Source: an uncultured Pelagibacteraceae bacterium
Lineage (GTDB): Bacteria; Pseudomonadota; Alphaproteobacteria; Pelagibacterales; Pelagibacteraceae
DNA length: 64,000 nucleotides
Direction: 5' to 3'
NCBI GenBank assembly: GCA_902590915.1
Contig: CACIYQ010000003.1
Coordinates: 1-64,000, forward strand
Numbering within the stretch: position 1 is the first letter of the stretch; the number at the start of each line of letters is the position of its first letter. Of the stretch, positions 1-64,000 are shown piece by piece. The position numbers and the translations under genes are program-made. The notes beneath the pieces are model-generated. The model was not told where the DNA came from. It did no database searches and was given only the letters and a program-made list of their open reading frames with translations.

Positions 1-358
1 AACATTGTTTGTTTATATGCTTCAAACTCAAATCAATATAAAAAAATTAAAACCATTTGTGATTGGATTTGTGTTCTTTTTCTTTTTGTCACCTGTACTT
101 TATGCTTACGTATCAATTTCAAAGGACGATAAGAGAACAGATTATCCAGGAAAAGAAATTGCAATTAAAACACAATATGCTTGGGATCAGCAATTTGACT
201 CAAAGATAAATGTAGTTTTAGGAAACGATTGGAATGCTGGTAATTTATCTTACCATCTAAAATCAAGACCAGTTTGGGAGGGTATTATAGAAAGATCTAA
301 ACTAGATCAATTGAAAGATTATATGTGCCTTGATAATGTGTGTGTAGGCTCAAGATAG
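1..358 (+). CDS. C-terminal part of a membrane glycosyltransferase-like protein (possibly GT39/ArnT type), 5' end outside window
   Basis: ORF open to the window edge; TM segment followed by a short soluble tail; directly followed by a GT2 gene. The called start at 5 is a TTG and probably internal. Confidence 0.4.
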   Translation, partial: TLFVYMLQTQINIKKLKPFVIGFVFFFFLSPVLYAYVSISKDDKRTDYPGKEIAIKTQYAWDQQFDSKINVVLGNDWNAGNLSYHLKSRPVWEGIIERSKLDQLKDYMCLDNVCVGSR

Positions 359-361
359 TTT

Positions 362-1234
362 ATGAAAAAGTATACAATTTTAATTCCTATTTATAACGAT
401 CGAGAGTCGTTAACTAAATTAATTGAAAATATTAATGAAGAGCTAAATGGCGTAAATGCTGAAGTATCAATTTTAGTGATCAATGATGCATCATCACAAC
501 AAATTGTGGATACTTACCCAAATCTAGAAAATATCCACTCTTTTGAAATCATAAACATGAAGCAAAACAGAGGACATGCACGGTGTATTGCTTCAGGATT
601 AAAATATATTTATGAAAAAAAAGAATTTGATTATGTAATTCCAATGGATGGTGATGGAGAAGATAGACCTGAAGAGATTAAAAACTTCATTGAACTTTCA
701 GAACAAGTAGGTGAACAATCTATAGTAGGAGAAAGAGTGAAGCGGTCAGAGGGATTATTGTTTCAAATATGTTATAAATTTCACAAGTTTTTAACTTTAG
801 CATTTACTGGTCAGTCAATTAAATTTGGAAACTTTACTTGTCTATCAAAATCAACAATTGAAAAAATGTTAAAAGAAAAGGCTACTTGGAGCAGTTTTTC
901 AGGTTCATTAAGAAAAGTAGAAAAAGATTTAGTATCTTCACCCTCTATCAGGGGTGCTAGATATTTTGGACCCTCACAAATGGGTTTTTTTAATTTATTA
1001 AAACATTCTCTGTCAATTATTAGTGTTTATAGAAAAACTGTCTTAATCCGTTCTGCTTTATTTATTGTTTTCTATATTTTGCTGATCAAAAGTAATGCTT
1101 CGGTTATTACCTCATTACCTTTAGTTTTGTTACTCATAATGATTTATTCAATTTCTAGTTTAGCTCTGAGAGAAAATATTGAAGAATTTAACAATTGTTT
1201 AACAAACATCCACGATATTGACAAAATAAAATAA
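362..1234 (+). CDS. Glycosyltransferase family 2 (dolichyl-phosphate-mannose synthase-like)
   Basis: N-terminal YTILIPIYNDRESLTKLIENI, acceptor motif MDGDGEDRPEEI, C-terminal hydrophobic segments. Confidence 0.85.
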   Translation: MKKYTILIPIYNDRESLTKLIENINEELNGVNAEVSILVINDASSQQIVDTYPNLENIHSFEIINMKQNRGHARCIASGLKYIYEKKEFDYVIPMDGDGEDRPEEIKNFIELSEQVGEQSIVGERVKRSEGLLFQICYKFHKFLTLAFTGQSIKFGNFTCLSKSTIEKMLKEKATWSSFSGSLRKVEKDLVSSPSIRGARYFGPSQMGFFNLLKHSLSIISVYRKTVLIRSALFIVFYILLIKSNASVITSLPLVLLLIMIYSISSLALRENIEEFNNCLTNIHDIDKIK

Positions 1235-1253
1235 TTTAAATTGTTTTGTTAAA

Positions 1254-2420
1254 ATGAGAAAAATTATATTTTTTATTTTTTTAATTTTACCAACGTTTGC
1301 CAACAGTTTTGATGATCATTACAAGTTTGATCACTGGGCTTATGAAAGAATTATGTTTGGTAAAACTGAAAGTCGTGAAGAAGCAAAAAAACTTTTAGAC
1401 AGTTATAAACTTAATAATCTTGAGGTAAGAGGTACAAATAAACCTTATTTAGGACCTATAATAGATGGTCATTCACATCCAAGAAAATCCACCGGAAAAG
1501 CTTTAGATAAAGGTACTGAGTATTTTATAGATGATTTGCCAATGTTAACAAACAAGGCAAATGTCTTTATGTCTGTAATTATGGCAACTCCGAATACTTA
1601 CAAATCAAAAGATAATTGGAATTATTATTATGATTTTGCAGCAGAGCATCAGAATGTTTTAACTAATTGTCATTCAAATTTTATTGGAATGGCAGCAAAT
1701 AAAAAAAAATATAAGAAATCAGAAGTTAATAAAGAGTTTAAAAAAACTATTAAAAGATTTAAAAAAGGAGAATGTTATGGATTGGGAGAAACTGGACTAG
1801 TTCACTATAATAAAAAGAAAAAAAATCCCCCTGATGGTGGGTATCAACCGCCATTAGATTTAGATCTTAAGCACCCAATTATTGATAAGGCGTTCGAATT
1901 TGTCAATGAACACCGTATGCCGATTAATTTACACCTGGAGCCTTTTCATGAAATAGATGGGATAGATAGATTAACAGAGTTTAAAAATTTTTATAAAAAA
2001 AAATGTGAAAAATACCCCAACGCAAAAATTGTGATAGCTCATACAGGAATGATGCCAACAAAAGACCTTGAAGAAATTTTTGATTATTGTCCTAATACAT
2101 ATACTGACTGGAAATTAGCATTTCATTGGTCTTCTCTTTGGGGCTTTGAGGATTTGCATATCCCAAATGATTATAGATTTAAATTACACGAGGTTTGGGC
2201 AAAATCGATGGAAAAATATTCTGATAGATATTTTTTTGGTTCTGATCAAAAATTAGGTAAAAGCCCAGCACATGATGTTTTTGTGGAACACTATATGAAG
2301 CATGTTCGTTTGATGATTGGATCTTTAAGCCCAGATGTGCAAGAAAAAATTGCATATAAAAATGCAGCTAAACTTTTTAAAATTAATCTTAATCAACCTT
2401 TAATTGTTGGCAAACAATAA
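1254..2420 (+). CDS. Exported amidohydrolase-family (TIM-barrel) metal-dependent hydrolase
   Basis: Signal peptide MRKIIFFIFLILPTFANS; IIDGHSHP; NLHLEPF; IVIAHTGM; FFGSDQ motifs. Confidence 0.7.
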   Translation: MRKIIFFIFLILPTFANSFDDHYKFDHWAYERIMFGKTESREEAKKLLDSYKLNNLEVRGTNKPYLGPIIDGHSHPRKSTGKALDKGTEYFIDDLPMLTNKANVFMSVIMATPNTYKSKDNWNYYYDFAAEHQNVLTNCHSNFIGMAANKKKYKKSEVNKEFKKTIKRFKKGECYGLGETGLVHYNKKKKNPPDGGYQPPLDLDLKHPIIDKAFEFVNEHRMPINLHLEPFHEIDGIDRLTEFKNFYKKKCEKYPNAKIVIAHTGMMPTKDLEEIFDYCPNTYTDWKLAFHWSSLWGFEDLHIPNDYRFKLHEVWAKSMEKYSDRYFFGSDQKLGKSPAHDVFVEHYMKHVRLMIGSLSPDVQEKIAYKNAAKLFKINLNQPLIVGKQ

Positions 2421-2423
2421 AAA

Positions 2424-3767
2424 ATGAAAAGTTTTTTTTTAATTATTGTTATATTTTTAACACACTTCACTCTGTCACATGCATCAAAATATGATGGAGC
2501 TTACACATATACTCATTTTTGTAAAGGTGAAGACAGTTCAAAGTATGATGGCAGCCAATTCATCATTGATGATGGGATACTTTCTAATAACAGAGGTGGT
2601 GCGGGCAGATGGATAATTAAGAAAAAATTTAAAGTCAGTGATGATGGCAAGCTAAAATTTAGAGGTAAAAGGAAAGATAAAAAATATTCTGTTAAAGGAA
2701 AATTTATAATCGAAGGTGATAAAATTAGTGGAAAATTTTTAGCAAAAAGATATTCAAAATCAGGTGATAGCTATAAAAAATGCGATATGGAATTTAAAAG
2801 AGTTGGAGGGGTACCTGAAAAAATATCTTTAGAAGATGATAGAGAAATGACAGAAATAACAATTTTATCAAAAAATACTAATGATGATATCACTTTATTA
2901 AATGATGAAGGTAAAGACCAAAAAGTAAGAGTTGAGCTTCGAAATTTAGAGTCAATTTCGAATGGTTTAATTGTAGTTGTTCCATCAAGTACACCTAATA
3001 TGGAAGATGAGATTTATTATGAAAAACAAGTTAGTAAATTTAAATATGCTACAGCAATAGTTTATGGTGCTGAACCTAGATACCAAAAAAAGTTTACTGG
3101 GTCATACACGAGTTCAATGATTTTATATGATACTATATCCACAATTAATAAAGTTTCAGAAAAATTTGGTAAACCAAAAGAAGTAATTATCATGGGTTCA
3201 TCTACTGGATCTTTAGCTGTTTTTAAATCAGGCTGGCAAGACTTAAGAGATAAATATCCAGCATTGAAATTAATATCAATGGGTTTTATGATTAATGCAG
3301 CTTGCCCAGATCAGTCTGATGCAAAGTACAATAATAATATTCAAATGTATGCAATTAATGGTAAGCAAGATGAATCAACACCACCATGGACTTGTAAAAA
3401 TTTGAAAAACTCATCGAACAATCGCAATCTTCATCTTTTAACATACTCAGGAGGGCATCACTTTGAGAGTGCTATGTATCCACCTTCCAAATATGATATG
3501 AATAGTATGCATGCATTGCCAACATGTTCCCTGAACTATAAAGCTAATTTGCATCAGATTATCAAAAGGAGAGATGGCTCACTTGAATGGGATGGTGAAA
3601 AAAAAGGCTATAAAAAGAAACAAAAGAAATGGTTTAACAAACATTGTATAGATAAAGGAACTTTGCAGGGCTACGAAGAATATGGAGCCAAAAATTTCTG
3701 GGCAGATGTCAAATCAATTATAGTGGATAAAAAAGATGTAAAGTCCTTAAAAGGCTATACTAATTAA
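2424..3767 (+). CDS. Exported hypothetical protein with alpha/beta-hydrolase-like region
   Basis: Signal peptide; VIIMGSSTGSLAVF nucleophile-elbow-like segment; GGHHFESA near C-terminus. Confidence 0.45.
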   Translation: MKSFFLIIVIFLTHFTLSHASKYDGAYTYTHFCKGEDSSKYDGSQFIIDDGILSNNRGGAGRWIIKKKFKVSDDGKLKFRGKRKDKKYSVKGKFIIEGDKISGKFLAKRYSKSGDSYKKCDMEFKRVGGVPEKISLEDDREMTEITILSKNTNDDITLLNDEGKDQKVRVELRNLESISNGLIVVVPSSTPNMEDEIYYEKQVSKFKYATAIVYGAEPRYQKKFTGSYTSSMILYDTISTINKVSEKFGKPKEVIIMGSSTGSLAVFKSGWQDLRDKYPALKLISMGFMINAACPDQSDAKYNNNIQMYAINGKQDESTPPWTCKNLKNSSNNRNLHLLTYSGGHHFESAMYPPSKYDMNSMHALPTCSLNYKANLHQIIKRRDGSLEWDGEKKGYKKKQKKWFNKHCIDKGTLQGYEEYGAKNFWADVKSIIVDKKDVKSLKGYTN

Positions 3768-3770
3768 GAC

Positions 3771-5048
3771 TTATATTCTTATTTTTGGCAGGGAGTAAAA
3801 ATCAGCCGTATCAATTTTAGAAGAATACTGCCTTCGCATATTCCATTTTTTGTGAACACCAGCGCTTGCAACACTTAAAGTTGATCTTCCATATCGATGG
3901 TTAGTATTATCAATTGATCTCATTAAGCTATTAATTTTCTCATCTTTTTCAGAGGTAAATAAATTTGTTTTATCACTAGCATTGGATAAGCCTGTGAGCA
4001 TCACCCCTGCTTTTTGATAACGATATCCATTTTTAAATATACTCCCAAGTATTGAAATTGCTGTCTTTACTGTTTCAATACTATTATTTGTTGCAATTGG
4101 AAAATCAATAGTCTTTGCATTTGAATAATAGCCAAAGTTTCTTTGAAAAGGACTGGTTCTAACAAATACAGTAATTGCTTTTGCAACTAACGACTCTGAT
4201 CTAATTTTTTCAGATGCGTTTAAACAATAATTTGCAACTGCTTCTTTTAATTCTTGAAATGTTTCAATTCTTTTTCCAAATGACCTTGAAACTACACAAC
4301 TTTTTCTTTTAGTGGTAGTCGTCTCTAAACCTATACAAGGAACTCCTCTAAGTTCCATTGCGGTTCTAGAACTTAAAACATTTGAAGATTTTTTGATCCA
4401 GGTATTTGATTTATTTTTTAATTGTTTTGCATTATAAATTCCATGCTTTTGATAAAACTTAGTCAGTTGTCTGCCAACACCCCATACATCATTAATTTCA
4501 ACTTTTTCTAAAATAGGATCTAAGTTTTCTATACCAATTAAACTAGTCACCCCTGATTGCTTTTTCTTTGCAATATGATTTGCAATTTTACTTAAAGTCT
4601 TTGTTTTGGCAATCCCAATACTTGTTGGAATACCCGTCCATTGTAAAACAGTTTCTCTAATTTCTTTACCAACTTTTTCTATATCTTGATCAGGAAAATT
4701 AGATAAATCTAAAAAAGCTTCGTCAATCGAATAAACTTCGATTTCTGAATTAAATCTTTTAAGAGTTCGCATCACTCTTCTAGATAAATCTCCATACAAA
4801 GAATAATTTGAGGAAAAAACCTCGACTTTATTTTTAATAATAATATCTTTACCTTTAAAGTAGGGCTCACCCATTTTAATTCCTAAAGCTTTTGCTTCAT
4901 TTGATCTTGCAATGATACAGCCATCATTATTAGATAAAACAACAACTGGTTTTCTTCTTATTTTAGGATTGAATAATCTTTCACAAGAAACGTAAAAAGA
5001 ATTACAATCAACTAATGCTATTTTTTTAGTACGTAGAATGGATGACAT
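3771..5048 (-). CDS. umuC: Y-family DNA polymerase V catalytic subunit UmuC
   Basis: [44 protein letters not shown]; adjacent to umuD. Confidence 0.95.
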
Positions 5049-5421
5049 AAGTTACAACCCCCCAAATAAAAATATCTTGTTCTTCATTAATTAAAATTCT
5101 GTCAGAAAATTCTTTAGATCCTGACGTTAAAAATTTTTTATCTCGCTCTTGAACTAAAGTTTTTACTACTAACTCATCATGAACATTAGCGATCACTGTT
5201 GAAAAGTTTTTTGGTTTTAAACTTTTATCAACGACCAATAAATCTCCGTCATTAATTCCAACATCAACCATGGATTTACCTTGCACTCTGATAATGAAAG
5301 TAGCTGGAACATTTCTTATTAAATGCATGTTCAGATCAATATCTTCTTCGATATAATCAGTGGCAGGAGAGGGAAAACCAGCACCTGCTTTATGTAGATA
5401 ATAAGGGATTGTTAGCTTCAT
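5026..5421 (-). CDS. umuD: UmuD-like S24 family protein (pol V accessory, self-cleaving)
   Basis: [18 protein letters not shown] and [18 protein letters not shown]; catalytic Ser and Lys (VVKTL) present; overlaps umuC. Confidence 0.93.
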
Positions 5422-5436
5422 GTTCTTGTTTTGTTC
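5422..5436. promoter_or_regulatory. LexA (SOS) box, alphaproteobacterial type GTTC-N7-GTTC
   Basis: GTTCTTGTTTTGTTC read on + strand, immediately upstream of the umuD start codon. Confidence 0.7.
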
Positions 5437-5439
5437 TAA

Positions 5440-5468
5440 TTTATAGACTATTTATGGAATACACTCAA
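5440..5468 (-). promoter_or_regulatory. Predicted sigma70-type promoter of umuDC
   Basis: Minus strand: TTGAGT (5463-5468), 17-nt spacer, TATAAA (5440-5445); predicted start lies in the LexA box. Confidence 0.55.
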
Positions 5469-5664
5469 GAGTTTGTACTTTGAGTCTGAAACTGAATCAA
5501 AAGTGAATCAAAACGTGAACATCCAAACTACATCTTGGGGACTTGCGGATAACGTTAACCAGAGATAGTTTAAATATAAGAATTTAGAGTCGTAGTTGTT
5601 TTCAGGTATTCTGGGAATTGTATTAGCTATTGCGATAAAAGTAGATGAAATAAGTAAAATTTAA
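5440..5664 (+). pseudogene. Possible decayed ORF with two in-frame TAG stops
   Basis: Single frame reads ...YFESETESKVNQNVNIQTTSWGLADNVNQR*FKYKNLES*LFSGILGIVLAIAIKVDEISKI*; TM-like C-terminal segment. Confidence 0.3.
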
Positions 5665-5698
5665 AAAAATAAAAAAAAAGTTAAATAAAGGAATACAA

Positions 5699-6064
5699 AT
5701 GAAAATATTAAAATGTCACTGTGGTTCTGTAGAGGCGGAAATTAATCTAGATGGAGACTTAGCCAAAGTAGTAAAATGTAATTGTTCTATTTGTAAAAGA
5801 AAAGGTGCAATTATGTCCATGGTAAAAAATGAAGATTTTAAAATTATTAAAGGTGAAGATAAATTAAAACTTTATCAATTCCATTCTAAAATTGCGAAGC
5901 ATTATTTTTGCTCTGACTGTGGAATTTATACTCATCACAATCCAAGAATTAATCCAGCAATGACTGGTTTTAATGTTGGTTGCATTGATGAAATAGATAC
6001 ATTTGGATTAAATGAAGTTCCAGTAAATGATGGACAAAATCATCCTTTAGATCAAAAAAAATAA
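5699..6064 (+). CDS. GFA/CENP-V family protein (glutathione-dependent formaldehyde-activating-like)
   Basis: Zn-binding CHCGSVEAE, CNCSICKRKG, YFCSDCGIYTHH. Confidence 0.85.
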   Translation: MKILKCHCGSVEAEINLDGDLAKVVKCNCSICKRKGAIMSMVKNEDFKIIKGEDKLKLYQFHSKIAKHYFCSDCGIYTHHNPRINPAMTGFNVGCIDEIDTFGLNEVPVNDGQNHPLDQKK

Positions 6065-6069
6065 TTTTT

Positions 6070-6999
6070 ATGCAACCGGCGAGTCATTGTTTTAGTAAGG
6101 TAAAAAATGACTGTGTAAAATTTATTAAATCACAAGAAACCACAACTGAGAAATTTAAAAGTAAAGATAAGATGATTAAGTCTTTTTTGATTCCAACATG
6201 TTTTTGGATTGCAAAAAAAGCTAATAGGAAAAAACCTTACTTTGTAGGTTTGGCTGGAGGACAAGGAACAGGCAAAACAACAATTAGCTCGATTATTAAA
6301 ATTATATTAGAAAAATATTTCAAATTAAAAGTATTTAAAATTTCAATTGATGATTTTTACAAAACAAGAAAAGAAAGAACAAATTTATCAAAAAAAGTTC
6401 ACCCAATGTTAATGACAAGAGGGGTGCCAGGAACGCATGATATCAAAATGATGTTAGATTTTTTTAAAAAAGTAAAAAACAAAAGATTTAAAAAATTGAA
6501 ACTACCAAACTTTAACAAAGCTATAGATGATAGATTTCCAAAAAAGAACTGGGAAAGTATTAATAAACAGCCAGATATTATAATATTTGAGGGTTGGTGT
6601 GTTGGTGCCAGAGCAGAGATTAATAAAACATTAAAAAAACCAATTAATTCTCTTGAAAAAAAAAATGATCAAAATCTAATTTGGAGAAAACATGTAAATC
6701 AGCAATTAAAAACCAAGTATAAAAAGCTATACTCTCAGTTAGATTGTATGATTTATTTGAAAGCTAAAAGCTTCAGTTTGTTGCAAAAATGGCGATTAAA
6801 GCAAGAGCAAAAACTTTGGTTGAAAACTAAGAGGAAAAGTAGTCATAAAATAATGAGTAAAGGGGATGTAATAAATTTTATGCAAACCTATCAAAGAATT
6901 ACTCAAAATATGTTTAAGAATATGCCTAAATATGCCTCAATAATTTTAAATTTAAATGATAACCATCAAATAAAATCTGCTGTATATAAAGCTAAATGA
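6070..6999 (+). CDS. D-glycerate 3-kinase-like P-loop kinase
   Basis: GLAGGQGTGKTTIS P-loop; SIDDFYKTRKER; HPMLMTRGVPGTHD; IIFEGWCVGA. Confidence 0.8.
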   Translation: MQPASHCFSKVKNDCVKFIKSQETTTEKFKSKDKMIKSFLIPTCFWIAKKANRKKPYFVGLAGGQGTGKTTISSIIKIILEKYFKLKVFKISIDDFYKTRKERTNLSKKVHPMLMTRGVPGTHDIKMMLDFFKKVKNKRFKKLKLPNFNKAIDDRFPKKNWESINKQPDIIIFEGWCVGARAEINKTLKKPINSLEKKNDQNLIWRKHVNQQLKTKYKKLYSQLDCMIYLKAKSFSLLQKWRLKQEQKLWLKTKRKSSHKIMSKGDVINFMQTYQRITQNMFKNMPKYASIILNLNDNHQIKSAVYKAK

Positions 7000-8288
7000 A
7001 AAAAATATTAGTATTAATTAGTTTATCATTATTTTATTTTAGTAATGCATTTTCTGTAACCTTATATGATGCGTTAAATCAAACTTATAAAAATAATATT
7101 CAATTAAATGCTGAAAGAGAAAATATTAAAGCCTCAGAGGAAGATGTAAATATTTCAAAAGCTAACTATAAACCCTCATTAACATTTAGTGGATCTAAAA
7201 GTATTGAGGATACGAATAAGCTTACTAATCAAAGTGGAGGTGATGCAACTATCAGTGACGTTGATCCGTTTACAACTTCAATAAAATTAGAACAAACAAT
7301 TTTAGATTTTGGAAGAGATATAACTCTTCAAAAAAATATTACTGCTTTAGATTTAGCAAAAGCAAAATTAGTAAAAAAAGAACAAGATATCTTACATAAA
7401 GCAATAGATGCATTCACAAACTTAATTTTAGCTAGAGAAACACTTGATATTAATTCAAAAAATTTAAATTTACTAATTAGACAAGTAGAAAATGATAAAA
7501 TTAGAAGAGATAGAGGTCAAATAACAAATACTGATTTAGCACAATCTGAGTCTTCACTTGCAGGTGCTCAAGCTCAATTTGCTAAAGCAAAAAGTGACTT
7601 ATTAATTAGTAAACTAAATTATGAAAATATAATTGGTAAAATTAGTGATCCAAAACAATTACAAAAAAATTCAAATGCAATTGTAAGTATTCCAAATACT
7701 CTTAATGAAGCAATAAATCTCTCTAAACAAAATAATCCTGATATTTTAATTGCAAAGCTTGATTTAGAAAAGTCTGAAAAAGATTTAGCAATATCAGAAT
7801 CTGATTTAAAGCCTTCAGCATCCTTATCTTTTGAAAGGTCGTACTCAGATGATCTTACTTCAACTATTGATGAGCGAGAAAAAGATACTTTAAAAGCTAC
7901 TTTAAGTTGGCCTTTTTATTCTGGTGGAAAAAAAAAATCAACAATTAACAAAAATTCCAGCTTAACTACACGAAAAAGATTATTATTAGACGATGCTGTT
8001 AGAACTAACGAAACTAATGTAGCAAGCGCATGGTCAAGCTTACAATCTTCAGAAAGTTTTTTAAACTCTGTGAAGATGCAAGTTGGTGCATCTCAAATAG
8101 CATATGAGGGAGTTACTGCAGAGTACGAAAGAGGATCTAGAACAACTCTTGATGTTATTCAATCAAATGCATTATTACTCTCTGCTCAAATATCATTAGC
8201 AGACTCCGAGAAAAACTACTTGATGGCTCAATATAATCTCTTAAAAGCAGTGGGGCTTTTAAATAGCCAATATCTAAATCTTAAGTAA
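6996..8288 (+). CDS. tolC: TolC-family outer membrane efflux protein
   Basis: Signal peptide; coiled-coil repeats; LEQTILDFGRD and WPFYSGGKKKS motifs; overlaps upstream ORF. Confidence 0.85.
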   Translation: MKKILVLISLSLFYFSNAFSVTLYDALNQTYKNNIQLNAERENIKASEEDVNISKANYKPSLTFSGSKSIEDTNKLTNQSGGDATISDVDPFTTSIKLEQTILDFGRDITLQKNITALDLAKAKLVKKEQDILHKAIDAFTNLILARETLDINSKNLNLLIRQVENDKIRRDRGQITNTDLAQSESSLAGAQAQFAKAKSDLLISKLNYENIIGKISDPKQLQKNSNAIVSIPNTLNEAINLSKQNNPDILIAKLDLEKSEKDLAISESDLKPSASLSFERSYSDDLTSTIDEREKDTLKATLSWPFYSGGKKKSTINKNSSLTTRKRLLLDDAVRTNETNVASAWSSLQSSESFLNSVKMQVGASQIAYEGVTAEYERGSRTTLDVIQSNALLLSAQISLADSEKNYLMAQYNLLKAVGLLNSQYLNLK

Positions 8289-8331
8289 TTATTTGACTTT
8301 TTGACCGGTAAAATAAACATATTGCCAATGA

Positions 8332-8346
8332 GAACAAAATGTGTAC
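8332..8346. promoter_or_regulatory. Candidate LexA box upstream of recA (GAAC-N7-GTAC, one mismatch to GAAC-N7-GAAC)
   Basis: GAACAAAATGTGTAC about 50 nt upstream of the recA ATG. Confidence 0.45.
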
Positions 8347-8396
8347 ATTTAAATACATGATTCGAGTGTTAAAAAATTTAATAAAAGAGGCAAAAA

Positions 8397-9551
8397 ATGA
8401 CTAAAAGTAACCTAAAAGTAGTTAAATCTACTAAAGATCAAGAAGTGGACAATAAAGAGAAAAATAAAGCATTAGATGCTGCGATAGCTCAAATTACAGA
8501 TAATTTTGGAAAAGGTTCTGTAATGAGGCTTGGTGAAAAAAGAGCTATGGATATTGAGTCAATATCTACAGGATCATTAAGTTTAGATTTAGCTTTAGGA
8601 ATAGGTGGATTGCCTAAAGGAAGAATTGTTGAAGTTTATGGACCAGAGTCATCTGGAAAAACAACATTAGCATTACAAGTTGTTGCTGAAGCTCAAAAAG
8701 CTGGAGGAATTTGTGCGTTTGTTGATGCAGAGCATGCTTTAGATCCAGTTTATGCAAAAAAATTAGGTGTTAATACTGAAGAACTTTTAATTTCACAACC
8801 AGATGCGGGTGAGCAAGCTTTAGAAATTGCTGATACACTAGTAAAATCAGGCTCTATTTCAGTTATTGTTATTGACTCTGTTGCAGCTCTAACACCAAAA
8901 GCTGAAATCGAAGGAGAGATGGGAGATCATCATGTTGGTCTTCAATCAAGATTAATGAGTCAGGCTTTAAGAAAATTAACTGGTTCAATTTCTAACACAA
9001 ACACAATGATGATTTTCATTAACCAAATCAGAATGAAAATTGGAGTTATGTTTGGAAGTCCTGAAACAACATCAGGTGGAAATGCACTTAAATTTTATTC
9101 ATCAGTAAGAATGGACATTAGAAGAATTGGTGCCATTAAAGATAAAGACGAAATTATTGGTAACTCAACCAGAGTTAAAGTAGTTAAAAATAAAGTTGCT
9201 CCACCATTTAAAGTTGTAGAATTTGACTTAATGTATGGAAGAGGAATTAGCAAGATGGGAGAACTCGTCGATCTTGGTTCTAAAGCAGATATAATTGAAA
9301 AATCAGGAGCATGGTATGCTTACAAAGGAGAGAAAATTGGTCAAGGTAGAGAAAATGCTAAGACTTATTTAGCTCAAAATCCTCAAGTTGCTGCAGAAAT
9401 TGAAATGGCTATCAGAGAGAAAGCAGGAGTAATTTCTAAGAAAATAGAAGGAAACCCGCTTGATCCAGATAAGATTGAGAAAGAAAAGAAGGTAGCTGAA
9501 AAAGAAGAAGCTGAAAAAGTAGAAGCTACTCCTCCATCTAAAAAGAATTAA
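8397..9551 (+). CDS. recA: Recombinase RecA
   Basis: [13 protein letters not shown] Walker [69 protein letters not shown]. Confidence 0.99.
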
Positions 9552-9571
9552 TAGGTCATCTTTATTAATAC

Positions 9572-9610
9572 AAAGGCGCTTAATTTAAGCGCCTTTCCCC
9601 CCCCTTTTTT
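9572..9610 (+). terminator. Rho-independent terminator of recA (with C8-T6 tract)
   Basis: Perfect inverted repeat AAAGGCGCTTAA-T-TTAAGCGCCTTT (9572-9596), then CCCCCCCCTTTTTT. Confidence 0.85.
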
Positions 9611-9690
9611 AAACAAAATTTTAATAAATCGGCAAAAATAATGTCATTTAAAAGTTATAATGAATAGTTGATAAGTTTTTTATCATTATT

Positions 9691-9732
9691 CTCTTCCGGT
9701 TACAGGGCTTCCTAGGAAGCCCCTAGCCGAGT
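9691..9732 (+). ncRNA. Candidate structured leader RNA or operator upstream of alaS
   Basis: CGGTTA(CA)GGGCTTC-CTAG-GAAGCCC(C)TAGCCG: two stacked helices (9697-9729) in a GC island 48 nt upstream of alaS. Confidence 0.45.
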
Positions 9733-9776
9733 ATAAATGTATTTTACATAGATTAAAAAAGCTGTATTTTAAAAAT

Positions 9777-12443
9777 ATGGCTGACAAAACCTTAAATGAA
9801 ATAAGAAATACTTTTCTAAAGTATTTTGAAAAGAACGATCATAAGATTGTAGAGTCTAGCAATTTAGTTCCCAATAACGACCCTACATTGATGTTTGCCA
9901 ACTCTGGCATGGTTCAGTTTAAAAATGTATTCACAGGTTTAGAAAAAAGAGATTATCTAAGAGCAACTACTTCTCAAAAATGTGTAAGGGCAGGAGGAAA
10001 ACATAATGACCTTGAAAATGTTGGTTATACACCTCGTCATCACACTTTCTTTGAGATGTTAGGAAACTTTTCTTTTGGAGATTATTTTAAAGAACAAGCA
10101 ATTCACTATGCTTGGGATTTAATTACCAAAGATTTTGGTATTGATAAAGACCGGCTTTATGTAACGGTATTTCACGAAGATGATGAAGCCTTCAATTTTT
10201 GGAAGAAAATAGGGGGTTTTAGTGATGATCGAATAATTAGAATTGCTACATCTGATAATTTTTGGTCAATGGGTGAGACCGGCCCTTGTGGACCGTGTTC
10301 TGAAATATTTTTTGACCATGGAGATCATTTAGTTGGAGGATTACCTGGCTCAAAAGACGAGGACGGGGATCGATTTATTGAGATTTGGAATTTAGTCTTT
10401 ATGCAATATGAGCAAGTTACAAAAGATAAAAGAATTAATCTTCCAAAACCATCAGTTGATACTGGAATGGGATTGGAGAGAATAGCTGCTTTATTGCAAG
10501 GTTCGCATGATAACTATGAAACAGATCATTTTAAAAAAATAATTAGTTCAGCATCTGAAATTATAAAAGTTAAATCAGATAAATCTAATCTTGCAAGTTT
10601 CAGAGTAATTGCTGATCATTTAAGAGCAAGCTCTTTTTTAATTGCAGAAGGTGTTTTACCTTCTAATGAAGGAAGAGGATATGTGCTTAGAAGAATTATG
10701 AGAAGAGGGATGAGACATTCTCACTTATTAGGATCTAAGGAACCAGTTTTTTATAATTTGTTTGATACTCTTAAAAATGAAATGTCAGGAAATTATCCAG
10801 AACTTATAAGAGCTGAATCATTGATTAAAGAAACTTTAAGAATGGAAGAGGAAAAATTTTTAGTTCTACTTGATAGAGGAATTAAAATTTTAAATGATGA
10901 AATTTCTAAAATTGATAAAGTATTACCCGGTGAGGTGGCATTTAAATTATATGATACTTACGGATTTCCATTAGATCTTACTGAAGATATTTTAAGAAAT
11001 AAATCAATGTCCATTGATACAGATAAGTTTAAATCTTTGATGAAAGAAAGCAGAGAGCTTGCTAAAAAAAATTGGAAAGGTTCAGGGGATACTGCTGTTG
11101 AAGATATTTGGTTTGGGATTAAAGATAGATTAGAACCAACAGAATTTTTGGGTTATGAAACAAATCAAGCAGAAGGTGTTGTTTTGTCTTTGTTGAAAGA
11201 CAATAAGGAAGTTCATCAATTGAAAGAAAATGATGAAGGAATGATCATAGTAAACCAAACACCGTTTTATGGAGAGTCTGGAGGTCAAGTAGGGGATACT
11301 GGTGAGATTGTATCAAATGAATTTAAATTTGAGGTGACAGATGTTCAAAAAAAACTTGGGGACTTATTTGTGCATTATGGAAAAGTTATTAGTGGCTCAA
11401 TAAAGTTAAAAGACAGTGTTGAAATGAAGATAAATGTTGAAAGAAGGAATGATACTAGAGCTTATCATTCTGCAACTCATCTTTTACACGAATCTTTGAG
11501 AAGAGTATTAGGTAATCACGTAACCCAAAAAGGTTCTCTTGTAGAGCCTAGTAGACTGAGATTTGATTTTAGCCATATGAAACCTATTCAAAATGATGAA
11601 ATTAATAAAATAGAGAATTTTGTAAATAATATGGTTTCAAAAAAGTCAGATGTAAAAACTAGGTTAATGACACCAGATGAGGCTGTAGAAAACGGAGCTT
11701 TAGCTTTATTTGGTGAAAAATATGGCGACGAAGTGAGAGTGCTTTCTATGGGAGATGAAGATGGAAAGTATTTCTCCACAGAATTATGTGGTGGAACCCA
11801 TGTTAGAAATACTGGGGATATTGGAAAATTTAAAATAGTTAGCCAATCATCCATAGCTGCTGGTGTAAGAAGAATAGAGGCTTTACGAGAGAAACAATTA
11901 GAGAATTATTTGAAAAATAAAGAAAGACTTTCAGCAATATCCTCTGAAAAAGACGATGAAACCATTAAAGATTTAAGTGAACAAATCACCAAGCTTGGAG
12001 GGAAACCTAGCAAAGATCATTCAGATCAAAAAAATTTAATTAAAAATTTAACAAAACAATTAGAAACACTTTCTGTAAATTCAATTTTAAATGACAAATC
12101 AAAAAATATTATTAAAGACCAAGATATTAATGGAATAAAATTAAGACTTCAAAAAGTTGATGATCTTCCTCCTAAAGATTTAAGAAAATTGGTTGATCAA
12201 GGTAAAAAAGATTTATCTAAAGGTATTGTAGTAGTTTTTGCAAGCAAAGATGATAAAGTTGGAATAGCTGTTGGCGTAACAGACAGTTTAACAAATAAAT
12301 ATAATGCTGTTGAATTTGTTAAAATTGGTTCAGAGATCATTGGTGGTCAGGGTGGTGGAGGAAGAAAAGATTTTGCTCAAGCTGGTGGCCAGGATCAGTC
12401 AAAAATTGAAGATGCTTTTGAAAAACTTAAGGCTTTAATTTAA
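9777..12443 (+). CDS. alaS: Alanyl-tRNA synthetase
   Basis: [39 protein letters not shown]; editing-domain HSATHLLH; C-terminal GGGGR. Confidence 0.99.
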
Positions 12444-13649
12444 TTTCGCTTTTAGGTTGCCATCAATTTCATCTAAAAATTGATTAGTCGTTAAGTATTT
12501 GCTGGAAGGACCAATTAGTATTGCTAAATCTTTTGTCATAGCTCCGTTTTCAACACACTCTATACAAACTTTTTCAATTGTTTGAGCAAATTTAATTAAC
12601 TCATCGTTACCATCAAGTTTTCCTCGGTGAGCTAATCCTCTAGTCCAAGCAAAGATAGATGCAATAGGATTTGTTGAAGTCTCTTTACCTTGTTGATGCA
12701 TCCTATAATGTCTTGTCACCGTTCCATGAGCAGCTTCTGCTTCCATAACTTTTCCATCTGGTGTTAAAAGAGTACTAGTCATTAAACCCAGTGAACCATA
12801 GCCTTGAGCCATAGTATCAGACTGCACATCACCATCATAATTTTTACAAGCCCAAATATATTTACCACTCCATTTCATCGCACACGCAACCATATCATCA
12901 ATTAATCTATGTTCGTAAGTAAGATTATTTTTTTCAAACTCATCTTTGTATTCTTTCTCAAATATTTCTTGAAAAATATCTTTAAATCTACCATCGTATT
13001 GTTTTAGAATTGTATTTTTTGTAGACATGTAAACTGGCCATTTTTTAATAAGGCCATAACTAAAACAAGATCTTGCAAAATCCTCAATAGATTTATCTAA
13101 GTTATACATAGAAAGTGCTACGCCAGGACCAGTGAAGTTGAAAACCTCATATTTTATTTCATCTTTACCGTCTTCAGATGTCCACTTAACTTCCATTTTT
13201 CCTTTACCAGGAACTTTAAAATCAGTTGCTCTGTACTGATCTCCAAAAGCATGTCTTCCTATAATCACTGGATCTGTCCAAGAAGGAACAAGTTTTGGTA
13301 TATTTTTACATATTATTGGTTCTCTAAAAACTGTGCCACCAATAATATTTCTTATGGTTCCATTAGGAGATCGCCACATTTTTTTTAAATCAAACTCCTC
13401 AACTCTAGCTTCATCTGGTGTAATAGTTGCACACTTAATTCCAACACCAATTTTTTTTATAGCATTAGCAGAGTCTATAGTTATTTGATCATCTGTATTG
13501 TCTCTACTTTTCATGCCTAAATCGTAGTATTCAATGCCTAAGTCGATATAAGGTAAAATGAGTTTTTTTTTAATAAACTCCCATATAATCCGAGTCATTT
13601 CGTCACCATCTAGCTCAACAACTGGATTATTAACCTTGATTTTACTCAT
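12435..13649 (-). CDS. icd: Isocitrate dehydrogenase (NADP+), eukaryote-like dimeric type
   Basis: [59 protein letters not shown]; start trimmed from 13697 to MSKIKV. Confidence 0.97.
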
Positions 13650-13727
13650 TAAAATATTTTTTTCGTTATTAATTGAATTTGCATGGTTTATATACATATT
13701 AATCCAAAATTAGCAATTAGTAGAATT

Positions 13728-14375
13728 ATGTTTAGCAAGATATTTCCAAAGATCCATACGGAGGGATATAAGTTTTTAGTTATAGCAGCTTTCATAACTA
13801 TAATTTTATTCATAGTAAATAATTTCCTAGGTCTGATTGGATTGATATTAACAATTTGGGTTTATTATTTTTTTAGAGACCCCGAAAGAGTAATTATAGG
13901 AAATGATGATTATCTTGTAAGCCCAGCCGATGGAGAGATAATAAAAGTTGAGGAAGTTGACGGCCCAAAGGAAGTTGGTCTTGAAAATAAAACATTTAAA
14001 AAGATTAGCATTTTTATGAATGTTTTTGATTGTCACGTAAACAGAACACCATGCTCTGGTAAAATTGAGGAAATTTTATATAAACCAGGAAAATTTTTAA
14101 ACGCTTCTTTAGATAAAGCGAGCGAAGATAATGAGAGAAATTATTATAAAATAACAGATAAACATGGCAATGACATTGTTGTAGTTCAAATTGCAGGTCT
14201 TGTGGCAAGGAGAATTGTGTGTGAAACAGATAAGGATCAAGAACTTCATCAAGGTGATAGAATTGGAATGATAAGATTTGGAAGTAGAGCAGATGTTTAC
14301 TACGAGAATTATGAGCCATTGGTTAAAGTTGGTCAAACAGCTATTTCTGGAGAAACTTTATTAGCTAAGAAATAA
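13728..14375 (+). CDS. psd: Phosphatidylserine decarboxylase proenzyme
   Basis: YFFRDPERV; SPADGEI; MNVFDCHVNRTPCSGKI; IRFGSRADVY pyruvoyl cleavage site; start trimmed to MFSKIF. Confidence 0.95.
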   Translation: MFSKIFPKIHTEGYKFLVIAAFITIILFIVNNFLGLIGLILTIWVYYFFRDPERVIIGNDDYLVSPADGEIIKVEEVDGPKEVGLENKTFKKISIFMNVFDCHVNRTPCSGKIEEILYKPGKFLNASLDKASEDNERNYYKITDKHGNDIVVVQIAGLVARRIVCETDKDQELHQGDRIGMIRFGSRADVYYENYEPLVKVGQTAISGETLLAKK

Positions 14376-14377
14376 TT

Positions 14378-15184
14378 ATGCAACAACCTAAAAACAATTT
14401 TAAAATTGTTCCAAGCAAAAAAAATGCAAGAGTAATTTTACCCAATATGCTTACTCTAATAGGTGTATGTATTGGTTTGACATCAATTAGATTTGCTTTA
14501 GATGGAAGTTTTGAATTTGCAATTATTGCTATAATTTTAGCTGCTATTATTGATGGTTTAGATGGAAGAATTGCAAGATTAATAAAAGGAACATCTAAAG
14601 TTGGAAAAGAATTAGACTCACTAACTGATATGATTAGTTTTGGAGTGGCTCCAGCATTTATAATGTATTTTTGGAGTTTGAATACTCTTGGAAGATTTGG
14701 TTGGTTAATTTGTCTAATTTATGTGATTTGTGTGGCCTTAAGACTTGCTAGATTTAATGTTAACTCAGGTCAAGAACCTTCATGGAGAGATAATTTTTTT
14801 GAGGGGGTTCCCTCACCAGCAGGTGGAATTTTGGTTTTAACGCCTTTGATAATTAGTCTATCTAATTTTAACCTTTTTGAAATAAATTATAATGTAATTG
14901 TCCCAATTTTTTTCATCACTACTTCGTTACTTCTTATAAGTAAAGTTCCAAGCTATTCATTTAAAAAGATTGTTATTCAAAGAAAAACAACAATTTTTTT
15001 ACTATTTGGAATAGTTCTATTCTTTGGTTTTCTATTAATTTATCCGTTTGATATTATAGCATTAAGTTCAATGATTTATTTAACTTTGCTTCCTTTGAGC
15101 TATATCCATTATCAAAAACTGAAAAAGAAGAATGATGATCAAAAGTTTATAGACGAGGATGATGATCTTGAAGATATATTGTAA
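14378..15184 (+). CDS. pssA: CDP-diacylglycerol--serine O-phosphatidyltransferase
   Basis: CDP-alcohol phosphatidyltransferase motif DGLDGRIARLIKGTSKVGKELDSLTDMISFG. Confidence 0.95.
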   Translation: MQQPKNNFKIVPSKKNARVILPNMLTLIGVCIGLTSIRFALDGSFEFAIIAIILAAIIDGLDGRIARLIKGTSKVGKELDSLTDMISFGVAPAFIMYFWSLNTLGRFGWLICLIYVICVALRLARFNVNSGQEPSWRDNFFEGVPSPAGGILVLTPLIISLSNFNLFEINYNVIVPIFFITTSLLLISKVPSYSFKKIVIQRKTTIFLLFGIVLFFGFLLIYPFDIIALSSMIYLTLLPLSYIHYQKLKKKNDDQKFIDEDDDLEDIL

Positions 15185-16095
15185 TGAAAAAAAATGTCAT
15201 TGTCTCCCTAGCAGACACTAATTATTATCCTTTATTAGATGAGTTGATTAATTCAATAAAAAGGTTTGAAAATAGCCATGAAATCGCAATTTGTATTTTA
15301 GATGCAGGCTTAACTGATGAACAAAAGAAAAATTTGTTATCAAAAGTGGATGAAATAAAACAAGCAGAATGGGACATCCAAGTTCCTGACAGCAAAATAA
15401 AAGGGCGTGAATGGTTAAAAAGTCAAGTTTCTAGAGCATTCCTCCCAAAATATTTCCCAAACTACAATAAATATCTTTGGATAGATTGTGATGCTTGGGT
15501 AAATGATTGGAAGGCTGTTGAACTTTATTTTAAAGCGTGTGATGACAGTAAGCTCGGTATTACTCAAACTATAGGACCTGGGTATAAAATAACTTCCAAA
15601 GTAAATTGGATTTTTGGTAAGCTTGCACTTGTTAAATCGCAAAATTTTAAGCACGCTGTTAAATCTAAAATTAGCTATGATAAAGCAAGGAAGTTAGCAT
15701 TTGCTCCACATATTAATATTGGAGTTTTTTCTTTGGAAAAAGAGTCTTCAATTTGGAAAGTCTGGCAAGGAAATTTAATACAGACTTTAAAGTCAGGAGA
15801 AATTTTTGGATCTGAACAACTAGCAATGAATATGTCTGTTTATATAGATAATGTTATTACTGAATTCTTGCCATTAAACTGTAATTGGATAACGAGCAAC
15901 CTTTTACCAAAGTTCGATGAAGAGAATAATACTTTTGTAGAACCATATTTGCCAAATAGTAGAATAGGTATCATGCACCTTGCGGCTGGAATTTGGAAAG
16001 ATAATAAAGATATGAGATTGAACAAAGAAATTGAAATAGATATTCAAACTATTCAAGGAAAAAGTGTTAATAAAAGTTTAAGATTTAATAATTAA
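15184..16095 (+). CDS. Glycosyltransferase (GT8-like) family protein
   Basis: ADTNYYPLLDELINSI; KYLWIDCDAWVND. Confidence 0.6.
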   Translation: MKKNVIVSLADTNYYPLLDELINSIKRFENSHEIAICILDAGLTDEQKKNLLSKVDEIKQAEWDIQVPDSKIKGREWLKSQVSRAFLPKYFPNYNKYLWIDCDAWVNDWKAVELYFKACDDSKLGITQTIGPGYKITSKVNWIFGKLALVKSQNFKHAVKSKISYDKARKLAFAPHINIGVFSLEKESSIWKVWQGNLIQTLKSGEIFGSEQLAMNMSVYIDNVITEFLPLNCNWITSNLLPKFDEENNTFVEPYLPNSRIGIMHLAAGIWKDNKDMRLNKEIEIDIQTIQGKSVNKSLRFNN

Positions 16096-16707
16096 TTGAA
16101 AAAAAATAAAACTTCAAAAAATTGGGTTAATAAACAAAGAAGAGATATTTATGTTAGACAATCTAAAGTTGATGGATACAGGGCTAGATCAGCATATAAA
16201 TTAATAGAGATTAATGAGAAATTTAAAATATTTAAAGGTGGTTTGTGCGTTGTGGATATTGGGGCAGCACCAGGTAGCTGGTCTCAATATGCTTCAAAGC
16301 TAATAAAAAATGGAAAATTGATCTCAATAGACTTAAAAAAAATGGAGACAATTGGAACTAGTATTCAAATTCAGGGTGATTTTACAAAGAATAAAATCCA
16401 AGATGAAATTAAAAAAAATCTTAATAACAAAGCTGATGTGGTAATGTCTGATATGGCTGTAAATACCACAGGTATTAAAAATATTGATTCAATTCAAACA
16501 GGAGAGCTGTGTAAAGAAGCAATGATATTTGCAAAAGATATCATTAAAAATGATGGTTTCTTCATCTCAAAAATATTTATGGGAGGAACATTTAATGAAA
16601 TAATTACTGAAGGTAAAAAAAATTTTAAAGAAGTTAAGGTTTTTAAACCAAAATCAAGTCGCAAAGATTCCAAAGAGAGCTTTATAATTTGTAGAAAAAT
16701 TAGATAG
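16096..16707 (+). CDS. rlmE: 23S rRNA 2'-O-ribose methyltransferase RlmE (FtsJ/RrmJ)
   Basis: RSAYKLIEINEKF; VVDIGAAPGSWSQYA; ADVVMSDMAVNTTG; TTG start. Confidence 0.93.
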   Translation: MKKNKTSKNWVNKQRRDIYVRQSKVDGYRARSAYKLIEINEKFKIFKGGLCVVDIGAAPGSWSQYASKLIKNGKLISIDLKKMETIGTSIQIQGDFTKNKIQDEIKKNLNNKADVVMSDMAVNTTGIKNIDSIQTGELCKEAMIFAKDIIKNDGFFISKIFMGGTFNEIITEGKKNFKEVKVFKPKSSRKDSKESFIICRKIR

Positions 16708-16744
16708 AGACTTTTAATTTAAAAGGAATCGTATATAAAAGATT

Positions 16745-17821
16745 ATGGTTCCTATAAAAGAAGCACTTACCTTTGATGACGTTACTCTAGCGCCAAATTA
16801 TTCAACAATAATGCCTTCTGAGGTTGATACAAGTGTATTATTAACAAATCATCTAAAGCTAAAAGTTCCACTTTTGTCGTCAGCAATGGATACCGTTACT
16901 GAGAGTAAAATGGCTATAGCATTAGCAAAAGCAGGTGGTATTGGAGTAATCCATCGTAATCTAAATATCAACCAACAAGTTTTAGAGATTAGAAAAGTAA
17001 AAAAACTTTCTTTAAAAGTTGGAGCAGCAATAGGAGCGTCTGAAAAAGAGTTTGTTAGAGCTAAACAAATCATTAAAGAGGGTGTAGATCTAATTGTAGT
17101 AGACACTGCCCATGGTCATACCAAAAAAGTTGGTGAAATAATTAAATATGTAAAAAAAATTAAAAAAAATAAGATAGCTTTATGTGCTGGTAATATTGCA
17201 ACCCCACAGGCTGCAAAATTTTTAATCAAATTAGGAGTTGACATTATTAAAGTTGGAATTGGACCTGGATCTATTTGCACAACAAGATTGGTGGCTGGAA
17301 TTGGAGTTCCACAATTAAGTGCAATTTTATCAGTAAGAAATGGAATTAAAAATAAAAAAGTAAAAATAATTTCAGACGGAGGAATTAAATATTCTGGTGA
17401 TTTAGCAAAGGCATTTGCTGCAGGTGCAGACGCAGTAATGATAGGATCTTTGTTTGCTGGAACAAACGAAACTCCAGGAAAGTTAATTAAAAAAAATGGC
17501 AAATTATATAAAAGTTTTCGCGGCATGGGATCGGTTGGAGCTATGAATAAAGGTTCAGCAGATAGATATTTCCAAAAAAAACAAAAAGATGTGTCCAAAT
17601 ATGTAGCAGAGGGTGTTGAAGGATATGTTAAATACAAAGGAGATGTAGGTAGTATAATTTATAAATTAGTTGGAGGCTTAAGATCATCTATGGGATATCT
17701 AGGTTCAAAAAATATCACAAGACTTAGAGTCAAACCTAATTTTGTTAAAATCACAAAAGCTGGTTTTTATGAAAGTATGGTTCACAATGTCGATGTGGTA
17801 AAAAATGATAGTAAATATTAA
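16745..17821 (+). CDS. guaB: IMP dehydrogenase lacking CBS (Bateman) domains
   Basis: ALTFDDVTLAPNYS; GPGSICTTRLVAGIGVPQ catalytic loop; YRGMGS-type segment; 358 aa with QVLEIRKVKKLSLKVGAAIGAS joining the two barrel halves directly. Confidence 0.96.
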   Translation: MVPIKEALTFDDVTLAPNYSTIMPSEVDTSVLLTNHLKLKVPLLSSAMDTVTESKMAIALAKAGGIGVIHRNLNINQQVLEIRKVKKLSLKVGAAIGASEKEFVRAKQIIKEGVDLIVVDTAHGHTKKVGEIIKYVKKIKKNKIALCAGNIATPQAAKFLIKLGVDIIKVGIGPGSICTTRLVAGIGVPQLSAILSVRNGIKNKKVKIISDGGIKYSGDLAKAFAAGADAVMIGSLFAGTNETPGKLIKKNGKLYKSFRGMGSVGAMNKGSADRYFQKKQKDVSKYVAEGVEGYVKYKGDVGSIIYKLVGGLRSSMGYLGSKNITRLRVKPNFVKITKAGFYESMVHNVDVVKNDSKY

Positions 17822-18258
17822 TGTTTAGAATTCTCAAAATAACTATAGTTTCAATTACACTTTTATTTGTGAAATCATTATCTTTTAGTAACGATAATTT
17901 TTTCAATGAAGCATTAAAATTTTATGAAAACGAAAAGTATGATGATGCAAGATTTTTGTTTGAAAGAAATATAGTTTATAACCCTAAAGATGCGACCTCA
18001 TATCTATATTTAGCTAAAATATATAATCATGAGAAAAATCAGAGAAAAGAGGAACATAACTTAGAAACAGCATTATTAATCGAACCAGATAATGAAGAGG
18101 CTATATTAATGATGATGAAAATATCTGTTGAAAAATCTAACTATGACAAGGTTAAAAATCTTTCAAAAATATTCTCAAAAGTTTGTAAGAAATTGTGCGA
18201 TGAAAATAAAAATATAGAAGAGTCATTAAAAAATATAGATCCCAAAAATGAGTCTTGA
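17821..18258 (+). CDS. Exported TPR-repeat protein
   Basis: Signal peptide; [38 protein letters not shown] repeat. Confidence 0.65.
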
Positions 18259-19810
18259 CCAAAATCTAGATAAAATCTTGATTGTAGATTTTGGTTCTCA
18301 ATTTACGCAGTTAATAGCTCGTAGAATAAGAGAGCTAGGTGTTTATTCAGAAATTGTAAGTCACAAAAAAATTAGGATTAGGAATATCAATAAAAGTGTG
18401 AGAGGAATAATTTTATCTGGAGGTCCGTTAAATGTATACCAAATTAACAAATATTCGTTTAATAAGAAAATATTAGATCTTAATCTTCCAATTTTGGGAA
18501 TTTGTTTTGGTCATCAAATACTTTCTAAATTAAATGGTGGCAAAGTTAAACAATCAAAACATAGAGAATTTGGTTTGGCTAACATTTATAAAAAGCATGA
18601 AAGTCTTTTAACGAAAAATTTTTTTGGGGTTAAAAAAATAAAAAAAGTCTGGATGAGTCACGCAGATCAAGTATCTAAGCTACCTCTAAATTTTAAGGTT
18701 GTTGCATCTAGCACAAATTCTAAATTTGCAATCGTTGAAAATAAAACCAAAAATTTTTTTGGCATCCAGTTTCATCCTGAAGTAACTCATACTGAAAATG
18801 GAAAAAAATTGATAAGTAATTTCATTTTTTTAATATGTAAAATAAGAAGAAATTGGTCTTCTAAAGATCAAAAGTTAAAATTAATTAAAGAAGTACAATC
18901 GCAAGTTGGAACTAACAAGGTCATTTGTGCATTATCAGGAGGCGTGGATAGTAGTGTAGTTACTCAATTATTAAATAAAGCAATAGGGAAAAAATTATAT
19001 TGTATTTTTGTTAATACGGGACTGCTTAGAAAAAATGAGGAAATACAAGTTATTAAGACTTTTAAGAAACGATTAAAAATTAATTTAATTTATGTAAATG
19101 CAGAGAAAGAATTTTTATCAAAATTAAAAAATGTTTCTGAACCAGAAAAAAAAAGAAAAATAATTGGAAATCTATTTATTAAAATATTTGAACGTTATGC
19201 AAAAAAAATCAAGAATGTAAGTTTTTTGGCACAAGGAACGCTTTATCCTGATTTGATTGAAAGTAAATCAGTTACTGGTAGTCAAACCTCAAAAATTAAA
19301 TCACATCATAATGTTGGTGGTTTACCAAAAAAAATGAACTTAAAACTTGTTGAGCCATTAAAGTTTTTATTTAAAGATGAAGTTAGAAAATTAGGTTTAG
19401 AATTAAAATTAAGCAAAGAGATTATATCAAGGCACCCTTTTCCAGGCCCTGGTCTGGCAATTAGAATGCCTGGAATTATTACTAATGAGAAAATAAAAAT
19501 TTTAAAAGAGGCTGATTATTATTTTATACAAGCATTAAAAGATCATGGTTTATATCACAAAATTTGGCAAGCATATGCTGCTCTTTTACCTGTCAAAACC
19601 GTAGGTGTGATGGGTGATAATAGAACTTATGAATACCTCTGCCTCTTAAGAGCAATTACCTCTGAAGATGGTATGACAGCTGATTTCTTTGAATTTAAAA
19701 AATCTTTCTTGCAAACTATTTCTAATAAAATAGTTAATAGCATAAGAGGCATAAATAGAGTTGTTTATGACGTTACCTCAAAACCCCCAAGTACTATTGA
19801 ATTAGAGTAG
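18248..19810 (+). CDS. guaA: GMP synthase (glutamine-hydrolysing)
   Basis: [62 protein letters not shown]. Confidence 0.98.
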
Positions 19811-19832
19811 TTTTGAACTATAAAGTAGACAT

Positions 19833-20252
19833 ATGAAATATTTACACACAATGATTAGAATTAAGAATGTGGAGGAGTCTTTAAAATTTTTCTGTGAAGG
19901 TCTTGGGCTTAAGGAAACAAGAAGAATGGAAGATGAAAAGGGGAGATATACACTTATTTTTCTTGCTGCACCAAATGACGATAAAGCAGAAATTGAATTA
20001 ACTTATAATTGGGATGGAGACGAACTGGGAGAGGGTTCAAGAAATTTTGGTCATCTCGCTTATCGTGTAGATAACATTTATGAAACTTGCAAAAGATTAA
20101 TGGATATGGGTTATACTATCAATAGACCTCCAAGGGATGGTCATATGGCATTTGTCAGGTCACCTGATAAAATTTCTATTGAAATCCTCCAGGAAGGAAA
20201 CCTAGAGCCTAAAGAACCTTGGGTTTCTATGGAGAATTCTGGCTCTTGGTAA
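19833..20252 (+). CDS. gloA: Lactoylglutathione lyase (glyoxalase I)
   Basis: MIRIKNVEESLKFFCEGLGLKETRR; HLAYRVDNIY; FVRSPDKISIEI. Confidence 0.9.
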   Translation: MKYLHTMIRIKNVEESLKFFCEGLGLKETRRMEDEKGRYTLIFLAAPNDDKAEIELTYNWDGDELGEGSRNFGHLAYRVDNIYETCKRLMDMGYTINRPPRDGHMAFVRSPDKISIEILQEGNLEPKEPWVSMENSGSW

Positions 20253-20256
20253 GCCA

Positions 20257-21030
20257 ATGCATAAAAAAATATTATCTATAATTAAAAAAAAAAACAAATC
20301 CAAAATAGTAAGTTTATCTGCTTATTCTAAAAATGTTGTAGAAATTTTAGATAACCACTGTGATATAGTCCTTGTTGGTGACTCGCTTGGATCTGTTTTA
20401 TATAATTACAAATCAACACGAGAAGTTTCATTAGATACTATGATAGAACATTCTAAAAGTGTGAGATTGGGTATTAAAAAAAGTTTAATGGTTGTTGATA
20501 TGCCTTATAACACTTATCGAAATTCCAAAGAGGCGCTTAAGAATGCAAAAAAAGTAATATTAAAAACTAAATGTGATGCAGTAAAATTAGAGGGTGGAAA
20601 AAAAATTTCTGCAATTATTAAAACATTAGTAAAAAATAATATTCCTGTTATGGGTCATTTGGGACTTCTTCCTCAGTCAGCTAAGAATTTTAAGTTTAAA
20701 GGTAAAAAAAATTATGAAAGAGAAAAAATTTTAAAAGAAGCAAAATTACTTGAAACCGCTGGGGTTTTTTCAATGGTACTAGAATGCATAGAAAGCTCAC
20801 TAGCAAAAACCATCACAAAAAATATAAAAATCCCAACAATTGGCATAGGAGCATCAAATAATTGTGATGGGCAAATTTTAGTTTTGGATGACCTTATTGG
20901 GTTAAATCCTATTAATGTAAGATTTGTTAAAAAATACGCAAACATTAGAAAAGATATTTCCAAAGCTGTTCTAAATTATGCTAGAGAAGTGAAAAGTAAG
21001 AAATTTCCACTAAAAAAACACTCTTACTAA
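20257..21030 (+). CDS. panB: 3-methyl-2-oxobutanoate hydroxymethyltransferase
   Basis: CDIVLVGDSLGSV; VVDMPYNTY; AVKLEGG; VMGHLGLLPQS; IPTIGIGASNNCDGQILVLDDLIGL. Confidence 0.92.
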   Translation: MHKKILSIIKKKNKSKIVSLSAYSKNVVEILDNHCDIVLVGDSLGSVLYNYKSTREVSLDTMIEHSKSVRLGIKKSLMVVDMPYNTYRNSKEALKNAKKVILKTKCDAVKLEGGKKISAIIKTLVKNNIPVMGHLGLLPQSAKNFKFKGKKNYEREKILKEAKLLETAGVFSMVLECIESSLAKTITKNIKIPTIGIGASNNCDGQILVLDDLIGLNPINVRFVKKYANIRKDISKAVLNYAREVKSKKFPLKKHSY

Positions 21031-21645
21031 TTAAAAGTATTTCTTAAATTCTTCGTTAATATTTAGTATTTCTAAATCAACTAATCCACCTATAATTAAT
21101 TGAAGACCAACAATTAAAATGAATACTAAACCTACGTAAGCAATCCAGATATGTTGTTGTATATATTTTGCCATATAAGTTGCTAAAGCACCTGTTAAAA
21201 CAACAGATAAAACTAAACCAAAAATCATAAAACCAAAATACCCTTTTGCTGCACCAACGACACCAATGACGTTATCAAAACTAATTGTGATATCAGCAAA
21301 TAAAACCTTATAAACACTCTTAATAAAAGATGGTTCTTTTGATTTCTTGGTAGGAGATTTTTTAACTTTTTTAATTTCAACTAAATCTTTTCTTAAATCA
21401 TTAACGATCCATATTAATAAAAGTCCTCCTAAAATTTTAATAAAATAAAATTTAAATAAGTAGGTAGCAAAGACAGCAAAAATAACTTTAAAAACTAAAG
21501 CACCTGCAACACCCCACAAAATAATTTTTTTTCGATTTTTAGGTACAAAATTTGCTGCTATAAGTCCAATAATTATAGCATTATCTGCAGCTAAAATTAT
21601 ATCTATAAAAATAATTTGCGTTAAAATTATTAACTGTTCAATCAA
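21031..21645 (-). CDS. TerC/YjbE-family integral membrane protein
   Basis: IIFIDIILAADNAIIIGLIAA and ADITISFDNVIGV acidic TM motifs. Confidence 0.85.
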   Translation of the reverse strand: MIEQLIILTQIIFIDIILAADNAIIIGLIAANFVPKNRKKIILWGVAGALVFKVIFAVFATYLFKFYFIKILGGLLLIWIVNDLRKDLVEIKKVKKSPTKKSKEPSFIKSVYKVLFADITISFDNVIGVVGAAKGYFGFMIFGLVLSVVLTGALATYMAKYIQQHIWIAYVGLVFILIVGLQLIIGGLVDLEILNINEEFKKYF

Positions 21646-21647
21646 AA

Positions 21648-22136
21648 TTAATAATATTTAGATTTTTTTGTACCATCTATGACAGCTTTTAACTCATTAT
21701 ATTCGTCACAGCTACAAGTTTCTAAAATTTTTAATCTTTCTTTTGCTAAATCTAATCTATTAGTGGCAACATATAACTCACCCAAATATTCATTTATGCC
21801 AACATGTTTTGGATTTATTTCTAGTCCTAAAAGGTAATATTTTTCACCATTTTCAAAATCACCAAGTTTTCTGGTGGTAAAACCTAAGTAGTTAAGAGTA
21901 TCTGGTTGGTTAGGTTTTTTGTTGTTGGATTTAATTAATAGCTTTTGTGCTTTTTCATATTTTTTATTGGCCTTTTCAGTTTTACCTTTTTTTTCTAATT
22001 TTTTTGCAGACTTAATTAGTACTACTGCCTGATCATAATTCGATTTGACTTTAGAGCTGTTATCATCTGATCCAGCTGAAAAAGATTTTGTTGTAAAAAG
22101 TAAGAATAATAAAATAATAATATAATTTTTAATCAT
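21648..22136 (-). CDS. Exported TPR-repeat protein
   Basis: Signal peptide; PDTLNYLGFTTRKLGDFENGEKYYLLGLEINPKHVGINEYLGELY. Confidence 0.65.
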   Translation of the reverse strand: MIKNYIIILLFLLFTTKSFSAGSDDNSSKVKSNYDQAVVLIKSAKKLEKKGKTEKANKKYEKAQKLLIKSNNKKPNQPDTLNYLGFTTRKLGDFENGEKYYLLGLEINPKHVGINEYLGELYVATNRLDLAKERLKILETCSCDEYNELKAVIDGTKKSKYY

Positions 22137-22909
22137 TAGCTAAATTTTTTCATTTTTGTTAAAGGTTTTAATTCAAATTTATTTTCTACCAATAATTCTT
22201 TAATTGCAATTGCAGTTGAAAGAGAACTATCATTATCCCCATGTACACAGATAGAGTCTATTTCGCAAGGAATTTGTTTACCACTGTGACAATTGATTGA
22301 CTGATTTTGAACCATACTCAAAACATGTTTTTTAGCTTGAGATGGATTAGTAATTAAAGCATGAGGTAATTTTCTTGAAACAAGGTTACCTTCATCATCA
22401 TATGTTCTATCAGCAAATATTTCACAAGCTATCTTCATATCTATTTCTTTTGCAGCAATTTCCATTTTTGAACCTGTTAATACTAAGTAAATTAATTCTT
22501 TATCAATATCATAAATCGTTTTTGCTAGTATCTTTGATAAATCCAAGTCCTCACAAGCCATATTGTTTAATGCACCATGAGGCTTAATATGAGTTACTTT
22601 TTCTCCGTGATTTTCAGCAATTTTTTGTAAAATTTCATACTGTTCAATTATCAATTTTTTAATTTCGCTTTTAGATAAATTCATTCTTTTTCTTCCAAAA
22701 TTTTCTAAATCTTTAAAAGAAGGGTGAGCTCCAATACTTACTCCATTTTTTTTTGATATTTGAACAACCTCACTCATAGTTTGATCGTCACCAGCATGAT
22801 AACCACATGCAACACTGGCAGAATTAACAATTGCTAGTAAATCAGGGTCGTTTCTATTTGAATGATGGACTGATTTTTCACCTAAATCACAATTTATATT
22901 TATTTCCAT
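22136..22909 (-). CDS. pxpA: 5-oxoprolinase subunit A (LamB/YcsF family)
   Basis: ININCDLGE; NSASVACGYHAGDDQTM; IGAHPSFKD; HIKPHGALNN; CVHGDN. Confidence 0.95.
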   Translation of the reverse strand: MEININCDLGEKSVHHSNRNDPDLLAIVNSASVACGYHAGDDQTMSEVVQISKKNGVSIGAHPSFKDLENFGRKRMNLSKSEIKKLIIEQYEILQKIAENHGEKVTHIKPHGALNNMACEDLDLSKILAKTIYDIDKELIYLVLTGSKMEIAAKEIDMKIACEIFADRTYDDEGNLVSRKLPHALITNPSQAKKHVLSMVQNQSINCHSGKQIPCEIDSICVHGDNDSSLSTAIAIKELLVENKFELKPLTKMKKFS

Positions 22910-22990
22910 ATTTTAAAAATTATAGCACAAAGTTATAAAAAATATAAATAACTATATTTAATTTAACAAAACTTTTTTATTATAAAATAT

Positions 22991-24241
22991 ATGAATGAAA
23001 TAAATATTTCTGAGGCAGTCAAAATCCTTAGATCTAAAAATAAAAATATTGCTTTTATAGATGTTAGAAAAAGAGAAAAATATGTTCAAGGCTTTGCATT
23101 TGGTTCGATTAATTGTGAGGTTGCAAAACTCAATGAAAATATAATTGATTTGGTCCCTAACAATAAAACTATAATTTTATTAATTGGAATTGGAAATGAC
23201 ACTAATAAAAAAAAAATTTTTAAAATACTTAATAAATTTAACTTTAAAAGTTATTTTACAATTGAAGGAGACTATAGGACATGGATTAAAAATAAATTAC
23301 CATTTTGGAAAGGAGAATATACCTTTTCTAAGGCTTTTGGCGAATGGGTAGAGAAGTCGTCAAAAATAAAAAACATTTTTCCAAATGATTTAAAAAAAAT
23401 TCACAAAACAAATAATTTTTTTCAAATTGATACACGGCCTAAGATTGAATTTGAAAAATTTAGTCTCCCTTTTTCACATCATTGCTCAGGTGGAGAATTA
23501 CCAATTTTTCTAAATAATAATTTGAATATTAACAAAACTTATATAGTTCATTGTGCAGGTCGGACTCGAAGTATAATAGCCTATCAAACTTTAAAAGATT
23601 TTAATTTCAAAAATAAAAAATATGTTTTAAATGGTGGTACTCAAAACTGGGTTTTATCAGGAAATAAAAGAGTTTATAATAATAAATCTCAGCTTAAAAA
23701 AGTAAAAATTAATTTAGATAAAGACTTAAAATTATCTAAAGAAATCTCTAAAAAATTTAAAATACCTAAAACTACTAAAATTGTTCATGATTCAAATAAT
23801 TACTTTTTTCAAATAAATTCTGAAATAAAGAATTTTAAAAATATTAAGGGATGGAGGAACTTGCACGCAACAACTTTGATACAAAACACAGACAAATTTA
23901 TTGCATCTACCTTGTCAAAAATCTTTGTATATTCTTTTGTTCCTTCCTCATCATTATTTTCAGTAATTTGGTTAAGACGTATGGGTTTTAATGCAATTTG
24001 GCAGGTTAAAAAACCAAGATCTATGAATAAAAAGTATCAAACAAACAAAATTGACCCCACATATTTCTTCCCCAAAAGGCATCTTGGAAATAAACATCAT
24101 TCAAGAGGATATTTAAATTGGGAGCACTCACTGATACCTATAATTAATAAATGGGGATGTCGATACCCTTGGATTTCAGCGAATAGTTTTAATCTAAAAA
24201 ATCCTGAGCATATTATTTATAAAGTTTATAGAAACTTTTAA
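22991..24241 (+). CDS. Multi-domain rhodanese-like protein
   Basis: IAFIDVRKREKYVQGFAFGSIN; FQIDTRPKIEFEKFSLPFSHHCSGGEL; YIVHCAGRTRSIIAYQTL active-site loop; LNGGTQNW. Confidence 0.75.
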   Translation: MNEINISEAVKILRSKNKNIAFIDVRKREKYVQGFAFGSINCEVAKLNENIIDLVPNNKTIILLIGIGNDTNKKKIFKILNKFNFKSYFTIEGDYRTWIKNKLPFWKGEYTFSKAFGEWVEKSSKIKNIFPNDLKKIHKTNNFFQIDTRPKIEFEKFSLPFSHHCSGGELPIFLNNNLNINKTYIVHCAGRTRSIIAYQTLKDFNFKNKKYVLNGGTQNWVLSGNKRVYNNKSQLKKVKINLDKDLKLSKEISKKFKIPKTTKIVHDSNNYFFQINSEIKNFKNIKGWRNLHATTLIQNTDKFIASTLSKIFVYSFVPSSSLFSVIWLRRMGFNAIWQVKKPRSMNKKYQTNKIDPTYFFPKRHLGNKHHSRGYLNWEHSLIPIINKWGCRYPWISANSFNLKNPEHIIYKVYRNF

Positions 24242-25011
24242 AAAGTTAAGGCTTTATAAATCATTGCACTACCACCTATAACTACGCAGACCTCAATAAT
24301 AATTGTGTGCATTTTAACACCTAACTTATCTGCTATTTTCTTTGCTGTATAAGATCCAAATATAGCAACAATACCAATCAATGAACCTACGTATAGCGCA
24401 TCAAGGTTCAGTAATCCCAAATTCCAATACGATATGAGGCGTATTATTACATTTATAAGTGTTATAAATGAGTCGGTTCCTATAATTTGAGGTCCTACTA
24501 ATCCATTTGCAGCTAGGGCTGTTAGTAAAACAGAACCTGGCCCTAGTATTACACCACTTATTGTTCCATAAAATACAGCCATTACTCCTAATCCAACCCA
24601 ACCAATAGTAAGATTAATTTTCTTAAATACTCTTCTTAGAATTACAATGAAAGCTAACCCAAACCCCAAACAGAAATATAAAGTTTTTTCAGACACCGAT
24701 GCATAGAAATTTGTACCTACAATCAAGAATGGGGTAGAAATTATCGCAAAGTAAATACCTTTTTTCCAAAATATATTTTTTCGGTAATAATACATTCTCG
24801 ATACATTAGAAAACAAAACAAACACTGACATTAAAGGTACTAATAATTTTACAGGTATAAAAGGTGACACTAATAAACCAAGGGTCATACCTCCTCCATA
24901 TCCAGATATTCCTGAGACAACAGATGCAAAAAAAGCAGTTAATATTAATATTGTAAGCTCAATTATTCCAAGACTTGCAAATAACGCACCTATGTCGAAA
25001 TCAGTTTCCAT
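24238..25011 (-). CDS. TSUP-family (TauE/SafE) transporter
   Basis: FFASVVSGISGYGGGMTLGLLVSPFIP; GTDSFITLINVIIRL; multiple TM segments. Confidence 0.85.
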   Translation of the reverse strand: METDFDIGALFASLGIIELTILILTAFFASVVSGISGYGGGMTLGLLVSPFIPVKLLVPLMSVFVLFSNVSRMYYYRKNIFWKKGIYFAIISTPFLIVGTNFYASVSEKTLYFCLGFGLAFIVILRRVFKKINLTIGWVGLGVMAVFYGTISGVILGPGSVLLTALAANGLVGPQIIGTDSFITLINVIIRLISYWNLGLLNLDALYVGSLIGIVAIFGSYTAKKIADKLGVKMHTIIIEVCVVIGGSAMIYKALTF

Positions 25012-25017
25012 TAGAGA

Positions 25018-26367
25018 TTAAAAATTTATTTTAGAAAAATCTGGTTTAGTAAATAGGGTTTCAATGAAATTATTTAAATTTTTTTTATTTTCTTCTGAAA
25101 TTTTAGAATAATTTAAATTAGCATTGTACTTTTTATCAATATCATCTTTAGTTAATGGCTCCTTAATGCCTCCTCTAAAGCAAGGTTGATGCTCAGTAAA
25201 TTCATTTTCTGAAGTTTTACAAATTAATGTTCCAGTATAATTTTTTGGATATTCATTATTTGGATCTATTTCATAATTGACTTTACTAGCTAAATTTAAA
25301 ATTTCTTTATCATTAATACTTTTTTCATTGAATTCGTTTAAACCTGCATCTCCCCTAACAAATCCTACTGCAACACAATAGGGTACAGAAAATTTAGCTG
25401 AATATGGTGTTGATGGTTTCTTTTTCTCTTTCAAGGGTTCCCATAATCTGTGGACAGTACCTTCCCCAACTTTTGCAGTAATAGATGAAATATTATTTAA
25501 ATTTTTGATTTTTTTTCTAATCTTAATTGCACAATCAACAAAAGGTTGTGCCATTGTTCCGCAGGCAAAGGGTTTAAAAGCTAGATTTTGATTTTCCCAC
25601 CTTTTACCTAATCCATCAGTTAAATGAGAATAATCTCTTTCAATTTCTTTTAAAGCAAATGCTTCAAAGAAACCATGCTCACCCTCAAATACAGTCCTTG
25701 GCCCATAAAAACCAGATTTTGCAATCAGTGCCGCATTCATTCCAGAATTTGCTGACCAACCTGGATGAACTCTTTTTGTCCATGACCCTTCTGCAAGATA
25801 TTCAATAATGCCTGAGGTAAAGCTACCTGCTATACCTAAAGCTGAAACCATTTGCTTTTCTGTTAAATCCAATACTGATGATAAACCTGCAGCAACACCA
25901 AACGTTCCACAAACAGCAGTTGGATGAAAAGATTGTTTATGCATCGCTGTTGGCGCAACTAAAGCTAACCTACAAATTAACTCTGATCCAACAGCTAGTC
26001 CCTTTAAAATTTGATCACCATCAAGATTAAATTTCTGAGCTGCTGAAAGCATCGCTGGAATCATTGTGGCCCCTACATGCATTGGATTTCCCTCAAAAGT
26101 ATCATCAAAATCCTCACCATGTGCTGCAGTACCAGCTATTATGGCCGATGAAAATAAGTCAAATCTCTCACTGTGACCTAAAGAAATTAAGTTTCCTGAT
26201 CCTTTATAGGTTTCAACTAAACTTTTTACATAATCCTCATTCCTTGCTGATAAAATAATTCCACAGATATCCTTTAATAAGAATTTTAATGTAAATTGGG
26301 TTTTTTCTGGAATATCTTTTACGTCTAAGCTTTTGCTCCAACTCGAGAATTCTTCTGCAATTGTCAT
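25018..26367 (-). CDS. MmgE/PrpD family protein (paralogue 1)
   Basis: AAHGEDFDDTFEGNPMHVGATMIPAMLSAAQ; HKQSFHPTAVCGTFGVAAG; FKPFACGTMAQPFVD. Confidence 0.9.
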   Translation of the reverse strand: MTIAEEFSSWSKSLDVKDIPEKTQFTLKFLLKDICGIILSARNEDYVKSLVETYKGSGNLISLGHSERFDLFSSAIIAGTAAHGEDFDDTFEGNPMHVGATMIPAMLSAAQKFNLDGDQILKGLAVGSELICRLALVAPTAMHKQSFHPTAVCGTFGVAAGLSSVLDLTEKQMVSALGIAGSFTSGIIEYLAEGSWTKRVHPGWSANSGMNAALIAKSGFYGPRTVFEGEHGFFEAFALKEIERDYSHLTDGLGKRWENQNLAFKPFACGTMAQPFVDCAIKIRKKIKNLNNISSITAKVGEGTVHRLWEPLKEKKKPSTPYSAKFSVPYCVAVGFVRGDAGLNEFNEKSINDKEILNLASKVNYEIDPNNEYPKNYTGTLICKTSENEFTEHQPCFRGGIKEPLTKDDIDKKYNANLNYSKISEENKKNLNNFIETLFTKPDFSKINF

Positions 26368-27128
26368 GGGGTATAAGTACCACCATTTACGTGAAGTGTC
26401 TGTCCATTAATATAACTAGCTTCTTTTTTACAAAGATTAACAATTACCTCAGCAACTTCGTCAGGAGTACCAAATCTTTTCAATACTAGATTAGGGGTTT
26501 GTGGATGGCGCAACCAGTGACCTTTAAGCTTTTTTTCTTTTGAGTCAAAATCCTCAATGAAACCAGGAACTACACAATTACTAGTAATTCCTTTTTCTAA
26601 AAACTCCATACTGATAGCTTTTGTTAACCCAACAAGAGCAGCTTTAGAAGTTACAACATGAGCTCTTTCTTTGGCTCCAATATGTGCAGATAAACCTCCT
26701 ACATTTATAATTCTTCCCCATTTTTGTTTTGTCATATGTCCAATGAGAGCTTGAGCACAAAGAAAGGAAGCATCAACATTTACTGACATCACTTTTTTCC
26801 AGTCTTTATATTTTATCTTTTCAAAATTATCATAAATTCTTAAGCCAGCATTATTGATTAAAATAGATGGAACACCCAATTTCTCTGCTGCAATTTTAAT
26901 TTTTTTAATTGTTTTAATATTGTCAAGATCACCGCTAATAAAATTACTATTTACTTTATATTCTTTGACTAATTTTACAGTTGTCTTTGCATCATTAATG
27001 CTCTTACCACCTGTGTGAATTAAAATATTAAATCCTTGCTCTGCAAGTTTTAATGCGGTCGATCTACCTATTTTTTTGGCACCACCAGTTATAACAACAA
27101 CTTTATTTTTGGTGAATTTTTTATTCAA
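26364..27128 (-). CDS. SDR-family oxidoreductase
   Basis: VVITGGAKKIGRSTALKLAEQG; LINNAG; Ser and downstream T-S-K-A active-site region; GQTLHVNGGTYTP. Confidence 0.88.
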   Translation of the reverse strand: MNKKFTKNKVVVITGGAKKIGRSTALKLAEQGFNILIHTGGKSINDAKTTVKLVKEYKVNSNFISGDLDNIKTIKKIKIAAEKLGVPSILINNAGLRIYDNFEKIKYKDWKKVMSVNVDASFLCAQALIGHMTKQKWGRIINVGGLSAHIGAKERAHVVTSKAALVGLTKAISMEFLEKGITSNCVVPGFIEDFDSKEKKLKGHWLRHPQTPNLVLKRFGTPDEVAEVIVNLCKKEASYINGQTLHVNGGTYTP

Positions 27129-28611
27129 CTGGTTTAGGTTTTAATTTAGAGCGTATTTGACCCCAAAATGGTGTTGATAAACTAATTACAGTCAATACCA
27201 TAAATAAAATAAATACTCCACTGTCAAAGAAGTTCATGAAATTACTCTCATAAATAACCATTGATTGAGTGAAAGTTTCTTCAACCATTTTTCCTAAAAT
27301 TAAACCCATAACAAAAGGAGCAGGTGAAAATCCATTTCTTAAAGCAAAATAACCAATTATTCCAGATATCAACATAACCCATACATCGAAAATAGCTGAA
27401 CTATAAGCGTATGAACCAATTAAAGAAAATATAAATACTGAAGGCCATAGAAATCTTTTAGGAATAAAAGTTACATAAGAGAAAAATCTAGCACCTGCTA
27501 ATCCGATACCCAAAAATGCAAAGTTAGCAAATAGCATAGCTCCAAAAATTGCATAAACCAGATGTGGAGTTTCTGTTATTAGATAAGGACCTGGCCTAAA
27601 ACCATGCATAACTAATGCTGCTAAAATTAAAGCTGTAGTTCCACTTCCAGGTATTCCTAGTGCAAGTGTTGGAACCATAGCTCCTCCTGCAGCCGCATTA
27701 TTTGCAGCCTCTGGTCCAACTATTCCCTCGGCACATCCTGTACCAAATTTTTCAGGTGTTTTTGAAAATCTTTTAGCTTCATTGTATCCCATCATAGCCG
27801 CAACTGTTGAACCCTCTGCTGGTAATATTCCAATAAATGTTCCAAGACCTGAAGATCTTAGTATGGTACCTTTTAAACTTTTTAATTCAGCAAATGTGGG
27901 TAGTCTTAAAGCTCTTGCAGACATTCTTTCAACTGCAGCATTTAAAGTTTTAGATTGTGTTAATAATTCTGACATTGCAAAAAGTCCAATTAGGACTGGT
28001 ACAAATTTAATACCTTCGGTTAATTCCTGAACTCCAAAATCATATCTTTCAACCCCTGTAGCTAGGTGAACTCCAATTGTTGATACGAATACCCCTAAAG
28101 CTCCTGCTACAAGATTTCTTATGGATGATTTTCCACTCATAGCAGCTAACATAGATAACGCAAAAACTGATAAACCAAAATATTCTACTGGTCCAAATTT
28201 TAAAGCTATGTCAGCAAGTAAAGGTGTAGCAAATAAAAATATTACAATTGCAAATATTCCACCTAATACGCTGGAAACTGCTGCTAGACCTAAAGCTCTT
28301 CCAGGCTCACCATTTTTTGCCATTTGATAACCATCTAAAGCAGTAGCAACCGCAGGAGGCGCTCCTGGTGCATTGATAAGTATTGCAGTAATTGATCCAC
28401 CGAAGGTTCCTGCACAATATAATGCAGCCATCATTGATATAGATGCAACAGGATCAAGACTTATCGTAAATGGCATTAACAAAGCAATAGCCATAGGTGA
28501 ACTTAATCCAGGTAAAGCGCCAACTAATACACCAACCAAAACTCCACCAAAAATCAATAAGAGGTTTTGAACCTCCATCAATAATACAAATCCTCTTATT
28601 ACGTCTTCCAT
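27121..28611 (-). CDS. tctA: Tripartite tricarboxylate transporter large permease TctA
   Basis: GVLVGALPGLSSPMAIALLMPFT; YCAGTFGGSITAILINAPGAPPAVATALDGYQMAKNGEPGRALG; GIPGSGTTALILAALVMHG. Confidence 0.97.
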   Translation of the reverse strand: MEDVIRGFVLLMEVQNLLLIFGGVLVGVLVGALPGLSSPMAIALLMPFTISLDPVASISMMAALYCAGTFGGSITAILINAPGAPPAVATALDGYQMAKNGEPGRALGLAAVSSVLGGIFAIVIFLFATPLLADIALKFGPVEYFGLSVFALSMLAAMSGKSSIRNLVAGALGVFVSTIGVHLATGVERYDFGVQELTEGIKFVPVLIGLFAMSELLTQSKTLNAAVERMSARALRLPTFAELKSLKGTILRSSGLGTFIGILPAEGSTVAAMMGYNEAKRFSKTPEKFGTGCAEGIVGPEAANNAAAGGAMVPTLALGIPGSGTTALILAALVMHGFRPGPYLITETPHLVYAIFGAMLFANFAFLGIGLAGARFFSYVTFIPKRFLWPSVFIFSLIGSYAYSSAIFDVWVMLISGIIGYFALRNGFSPAPFVMGLILGKMVEETFTQSMVIYESNFMNFFDSGVFILFMVLTVISLSTPFWGQIRSKLKPKPVE

Positions 28612-28616
28612 AATTT

Positions 28617-29147
28617 TTATTTAAGTAATTCGAGTATTCCAGGGTTAAAATATAATCCTAGCAATTTATTGAATAATAAATAAACAAAACCAGGAAACAC
28701 AACTGAATATATAGCTACTGCTATATAATTTCTTTCTCCCCAAAGAAGAGGTAAGGCTAAACAAGTAATAAACATTGTTACAACTGCACCTAAAAATTCA
28801 GCAAAAGAAACTATTACAAGTAACAGAACTATTGTGAACCAAGTTATTGGTAATGTTCTATCACCTCTATCTTTATCTATTTTTGCTATTTTTGCTGGAG
28901 TAATTTTGAACTCAAAAGGTATAATCGCAACTAGAATAAATAATATTGTAATAAGCATTTTTGGAAATACATCTGCATTTAAAGTATCTCCTAAAATAGC
29001 AGGGGCTTCTGGAAATTTTCCAGCTTCATAGTACATAAATGCCCCGAAAGCGACTAATATGATTGCAAGTACTAAGTCTTTTTTATGAATAAACCCTGCG
29101 CCCAATGTTTTGGGCGCAAAGTCAAAAGTTTTTTTTTCGTCTGACAT
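28617..29147 (-). CDS. tctB: Tripartite tricarboxylate transporter small subunit TctB
   Basis: Four-TM small protein between TctA and TctC; LVLAIILVAFGAFMYYEAGKFPE. Confidence 0.88.
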   Translation of the reverse strand: MSDEKKTFDFAPKTLGAGFIHKKDLVLAIILVAFGAFMYYEAGKFPEAPAILGDTLNADVFPKMLITILFILVAIIPFEFKITPAKIAKIDKDRGDRTLPITWFTIVLLLVIVSFAEFLGAVVTMFITCLALPLLWGERNYIAVAIYSVVFPGFVYLLFNKLLGLYFNPGILELLK

Positions 29148-30136
29148 TAATTAGTTAAACCTAATCCTTTTAATGCCTCAGCAGCTTTTGCATAATTTTC
29201 TTTAAGTTGCTTGTCCCAAACCTCTGTACCAGCTGGGCTAGTTGCAGGGTCTAGAGATGCGCCTTTAAGATAATTTGCGAAAGTGTCATGCTTCATAGCT
29301 TTAACCATACCTTTAGAAAGCGCATCAATTCTGTCTTGAGGCGTTCCTTTTAGCACAGCATATCCTCTTGTAGTCACAACTTTAACTTCGTGACCCATTT
29401 CGTATGAGGTTGGCACTTTTGGATAGTCTGCCATTTTTTTGTCATGTAACAAAAGAATTGCTTTAATTTTTTTGTCTTCAATCAAAGCTGCAGCTTCAGA
29501 TGGGTTTAATAAAGATGCTTCAACTTTACCAGATGCTAAAGCTTGCAAACTTTGAGCTCCAGATCCAAATGAGACAGCTTTAAATGGAACATCAGCAACT
29601 GTCGAATAGTTATACATTCCAATGTGCTCAGTACCACCAATAGATGCTATTGCAGTTATGATCGGTTTTTCTTTTGATCTTTTAATGAACTTTTTAATAG
29701 TACTTAACTCTTTATTTTGAGCATTAACTACGATAAAAGTTGGCTCTTCCATAGCTCTAGCAACACCAACAAGATCATCGATCTTCATGTTAGATTTGCC
29801 TCTAGCCATAGTGTATAAGTGTGACTCTGTTAAAGCCATAATTGTACAACCATCTTTTGGTCTTGTTAAAGTGTAGTTTTGAGCTTTAGCTCCTGATCCA
29901 CCTCTTTTACCTACGATTTGCATATCAGCTTTTAGAGTTCTTCTAGATCTGATAGACATCATTCTGGCAGTTGTATCTGTTCCTCCACCATAAGAAGCAT
30001 GAATCACAACTTGTATTGGATCACACTCTTTAGTAGCAAAAGTTTCAGCAACTACTGATGTACTAGCTATCGATGTGTAAGTAAGAGCGAATAAAGAAAA
30101 AAAAGCAAAAAACTTTTTCAAATTTAGTTTGAACAT
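29147..30136 (-). CDS. tctC: Tripartite tricarboxylate transporter substrate-binding protein TctC (Bug family)
   Basis: Signal peptide; IVIHASYGGGTDTTARMMS; IGGTEH; SFGSGAQSLQALASGKVEAS; start trimmed to MFKLNLKKF behind a GAGAGGG ribosome-binding site. Confidence 0.9.
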   Translation of the reverse strand: MFKLNLKKFFAFFSLFALTYTSIASTSVVAETFATKECDPIQVVIHASYGGGTDTTARMMSIRSRRTLKADMQIVGKRGGSGAKAQNYTLTRPKDGCTIMALTESHLYTMARGKSNMKIDDLVGVARAMEEPTFIVVNAQNKELSTIKKFIKRSKEKPIITAIASIGGTEHIGMYNYSTVADVPFKAVSFGSGAQSLQALASGKVEASLLNPSEAAALIEDKKIKAILLLHDKKMADYPKVPTSYEMGHEVKVVTTRGYAVLKGTPQDRIDALSKGMVKAMKHDTFANYLKGASLDPATSPAGTEVWDKQLKENYAKAAEALKGLGLTN

Positions 30137-30216
30137 AATTTCCCTCTCAGTTAGTTTTATTAAAATTGACAAACGTTAACACATTAATAGAGTTAAGTTC
30201 AATATGTAAAATGTCA

Positions 30217-30231
30217 TTTCATATTATGAAA
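30217..30231. promoter_or_regulatory. Candidate IclR-family operator, site A (perfect 7-1-7 inverted repeat)
   Basis: TTTCATA-T-TATGAAA in the divergent tctC / MmgE-PrpD intergenic region. Confidence 0.55.
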
Positions 30232-30256
30232 CATAATTCATTTATTTAGTTAACTT

Positions 30257-31768
30257 ATGAAAACACATCCAATTAAACTTCAAAAACCGGGAAAAAAAAC
30301 AGTTAAAAAAAATCACCTAGCTTGGCTAATTGCTAAGATGGCTTCTGAAGACTGGAATTTAAACAAAGATGTAATTGAGATGGTTGGCAATAGGATTATT
30401 GACAATGCAGGTGTTGCAGTTGCTGCTTTAAATAGGGAGGCAGTTAAAATTGCTAGAGCACAAGCGATGCAGTTTGAAAATAGAAGTGGTGCGACTTTAA
30501 TTGGATTAAATTCAAAAAAAAAATTTGATTGTCAGTGGGCAGCTTGGGCAAATGCAGTAGCAGTGAGAGAATTAGATTTTCATGACAATATAATGGCTAA
30601 AGAAACTTGCCATCCTGGAGACTGCATACCAACTATTTTAGCAGTAGCGCAGCAAAGAAATTGTAATGGTAAAGATTTAATAAAAGCTATTGCAACAAGT
30701 TATGAAACACAATTAAGGTTATCAATGTCAATTGCTCTTAATCCAAATAAGATTGATCATGTAGGACATTTAGGTCCAGCAATTACTAGTGGAATTGGTA
30801 GACTTTTAAAGTTAGATATAGAAACGATTTATCAAGCGATTCAGTGGAGTGCACACACGTCTATTTTTACAAGACAAGGAAGAAAAGGAAACTTATCTAG
30901 CTGGAAAGCTTATGCTCCTGGGTTAGTTGGTAAAAATGCAATAGATGCAATTGATAGAGCAATCAGAGGTGATAAATCACCAAGTCCAGTTTGGGAGGGT
31001 GATTATGGTATCATTTCAATTTTATTAGAAAAAGAAAACAAAAATATAAAAATTAATCTACCTGAAAAAAATGAATCTAGAAATGGAATTTTAGGAACTT
31101 TTACAAAAGAACATTCAGCAGGTTATCATGGAAATGCTTTAATTGATTTAGCATTTAAGATGAGAAAAAAAATTAAAAATATAAAGCAGATAAAAAAAAT
31201 CAATATTTATTCAAAAAAATATACCCATATTGTGATGGGTAGTGGGAGCAATGATAATGAAAAGTATAGTCCTAAAGCCTCAAGAGAAACTCTTGACCAT
31301 TCAGCAATGTATATTTTTGCAGTTGCTTTGGAAGATGGAGCTTGGCACCACGAAAAAAGTTATTCTAAAAAAAGAAAAAATAAACTTGATACGATTAAAT
31401 TATGGAGAAAAATAAAAACCTTTGAAAGTAAAAGTTGGAATAAAAAGTATTATGATGAACCTGATCCTTTAAAAAAAGCACAAGGAGCAAAAGTAGAAAT
31501 AGAGCTAATGAATGGACTAAAAATAATTGACCAACTAGAATTTGCCAATGCTCATCCAAATGGAAAAACTCCTTTTGGAAGAGATGAATATATTAATAAA
31601 ATGAAAATTTTGACTAAAAATATAATTCATAAACAAGAAGAAAATAGATTTATAAATTTAATTGGTAATCTGGAAAAATTAAAATCAAATGAAATAAAAA
31701 CTTTAAATATAGTCTGCAAAGAAAAACATTTAGACTTCAAAAAAAATAATATAAAAGGTATTTTCTAA
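30257..31768 (+). CDS. MmgE/PrpD family protein (paralogue 2)
   Basis: ANAVAVRELDFHDNIMAKETCHPGDCIPTILAVAQQ; DHVGHLGPAITSGIGRLLKL; EHSAGYHGNALIDLAFKMR. Confidence 0.88.
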   Translation: MKTHPIKLQKPGKKTVKKNHLAWLIAKMASEDWNLNKDVIEMVGNRIIDNAGVAVAALNREAVKIARAQAMQFENRSGATLIGLNSKKKFDCQWAAWANAVAVRELDFHDNIMAKETCHPGDCIPTILAVAQQRNCNGKDLIKAIATSYETQLRLSMSIALNPNKIDHVGHLGPAITSGIGRLLKLDIETIYQAIQWSAHTSIFTRQGRKGNLSSWKAYAPGLVGKNAIDAIDRAIRGDKSPSPVWEGDYGIISILLEKENKNIKINLPEKNESRNGILGTFTKEHSAGYHGNALIDLAFKMRKKIKNIKQIKKINIYSKKYTHIVMGSGSNDNEKYSPKASRETLDHSAMYIFAVALEDGAWHHEKSYSKKRKNKLDTIKLWRKIKTFESKSWNKKYYDEPDPLKKAQGAKVEIELMNGLKIIDQLEFANAHPNGKTPFGRDEYINKMKILTKNIIHKQEENRFINLIGNLEKLKSNEIKTLNIVCKEKHLDFKKNNIKGIF

Positions 31769-33114
31769 TGAAAATCCAGGATGATTTAACAAAATATATT
31801 TCAACAGCTTTAAGTAATAATCTACCTGAAAAAACTAAAATCAAAACACGTTTTCATTTACTAGATGCGATTGTTTCTATACTTACAGGGAGGCTTTTGC
31901 CTCCTGGGCAAAAAGGTTTTAATTTTTCAAAAAATCAAGGCGGAGTACAGGAGGCCACTTTATTAGGTAATAATATTAAAGTTTCGGCAATAAACGCTGC
32001 ATTTTCAAATGGTATGGCTGCTCATGCCAACGAAACTGATGACTCACATACAAAAGGAAGATTTCATCCAGGTTGCGCAATAATTCCAACAACACTGGCA
32101 ATCGCAGAGAAAGAAAATCTTAGCAGTGAGGAAATTTTTAAAGGTATTGCTTTGGGTTATGATGTTGGCGTTAGGTTTACAACAAGCCTTGGATATAAAA
32201 CACCTAAAACTAGTATTTTTGCAACTCACAGTATAGGACCAATTTTTGGAAGTGCAGCTTCTGCTGGTGCGTTATTAAAATTAACTCACGAACAATGCAA
32301 TTATTTGATTTCATATACTGTTCAACAAGCTTCAGGATTAGCATGTTGGAATAGAGATCCTGATCATATTGAGAAAGCATTTGTATTCTCTGGAATGACA
32401 TCAAGAAATGCCATTTATTCAGCATTATTTGCTAAAGATAATTTTACATCTGTGAGAGATCCGATCTTAGGAGAAAGGGGATTTCATGCAGGCTTTGCTC
32501 ACAATGCTAAACCTGAACTGTTAAACGAAAAATTAGGTGAAAATTTTGAAATTGATAATGCTTCATTAAAAAAATGGTCTGTAGGCTCACCAATTCAATC
32601 CATGATGGATGCAATAGAGTATTTACTTCAAAATAATGACTTTAATTACAAAGATATAAAAGAATTAACAGTAGAAATACCAGCTGATCGTTTTCACATT
32701 GTTAATGATAGAGAAATTCCATCTATCAGTGCACAACATTTAATTGCCGTTCATTTAATAAAAAAAACTATGGGATATGAAGAGGCACATGATGAAAAAC
32801 TATTCAACGACTCGGAAGTAGTAAGTTTGAGAAAAAAAATTAAATCTATTTCAAGTGAGGAATTAGCAATTGCTAGACCAGAAAGGCAGTCTAAAATTAC
32901 AATTATCTTAAATAATGATAAAAAACTATTTTACCATGCAAAGTCTGTTCGTGGAACCCCAGATAACCCCATGGAAGAAAAGGATATTATTGCGAAATCA
33001 AAAAGATTGTTTTCAGTTTTTAAAACATCTCAAACCGATGATATTATTGATTTAATTTTACATAAAGAATTTAATGCTAGTGAATTAGTTAAGTTGTGTG
33101 ATCTTAATCTTTGA
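31768..33114 (+). CDS. MmgE/PrpD family protein (paralogue 3)
   Basis: GMAAHANETDDSHTKGRFHPGCAIIPTTLAIAEKE; ATHSIGPIFGSAASAGALL. Confidence 0.88.
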   Translation: MKIQDDLTKYISTALSNNLPEKTKIKTRFHLLDAIVSILTGRLLPPGQKGFNFSKNQGGVQEATLLGNNIKVSAINAAFSNGMAAHANETDDSHTKGRFHPGCAIIPTTLAIAEKENLSSEEIFKGIALGYDVGVRFTTSLGYKTPKTSIFATHSIGPIFGSAASAGALLKLTHEQCNYLISYTVQQASGLACWNRDPDHIEKAFVFSGMTSRNAIYSALFAKDNFTSVRDPILGERGFHAGFAHNAKPELLNEKLGENFEIDNASLKKWSVGSPIQSMMDAIEYLLQNNDFNYKDIKELTVEIPADRFHIVNDREIPSISAQHLIAVHLIKKTMGYEEAHDEKLFNDSEVVSLRKKIKSISSEELAIARPERQSKITIILNNDKKLFYHAKSVRGTPDNPMEEKDIIAKSKRLFSVFKTSQTDDIIDLILHKEFNASELVKLCDLNL

Positions 33115-33119
33115 GATTA

Positions 33120-33872
33120 ATGGACTTTTCATCTCTTTTACCTGAAACAATTTCAATATATGCAGCAGTTTTTTTAATAATTCTAAATTTAATTTGTTCT
33201 TTTATATCCACTGCCTTAAGTCTTGGTGGTGGAATTCTAATGTTAGTGGGTTTATCATTTGTTGTACCACCACTTGCGTTAATACCTGTTCATGGAATAG
33301 TTCAATTAGGGTCAAATTTTGCAAGAATTTTTGTCTCAGTTAAAGATTTAGATAAAAGTGTTATTCTTCCGTTCATTATTGGTAGTTTAATAGGATCATA
33401 TTTGGGAGTAAATATTTATGAAGTATTAGATCCCTCAATTGGACAGGTAGGGGTTGGGTTATTTATACTTTATTCTATCTTTGGTAAATTTCCAAAACTT
33501 GGAAAAAAGTATATTTTTTTTGGTGGGGCAGTATCATCAACATTGTCGATGTTATTTGGTGCTTCAGGTCCATTAATATCAGCGTTGATTAAAAATTTTA
33601 ACTTTAATCCAGTTAAACATGTGGTCACACATGGTTCTTTAATGACTTTTCAACATTTATTTAAATCATTAGCATTTTTTTTTATAGGTTTTGCTTTTGA
33701 GGAATATATATTTCTAGTTGGATTAATGATTTTAGTTGGCTTTGATGGGACTTTTATAGGCAAGCTTGTTTTAGTCTCTAAAGGAGAGAAATATTTTAAA
33801 AAAGTATTAACCATCATACTACTATTTGGCGCGCTTAGATTAATTTATGTAGGTTTAGAGCCTTATTTGTAA
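33120..33872 (+). CDS. TSUP-family (TauE/SafE) transporter
   Basis: FISTALSLGGGILMLVGLSFVVPPLALIPVHGIVQLGSNFARIF; start trimmed to ATG. Confidence 0.85.
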   Translation: MDFSSLLPETISIYAAVFLIILNLICSFISTALSLGGGILMLVGLSFVVPPLALIPVHGIVQLGSNFARIFVSVKDLDKSVILPFIIGSLIGSYLGVNIYEVLDPSIGQVGVGLFILYSIFGKFPKLGKKYIFFGGAVSSTLSMLFGASGPLISALIKNFNFNPVKHVVTHGSLMTFQHLFKSLAFFFIGFAFEEYIFLVGLMILVGFDGTFIGKLVLVSKGEKYFKKVLTIILLFGALRLIYVGLEPYL

Positions 33873-33906
33873 TTAATGAAAACTAATTTATATATTATGA
33901 GTAATT

Positions 33907-34755
33907 ATGAATTTAATTAAAAGTAAAAAAGCTTTATCAGCTGAAATTGTAAATATTGATTTATCAAAAGATTTAAAAGTAGATCAGATTAATTTTATCC
34001 AAAAAGCTTGGGATGAAAATTTAGTTTTGACATTTAAAAATCAAAAATTAAATGATCCACAATTATTAAAATTTAGTAAATACTTTGGAAATTTAGACTT
34101 ACCTGCACCTAATCCATATGGGATAAATTTTTCACCTGAATACCCAGAAATAAACGTAATATCAAATGTTAAAGAAAAAGGAAAACCAATTGGTATTCTT
34201 GGTGATGGCGAGGCCACATGGCATGCTGATATGACCTATAATGAAATTCCGCCAAAAGGTGCAATTTTGTACTCGTTAGAAGTACCAAAAAATCAAGGTG
34301 ATACACACTTTTCTAATATGATTGCTGCTTATGAGGATATGCCTGAGCGCTTAATAAAAAAAATTGATGGTAAAATTTTAATTCATGATGCCTCACATAA
34401 TAGTGCTGGACAATTAAGAAAAGGGTACAAAGAAAATGCTGATCCATCTCTAACGCCAGGAGCAAAACATCCAATTATTTTTAAAGATCCTACTACTCAA
34501 AAAAAATCACTTTTTCTTGGCAGAAGACCACATGCTTATATAGTTGGAATGACTATTGATGAAAGTGAGAGTCTACTAAATGAATTATGGTTACATGCTA
34601 CGCAAGAAAAATATACCTTTACCCATCGATGGCAAAATAACGAAGTGTTGATGTGGAAAAATCTTTTTGTCTTACACAAAAGAGACTCATTTGACCCAAA
34701 TACTAGACGGGTTATGCATAGAACTCAAATAAGTGGAGATATAAGAATTTCTTAG
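33907..34755 (+). CDS. TauD/TfdA-family Fe(II)/2-oxoglutarate-dependent dioxygenase
   Basis: TWHADMTYNEIPPKGAILYSLEVP HxD motif; WKNLFVLHKRDSFDPNTRRVMHRTQ distal His/Arg. Confidence 0.9.
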   Translation: MNLIKSKKALSAEIVNIDLSKDLKVDQINFIQKAWDENLVLTFKNQKLNDPQLLKFSKYFGNLDLPAPNPYGINFSPEYPEINVISNVKEKGKPIGILGDGEATWHADMTYNEIPPKGAILYSLEVPKNQGDTHFSNMIAAYEDMPERLIKKIDGKILIHDASHNSAGQLRKGYKENADPSLTPGAKHPIIFKDPTTQKKSLFLGRRPHAYIVGMTIDESESLLNELWLHATQEKYTFTHRWQNNEVLMWKNLFVLHKRDSFDPNTRRVMHRTQISGDIRIS

Positions 34756-35885
34756 ACCAAAACTTCACCACGCATAAGTGGTCTGAATGTTCTATAAAAA
34801 ATTGCAGATTTTGCAAAGGGCTTTCCTTCTTTACTTTCGATAACAGCTCCCGCTGTCATTATTCCTGATGGATTTCCTGCGCGTAGTTCCATTGGGTTAG
34901 AGTCTTTTCTTTTCACATTATTTGGGATAGTACCCTCAATTGCAGCAGCAACACCAATATTCACTCCGGCAGTACCCATTATTGCTTTATGAGTTTTTTC
35001 CATTGAAAACATTCTAGTTGTAATATCTTGATCTTTAGAATTAATTTTGGTTCCATCCAAACTAACATAATCTTTTGCAGAAGTTACAATTCCAATTCTA
35101 GGTGTGTTCATTGGTGCATCATCTTCCGATTTTGATAAACCAATAATATGTGCAGACTTTCGTCTTATTTTTTGTATTAAATTCATTTTATCAATTTGTG
35201 CATCAAGTACATCTGGTGTTTCTGTACCTTCTAAACCAATATCCTCTGCAAGCAAATATACAAGAGGTGTTGCGGCGTCAATAATACTTACATTAATTTT
35301 GCCAAAATCTTTAATTTCTATTTCATCAATTACATTTCCCGTAGGGAGAAGTTTTCCTGTTCCAGACCCTCCAGGTTCTAAATAATCTAATCTAACTTTG
35401 GATCCAGTTCCATGAACTCCCGCAATCGAATAGTCACCTTCGATTAATGGTTTTCCATCTTTAACATTAAAAGTTGAATGGATGATTTTGTTAGTATTAA
35501 CTTGGTAAATTCTTATTTTATTTTCACCTTCTTTTGGTTTAATTATACCCTCTTGAATTGCATAGGGTCCAACTGCACCTGATAAATTACCACAATTATT
35601 ATTCCATTCTGCAATAGGTTTATCTATAGCAATCTGAATAAAGTTATAGTCAACATCAGCATCATCTCGATCTGATGGACTTATAATAACACACTTAGAA
35701 ACTGATGATACACCACCACCCATTCCATTTAACTGTCTTTTGTTAAAGTCTGGACTTCCAATAACTTTTAAAAACAAATCATTTAACTCTTTTTGATTTG
35801 AGGTAGGTAAATCTTTCTTTTGAAAGAAAACACCTTTACTTGTTCCACCTCGATAATATGTAGCCTTGATCCATCTTTGTGCCAT
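34752..35885 (-). CDS. prpF: PrpF-family protein (2-methylaconitate cis-trans isomerase-like)
   Basis: IKATYYRGGTSKGVFFQKKDLP; NGMGGGVSSVSKCVIISPS; NCGNLSGAVGPYAI; RAGNPSGIM. Confidence 0.9.
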   Translation of the reverse strand: MAQRWIKATYYRGGTSKGVFFQKKDLPTSNQKELNDLFLKVIGSPDFNKRQLNGMGGGVSSVSKCVIISPSDRDDADVDYNFIQIAIDKPIAEWNNNCGNLSGAVGPYAIQEGIIKPKEGENKIRIYQVNTNKIIHSTFNVKDGKPLIEGDYSIAGVHGTGSKVRLDYLEPGGSGTGKLLPTGNVIDEIEIKDFGKINVSIIDAATPLVYLLAEDIGLEGTETPDVLDAQIDKMNLIQKIRRKSAHIIGLSKSEDDAPMNTPRIGIVTSAKDYVSLDGTKINSKDQDITTRMFSMEKTHKAIMGTAGVNIGVAAAIEGTIPNNVKRKDSNPMELRAGNPSGIMTAGAVIESKEGKPFAKSAIFYRTFRPLMRGEVLV

Positions 35886-35890
35886 TAATC

Positions 35891-38518
35891 CTAAGCCTCC
35901 TTATAAGCTGTAGGCAAAATCCCACCATTTTTCCAAAAATTTAACTCTTCTGGAACATCTAATCTAGCATTAAGTGTAACTTCAATAATATCACCTGTTT
36001 GTTTATGTATTTTCATGAGCACTTTTTTATTTTCATTTGTAATATCATTTAACCCTAATAAGCTAAACTGATCTGAACTTTCAATATTTAGCTCATTGAT
36101 ACCTTGTCCATTTTCAAATTCTAAAGGGAGCAATCCCATTCCAATTAAATTTGATCTATGAATTCTTTCAAATCCTTTTGCAACTATTGCTCTTACACCA
36201 ATTAATAATGGTCCTTTAGCGGCTACATCTCTTGACGATCCACATCCATAATTTTCGCCTGCTATAACTATAATTTCTTTTTTCTCTTTTTTATATTGAA
36301 CTGCAGCTTCATAAATTCTCGTTACTTTATTTTCTGGATATTTAATTGTAAGACTTCCTTCCTGATTGGGTACCATTAAATTTCTTAGTCTTAAACTAGC
36401 AAAAGTAGATCTTTCTACAATTTCATGATTGGCTCTTCGAGTTAAATAATTATTAAAATCTTTAGAGTCTAATCCAAGTTTTGTTAAGTAATCCCAAGCT
36501 GCTGTTCCTTTTGTTATAACACTAGAGGGAGAAATATGGTCTGTAGTGACAGAGTCACCAAGTAATACTAGTGGTCGGGCTAGTTCTATATCATTAGTTT
36601 GATTATCTTCTGCATATTTTAAGTATGGAGGTTTTTTTATATAAGTACTATCAGGCCAGTCATAATCTTGAGAATTTGAAACATTTAAATTTTCCCATAA
36701 ACTTCCTCCCTGATACACCTGATCATACTTTTCTCTAAAAGTTTCTGCTTTGTAAAACTCATTTACAATTTTATCCACTTCTATATTTGAAGGCCAAACA
36801 TCCTTCAAAAAAATATTTTGATCATTAGAACTTTTTCCTAAACTGTCACTTAAAAGATTAATTTTGACATTACCTATTATAGAAAACATTACCACTAATG
36901 CAGGGGATGCCAAGTATGAAGCTCTTATATTTGGATGTATTCTCCCTTGGAAATTTCTATTTCCTGAAAGCACTGCAACTGAAAAAATTTTTTCTTTTTC
37001 TATAGTATTTGCTAAGTTTTTGTCTAAAGGTCCTGAGCTGCCGTTACAAGTTGTACATCCAAAACCAACTACATTAAAACCTAATTGATCTAAATATTTT
37101 TGCAAACCAGATTTACTTAAAATCTCTGCTGTAACTTTGCTACCCGGTGCAAAAGATGTTTTTACTTTATTATTTTTTTTAAAACCTAGTTTAACTAATT
37201 TTTTCGCAATCAAACCTGCTGCAATAACATTTTTTGGATTTGCAGTGTTTGTACAGCTTGTTATTGCCGCAATCATTATGTCTGCATCTTTTACTTTGTA
37301 ATCAAGATTAGGTACTTCAAATTCATCCTCCCGTAAATCTTGACTGTAAAGCATGTTTGAGTGAGAATTAATTTCATTTGAAAACTTATTTAAATTAATT
37401 TTATCCTCAGGATTTTTGGGTCCTGACACACAAGGTTCTATTGAGAATAAATCAAGATTTAAAACTCTGTTATAGTCTGGAGTAATATCAGATCTTCGCC
37501 ATAGTTTTTGATGTTTTGAATATTCTTCAACAACTTGAATTTCTTCGTCTGTTCTTCCTGTCATACGCAAATACTCTAAAGTTGAATTGTCAACAGGAAA
37601 TAGGACTGCAGTTGCCCCATACTCTGGTGCCATATTTGAAATAGTTGCTCTATCCCCAACAGTAAGACTTTCAACTCCTTCTCCACAAAATTCAATAAAG
37701 CTTCCAACAACCTTATTTTTTCTTAATAATTTTGTAATATATAAAACTAAGTCTGTTGAAGTTATTCCTTCCTTAAGTTGGTTCTTTAAATTTACCCCAA
37801 CTATCTCTGGCACAGTCATAGGTATTGTTTTTCCAAGCATAGAAATTTCTGCCTCAACTCCACCAACACCCCAACCTAAAACACCTATAGCATTTACCAT
37901 TGGAGTATGACTATCAGTTCCTATGCAAGTATCTGGATGAATAAGATTTAGATCTTTCTTTTTTTCTCTCCATACGACTTTAGATAAATATTCAATATTT
38001 ACCTGATGACAAATACCAACCCCTGGTGGAATTACATTAACTTTATCCAAAAATTTTGAACACCATCTTAAAAAAGAAAATCTCTCAGAATTTCTTTCAT
38101 ACTCTTTTTTTAAGTTTTCAATTTCAGCTTTATCATTTCCAAAATAATCAACCTGCAAAGAATGATCAATAACCAAATCTACAGGTACATCTGGTTGAAT
38201 ATCTTTAGAGTCAATTCCTTTTTTTTGAAGGGCTTCTCTATAGGCAATAAAATCTACCAACATAACTTTACCTAAAATATCATGACTTAAAATTCTATTT
38301 GGAGCAAAATTAATTGCTTCACCTAATCGTTTTTCTAAAATTGATTTTATTTGAGCTTCAGCATTATCATTACGACCCAAAAGATTCTGTCTAATTATAT
38401 TTTCTAACAAAATTCTATAGGTATAAGGTATTTTTTCTATATCCTTAATTTTGCTGATATCTGCAAAATCATATTCTTTATTATCAATAGCAATTTTTTT
38501 GAAACTTTTAAAAATCAT
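35891..38518 (-). CDS. acnD: Aconitase AcnA / Fe-S 2-methylcitrate dehydratase AcnD-type hydratase
   Basis: HPDTCIGTDSHTPMVNAIGVLGWGVGGVEAE; AAITSCTNTANP; GFGCTTCNGSSGPL; GENYGCGSSRDVAAKGP; adjacent prpF favours the AcnD-type role. Confidence 0.8.
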   Translation of the reverse strand: MIFKSFKKIAIDNKEYDFADISKIKDIEKIPYTYRILLENIIRQNLLGRNDNAEAQIKSILEKRLGEAINFAPNRILSHDILGKVMLVDFIAYREALQKKGIDSKDIQPDVPVDLVIDHSLQVDYFGNDKAEIENLKKEYERNSERFSFLRWCSKFLDKVNVIPPGVGICHQVNIEYLSKVVWREKKKDLNLIHPDTCIGTDSHTPMVNAIGVLGWGVGGVEAEISMLGKTIPMTVPEIVGVNLKNQLKEGITSTDLVLYITKLLRKNKVVGSFIEFCGEGVESLTVGDRATISNMAPEYGATAVLFPVDNSTLEYLRMTGRTDEEIQVVEEYSKHQKLWRRSDITPDYNRVLNLDLFSIEPCVSGPKNPEDKINLNKFSNEINSHSNMLYSQDLREDEFEVPNLDYKVKDADIMIAAITSCTNTANPKNVIAAGLIAKKLVKLGFKKNNKVKTSFAPGSKVTAEILSKSGLQKYLDQLGFNVVGFGCTTCNGSSGPLDKNLANTIEKEKIFSVAVLSGNRNFQGRIHPNIRASYLASPALVVMFSIIGNVKINLLSDSLGKSSNDQNIFLKDVWPSNIEVDKIVNEFYKAETFREKYDQVYQGGSLWENLNVSNSQDYDWPDSTYIKKPPYLKYAEDNQTNDIELARPLVLLGDSVTTDHISPSSVITKGTAAWDYLTKLGLDSKDFNNYLTRRANHEIVERSTFASLRLRNLMVPNQEGSLTIKYPENKVTRIYEAAVQYKKEKKEIIVIAGENYGCGSSRDVAAKGPLLIGVRAIVAKGFERIHRSNLIGMGLLPLEFENGQGINELNIESSDQFSLLGLNDITNENKKVLMKIHKQTGDIIEVTLNARLDVPEELNFWKNGGILPTAYKEA

Positions 38519-38601
38519 GGTTTTTATTTAATTTAATACTTTAAAAGATTATATAAAGTATTTTCTATATTTTAAAACATCAGGTTATAACAGTTAAAAA
38601 T

Positions 38602-39663
38602 ATGAATATTAAAAAAAGATATAAAAAAACAGATTTAATCAAGTTTGCATTTAAGGTTCTAAAAAAAGTTGGCTTAAATAACTTAAATTCAAAAACAGTT
38701 GCAAATTTAATAGTGAGAGCAGATGAAAGAGGTGTTTGGTCACACGGGATTGTTAGATTACCAATTTATATAAAAAGGATTGAAAAAAAATCAGCTAAAA
38801 TTAATCCAATACTGAAATTTAAAAAAATAACTAATAATATTTTTCATTTGTCAGGTGATAATGGTCTGGGTTATATAGCCGCCAATGAAGGAATAAAAAA
38901 ATGCGTCTCTCTAGCAAAAAAAAATGGGATTGGTTTGGTAGGAATAAGTGAAAGCAACCATTTTGGAATGGCAGCAAATTATTTAGAAATCGCTGCAAAA
39001 AATAAATGTATTGCTTGGGTATTTACTAACGCATCAAAAGCCTTGCCACCTCATGGAGCGATGGCACCTTTCTTTGGCACAAGTCCTTTTGCATTTGGCT
39101 GTCCTACAAAAAAAATCAATAAACCTTTTATACTTGATATGGCATCTTCTTCTGTTGCGAGAGGAAAGTTAAAATTTGCTGCTCAAAATAATATTAAAAT
39201 ACCTTTTGGGTATGCATTGGATAAATTTGGAAAACCCACGAATGATGGGGCAAAAGCTTTTAAAGGAATCATGTTACCTTTTGGAGGAATGAAAGGTGCT
39301 GGATTATCATGGATGATGGATATAGTAGCTGGAATTTTTACAGGTGCAAATCATAGTGGTAAAGTTAAAAATGCAATTAATGACTTTTCTGGAGCTTCAA
39401 ATGTAGGTCATTTGATGATTTGTCTTAGAACTGATCTATTTCAATCACACACGAACTTTATAAAAAAAATAGAATTTGGAATTAAGGAGGTAAAAAAACT
39501 TAAAAAAGCAAAAGGCTTTAAAAAAATACTACATCCTGGTGAGCCTGAATTTAATAATCAAAATGTAAACTCAAAAAAAGGAATTTTGCTCTCTAAAGAA
39601 ACTATTAAAGAACTAGAGAAATTATCTAAAAAATATGATGTAAGAAGTCCATTTAAAGTTTAG
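38602..39663 (+). CDS. Ldh2/malate-lactate-sulfolactate dehydrogenase family oxidoreductase
   Basis: RADERGVWSHGIVRLP; GIGLVGISESNHFGMAANY; ANASK-PHGA region; MLPFGGMKGAGLSWMMDIVAG. Confidence 0.88.
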   Translation: MNIKKRYKKTDLIKFAFKVLKKVGLNNLNSKTVANLIVRADERGVWSHGIVRLPIYIKRIEKKSAKINPILKFKKITNNIFHLSGDNGLGYIAANEGIKKCVSLAKKNGIGLVGISESNHFGMAANYLEIAAKNKCIAWVFTNASKALPPHGAMAPFFGTSPFAFGCPTKKINKPFILDMASSSVARGKLKFAAQNNIKIPFGYALDKFGKPTNDGAKAFKGIMLPFGGMKGAGLSWMMDIVAGIFTGANHSGKVKNAINDFSGASNVGHLMICLRTDLFQSHTNFIKKIEFGIKEVKKLKKAKGFKKILHPGEPEFNNQNVNSKKGILLSKETIKELEKLSKKYDVRSPFKV

Positions 39664-41122
39664 CAGAGTACTTGCCTGCTATCTTACCAAACACTGCACC
39701 TGAAGTTAAACCACTACCACCTGGATAGTTAAAATAAAAAATACCACCTACCATTTCTCCAGCAGCAAAAAGTCCTTTGATAGGCTTCATGACTTTATTT
39801 AACACTTGGCATTTCTGATTTACTCTTAATCCACCAAAAGTGAAAGTAATTCCACATGTAACTCCATAAGCATAAAAAGGAGCTTTATCTATTTTATTTG
39901 CCCAATTACTTTTGTTAAGTGCTAAACCCTCTGTACATCTTCCATCTTTAATTGTTGGATCATATTTAACTTCTTCTTTAACAGCTTTGTTAAAATCATT
40001 TATAGTTTTTAGAGCTTTCTGCGAATTTATACTTGATATTTTTTTAAGTAACTCTTTAATTGAGTTAGCTCTAACCATCGTAGCAGACTTAACATCATAC
40101 TCTGGATAAAGCATATGTCTCACTTTATGATCAAAAATTTGCCATCCAATTTGATTTGGTTGTTTTATGACTTCTTTTCCAAATTTTGCATAAGTAAAAT
40201 TTCTAAAATCTTCTCCTTCGTCAACAAATCTCTCTCCATTAGCATTTAAAACAATTCCCCATGGATAACTAATTTTTCGATATTTATTACTTATCTTTAA
40301 ATCACTAAACTCAGGTCCATTCATATCGTGAAATACTGCATGGCAACCAGACCAATTTCCATAGGGTGAGGCACCTATTTTTAACGCCATACTTAATCCA
40401 TCACCAGTGTTATGTTTTGTTCCTCTGACTTTTGCCATTTCCCATCCTGGACCAAGATATCTTGTTCTCATTTCAGGACTGGATTCAAAGCCTCCACAAG
40501 CTAAAACTACAGATTTTGCAGTAATCGTCTTTGGTTTATTTTTACTTATAACTTTAACGCCCTTAATAATATTATCTTCATAAATTAAATCAGTTGCAGC
40601 TGTATCATAAAGAATTTCAATTTTATTTTTTTTTATAATCTTAAGCATGGAGTCTATTAGTTTTTCACCTTGACCATTTACCTCTAAAGTCAAGCCTCCC
40701 CAATATCTCATCACACCATTGACTTTGAAAGATTGTCTTCCTTTAATGGGTGTAAATTTTAAACCTTTTTTACTTAACCAATGAATTGTTTCAAAACTTT
40801 TTGATGTTAGGATTTTAGATAATTTTTTATCTGTTTTTCCGTCTGTAACTTTATTCATGTCTCTTAAAAAATCAGCGACACTATATTTTCCATAATCTAT
40901 ACTGTTAGAATTTTTTAAATTTGGTATTACTTTTTTTAAATCTGAAAAGTCATTGTAAGCAAACCTATAAGCACCGTTTGTATATCTGCTGTTTCCACCT
41001 TTTTCTTTAGAGGAGGCTTTCTCCAATACTAAAACTTTTTCTGCACCATTATCTTTTGCAGAGAGAGCAGCAGACAATGCAGCGTTACCTGCTCCAACAA
41101 CAATTACATCATAATTTTTCAC
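39653..41122 (-). CDS. tcuA: FAD-dependent tricarballylate dehydrogenase (TcuA)-like flavoprotein
   Basis: DVIVVGAGNAALSAALSAKDNGAEKVLVLEKA; GGNSRYTNGAYRFAY; CGITFTFGGLRVN; FAAGEMVGGIFYFNYPGGSGL. Confidence 0.82.
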   Translation of the reverse strand: MKNYDVIVVGAGNAALSAALSAKDNGAEKVLVLEKASSKEKGGNSRYTNGAYRFAYNDFSDLKKVIPNLKNSNSIDYGKYSVADFLRDMNKVTDGKTDKKLSKILTSKSFETIHWLSKKGLKFTPIKGRQSFKVNGVMRYWGGLTLEVNGQGEKLIDSMLKIIKKNKIEILYDTAATDLIYEDNIIKGVKVISKNKPKTITAKSVVLACGGFESSPEMRTRYLGPGWEMAKVRGTKHNTGDGLSMALKIGASPYGNWSGCHAVFHDMNGPEFSDLKISNKYRKISYPWGIVLNANGERFVDEGEDFRNFTYAKFGKEVIKQPNQIGWQIFDHKVRHMLYPEYDVKSATMVRANSIKELLKKISSINSQKALKTINDFNKAVKEEVKYDPTIKDGRCTEGLALNKSNWANKIDKAPFYAYGVTCGITFTFGGLRVNQKCQVLNKVMKPIKGLFAAGEMVGGIFYFNYPGGSGLTSGAVFGKIAGKYSAKL

Positions 41123-41159
41123 AATTTTTATTTATATTCTTTTAAAAAAAAAAAAAGAT

Positions 41160-41183
41160 AAATCTTATTTCACAATATAAAAC
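41160..41183. promoter_or_regulatory. Candidate IclR-family operator, site B
   Basis: AAATCTTATTTCACAATATAAAAC upstream of tcuA; 21/24 identical to site C. Confidence 0.55.
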
Positions 41184-41222
41184 AACCTACTTTATTTGAA
41201 ATATAATTAATAATATGAAATG

Positions 41223-41249
41223 TGTTAGCGATTTAATTAATCGCTAACA
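41223..41249 (-). terminator. Hairpin downstream of MmgE/PrpD paralogue 4
   Basis: Perfect 11-bp stem TGTTAGCGATT-TAATT-AATCGCTAACA just past the stop codon. Confidence 0.65.
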
Positions 41250-41262
41250 TAAAAATGTGATT

Positions 41263-42687
41263 TTATTTGGATAAAAGCCTACTCAATTTAGAAATATCTT
41301 TCATTTTTTCTAATTTACTAACAGCTTGAATAATTGCCTTCGCCTTCTTTGTTGGCCATTTTGCAAATTCACAACAACCCATAAACTTATCTGCTACTTC
41401 ATCGTATGTCATAGGTATCATTGGACTTCCTTTACCAAAATCTCCTCTACCTGAAATTTTTTTGCCATTTTTAAGATAAATATCAATAATTGTAGTCATT
41501 TTGTCGTAACCAGCTGCTTCAGCTATTTTATTTTTATAAAAGTTTATTTTTCTAAGCATGTTTTGAACATCCGGTTTGTTAATTCTTTTATCCTGATATT
41601 CTGGAATATATGCTCTTCTCTGAACTAGCAAAATTGCCATAGAATATTCCATACTAAATTTAGCTTGAAACTCATTAGTTGGTCTATGATGAATTAATGC
41701 ATTTTGCATATTATGATTAGTTCCAACATCAACTTTAATTACATCTTGTGGTTTTATATCGTGCTTCAAAATTAATTCTAACATTTTTGTCATTCCGGGA
41801 TGGGTTAATGAACCACAGGGATGGGGTTTAATTGAAACACCAGGTTTTGAAAAAGTCCATGGTCTTCCAAGCTGACCTTTAATAGATTTTAAATTATAAC
41901 CCCCTCCATGAGCTTGAAAAAACCCTCTCGGAGACTCTAAAATTTTATCAGTAGCAGTCCAACCTAAGCCCACAAGATCACAAGCGACAACTCCACTTTC
42001 AGCTGCTCTTCCAGCATGTAAGGGTTTAGTCATTGTACCAAAATTTTCTCTTAACCCTGCGCTCAAAGTTGCAGCCACTGCTAAGGATTGTTGAATTTGA
42101 GAAACATTATAGCCACGGATTTTTGCTGCAGCTGCAGCTGAGGCTAAAGTTCCACATGTGGATGTTGAATGAAAACCATGCTGATAATGTCTTGGAGACA
42201 TTGCTTCAGAAACTTTACATTCTACGTCAACACCTACTAAGTAGGCATTTAAGAACTCTTTTCCACTAATTTTCTTTAACTCTCCCTCTGCATATGCGCT
42301 TGGTAGGCATGGGGCAGTAGGGTGTGTCAATAATCCATAAACTCTATCTTTTTGTACAGCTAATTGAGTATCATCGTAGTCATCAGAATGTATACCTGTT
42401 CCATTTGCTAAGGCAGCAAATCGAGAAGTTACTTTCATTTTAGAGCCAATCACTGTTGCTCTACCTTTTGCAGAGTTTTGTTTTATGTGTTTAAATAAAT
42501 AATCACCAGTCCTTGCTACAGAACCAGATAAAGCTAAACCAAAACCGTCTAGAATATGTTTTTTTGCTAACTCAACAACATTTTTTGGAATTGAATTAAA
42601 CTTATTCTTCTTAACAAATTGAGCAACGTATTTAGTTAAATTTTTTCCTTTATCAGACTGAATATTTGGCGTGTAAGCTTTTCCCAT
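41263..42687 (-). CDS. MmgE/PrpD family protein (paralogue 4)
   Basis: GTGIHSDDYDDTQLAVQKDRVYGLLTHPTAPCLPSAYAEGE; YQHGFHSTSTCGTLASAAAAAK; KPHPCGSLTHPGMTKMLEL. Confidence 0.9.
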   Translation of the reverse strand: MGKAYTPNIQSDKGKNLTKYVAQFVKKNKFNSIPKNVVELAKKHILDGFGLALSGSVARTGDYLFKHIKQNSAKGRATVIGSKMKVTSRFAALANGTGIHSDDYDDTQLAVQKDRVYGLLTHPTAPCLPSAYAEGELKKISGKEFLNAYLVGVDVECKVSEAMSPRHYQHGFHSTSTCGTLASAAAAAKIRGYNVSQIQQSLAVAATLSAGLRENFGTMTKPLHAGRAAESGVVACDLVGLGWTATDKILESPRGFFQAHGGGYNLKSIKGQLGRPWTFSKPGVSIKPHPCGSLTHPGMTKMLELILKHDIKPQDVIKVDVGTNHNMQNALIHHRPTNEFQAKFSMEYSMAILLVQRRAYIPEYQDKRINKPDVQNMLRKINFYKNKIAEAAGYDKMTTIIDIYLKNGKKISGRGDFGKGSPMIPMTYDEVADKFMGCCEFAKWPTKKAKAIIQAVSKLEKMKDISKLSRLLSK

Positions 42688-42759
42688 AATTGATTTCCTT
42701 TGCTGTTATTCAACAGTTTCAACAAAAATTTATAGATTGTCAACAAATTTTATATTATA

Positions 42760-42783
42760 AAATCTTGTTTCACATTGTAAAAC
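42760..42783. promoter_or_regulatory. Candidate IclR-family operator, site C
   Basis: AAATCTTGTTTCACATTGTAAAAC; near-palindrome GTTTCACA-T-TGTAAAAC, ends 2 nt before the iclR-like ATG. Confidence 0.6.
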
Positions 42784-42785
42784 TT

Positions 42786-43454
42786 ATGAGTAATATAAAA
42801 GTTCTAGATAAAACTTTTCAGATATTAAATTCTTTTGATGATGCTAATAAAAGTATTTCTCTAAAAGATTTAACAATTATTACCAAACTTAATAAATCAA
42901 CAATATTAAGAATTTGTAATTCATTAATTAAATATAATTTTTTAATTAAAAATGAAATTAATGGAAGCTACCGTCTTGGTCCAGGTAGTTGGAAATTAGG
43001 ATCAATATACAACTCAAATTTCAGGTCTGGTGAGGAAATAAGAGAAATTTTGGGTAAAATTTGTGCAACGACTGGTCAATCTGCAGGCTATTGGGTCAAG
43101 GCTGGTACAAAAAAAGTTTGTTTATATAGAGTGAATTCTAAATCTGAATTAAATCATTATGTAGTTGAGGGTACAACTTTTGAATTAAAATCAGCAACAG
43201 GAAAAGTTTTAAGTGCGTTTACTGGTGGAAATGACGATTTAAAAAATGCTATTGAAAAAAAAGGGTACATTTACACTAAAGGTGAAAGATTAGATAATAT
43301 AGCAAGTGTTGCAATTCCAATTTTTGATAATCAAAATAATTTTAAAGGTACTTTAAGTATATCAGGCTGGAAACAATTTTTTACTAGCAAAACAGTATCA
43401 AGTTTCTATAAAACCTTATTGAAATATAAAGACCAAATTAAAGTATTATTATAA
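42786..43454 (+). CDS. IclR-family transcriptional regulator
   Basis: N-terminal wHTH LKDLTIITKLNKSTILRICNSLIKYNFL; NGSYRLGPGSWKLGSIY; VASVAIPIFD-type C-terminal domain; start trimmed to MSNIKV. Confidence 0.9.
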   Translation: MSNIKVLDKTFQILNSFDDANKSISLKDLTIITKLNKSTILRICNSLIKYNFLIKNEINGSYRLGPGSWKLGSIYNSNFRSGEEIREILGKICATTGQSAGYWVKAGTKKVCLYRVNSKSELNHYVVEGTTFELKSATGKVLSAFTGGNDDLKNAIEKKGYIYTKGERLDNIASVAIPIFDNQNNFKGTLSISGWKQFFTSKTVSSFYKTLLKYKDQIKVLL

Positions 43455-43459
43455 CTCAA

Positions 43460-44302
43460 GTGAATAAAAAAACTTCAAAACTTAAAAAATTTTTAAATGA
43501 TAAAAATTCATATAAGGTTCCATCATGTCATGATCCTTTGACAGCTAAATTAATTGAAAAAAAAGGTTTTAAAGTTTCATTCATTGGTGGTTTCGCTCTT
43601 TCCTCTGCTAGTCTTGGTTATCCCGACGCAAGTATTATTACCCAGAAAGAATTGGTAGATGCAACAAGATCAATATGCAATCAGACAAAGAACCCGATAA
43701 TTGTTGATGCAGATACAGGATTTGGCGGTTTAGCTAATGTATATAAAACTATTAAAGATTTAGAGCAGGCAGGTGCATCAGCTGTTATTTTAGAAGATCA
43801 AACTTTTCCAAAAAGATGCGCACTTACTAAAAAAGTAAAATTATTAGATTTAATGAAATCTGAAAAAAGAATTAAAACAGCAATTAAAGCTTCAAAAGAG
43901 AATAATAATATTATGATATTTGCTAGAACTGATGCTTTAAGTGTGGGCTCTATTAAAGAGTCTATAAAAAGAGCTAAAATGTTTAAAAAATTAGGTGCAC
44001 ATGCCGTATTTATAACTGGAATTAATAGTCTTAGAGAAATAAAATTAATTAAACAAAATTTAAAAAAAATTCCATTAATAATTAATATTACTCAAGATAT
44101 AAAATTTAATATATCAGATATTAAGAAAAGTGATTTCAAGTTCATTCTCTATTCTCAGCAACTCTTGAATAGCTATATCGATACTGTCAATGCAACATTA
44201 GAATTAATTAAAAATAATAAAAATCTTAAATTTAAAAACAAAGCATCAGATACTTTATCTTTGTTAAATTTTAAAAAGTATTTATCAATTGAAAATAACT
44301 GA
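43460..44302 (+). CDS. Isocitrate lyase/PEP mutase superfamily protein (divergent; methylisocitrate lyase-like)
   Basis: PSCHDPLTAKLIEKKGFKVSFIGGFALSSASLGYPDAS; IVDADTGFGG; ILEDQTFPKRCALTKK; IFARTDAL. Confidence 0.85.
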   Translation: MNKKTSKLKKFLNDKNSYKVPSCHDPLTAKLIEKKGFKVSFIGGFALSSASLGYPDASIITQKELVDATRSICNQTKNPIIVDADTGFGGLANVYKTIKDLEQAGASAVILEDQTFPKRCALTKKVKLLDLMKSEKRIKTAIKASKENNNIMIFARTDALSVGSIKESIKRAKMFKKLGAHAVFITGINSLREIKLIKQNLKKIPLIINITQDIKFNISDIKKSDFKFILYSQQLLNSYIDTVNATLELIKNNKNLKFKNKASDTLSLLNFKKYLSIENN

Positions 44303-44304
44303 AA

Positions 44305-45363
44305 ATGAAAGAATATTATTTAGCCTTTAGACGTAGTTTAAAAAGTATTATTATTGGCATTATTGGTGGATATATTGGTACGTTAATTAATTTACCATTA
44401 CCTTGGTTGTTGGGGGCTCTATTATTAAACCTCTTTGTATCCTTTAGTAGTTACAAAGTTACTTTTGATAAAAAAATTTTTTTACCCGTCCTTTTGATTA
44501 TAGGTGTAATTCTTGCAGGTTCCTTCAACATAACTTTACTTTATAAAATCCACTTGTGGATTTACTCTTCAATAGCAATGATTTTATGCACAATAGCAGG
44601 AACTATCGCAGCATCTTTTTATTTTTATAAGATATGTAAATTTAACAAGTTGGTTTCTATTTTGGCAGCTCTACCTGGAGCATTTGTAGTTATAGCTGGA
44701 GCAATTAATGATATCACTACAGATAAAAAAAAAAGTGGGCAAGTTGTAATTCCTCAAGCCACTAGAGTCTTGTTTATTGTTTTATTTTTACCCTTTATTT
44801 TTGTCACTCAGATTGGATATCAAGAAATAGATTCTTTTGGCAATACCCCAACATTTGATTTGAGATACTTTGGGGAATTAATATTTTTAATTATAGTATC
44901 TCTAATAGGTACAAAAGTCTTAGAAAAGTTCAGAATACCATCAGCACCAATACTTGCAGCAATGATTGTTGCAGGTTTTTTTTATACATTTGAGTTTACT
45001 ACAGCAAAGTTTCCTGATGTATTTATAAATGTTGCCTTTGTATTTTTAGGATCTGCAATTGGCTGTAGACTAAGTGGATTAGCTCCAAAAGAGATATTAT
45101 TTTACTCTTTTCATGGAGCAATTATGTCAGCAATTTTGTTGGCAATTGCAGCTTTCTTTGCATACTTACTAAAAATATTCTTTGGCTTTGATTTTATGTC
45201 AGCTTTTTTAAGTTTTGCACCAGGTGGATTACATGAAATGGTTGTAATAAGTGTTGCATACAATATAGATCCACTTTTTGTAAGCTATCATCATTTTTTG
45301 AGAATTTTTTTCATAATATTTTCTATCCCATTTATTTTAAAAATAATGAAGAAAAAAAATTAA
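44305..45363 (+). CDS. AbrB-family (ammonia monooxygenase-type) integral membrane protein
   Basis: Two-repeat TM architecture; GGYIGTLINLPLPWLLGALLL; FLSFAPGGLHEMVVISVA. Confidence 0.8.
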   Translation: MKEYYLAFRRSLKSIIIGIIGGYIGTLINLPLPWLLGALLLNLFVSFSSYKVTFDKKIFLPVLLIIGVILAGSFNITLLYKIHLWIYSSIAMILCTIAGTIAASFYFYKICKFNKLVSILAALPGAFVVIAGAINDITTDKKKSGQVVIPQATRVLFIVLFLPFIFVTQIGYQEIDSFGNTPTFDLRYFGELIFLIIVSLIGTKVLEKFRIPSAPILAAMIVAGFFYTFEFTTAKFPDVFINVAFVFLGSAIGCRLSGLAPKEILFYSFHGAIMSAILLAIAAFFAYLLKIFFGFDFMSAFLSFAPGGLHEMVVISVAYNIDPLFVSYHHFLRIFFIIFSIPFILKIMKKKN

Positions 45364-45413
45364 TTTAAATATTAATAATTAAAATAATAATGTAATTTAA
45401 TTTACATATTATC

Positions 45414-46547
45414 ATGGAAACTAATTCAGCAATTAATCTAAAAGAACATAAAATTTTTTTTGTAGGAGGGGAGAGTTTTTTAGCTGATGGAAAAAAGGTT
45501 ATCAGAGGACAAATGTATGTGGAGCAATTTGAACCTGTTAAAACTAATAATAAAAATATTATTTTAATTCATGGTGGTGGACAAAGTGGATCAGGTTTTA
45601 TTACTACAGCGGACGGCAGACGAGGGTGGATGCATGATTTTTTATCCTCAGGATACACAGTTTATGTTGTAGATCAACCAGGTAGAGCAAGATCTGGTTA
45701 TTCAGAAAAATTGTATGGAAATTATATAGATAGAGAGACAAATATAGACGATGCTGAAAGAAGATTTACGGGCATGTCAAAAAAAGGAAATTGGCCACAA
45801 TCAAAAACACATACTCAGTGGCCTGGAACTGGATTAAGAGGAGATAATATTTTTGAGCAATACATGGCCTCACAAGTAAATACTATGTCAGATAGAATTT
45901 ATATAGAAGAGATATCAAAAAAAGCACTTTCCGAATTGATTGATTTGATAGGACACACTGCAGTTTTAGGTCATAGTCAAGGGGGACCTTTTTGTTGGCT
46001 TGCTGCTGATTTAAGACCAGACAAAGTAAAATGTTGTATAGCTGTGGAACCAAATGGACCTCCTTTTTTTAATGTTTCTTACGGAGGTGTTAAGCATAGT
46101 CATTTGGATAAGCAAACATTCAAAAAAAATGAGTATGATAAAGATTGGTATCAAACTAGTTCTGAACTAGATCGAATTAATGGTATCACCTATTCACCAT
46201 TGACATATGACCCTCCTTTAAAAAAAGATGAAAAATTAATTCCTGAGCTTGATAAAAACAATACAAAGGATGATTTGGTTCAGTGTTTCTTACAAAAAGA
46301 ACCTGCAAGAAAATTGAAAAATTTGTCCAAAACAAATATTCTTATTCTGACAGGTCAGTCCTCATATCATGCACCATACGATCATGGAACTAGTAATTTT
46401 TTAAATCAAGCAGGGGTTAAGCACGAATTTATTAGGCTGGAGGACCACGACATAATGGGTAATGGTCATATGATGATGCATGAAAAAAATAGCAAAGAAA
46501 TTTCTACATTTATTAGTAATTGGATAGAAAAAAATTATAGCATTTAG
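45414..46547 (+). CDS. Alpha/beta hydrolase (esterase-like)
   Basis: ILIHGGGQSGSGF oxyanion region; AVLGHSQGGPFCWLAADLRP nucleophile elbow; C-terminal GNGHMMMHEKNS. Confidence 0.85.
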   Translation: METNSAINLKEHKIFFVGGESFLADGKKVIRGQMYVEQFEPVKTNNKNIILIHGGGQSGSGFITTADGRRGWMHDFLSSGYTVYVVDQPGRARSGYSEKLYGNYIDRETNIDDAERRFTGMSKKGNWPQSKTHTQWPGTGLRGDNIFEQYMASQVNTMSDRIYIEEISKKALSELIDLIGHTAVLGHSQGGPFCWLAADLRPDKVKCCIAVEPNGPPFFNVSYGGVKHSHLDKQTFKKNEYDKDWYQTSSELDRINGITYSPLTYDPPLKKDEKLIPELDKNNTKDDLVQCFLQKEPARKLKNLSKTNILILTGQSSYHAPYDHGTSNFLNQAGVKHEFIRLEDHDIMGNGHMMMHEKNSKEISTFISNWIEKNYSI

Positions 46548-46586
46548 TTATTTATGTATAATCAACCACTGATTATATAGAGTAAT

Positions 46587-47261
46587 ATGATTAATAAAAT
46601 TGTAAATTTAGGTGACTCAGCTTTATATTGTGATTTTGGACAAGAAGTAAATAAGGAAATTAATTCTAAAGTAATAAAATATTTTAATTCTGTTAGAAAA
46701 AGTAATATCGAAGGTATTACCAATGTTACTCCTTCATACAACAAACTTATAATTTCTTTTAATTTATCAATCACAAATTTTAAAAAAATAAAAAAAGAAA
46801 TTGAGGTATTAAATATCGATTATGAAAATAAAATTATTAATAAAGAAATACAAATACCTGTTTGCTGTGAAAGCTCTTTTTCTCTAGATATTAAAAGATT
46901 AGAAAAAAAATTGAGTTTAAACAGAGAACAAATTCTAGAAAAATTTTTTAATAAAAAATACTTTTGTTACATGACTGGATTTATAGCTGGTATGCCTTTC
47001 TTAGGGGATCTAGATGAAAATATGAGAGCTAATAGGTTAGAAACTCCACGTGTTAAAGTACCTAAGGGATCAATTGGATTAACTGAACAATTTACAAATA
47101 TTTATACATTTGAAAGTCCCGGTGGTTGGAACATTATTGGAAACACTCCTTTAAATATTTTCAATAATCTAAATGAAAATGAACCAAACTTAATTAGTCC
47201 AGGAGATACAGTCATTTTCAAAGAAATAACTTCTAGTGAATATAAAAATTATCATGATTAA
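46587..47261 (+). CDS. pxpB: 5-oxoprolinase subunit B (KipI-like)
   Basis: IPVCCESSFSLDIKRL; YMTGFIAGMPFLGDLDENM; GSIGLTEQFTNIYTFESPGGWNIIGNTPL. Confidence 0.93.
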   Translation: MINKIVNLGDSALYCDFGQEVNKEINSKVIKYFNSVRKSNIEGITNVTPSYNKLIISFNLSITNFKKIKKEIEVLNIDYENKIINKEIQIPVCCESSFSLDIKRLEKKLSLNREQILEKFFNKKYFCYMTGFIAGMPFLGDLDENMRANRLETPRVKVPKGSIGLTEQFTNIYTFESPGGWNIIGNTPLNIFNNLNENEPNLISPGDTVIFKEITSSEYKNYHD

Positions 47262-48198
47262 TTCTTATTTTAAATTCATCAGATCTGGAATAAATACAAC
47301 CTATCAGGATAAAGGTAGAGAAAATTTATATCATATTGGAATTCCATATAGTGGAGCCATGGATAATAGAAATTTTCTTATTGCAAATAAATTAGTTAAC
47401 AATAACTTAAATGCACCTGTTTTAGAATTTGCCTATCAAGGTCCTCATCTAAAATACCAAGGAGATACAATAATTATTGCTATAACTGGCGATGTAATTT
47501 TTAAAATTATAAAAAATGGTGTTGAATACACTGGAAATTGTTATGAGAGCTATCAAATAGAAAACGGAGATGAAATAGATATAATCTCAACTAACAAAAC
47601 GATATATGGATATTTAGCTATTGGTGGAGAAATTGATATAAAGTTTCAGTGGAAAAGTTGTTCAATTAATACCAATGCTAAAATAGGCTCTAATAATGGA
47701 AAGAAATTAGAAAACAATCAGACTATAAAACTATTAAAATTAAATTCTAACAAAGACAAAAAAAAAATAGATTACACCAATTCAAAAGTTGAAAATATTA
47801 GAGTTATTAAAGGTACAAATTTTAATTACTTTTCAGACGAAGGAATAAAAATTTTTTTTGAAAAAAAATTTATAGTTTCAAAACTGTCTGATAGAATGGG
47901 AATGAGACTTCAAGGAAATAAAATAAATAATGTTGTAAATACAAATATAAAGTCTGAAGGATTAATTAAAGGTGTAATTCAAGTTCCACCAGACGGAAAT
48001 CCAATTATAATGTTATCAGATCATGGTACAATTGGTGGCTATCCAAAAATTGGGGTTGTAGCTAGTGTCGATTATGACCGATTGGTTCAAATAACCCCAG
48101 GATCAGAAATTAAGTTTACAGAAATACAATTAACTGATGCAGAAACATTGTTTAAGCTGTATGAGATGGATACGGACAATCTACTTAGTCAAATTTAA
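47254..48198 (+). CDS. pxpC: 5-oxoprolinase subunit C (KipA-like biotin-dependent carboxylase-like domain)
   Basis: YFKFIRSGINTTYQDKGRENLYHIGIPYSGAMD; ISDRMGMRL-like LSDRMGMRLQG; MLSDHGTIGGYPKIGVV; start trimmed from GTG 47236. Confidence 0.92.
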   Translation: MINSYFKFIRSGINTTYQDKGRENLYHIGIPYSGAMDNRNFLIANKLVNNNLNAPVLEFAYQGPHLKYQGDTIIIAITGDVIFKIIKNGVEYTGNCYESYQIENGDEIDIISTNKTIYGYLAIGGEIDIKFQWKSCSINTNAKIGSNNGKKLENNQTIKLLKLNSNKDKKKIDYTNSKVENIRVIKGTNFNYFSDEGIKIFFEKKFIVSKLSDRMGMRLQGNKINNVVNTNIKSEGLIKGVIQVPPDGNPIIMLSDHGTIGGYPKIGVVASVDYDRLVQITPGSEIKFTEIQLTDAETLFKLYEMDTDNLLSQI

Positions 48199-49070
48199 TG
48201 AATGTAATTAGAAAATTGCCAGGTCCCTTATTAGTATTTCTTGGTGCTTGCAGTCTAAGTTTTGGCGGTTTAATAGTTAAGTCGTTTGAAGGTGCAACTC
48301 TTTGGCAAATTTTATTTTGGAGAACAGTTTTTTTTCTAATCATAATTAGTCTTTACTTAATCATAACTTACAAAAAAAAAGTATTTCGCTCATTCTATAA
48401 TTTAGGATTTCCAGGATTTATTGGAGGTTTTGTTTTATCATTTGGTTTTTGTGGATACGTTTTTGCAATGTATAACACTACTGTCGCAAATGCTAATTTC
48501 ATAATTCAAACACAAACAATCTTTTTAGCAATTTTTGGATATTTTTTTCTAAAGGAAAAAATTTCAGTCATCACACTTACTTCTATTATATTGGCAGTTT
48601 CTGGTATCCTTTTGATGGTAGGAAACTCTCTATCCCCAGGTCAAATGACAGGAAATGTTGCTGCGTTTATAATGCCAATTTCGTTTGCAGTTTTAATATT
48701 AGTTGTAAGAAAATATCCTAATGTAGATATGGTGCCAGCACAATTTATTGCTGGAATTTTTGCTCTAACTATTGGTTTTTTAATGTCTGGAAAAATTTTA
48801 ATTTCTGCACATGATATTTTTCTAGGTTTCCTTGCAGGTTTTATGCAATTAGGATTTGGATTTATTTTAATTACAATTGGTGCTCAAAGAACACCATCCG
48901 CTATGGTTGGAATCATAATGTTGACAGAGGCAGTTCTCGGACCACTTTGGGCATGGATATTTATTAACGAACAGCCACCATTTATAGTGATTATTGGAGG
49001 GGCAATTGTAATTTTTGCAGTATTACTTCAATTTTACAATCTTTATTCCTTAGAAAAAAAGACTGCTTAA
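48198..49070 (+). CDS. DMT-family (EamA) transporter
   Basis: Ten predicted TM segments; WQILFWRTVFF; GAQRTPSAMVGIIMLTEAVLGPLWAWIFINEQP. Confidence 0.88.
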   Translation: MNVIRKLPGPLLVFLGACSLSFGGLIVKSFEGATLWQILFWRTVFFLIIISLYLIITYKKKVFRSFYNLGFPGFIGGFVLSFGFCGYVFAMYNTTVANANFIIQTQTIFLAIFGYFFLKEKISVITLTSIILAVSGILLMVGNSLSPGQMTGNVAAFIMPISFAVLILVVRKYPNVDMVPAQFIAGIFALTIGFLMSGKILISAHDIFLGFLAGFMQLGFGFILITIGAQRTPSAMVGIIMLTEAVLGPLWAWIFINEQPPFIVIIGGAIVIFAVLLQFYNLYSLEKKTA

Positions 49071-49074
49071 AATA

Positions 49075-49103
49075 TTGACATTAATCAATATATGTTAGAT
49101 TAT
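49075..49103 (+). promoter_or_regulatory. Predicted promoter of the gcv operon
   Basis: TTGACA (49075-49080), 17-nt spacer, GATTAT (49098-49103). Confidence 0.5.
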
Positions 49104-49109
49104 TTCACT

Positions 49110-49265
49110 ACGGGAGAGATCACGATTTTATTGTGACACCGAAGGAGCAACCACCCAGGAAACTCTCAGGTAAAAGGACCGTAACATATTAACTCTGGAA
49201 AGAGATTAGATTCTCGCCGAAGGAGTAAAACTCTCAGGCAAATATACAGATGGGTACAAAGAGTT
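49110..49265 (+). ncRNA. Tandem glycine riboswitch
   Basis: Aptamer 1: CGGGAGAGATCACG...ACACCGAAGGAGCAACCACCC...AACTCTCAGGTAAAAGGACCG; aptamer 2: CTCTGGAAAGAGATTAG...CGCCGAAGGAGTAAAACTCTCAGGCAAA...; directly upstream of gcvT. Confidence 0.95.
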
Positions 49266-49268
49266 AGT

Positions 49269-50372
49269 ATGGAAATTAAAAAAACATCTTTAAATAAGTT
49301 ACATCAAGATTGTCAGGCAAAGTTTGTTGAATTTGCTGGTTATGAGATGCCAATTCAATATAGCAAAGGTGTCATAGAAGAGCATAAATTTACAAGATCA
49401 CATGCTGGTATCTTTGATGTTTCACATATGGGTCAGTTATTTATTTATGGAAATGAAAATCTAACATCCGATCTTGAAAAAATTTTTCCTTTAGATCTAA
49501 AAAATCTTCAACAAAATTGCTCTAAGTACAGTTTTCTTATGAACGAAGAGGCAGGTATTTATGATGATCTTATAATTACCAAACTGGAAAATGGATACTT
49601 AATTATTTTAAATGCTGCATGCAAAGAAAAAGATTTTGAAATTTTAAACAATACATTATCTAAAAAATATAAAATGGAATTAAGTAATGATAGAGCTCTA
49701 GTTGCAATACAAGGTCCAAAAGCAGTAGAAATTTTAAATGAAACTATAAATGGGGTTAAAAACCTAACTTTTATGACTGGTGACTGGTTTGATTATAATG
49801 GTCAAAAGTTATTTGTTACTAGATCAGGATATACAGGAGAGGATGGTTTTGAAATATCCATTCTAAATGATTTAGCTGAAGTATTCACAAAAAGCTTAAT
49901 TAAGAAGGGTGCAGAATTAATTGGTCTTGGAGCAAGAGATACTTTGAGATTAGAGGCTGGATTGTGTTTATATGGTCATGAGTTAGACCTAAATAAAACT
50001 CCAGTAGAGGCAAACCTTAAATGGGCAATATCAAAGGAAAGATTATCGAATGGAGGTTTTGTTGGCTCTAATAAAATAATTAATCAAATTAAGGATGGTG
50101 CAAAACAAATAAGAGTTGGAATTAAACCTGAAGGCAGATTAATCGCTAGAGAAAAGACAAAGATTTTTAATGAAAGTGAGTTACCAATTGGAGAAATAAC
50201 AAGCGGCACATTTGGTCCAAGTATTAATGGTCCAATAGCAATGGGATATGTTGATAAAGAATTTTCTAAAATCAATACTAAAATTTTATTAGAGGTAAGA
50301 GGTAAAAAACATCCAGCAAATATTTGTAGGTTACCGTTCTACAAAAAAAGTTACGTGAAAGGAGTGAATTAA
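49269..50372 (+). CDS. gcvT: Glycine cleavage system aminomethyltransferase T protein
   Basis: [62 protein letters not shown]. Confidence 0.98.
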
Positions 50373-50752
50373 TGAGTGAAGTTAAATTTTCAAAAGAACA
50401 TGAGTGGATTACTTTAGCAGGAGATGTAGCCACAATTGGTATAACTCAACACGCAACTGAAATGCTAGGTGATATAGTATTTGCAGAATTACCTGAGAAG
50501 GGCTCAAATGTTGAAAAGGATGGAACCGCTGGAGTAGTTGAATCTACTAAAGCTGCGAGTGACGTTTATACACCTGTAAGTGGGGAAGTTGTTGATATAA
50601 ACCAAGCTATTGTTGATGATCCTGCAAAAATAAATGAGGATCCTGAGGGTGCAGCTTGGTTTTTTAAATTAAAAATGAAAGATATTTCTGAGTTAGATAG
50701 TTTAATGAATAAAGAGGAATACGATAAGTTTGCAAAGGAGAGCTCTAGTTAA
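50372..50752 (+). CDS. gcvH: Glycine cleavage system H protein
   Basis: [28 protein letters not shown]; lipoyl-Lys motif [19 protein letters not shown]. Confidence 0.98.
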
Positions 50753-53622
50753 TGTTACATAATTCACAAAAAGATTTTTTGAGAAGACATATCGGTCCGT
50801 CTGAGGAAGATCAAAAAAAAATGCTCAGTGAACTTAAATATAGTTCTTTAGATGACCTTATAAAAAATACTGTTCCAGAAAAAATACAGTTTAAAGGTGA
50901 ACTAAATATTGGTGAGTCTAATTCAGAATATGAAGCGCTAAGAAAATTAAAAGTGATTTCAAAAAAAAATCAGATTTACTCTAATTTTATTGGAATGGGA
51001 TACTACGGAACTTATACTCCATATGTAATTTTACGAAATATATTAGAAAATCCTGGTTGGTATACTTCATACACACCTTATCAGCCTGAAGTAGCTCAAG
51101 GTAGATTAGAAATGTTACTGAACTTCCAACAGATGATTGTCGATTTTACTGGTATGGACATTGCTAATGCATCTTTACTTGATGAAAGTACAGCTGCTGC
51201 TGAAGCCGTGGGTTTGAGTTACAGGTTAAATAAAAGTGATTGCAAACTAGTATTTGTATCAGAAAACTGTCATCTACAAACAATTGATCTCATAAAAACT
51301 AGGGCAGAACCTATGGGGCTAAAAGTTCTTGTCGGGAATGAAGATAAAGTTTTAGAGAATTTAAAAGAAGATGTTATATGTGGAATTTTACAATATCCTG
51401 GAACCTTAGGTGACATTAAAGATCCAAGTGAATCAATAAGTAAAATCCATAAAAAGAATGGTAAAGCGATACTTGCATGCGATTTACTTTCACTTGCTAA
51501 ATTGAAAACACCAAGAGAACTAGGTGCTGATATAGCCGTGGGTAGTTCTCAACGGTTTGGAATTCCGATGGGTTATGGTGGTCCTCACGCAGCATTTTTT
51601 GCAACAAAAGATGAATATAAAAGATCTTTACCAGGTAGATTAGTAGGAGTTTCAGTGGATAGACACGGAAATAAAGCATATAGATTATCATTACAAACTA
51701 GAGAGCAGCACATAAGAAGAGATAAAGCTACAAGTAACATTTGTACAGCTCAAGCCTTATTAGCAATTGTGTCAGCAGCATATGCTATTTATCACGGTCC
51801 AGAGGGAATTAAAAATATTTCTGAAAGAGTGTCTCAATTAGCAAAAAATTTTGCTGATAAAATAAAACAATCTGGATATGAATTATATTCAGATTATTTT
51901 TTTGATACTGTAACTATTATCACTAAAGATAAGACTGATCAGATTTTCGAAAATGCTTTAAATCAAAAAGTTAATATTAGAAAAGTAAATACGGAAATGT
52001 TATCAGTATCTTTTGATGAAAGAAAAAATGTTTATAGAGTAAACCAACTACTAAAAATTTTTAATGCAGCAGAATCAATTAAAAAAGAAGATCCTGTAGC
52101 AAATTTAGTAAATTTACCAAAAAATTTAATTAGATCTTCTAAATATTTAGAACACCCTGTTTTTAATTCATATCATTCAGAGACAGAAATGCTTAGATAT
52201 CTTAAAAAGTTAGAAGATAAAGATATAGCTCTTAACAGAACCATGATTGCACTAGGCTCATGTACTATGAAATTAAATGCTACTGCAGAAATGATACCTA
52301 TTTCATGGAGAGAATTAGCTGAGCCTCATCCGTTTGTGCCTGTTGAACAGATGGAGGGTTATCGAGAATTGTTCACTGATCTTAAAAATTGGCTAAGATC
52401 AATCACCGGTTTTTCTGGAGTTTCGCTTCAGCCGAATGCAGGTGCTCAAGGTGAATATGCGGGATTAATGGTAATACGAAAATATCACTTAGACAGAGGT
52501 GATGAAAATAGAAATATATGTTTAATACCTAGCTCAGCACATGGAACAAATCCAGCAAGTGCACAAATGGTTGGAATGAAAGTTGTAGTAGTTGATTGTG
52601 ATAAAGAAGGGAATGTAGATTTTGAAGATTTAAAGAAAAAAGCGGAAACACATTCAGAAAATCTTGGAGCTTTGATGGTTACATATCCATCAACACATGG
52701 TGTTTTTGAAGAAAAAATATCAGATATCTGTGATTTAGTTCATAAACATGGTGGTCAAGTTTATATGGATGGTGCAAACCTAAATGCGCTCGTAGGTATT
52801 GCAAAACCTGGAAATTTTGGTCCAGATGTTTGTCATATAAACTTACACAAAACTTTCTGTATTCCACATGGTGGTGGAGGACCAGGTATGGGTCCAATTG
52901 CTTGCAAAAGACACTTACAAGTTTATTTGCCCAATCATCCAGTGGTTAAAGATTGTGGTCCTGCAACAGGTATAGGCGCAGTTTCTGCAGCACCATGGGG
53001 TAGTTCAAGTATTTTATCTATTTCATGGATGTATATAAAAATGATGGGTTCTCAAGGTTTAAAATTAGCAACAGAAGTTGCCATCTTAAACGCCAATTAT
53101 ATAGCTCATAGATTAAAAAACCATTTTCCAATTTTATACAAAGGTACTAATGGGAATGTTGCGCATGAATGTATAATTGATATTAGATCAATTAAAAGTG
53201 AAACGGGTGTGAGCGAGGAAGACATTGCAAAAAGATTAATAGACTATGGGTTCCATGCACCAACAATGTCTTGGCCAGTTGCTGGCACAATGATGATAGA
53301 GCCTACCGAGAGTGAAAGTTTAACAGAAATGGATAGATTTTGTGATACTTTAATAAATATTAAAACGGAAATAGAAATGATCAAGTCGGGTAAATTTGAT
53401 AAAATAGATAATCCAATTAAAAATGCACCTCACACTGATATTGAACTTTCGTCAGATGAATGGGAACACAAATATTCTAGACAGCAAGCAGCGTATCCTG
53501 CAAAATTCTTGAAAACAAATAAATTTTGGCCTCCAGTCGCAAGAGTAGACAATGTTTATGGAGATAAAAATATTTTTTGTACTTGTCCAAGTATAGATGA
53601 GTTTAAAGAAGATGCAGCATAA
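50752..53622 (+). CDS. gcvP: Glycine dehydrogenase (decarboxylating) P protein, fused form
   Basis: FLRRHIGPSEEDQKKML; MGYYGTYTPYVILRNILENPGWYTSYTPYQPE; HLNLHKTFCIPHGGGGPG-type HINLHKTFCIPHGGGGPGMGP PLP site. Confidence 0.98.
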   Translation: MLHNSQKDFLRRHIGPSEEDQKKMLSELKYSSLDDLIKNTVPEKIQFKGELNIGESNSEYEALRKLKVISKKNQIYSNFIGMGYYGTYTPYVILRNILENPGWYTSYTPYQPEVAQGRLEMLLNFQQMIVDFTGMDIANASLLDESTAAAEAVGLSYRLNKSDCKLVFVSENCHLQTIDLIKTRAEPMGLKVLVGNEDKVLENLKEDVICGILQYPGTLGDIKDPSESISKIHKKNGKAILACDLLSLAKLKTPRELGADIAVGSSQRFGIPMGYGGPHAAFFATKDEYKRSLPGRLVGVSVDRHGNKAYRLSLQTREQHIRRDKATSNICTAQALLAIVSAAYAIYHGPEGIKNISERVSQLAKNFADKIKQSGYELYSDYFFDTVTIITKDKTDQIFENALNQKVNIRKVNTEMLSVSFDERKNVYRVNQLLKIFNAAESIKKEDPVANLVNLPKNLIRSSKYLEHPVFNSYHSETEMLRYLKKLEDKDIALNRTMIALGSCTMKLNATAEMIPISWRELAEPHPFVPVEQMEGYRELFTDLKNWLRSITGFSGVSLQPNAGAQGEYAGLMVIRKYHLDRGDENRNICLIPSSAHGTNPASAQMVGMKVVVVDCDKEGNVDFEDLKKKAETHSENLGALMVTYPSTHGVFEEKISDICDLVHKHGGQVYMDGANLNALVGIAKPGNFGPDVCHINLHKTFCIPHGGGGPGMGPIACKRHLQVYLPNHPVVKDCGPATGIGAVSAAPWGSSSILSISWMYIKMMGSQGLKLATEVAILNANYIAHRLKNHFPILYKGTNGNVAHECIIDIRSIKSETGVSEEDIAKRLIDYGFHAPTMSWPVAGTMMIEPTESESLTEMDRFCDTLINIKTEIEMIKSGKFDKIDNPIKNAPHTDIELSSDEWEHKYSRQQAAYPAKFLKTNKFWPPVARVDNVYGDKNIFCTCPSIDEFKEDAA

Positions 53623-53628
53623 AAATTA

Positions 53629-54867
53629 ATGAAAATTGCTGTTGTCGGCTCAGGTATTTCTGGTTTAAGTGCTGCATACTATTTATCCAAAAAACATCAT
53701 GTAGATCTTTTTGAAAAAGAAGACCGTTTTGGGGGCCACTCACATACCATTGATCTTACTTTTGGAGAAAAAAAAGTCTCTGTTGATATAGGTTTTATTG
53801 TATTTAACTTTCAAACATACCCAAATTTAATAAAATTTTTTAAAGAAAATAGTATTGAAATTGAAAAAAGTGACATGTCTTTTTCAGTTTCAGTTGATAA
53901 TACAAATTTTGAATATTGTGGAAAAGGGATAAGTGGTATTTTCACTAATAGATTAAATTTGTTTAATTTAAAATTTTTAAAAATGTTCTTTGATATAATT
54001 AAATTTTATAAAAAAAGTGATCAAGAAAGTATCTCAGAAGAAAAATTAACTTTAGGTGAATATCTTAAAAAAAATAGATTATCAAAACCATTTGTAGATT
54101 ACCATATAATTCCCATGGTTTCAGCTATTTGGTCAATGCCCCCATTAGAAGCAAGTAAGATGCCAATAAATTTTTTTTTAAAATTTTTCCAAAATCATGG
54201 TTTATTTAAATTAAAAAATAGACCTCAATGGTATACAGTATCAAATAGAAGCAGAACTTATGTAAATCACATCATATCAAACATTAGTGGTGAGCATTAT
54301 AAAAATTATAAAGTTAAAAAATTAAAAAGAAAGCCCTCAGGTATTGATTTATACTATGGAGGGCAAAGTGAGTTTTTTGATTATGACAAAGTAGTCATAG
54401 CAACTCATGCAGATGAAGCTTTAGAATTAATCGATAATCCAACAGAGGACGAGAAAAAAATTCTATCTAATTTTAGCTATAAAGAAAATATCGCGTATAT
54501 TCATACGGATGTTAGAGCTATGCCTAAGAACAAAAAAGCTTGGAGTTCTTGGAATTCATCTATCGATGATAAAAATGTTGAAAAGAACTCAATTAGTTAT
54601 TGGTTAAATTTGTTACAAAATTTAAAGTGTGAACAAGATATTTTTTTGACCTTAAATCCATATTTTGAGATTGATAAGTCAAAAATACTTAAAAAAGTTA
54701 GATTTACTCATCCATATTATGATCAAATAGCATTAGATACGCAACACGATCTCTCTAAATTACAAAATCAAAAAGACCTACTTTTTTGTGGAAGTTATTT
54801 TGGTTACGGATTTCATGAAGATGGAATAAAATCATCTATTGAAATGCTGAATAACCTTAATGATTAA
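53629..54867 (+). CDS. FAD-dependent oxidoreductase (amine oxidase-like)
   Basis: IAVVGSGISGLSAAYYLSKKHHVDLFEKEDRFGGHSHTI; C-terminal FCGSYFGYGFHEDGIKSSIEM. Confidence 0.85.
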   Translation: MKIAVVGSGISGLSAAYYLSKKHHVDLFEKEDRFGGHSHTIDLTFGEKKVSVDIGFIVFNFQTYPNLIKFFKENSIEIEKSDMSFSVSVDNTNFEYCGKGISGIFTNRLNLFNLKFLKMFFDIIKFYKKSDQESISEEKLTLGEYLKKNRLSKPFVDYHIIPMVSAIWSMPPLEASKMPINFFLKFFQNHGLFKLKNRPQWYTVSNRSRTYVNHIISNISGEHYKNYKVKKLKRKPSGIDLYYGGQSEFFDYDKVVIATHADEALELIDNPTEDEKKILSNFSYKENIAYIHTDVRAMPKNKKAWSSWNSSIDDKNVEKNSISYWLNLLQNLKCEQDIFLTLNPYFEIDKSKILKKVRFTHPYYDQIALDTQHDLSKLQNQKDLLFCGSYFGYGFHEDGIKSSIEMLNNLND

Positions 54868-55624
54868 CTCTTGTATATATACTGGAACAGTAATCCATAA
54901 ACGATTTAAACCTAAAGAGCATTTCTTTAAATATAAAGTTTTTTCATTATTGATAGATTTATCTGAACTTGAGACATTGAATGATAAAATAAGATTTTTT
55001 TCTCTAAATCGTTTTAATTTAATCAGTTTTCAAGAAAAAGATCATGGAGAACGAGATGGTTCATCACTAACCAAATGGGTAGAAAAACACCTAAAGCAAA
55101 ATAATATTAAATCGGAAAATATTAAAATTAAACTTTTGTGTTACCCAAGAATATTGGGATACGTTTTTAATCCTCTTAGTATTTTTTTTATTTACGACAA
55201 TCAAGAACAGTTGGTATCAATTTTATATGAAGTAAAAAATACTTTTGGAGAACAACATACTTATGTATTTAGGGTGGATAACAAAAATAATTTAATAAAG
55301 AATAATTGCTCAAAGAAATTTCATGTATCTCCATTTATTGAAATGGACTGTCAGTACTTTTTTAAAATATTAAAACCAGGAGATAAATTATCAGTAATTA
55401 TTGATCAATATGATAAAGATGGAAAGATTTTGTTTGCTTCTCAAGATGGTGTAAGAAATGACCTAAATAGTTCACAATTAATTAAATCTTATCTAAAACA
55501 TCCTTTAATGACTCTAAAAATTATTTCTGCGATACATTTTGAAGCGTTCAAATTATGGTTAAAAGGAATAAGATTAGTAAAAAAAAAATTTAATATTAAA
55601 AATAATTTAACAGTTGAGAATTAA
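54860..55624 (+). CDS. DUF1365 family protein
   Basis: YTGTVIHKRFKPKEHFFKYKVFSLLIDLSEL; CYPRILGYVFNPLSIFFIYD; EVKNTFGEQHTYVF. Confidence 0.88.
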   Translation: MINSCIYTGTVIHKRFKPKEHFFKYKVFSLLIDLSELETLNDKIRFFSLNRFNLISFQEKDHGERDGSSLTKWVEKHLKQNNIKSENIKIKLLCYPRILGYVFNPLSIFFIYDNQEQLVSILYEVKNTFGEQHTYVFRVDNKNNLIKNNCSKKFHVSPFIEMDCQYFFKILKPGDKLSVIIDQYDKDGKILFASQDGVRNDLNSSQLIKSYLKHPLMTLKIISAIHFEAFKLWLKGIRLVKKKFNIKNNLTVEN

Positions 55625-56802
55625 TGTTTTTAAATAAGTTATCAGATAAATTAGTTTTTAATTTTTTAAGTAAAATTGATTATGGTTATCTTGAAATTAA
55701 ATCTTTTAATGGAGAATTATTGAAATTTGGAAACCCAGAAGAGCCACTAAGTGCAAATATAACGATAAAAAAACAAAGTTTTAATTATAATTTGATACGA
55801 GGAGGCAGTATTGGATTTGCTGAGTCTTATATGAGAGGTGAGTTTGAAACTGATAATCTTTCAAATTTAATTGAACTTACAGCAAGGAATATTAAAATTA
55901 TTCATAAATTTTCTGGTTTACTTGATGTACCAGTAATTAATTATATTAAAAATAAAATTATCAAAAATACAAAAAGCAGGAGTAAGAAAAATATTGCAAA
56001 ACATTATGATTTAGGAAATGAATTCTTCTCACTTTGGCTTGATGACACTTTAACTTACTCAAGTGCTATTTTTAATGAACATTCTAAAAATTTGTCTGAA
56101 GCACAAAATAATAAATATCAAAAATTAATAGATCTTATAAAACCAAAAAGTGGTGATAAGGTTTTAGAAATAGGGTGTGGTTGGGGTGGTTTTGCAGAGT
56201 ATTTAGGTAAAAAATATGATGTAAAACTTGATTGTATAACGATTTCAAAAAAGCAATTTGAATATGCAAAACAAAGAATTCACAATTGTGGCCTTAATGA
56301 AAAAGTTAATATTGAAATTAAAGATTATCGAGATTTGCAAGGAAAATATAATTCAATCGCCTCAATAGAAATGATAGAAGCTGTTGGTCAAAATTATCTT
56401 AAAAGTTATTTTAAAACTATCAGAGACCACTTATCGGGAGGAGGTAAAGCAGCTATTCAAGCAATAACAATTGATGATAATTTATTTGATAGATATAAAA
56501 ATAAACAAGATTTTATTCAAAAATATATCTTTCCTGGTGGATTTCTACCAAACAAGAATAGCATAAACAGATATGTTTCAGACAACGGACTTACAATAAA
56601 CTCATATATCTCTTACGCAGACCATTATGCAAATACATTAGCAATATGGAGAAATGAATTTACTAAAAAGTGGGAATTAATTAAAAATCAAGGTTTTGAT
56701 TTAAAATTTAAACGAATGTGGGAATTTTATCTTTCTTATTGTGAAGCTGGTTTCAAATCAAAGAATATAGATTTAATTCAATTTTCGCTTCAAAATAAAT
56801 AA
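55624..56802 (+). CDS. cfa: Cyclopropane-fatty-acyl-phospholipid synthase family methyltransferase
   Basis: HYDLGNEFFSLWLDDTLTYSSAIF; VLEIGCGWGGFAEYLGKKY; SIEMIEAVGQNYLKSYF; FPGGFLPN. Confidence 0.9.
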   Translation: MFLNKLSDKLVFNFLSKIDYGYLEIKSFNGELLKFGNPEEPLSANITIKKQSFNYNLIRGGSIGFAESYMRGEFETDNLSNLIELTARNIKIIHKFSGLLDVPVINYIKNKIIKNTKSRSKKNIAKHYDLGNEFFSLWLDDTLTYSSAIFNEHSKNLSEAQNNKYQKLIDLIKPKSGDKVLEIGCGWGGFAEYLGKKYDVKLDCITISKKQFEYAKQRIHNCGLNEKVNIEIKDYRDLQGKYNSIASIEMIEAVGQNYLKSYFKTIRDHLSGGGKAAIQAITIDDNLFDRYKNKQDFIQKYIFPGGFLPNKNSINRYVSDNGLTINSYISYADHYANTLAIWRNEFTKKWELIKNQGFDLKFKRMWEFYLSYCEAGFKSKNIDLIQFSLQNK

Positions 56803-56820
56803 TTGATAAAAAGGATGTTT

Positions 56821-57369
56821 ATGAAAATAATAAAAATAATTAAATCTATTTCGTTGATAATTTGTGTTTTCTTAATTACAAGTTGCTCTAATAATAGCGC
56901 TATGAAACCAGAGGATTTTAAAAATAAAGAGCCAAGATTGGTCATTGAAGAATATTTAAGTGGAAATGTTAAGGCATGGGGCGTTCTACAAAATAGATCT
57001 GGTAAAGTTACAAGGCAGTTTAATGCAGATTTAAATGGGACTTGGGATGGAAAACAACTAGTCTTAAAAGAAAAATTTAATTGGGATGATGGTGAGGTTC
57101 AAGACAGAGAATGGACTATTAATAAAATAGATGAACACAATTATGAGGGAACCGCGGGTGATGTTGTCGGAAAAGCTATTGGTTACTCATATGGTCCAGC
57201 TTTTAAATTTGAATATGTTTTATTAGTCCCAGTGAAAGGAAAAGAATTAAAAATTACATTTGATGATTGGATTTTTAAACAAGATGAACGCGTTGCCATT
57301 AATAGAGCGACGATGACTAAATTTGGTTTTAAGGTTGCAGAGTTGACCGTTGTATTTGTAAAAGATTAA
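56821..57369 (+). CDS. DUF3833-like lipoprotein
   Basis: Lipobox LITSC; KPEDFKNKEPRLVIEEYLSGNVKAWGVLQNRSGKVTRQF; start trimmed to ATG after AAAAGGA. Confidence 0.75.
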   Translation: MKIIKIIKSISLIICVFLITSCSNNSAMKPEDFKNKEPRLVIEEYLSGNVKAWGVLQNRSGKVTRQFNADLNGTWDGKQLVLKEKFNWDDGEVQDREWTINKIDEHNYEGTAGDVVGKAIGYSYGPAFKFEYVLLVPVKGKELKITFDDWIFKQDERVAINRATMTKFGFKVAELTVVFVKD

Positions 57370-58128
57370 TTATTTCTTTTGATATTTTGTTAATTGACCC
57401 ACTAAGTTGAAATATATCTTGCTTGGTAGAAAACTCAGTATTTTAAGGGTAATTGTAAGAGTCTTTGGAAAATGTATTTCAAATGATTTTTTATTGACTA
57501 AACCATCATAAATTTGATTTGCAGCATACTCAGTTGTTTTTAAGAAAGGCATTTTGAAATCATTCTTATCTGTCATTGGAGTTTTTATAAATCCTGGAGA
57601 TACTAAGCAAACACGAACATTAAATCTTTTGAAATCAAAATATAGGCTCTCAGCTAAATTATTTAATGCAGATTTAGATGGACCATAACCTGTAGAATTA
57701 GGTAGTCCTCTGTAACCAGCAATGGAGGAAACTATAGTAATTATACCTTGTTTTCTTTCTTTAAAGTACTTTTCAACAGCTTTTATCGAATTCACTGTTC
57801 CAAAAAAATTTACTTTAAATACCTGTTCCATTTGTTCTACATCAATATCTTTCTCTTTTTTTGGATCCCATGTACCAGTCGAAAAAAAACAAATATCAAT
57901 ATTATTGTATTTACTTTTAATTTCATTGAATACCTCAAAACAATTTTCTTTGTGAGTAACATCTAAAGGAAAAGCTGTGATATTTTCATATTGATTACAA
58001 AGTTCTTTTAATAGTTCCTCTCTCCTAGCAGAAACTGCAACATTCCATCCTTTACTCGAAAATTTGATTGCAAGAGCCTTACCAATTCCTGTACTTCCAC
58101 CCGTAATCCATATTGTTTTTTTATTCAT
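57370..58128 (-). CDS. SDR-family oxidoreductase
   Basis: IWITGGSTGIGKALAIKFSSKGWNVAVSARR; IVSSIAGYRGLPNSTGYGPSKSAL. Confidence 0.88.
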   Translation of the reverse strand: MNKKTIWITGGSTGIGKALAIKFSSKGWNVAVSARREELLKELCNQYENITAFPLDVTHKENCFEVFNEIKSKYNNIDICFFSTGTWDPKKEKDIDVEQMEQVFKVNFFGTVNSIKAVEKYFKERKQGIITIVSSIAGYRGLPNSTGYGPSKSALNNLAESLYFDFKRFNVRVCLVSPGFIKTPMTDKNDFKMPFLKTTEYAANQIYDGLVNKKSFEIHFPKTLTITLKILSFLPSKIYFNLVGQLTKYQKK

Positions 58129-58151
58129 AGTTAATCGTATATATTACTAAC

Positions 58152-58619
58152 ATGTTTAAAAATAAATTTTTAACATTTATCTCCTTTCTTTCAGTGACTT
58201 TTGGAGCGTCGTTAATTGGAACCTTTTCTACAATCAATTATAAAGAACCGTGGTATTCTTCAATAAATAAACCAGCCTTCAGTCCTCCAGATTGGGTCTT
58301 TGGACCTGTGTGGACAACTTTGTATTTAATGATGACAATTGCAATATGGTTATTTTGGCATTCAAAGACTAGGGATAAAAATACAGTTTACATTTATATA
58401 ATTCATCTTTTATTCAATACAACTTGGAGTGTAGTTTTCTTTGTTTTTCATAATATGGTCTTAGCTTTATTTGTATTAATTTTATTGATTGGACTAATAA
58501 TTAATCTCATTTTAAGATTTAAACTTGCTAACGAAGTTAGTAGCTATTTGATGATTCCTTATTTACTTTGGTGTAGCTTTGCATTGATTCTAAATATAAA
58601 TCTTATTATGATAAATTAA
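58152..58619 (+). CDS. TspO/MBR family protein
   Basis: Five TM; WYSSINKPAFSPPDWVFGPVWTTLYLMM; NTTWSVVFF. Confidence 0.93.
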   Translation: MFKNKFLTFISFLSVTFGASLIGTFSTINYKEPWYSSINKPAFSPPDWVFGPVWTTLYLMMTIAIWLFWHSKTRDKNTVYIYIIHLLFNTTWSVVFFVFHNMVLALFVLILLIGLIINLILRFKLANEVSSYLMIPYLLWCSFALILNINLIMIN

Positions 58620-58620
58620 T

Positions 58621-59724
58621 ATGGATGATGTTGTAGTAATAGGTGGTGGGATAATAGGTGCTGCAACAGCTTATTTTTTATCTAAAGAGGGTCGAAAAGT
58701 AAAAGTAATAGAAAAAGACCCCACATATAAAACTGCTTCTTTTCCATTGTCTTTAGGCGGATTTAGAAGACAATTTTTCCAAAAAGAAAATATTTTATTG
58801 GGTAAATTCGCAAGAGAATTTATTAATCAAATACCACAACTATTAAAAACTGAAAAAAATCCAAATCCAACAGCAAGTATGGTAACCAATGGTTACCTTT
58901 TAATGTTTGGACCCGAGCATGCAGAAGAACAATACCGAGCTTTAGAAAATCATAAAAAATGTGAGGCAGGAACAAAAAATATTAAGGGATCAGAATTAAC
59001 AAAAATATTTCCTTACATAAATAATAAAGGTATAGAAACAGCAACTTATACAGATAATCAAACTGAAGGTTGGATTGATCCATTTCTATTCCATACTGCT
59101 TTAAAAAGTAAAGCAATAGATCTTGGTGCAGATTTTGTTAAAGGAGAAATTAAAAATATTTCTGAAGTTAAGGCTAAAACTATTGTTTCTGCTGCAGGCT
59201 GTTGGACAAAAAAATTACTTAATGATATTCCCGTAGTACCACAAAAACATACAGTTTTTAGAGTGAAATGTCCTAAATATATTCAAGAAATGCCCTTAAC
59301 TGGAGATTTAACAACAGGAGTTTATTGGAGACCAGAAGGAGGAGAATATTTAGCAGGATCACCAATCTCAGTGTTTGATGCTGAAAATTTAGAACCTGCT
59401 TGGAATGATTTTGAAGAATTAGTTTGGCCAGCACTAGCTAAAAGAATACCAGCTTTTGAAAAATTAAAACTTACTGGAGGATGGGCCGGATATTATGACT
59501 GCAACAAACTTGATAACAATGCAGTTGTTGGAAAGCACCCAAAGTATGAGAATGTTTACATGGCATCTGGCTTTACTGGAAGAGGATTAATGCAGGCACC
59601 TGGCATAGGAAGAGCCTTAACAGAACTAATTACAACTGGTTCTTATCAAACAATTGATATTAGTGATTTTTCAGTTGAAAGAGTATTGGGTAATACTGCT
59701 CGCAGAGAACCATACGTCTTATAA
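58621..59724 (+). CDS. FAD-dependent oxidoreductase, DAO family
   Basis: DVVVIGGGIIGAATAYFLSKEGRKVKVIEKD; GWAGYYDCNKLDNNAVVGKHPKYENVYMASGFTGRGLMQAPGIGRAL. Confidence 0.88.
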   Translation: MDDVVVIGGGIIGAATAYFLSKEGRKVKVIEKDPTYKTASFPLSLGGFRRQFFQKENILLGKFAREFINQIPQLLKTEKNPNPTASMVTNGYLLMFGPEHAEEQYRALENHKKCEAGTKNIKGSELTKIFPYINNKGIETATYTDNQTEGWIDPFLFHTALKSKAIDLGADFVKGEIKNISEVKAKTIVSAAGCWTKKLLNDIPVVPQKHTVFRVKCPKYIQEMPLTGDLTTGVYWRPEGGEYLAGSPISVFDAENLEPAWNDFEELVWPALAKRIPAFEKLKLTGGWAGYYDCNKLDNNAVVGKHPKYENVYMASGFTGRGLMQAPGIGRALTELITTGSYQTIDISDFSVERVLGNTARREPYVL

Positions 59725-59726
59725 TT

Positions 59727-61181
59727 TTAAGTCCCACAAAAAGTTTGATATTTTTCTTTAGATGCTGGAGGTGGGGATTGAAATTCTGAAAAATTACCTT
59801 TTGGGTTATAAGGTTTTTGTATAATAGATAATAATCTAACTAGTGTTTTATAATTATCTTTATCTGCATCAATTAAAGCTTCCTCTACCTTATGATTTCT
59901 AGGAATAATAAGTGGATTAACTTTTTTCATTAATTTAATTTGTTTTTCTTTATTAGAATTATTTAATCTTGATCTATTTTTCCATTTCTTAACCCAATCA
60001 GTAAAACTTTTTTCATTATAAATTTCGTCCTTAATAGGCATTTCCATTAAATAACTAAATGTATTTGTGTAATCTGCCTTATTTTTTTTCATCCAATTCA
60101 GTAATGAATTAATAAGATCTTGGTCATCTTTGTTCTCGCCAAATAAACCAAGCTTAGATTTCATCATGTTTAACCATTTTTTTTCATAAATATTTTGAAA
60201 GTTATCTATAATTTCAGTAGCTGTCTTAATAGCCTGGTCTTCATCTTTATCAATAAGTGGAATTAAACATTCGGCAAATCTTGCTAAATTCCATTTAGCT
60301 ATTGGTGGCTGATTAGAAAATGCGTATCTTCCAAATTTATCAATTGAACTAAATACAGTTTTTGGATCATAGTGATCCATAAAGGCACAAGGACCATAAT
60401 CTATAGTTTCGCCTGAGATTGCCATATTGTCTGTATTCATCACTCCATGAATAAATCCAACCCTCATCCAATCTACTATTAGCTGACATTGTTTTTCAAT
60501 TACCAGATTTAATAAATCTACGGCTTTTGTTTTTGAAGATTTAATTTCTGGATAATGTCTATCTACTGTATAATCAATTAGTATCTCTAATTCATTAATA
60601 TTTTGTTTTGCAGCAATGTACTGAAATGTTCCAACTCGAATATGACTTGAGGCAACTCTGGTTAATATTGCGCCTTCTAATAAATTTTCCCTGACGACCT
60701 TCTCTCCAGTTTTAGTTACTGCAAGACTTCTTGTTGTGGGAATATTTAATGAATGAATAGCTTCACTTATAATATATTCCCTGAGCATAGGTCCTAATGC
60801 AGCACGTCCATCACCACCTCTTGAAAAAGAAGTTCTGCCTGATCCTTTAAATTGAATATCGTATCGTTTTTTTTGACTGGTTACATGCTCACCAATTAAA
60901 ACTGCTCTTCCATCACCCAACATTGTAAAATGTCCAAATTGATGTCCAGCATAAGCTTGGGCCAAGGAACTAGTTCCTTGTGGCAGAACATTTCCTGCAA
61001 ATAGAGCAGACAATTCATTTTTATCTATTTTAGAAAAATCAAGCCCTAACTCCTCTGCTAATTCTTCATTTAAGATAACCAATTCAGGATTTAATACTGA
61101 AACGGGTTTAATAATCTCCTTAAAAGCTTCTGGTAATTTTGAATATGAATTATCAAAATTCCAATTAATATTATTTTTCAC
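59727..61181 (-). CDS. selO: Protein adenylyltransferase SelO (YdiU/UPF0061 family)
   Basis: AYAGHQFGHFTMLGDGRAVLIGE; FKGSGRTSFSRGGDGRAALGPMLREYIISEAIHSLNIPTTRSLA; HGVMNTDNMAISGETIDYGPCAFMD; C-terminal FCGT. Confidence 0.95.
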   Translation of the reverse strand: MKNNINWNFDNSYSKLPEAFKEIIKPVSVLNPELVILNEELAEELGLDFSKIDKNELSALFAGNVLPQGTSSLAQAYAGHQFGHFTMLGDGRAVLIGEHVTSQKKRYDIQFKGSGRTSFSRGGDGRAALGPMLREYIISEAIHSLNIPTTRSLAVTKTGEKVVRENLLEGAILTRVASSHIRVGTFQYIAAKQNINELEILIDYTVDRHYPEIKSSKTKAVDLLNLVIEKQCQLIVDWMRVGFIHGVMNTDNMAISGETIDYGPCAFMDHYDPKTVFSSIDKFGRYAFSNQPPIAKWNLARFAECLIPLIDKDEDQAIKTATEIIDNFQNIYEKKWLNMMKSKLGLFGENKDDQDLINSLLNWMKKNKADYTNTFSYLMEMPIKDEIYNEKSFTDWVKKWKNRSRLNNSNKEKQIKLMKKVNPLIIPRNHKVEEALIDADKDNYKTLVRLLSIIQKPYNPKGNFSEFQSPPPASKEKYQTFCGT

Positions 61182-61185
61182 AAAT

Positions 61186-61761
61186 TTATAAGTTCCAAAT
61201 ATTATTTAAAATCTCTTCTCGTCTACAAGCTGTTTTATATTCTAAATATCTTTGAAACTTTTTAACATAAAAATCTTGGTGATAAACTTCAGCTTTGTAA
61301 AATTTTTCAAAACTTCTTATGTAAGTGACGATTTTTTTATTAAACTCTTTTTCTAATTCTTTTACACTATTTTCTATCAGTTTTTTTTCTTTATTATTTT
61401 GATAAAACGCTACTGATCTGTAGCTATATCCTTTATCGCAAAATTGCCCATAAGGATCAAAGGGATCTATATTTTTCCAAAAAGTATTGAGTAATTCTTT
61501 AAAAGAAATGATTTCTTTATCATAGACAATTTCAACAACTTCAAAATGACCAGTTTTACCATAAGTTACCTCTCTATAGGTTGGGTTTTCTGTAGTGCCT
61601 CCAGAGTAACCTGATATCACGTCTTCTACTCCACTTAATTTTTCAAAAGCCTCTTCCATGCACCAAAAACATCCACCAGCAAAATATGCCCTATCCTTTT
61701 GTTTGGCTTCAACTGCAGTAATAAACGAGACAATAAAAATTATAATAGTGATAAATTTCAT
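61186..61761 (-). CDS. msrA: Peptide methionine sulfoxide reductase MsrA with signal peptide
   Basis: MKFITIIIFIVSFITAVEA signal; YFAGGCFWCMEEAF; GYSGGTTENPTYREVTYGKTGHFEVVEI. Confidence 0.95.
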   Translation of the reverse strand: MKFITIIIFIVSFITAVEAKQKDRAYFAGGCFWCMEEAFEKLSGVEDVISGYSGGTTENPTYREVTYGKTGHFEVVEIVYDKEIISFKELLNTFWKNIDPFDPYGQFCDKGYSYRSVAFYQNNKEKKLIENSVKELEKEFNKKIVTYIRSFEKFYKAEVYHQDFYVKKFQRYLEYKTACRREEILNNIWNL

Positions 61762-61803
61762 TAACTATCATATACAAAAAACTTGAATTGAGTCTATGAT
61801 ATT

Positions 61804-61833
61804 AAAGGTAGCTACTTTTAGTAAACTACCTTT
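61804..61833 (-). terminator. Hairpin downstream of the formate dehydrogenase gene
   Basis: AAAGGTAG...CTACCTTT stem between msrA and fdh. Confidence 0.5.
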
Positions 61834-61853
61834 TGTCGGTATTCTTTTATGGG

Positions 61854-63053
61854 TTATTTTTTCTTGTATTTGGCCGCTTCTTCAGATCCACCTGTAGCTG
61901 AACCTTTACTGTAAGAGTGTGCACCCATTCCAGCTAATTGGCCGTCTTTGACAATAAGATATTGATTTCTAATTTCACTTCCTTCAAAGAAACATTCTAA
62001 AATTTCTCTCACTCCATCAGCATATCTTGCCTGCGCAGATAATGAAGTACCTGAGGTGTGTGGTGTCATTCCATGATTAGGCATAGTTCTCCAAACATGA
62101 TCATTTGGAGCTGGCTGTGGAAACCAAACGTCTCCTGCATAACCACTTAATTGTCCACTTTCTAAAGCTTTAGCAATTGCTTCACGATTACAAATTTTAC
62201 CCCTAGCAGTATTAACGATGTATGCACCTTTTTTCATTTTACTAATCATCGCTTCATCGAATAAGTTTTCGGTTTCTGGATGAAGAGGACAATTTATTGT
62301 AACTACGTCACATACTTTAACCATCGACTCCACAGACTCATGAAAAGTTAAATTTAATTCTTTTTCCACACTGTCAGGCAATTTATGTCTATCAAAGTAA
62401 TGTAAATGAACATCAAATGGTTTCATTTTTCTAAGTGCATCTAAACCAATCCGACCCGCTGCAACTGTTCCAATATGCATACCTTCTACATCATAAGATC
62501 TTTGCACAGCATCTGCAATATTCCAGCCACCTTCATTAACAATCCTGTGTTGGTTGTGGTAATCTCTTACCATTGAAACAATCATCATAACTATATGTTC
62601 AGCAACTGATCTTGAATTACAAAATGTAACTTCTACAACATCAATTTTATTATCCATCGCTGCCTGCAAATCAACATGGTCTGATCCTATTCCTGCAGTG
62701 ATAGCCATTTTTAAATTTTTCGCTTTTGCAATTCTTTCTTTTGTTAAATAATAAGGGAAAAAAGGTTGAGAAATAACTATATCTGCATCAACGATATGTT
62801 TATCAGCTTCACATCCGTCTCCGTCTTTACTGTTTGTTACAACAAATTCATGACCATTAGATTCTAAATATTTTCTTAATCCCAATCCTCCTGAAACACA
62901 GCCTAATAATTCACCAGGTGTGAAATCTCTACCTTTAGGACTAGGCAAAGTCATTCCATCGGGATACTTTTCTAATTTTGGAAGATCACTTAGGGGGTAT
63001 GATTTAGGCATTCCACCCTTAGGATCATCGTATAACACACACAATATCTTCAT
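61854..63053 (-). CDS. fdh: NAD-dependent formate dehydrogenase
   Basis: GSDHVDLQAAMDNKIDVVEVTFCNSRSVAEHIVMMIVSMVRDY; GTVAAGRIGLDALRKMKPFDVHLHYFDRHKLP; TPHTSGTSLSAQARYADG. Confidence 0.95.
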   Translation of the reverse strand: MKILCVLYDDPKGGMPKSYPLSDLPKLEKYPDGMTLPSPKGRDFTPGELLGCVSGGLGLRKYLESNGHEFVVTNSKDGDGCEADKHIVDADIVISQPFFPYYLTKERIAKAKNLKMAITAGIGSDHVDLQAAMDNKIDVVEVTFCNSRSVAEHIVMMIVSMVRDYHNQHRIVNEGGWNIADAVQRSYDVEGMHIGTVAAGRIGLDALRKMKPFDVHLHYFDRHKLPDSVEKELNLTFHESVESMVKVCDVVTINCPLHPETENLFDEAMISKMKKGAYIVNTARGKICNREAIAKALESGQLSGYAGDVWFPQPAPNDHVWRTMPNHGMTPHTSGTSLSAQARYADGVREILECFFEGSEIRNQYLIVKDGQLAGMGAHSYSKGSATGGSEEAAKYKKK

Positions 63054-63129
63054 TTAATCTCCTGTTTATAATAAAGCATTATTTTATTTCCAATCATCTA
63101 ACCTTATTTTTAACGTGCTAGCAAACAAA

Positions 63130-63594
63130 TTATTTCTTGGTAGGATAATTTTTTTTTAAGATAAATCGATTAATAATTATTGCAAAAATAATAATAATTA
63201 TTGAACCTGAAATAACTGGTGTCAACAAGTAGTCCACTGAGACGCTGCCCATTATTACAATGATTGGATTACCACCAGCTGGAGGATGAGTCACGTCGAA
63301 TAGCATCATTAAACCAACCCCAAAACCTACAGCAATAGGAATATTCAAATATAAAGGTAAAGGGATAAAGTATAAAAAAAACATTCCAACAACAGCAGTA
63401 AGAACATGACCAAAAAAAACATTTTTTGGCTGAGCAAAAGGACTTTCAGGATATCCGTTGAGAAGAACCATTGAAGATCCAAAAGAAGCGATCAAAAATA
63501 TTCCGTATTCAGTTTTGTAAGTTAAAAGAGTTAGTATTCCTATTGTTACAATTGAAAATAATCCCGCAAAGAATGATTGTTTTAAATTTCCCAT
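63130..63594 (-). CDS. HPP-family membrane protein
   Basis: LIASFGSSMVLLNGYPESPFAQPKNVFFGH; DVTHPPAGGNPII. Confidence 0.9.
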   Translation of the reverse strand: MGNLKQSFFAGLFSIVTIGILTLLTYKTEYGIFLIASFGSSMVLLNGYPESPFAQPKNVFFGHVLTAVVGMFFLYFIPLPLYLNIPIAVGFGVGLMMLFDVTHPPAGGNPIIVIMGSVSVDYLLTPVISGSIIIIIFAIIINRFILKKNYPTKK

Positions 63595-63597
63595 AAT

Positions 63598-63996
63598 TTA
63601 ATTAGATACAATCTTTTTTAGGGCGTTGAAAGGAAGAAGAATACATTCTTTTCTTGAAATATTTTTCATGTTAAATAACTCACTCAAAAAAGACCATTTT
63701 TTTTTAGTACTATTTTTTTCTTTACAAAAAAAAGATTTTGCAAAATCACACAGTTCATTAATTTTACTTTTTTCTTTATTTATCAAGTTTTTTGATAATA
63801 AACTTGCAGTAGCTTGGCAATAAACACATGAGTTTCCTTGATAACCAAAGTCAATTATTTTTTCATCTTTAATGATTAGCTTTATTTCAATTTTATCACC
63901 ACATAAAGGATTTTTGGATTTTGCTGCATGAGTGTAGTTTTTGATATTTTTATTATTTTTCGTATCAGATGCAATCTCTAAAATTTTTAAATCCAT
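63598..63996 (-). CDS. SufU/IscU-like iron-sulfur scaffold family protein
   Basis: NPLCGDKIEIKL; YQGNSCVYCQATASLLS; late Cys in SRKECILLPF. Confidence 0.75.
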   Translation of the reverse strand: MDLKILEIASDTKNNKNIKNYTHAAKSKNPLCGDKIEIKLIIKDEKIIDFGYQGNSCVYCQATASLLSKNLINKEKSKINELCDFAKSFFCKEKNSTKKKWSFLSELFNMKNISRKECILLPFNALKKIVSN

Positions 63997-64000
63997 ATAA

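Follow-up and report, generated by a model that had tools for sequence, protein, structure and literature searches.

The window, a stretch of 64,000 nucleotides from an uncultured bacterium whose relatives are named as Pelagibacteraceae (SAR11), bears a tripartite tricarboxylate transporter (tctC-tctB-tctA, with the names tctB and tctA taken from reading of the translations), a flavoprotein gene tcuA, several MmgE/PrpD family genes and an IclR-family regulator gene followed by isocitrate lyase/PEP-mutase-like and AbrB-like genes (Table 1). The TcuA protein scored 556.6 bits against a cut-off of 369 with NF006130 and below the cut-off with TIGR02485, and PrpD4 has IDS-epimerase and cis-aconitate decarboxylase as its nearest solved structures. 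The island also includes, further away, an aconitase gene, prpF and other MmgE/PrpD genes. The term "tricarboxylate island" is used here as a working name only, because the substrates of the MmgE/PrpD and lyase-like proteins are not assignable by sequence and TcuA matches one equivalog of two. The genes iclR, icl (lyase-like) and abrB (AbrB-like) probably form one operon, and their order was kept wherever contigs were long enough.

Table 1. Genes, putative operators and other features of the tricarboxylate island, with positions in the window
Feature	Position	Strand	Basis or remark
tctC-tctB-tctA, tripartite tricarboxylate transporter, putative targets of third operator	27121..30136	-	ORFs, synteny
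Putative second box at tctC, tctC strand ATTTTACATATTGAACT	30196..30212	-	20 bp between centres; left half-box strong
Putative third primary operator, ATTTCATATTATGAAAC	30216..30232	.	between divergent tctC (-) and prpD1 (+); centre -88 from tctC ATG, -33 from prpD1
prpD1-prpD2, putative targets of third operator	30257..33114	+	divergent from tctC
tcuA, tricarballylate dehydrogenase family flavoprotein, putative target	39653..41122	-	NF006130 TcuA
Putative primary operator of tcuA, gene strand GTTTTATATTGTGAAAT	41167..41183	-	centre -53 from tcuA GTG
Putative second half-box of tcuA, gene strand ATTTCAAAT	41194..41202	-	half-site offset scan over tcuA loci; 19 bp upstream of primary operator
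Terminator-like hairpin between prpD4 and tcuA	41223..41249	-	11 pairs, none in shuffles
prpD4, MmgE/PrpD family protein, putative target	41263..42687	-	Pfam MmgE_PrpD_N and _C
Putative second box at iclR/prpD4, perfect palindrome ATTTTATATTATAAAAT	42747..42763	.	20 bp centre to centre from primary iclR site
Sigma-70-like prpD4 promoter, TTTACA-16 nt-TATAAT	42754..42781	-	11/12 consensus matches
Putative primary operator at iclR/prpD4, GTTTCACATTGTAAAAC	42767..42783	+	centre -11 from iclR ATG, -88 from prpD4 ATG
iclR, 222-aa IclR-family regulator	42786..43454	+	Pfam, predicted fold
Isocitrate lyase/PEP-mutase-like gene and AbrB-family membrane protein	43460..45363	+	downstream of iclR

A compact version of the island was observed in one related locus (L027:15-11357), in the order tctCBA-sdr-prpD0-tauE-ldh2 followed by tcuA, prpD4 on the opposite strand and iclR-icl, and this order may be nearer the ancestral layout. 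Two structured RNAs were also located in the window, namely a glycine riboswitch aptamer upstream of gcvT (49101-49191, Rfam RF00504, 66.2 bits) and the SAR11_0636 sRNA (5471-5560, Rfam RF01827, 92.5 bits).

The regulator carries an N-terminal winged helix-turn-helix domain (HTH_IclR, PF09339, 26 bits versus a cut-off of 22) and an effector-binding domain (IclR_C, PF01614, 45 bits versus a cut-off of 24, aligned only over positions 109-172), and its gene gives the sole IclR_C match in the host assembly, which is 81% complete. An AlphaFold2 model with a mean pLDDT of 82 contains the HTH helices, and a Foldseek search with it retrieved IclR-family crystal structures with a best E of 5e-17, including TtgV (2xrn, 2xro), BlcR (3mq0), PcaR and the T. 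maritima IclR. The TM scores of 0.48-0.63 for full-length matches, together with a large rmsd, suggest that the placement of the domains relative to each other in the model is unreliable. Judged by profile matches and predicted fold, the protein is a genuine member of the IclR family. The best NCBIfam match of its N-terminal two thirds is BhcR (NF045644), the regulator of the beta-hydroxyaspartate cycle, whose equivalog was rejected at 54 bits against a cut-off of 350; the island genes differ from that system as well. Equivalog assignments to KdgR or E. coli IclR were likewise rejected, being below the cut-offs.

The original prediction had proposed that a 24-nt palindromic element shared by two island promoters is the operator of the adjacent IclR protein. 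Both 24-mers lie exactly where they had been placed (41160-41183 and 42760-42783), differ at 3 of 24 positions and contain the near-palindrome described, and the second stops 2 nt short of the iclR ATG at 42786. The element is inverted relative to tcuA; tcuA and prpD4 are both on the minus strand. In first-order Markov shuffles of the two AT-rich intergenic regions the best 24-mer match averaged 17/24 and reached at least 21/24 in 4 of 1000 cases, and when the tctC region was added, the best three-way 17-mer match was equalled by 2 of 200 shuffles. In DNA so rich in AT, the 24-mer pair by itself is of only modest significance, and conclusions drawn from the window alone would be premature.

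Comparison with related genomes reduced the element to its core, the palindrome consensus GTTTCAYAWTRTGAAAC at 41167-41183 and 42767-42783. Conservation covers 17 bp only, so that the palindrome of the original element was retained while its length was 7 nt too great; the AAATCTT flank common to both 24-mers is not conserved beyond the closest relatives. From 22 distinct sites a symmetrised consensus, GTTTCACAATGTGAAAC, was derived, from which single sites deviate at some positions. Two further features had been missed by the earlier analysis, which found two sites correctly: a third site at tctC (30216-30232) and the tandem arrangement of the boxes. The absence of the motif upstream of orthologues had been named as an outcome that would refute an operator, and the palindrome was found to be kept beside iclR, tcuA and tctC orthologues alike.

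Directly before iclR, the palindrome is present in 24/24 orthologous loci from four genera, down to an IclR identity of 59% in two genomes of another genus. A second box at an offset of 20-21 is kept in these 24 loci, with one base off in locus L031. The prpD4 promoter is the best sigma-70-like match of the region, with its -35 element within the primary operator and its -10 element within the second box; covering of both elements by the boxes argues for repression. The gap between operator and iclR ATG is two bases in the window (42784-42786) and one to three in relatives, which leaves no space outside the operator for a Shine-Dalgarno sequence. The iclR mRNA may be leaderless, or the operator may sit in the ribosome-binding region.

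At tcuA, a site of the same consensus was found in 20/20 loci, several with rearranged neighbours and one, L018, with a degenerate form (ATTTCATACTGTGCAAC). In locus L027 the top-scoring site is 101 nt from tcuA and a weaker one occupies the usual place. In HIMB114 and the loci L028, L029 and L032, several kilobases separate tcuA from prpD4 and the site still precedes tcuA, indicating that the site travels with tcuA rather than with prpD4. Most loci also carry the upstream half-box as RTTTCAWAA. The hairpin between prpD4 and tcuA is consistent with a separate tcuA promoter, and a search of the tcuA upstream region for a promoter overlapping the site gave no good consensus match.

The palindrome before tctC was found in 18/18 loci. 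For the second site, an offset of +20 was the best position over the tctC loci, and taken singly it scores 3.1 bits in the window; in most loci its half-box reads RTTTTRCAT. The divergent tctC/prpD1 arrangement is also present in HIMB114.

The specificity of the motif was evaluated across 197 Pelagibacteraceae genomes. Of these, 14 contain the exact iclR-type site GTTTCACRWTGYAAAAC, always adjoining iclR, and they are exactly the 14 with an iclR orthologue; none of the other 183 carries it, and the reversed pattern gave no match at all. This co-occurrence is partly linkage, as the site travels with the gene, and the conservation counts given above refer to phylogenetically related loci. Exact matches to RTTTYAYAWTRTRAAAY number four in the host assembly, all within the island, versus an expectation of 0.03 for the shuffled window. 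HIMB114, a single contig with 99% completeness, holds six, five of which cluster in one 25-kb island stretch and the sixth of which lies inside an ORF. When each promoter set was scored with a matrix derived from the two remaining sets, all 24, 20 and 18 loci exceeded the 99% level of their own shuffles, with the iclR hold-out being not fully independent because the choice of training sites was seeded with the iclR sequence. All sampled genomes with a close tctC orthologue (12/12) also carry iclR, and a negative control in the form of a SAR11 tctC promoter without the regulator was therefore not found among them.

A genome-wide regulon was considered and rejected, as counts with 1-3 mismatches are near those of the reversed-pattern control. 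Since this holds already at one mismatch, weaker sites elsewhere cannot be called; the near-matches checked outside the island fall within ORFs. The best candidate at the divergent acnA/ldh2 promoter of the window, at 3.2 bits, was not accepted, and without a convincing site there, not every island gene is covered. HIMB114 has an extra exact site at its ldh2 promoter (L023:2567-2583; G022:C1:204944-204960), between ldh2 and a divergent gene run of transporter, abh, PrpF and aconitase. The island with its regulator (window 27121-45363) is patchily distributed, with close orthologues of iclR in 14/197 and of tctC in 12/197 Pelagibacteraceae genomes.

Among known IclR-family operators, Suvorova and Gelfand (2021, PMC8222616) described in group 1 a GTT-11-AAC subgroup with the consensus GTTYCRYW3RYGRAAC, as well as tandem sites 18-22 nt apart for 94 of 181 orthologous groups. 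The SAR11 sites share the 17-bp palindromic arrangement with the W3 centre, and their spacings of 20-21 (iclR), 19 (tcuA, half-box) and 20 (tctC) agree with the published 18-22 nt. Both the group 1 operators and the SAR11 sites adjoin the regulator gene and local transport or catabolic genes. Operators of the KdgR type (group 2, TGRAACAN1-2TGTTYCA) have the same half-box letters in the opposite orientation; the half-boxes run GTTTCA...TGAAAC in all SAR11 sites and thus fall outside group 2. By their sequence, the SAR11 sites are putative members of group 1, differing from published members in the orthologue group and the carboxylate island. The name Pelagibacter has no occurrence in the main text of that article (PMC8222616), and no described SAR11 IclR regulon was found in the open-access literature, the scope of the search. 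E. coli IclR, which controls the glyoxylate bypass, shares with the SAR11 regulator the family and an isocitrate-lyase-like gene downstream, but the SAR11 gene is no aceA, belonging instead to the methylisocitrate lyase/PEP-mutase superfamily, and the E. coli operator, given as TGGAAATNATTTCCA in PMC8222616, differs from the SAR11 sites.

Distant alphaproteobacterial IclR homologues carry, ahead of their own genes, pairs of palindromes with a spacing of about 20 bp, for example in loci L130 and L137. A divergent SAR11 IclR paralogue with 30% identity was observed in two loci (L049, genome G192, and L122), followed by an AbrB-like gene; its start is immediately preceded by two TTCTATT-AATAGAA palindromes with a spacing of about 22 bp. 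In L049 the sequence TTCTATTSAATAGAA occurs twice, some 30-90 bases ahead of position 1501, where the match begins. These palindromes are a candidate for a second tandem IclR operator with a different sequence. The IclR-family repressors TtgV and BlcR reportedly bind two neighbouring boxes as tetramers. Their two-box arrangement resembles that of the SAR11 sites, and their structures match the predicted fold of the SAR11 protein; the operator sequences and the genes differ.

With the conservation at orthologues, the co-occurrence with the regulator gene and the agreement with the published family consensus and tandem spacing, the reading of the palindromes as the operator of the adjacent IclR protein is supported, and a probability of about 0.9 is assigned to it. 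An IclR dimer would recognise the 17-bp palindrome and a second dimer the box 19-21 bp, or two helical turns, away, so that a tetramer would occupy about 37 bp. Three promoter regions would thereby come under IclR, at iclR/prpD4, where one operator would serve both directions, at tcuA and at tctC/prpD1, and the controlled genes would comprise its own operon (iclR, isocitrate-lyase-like, AbrB-like), prpD4, tcuA, tctCBA and prpD1-prpD2. The action of IclR is probably repression with autoregulation. At prpD4, bound IclR would block RNA polymerase because the -35 and -10 elements both lie under the two boxes, with promoter positions being those of consensus matches. Binding of the imported carboxylate, or of an intermediate, to the C-terminal domain would lift the repression.

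The IclR family also includes activators, of the PcaR/PobR type, and the protein could bind the same sites as an activator, or act in a dual manner, activating tctC and tcuA while repressing itself and prpD4. The positions of the tctC and tcuA sites, with centres 88 and 53 nt ahead of the respective start codons, would suit activation, as would the lack of a good promoter match overlapping the tcuA site, but the boxes covering the region's best promoter at prpD4 and the site abutting the iclR start codon are awkward for it, and activation is considered unlikely. That the palindromes serve another transcription factor, with IclR as a bystander, is conceivable insofar as the operator was assigned by proximity and family consensus; it is rendered very improbable by the exact co-occurrence with the orthologue and absence from the 183 genomes lacking it, by the match to an IclR-specific consensus and tandem spacing, and by the comparable tandem palindromes of distant IclR homologues. 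Scarcely to be expected is a block of conserved divergent promoter elements at iclR/prpD4 that contains no operator and in which ATTTTATAWTATAAAAT is only a -10 region. The second box does double as the prpD4 -10, and the AT-only palindrome ATTTTATAWTATAAAAT is weak evidence by itself, yet tcuA and tctC have the G/C-containing primary palindrome as well, accompanied there by a second box of other sequence at the 19-21 bp spacing. A chance resemblance, or a promoter duplicated recently within AT-rich intergenic DNA, for which the modest pair-only significance (4/1000 shuffles) could speak, is refuted by separate conservation at three promoters in several genera with diverged flanks, along with the held-out scans and genome-wide specificity.

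The IclR operator favoured here is thus of a known kind, and the sequence comparisons extend it from two promoters to a putative island regulon with three. The locus almost certainly represents a local control circuit of an ordinary type that had not been described before. More tentatively, at slightly less than an even chance, it may constitute an undescribed carboxylate-responsive regulon of SAR11, in which an IclR orthologue group specific to the clade, and represented by the sole IclR_C protein of the host assembly, would switch the whole patchy tricarboxylate island through two-box operators at three places (in HIMB114, at four promoter regions), with its own message starting in or beside the operator.

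SAR11 bacteria have streamlined genomes, in which local regulators are generally regarded as few. A conserved switch specific to the island would mean that uptake and use of tricarboxylate-type compounds are inducible rather than constitutive in the lineages bearing it. HIMB114, with its five island sites, would be a suitable test case, and with a concrete regulon of transporter, TcuA, MmgE/PrpD enzymes and lyase, the inducer would name the substrate.
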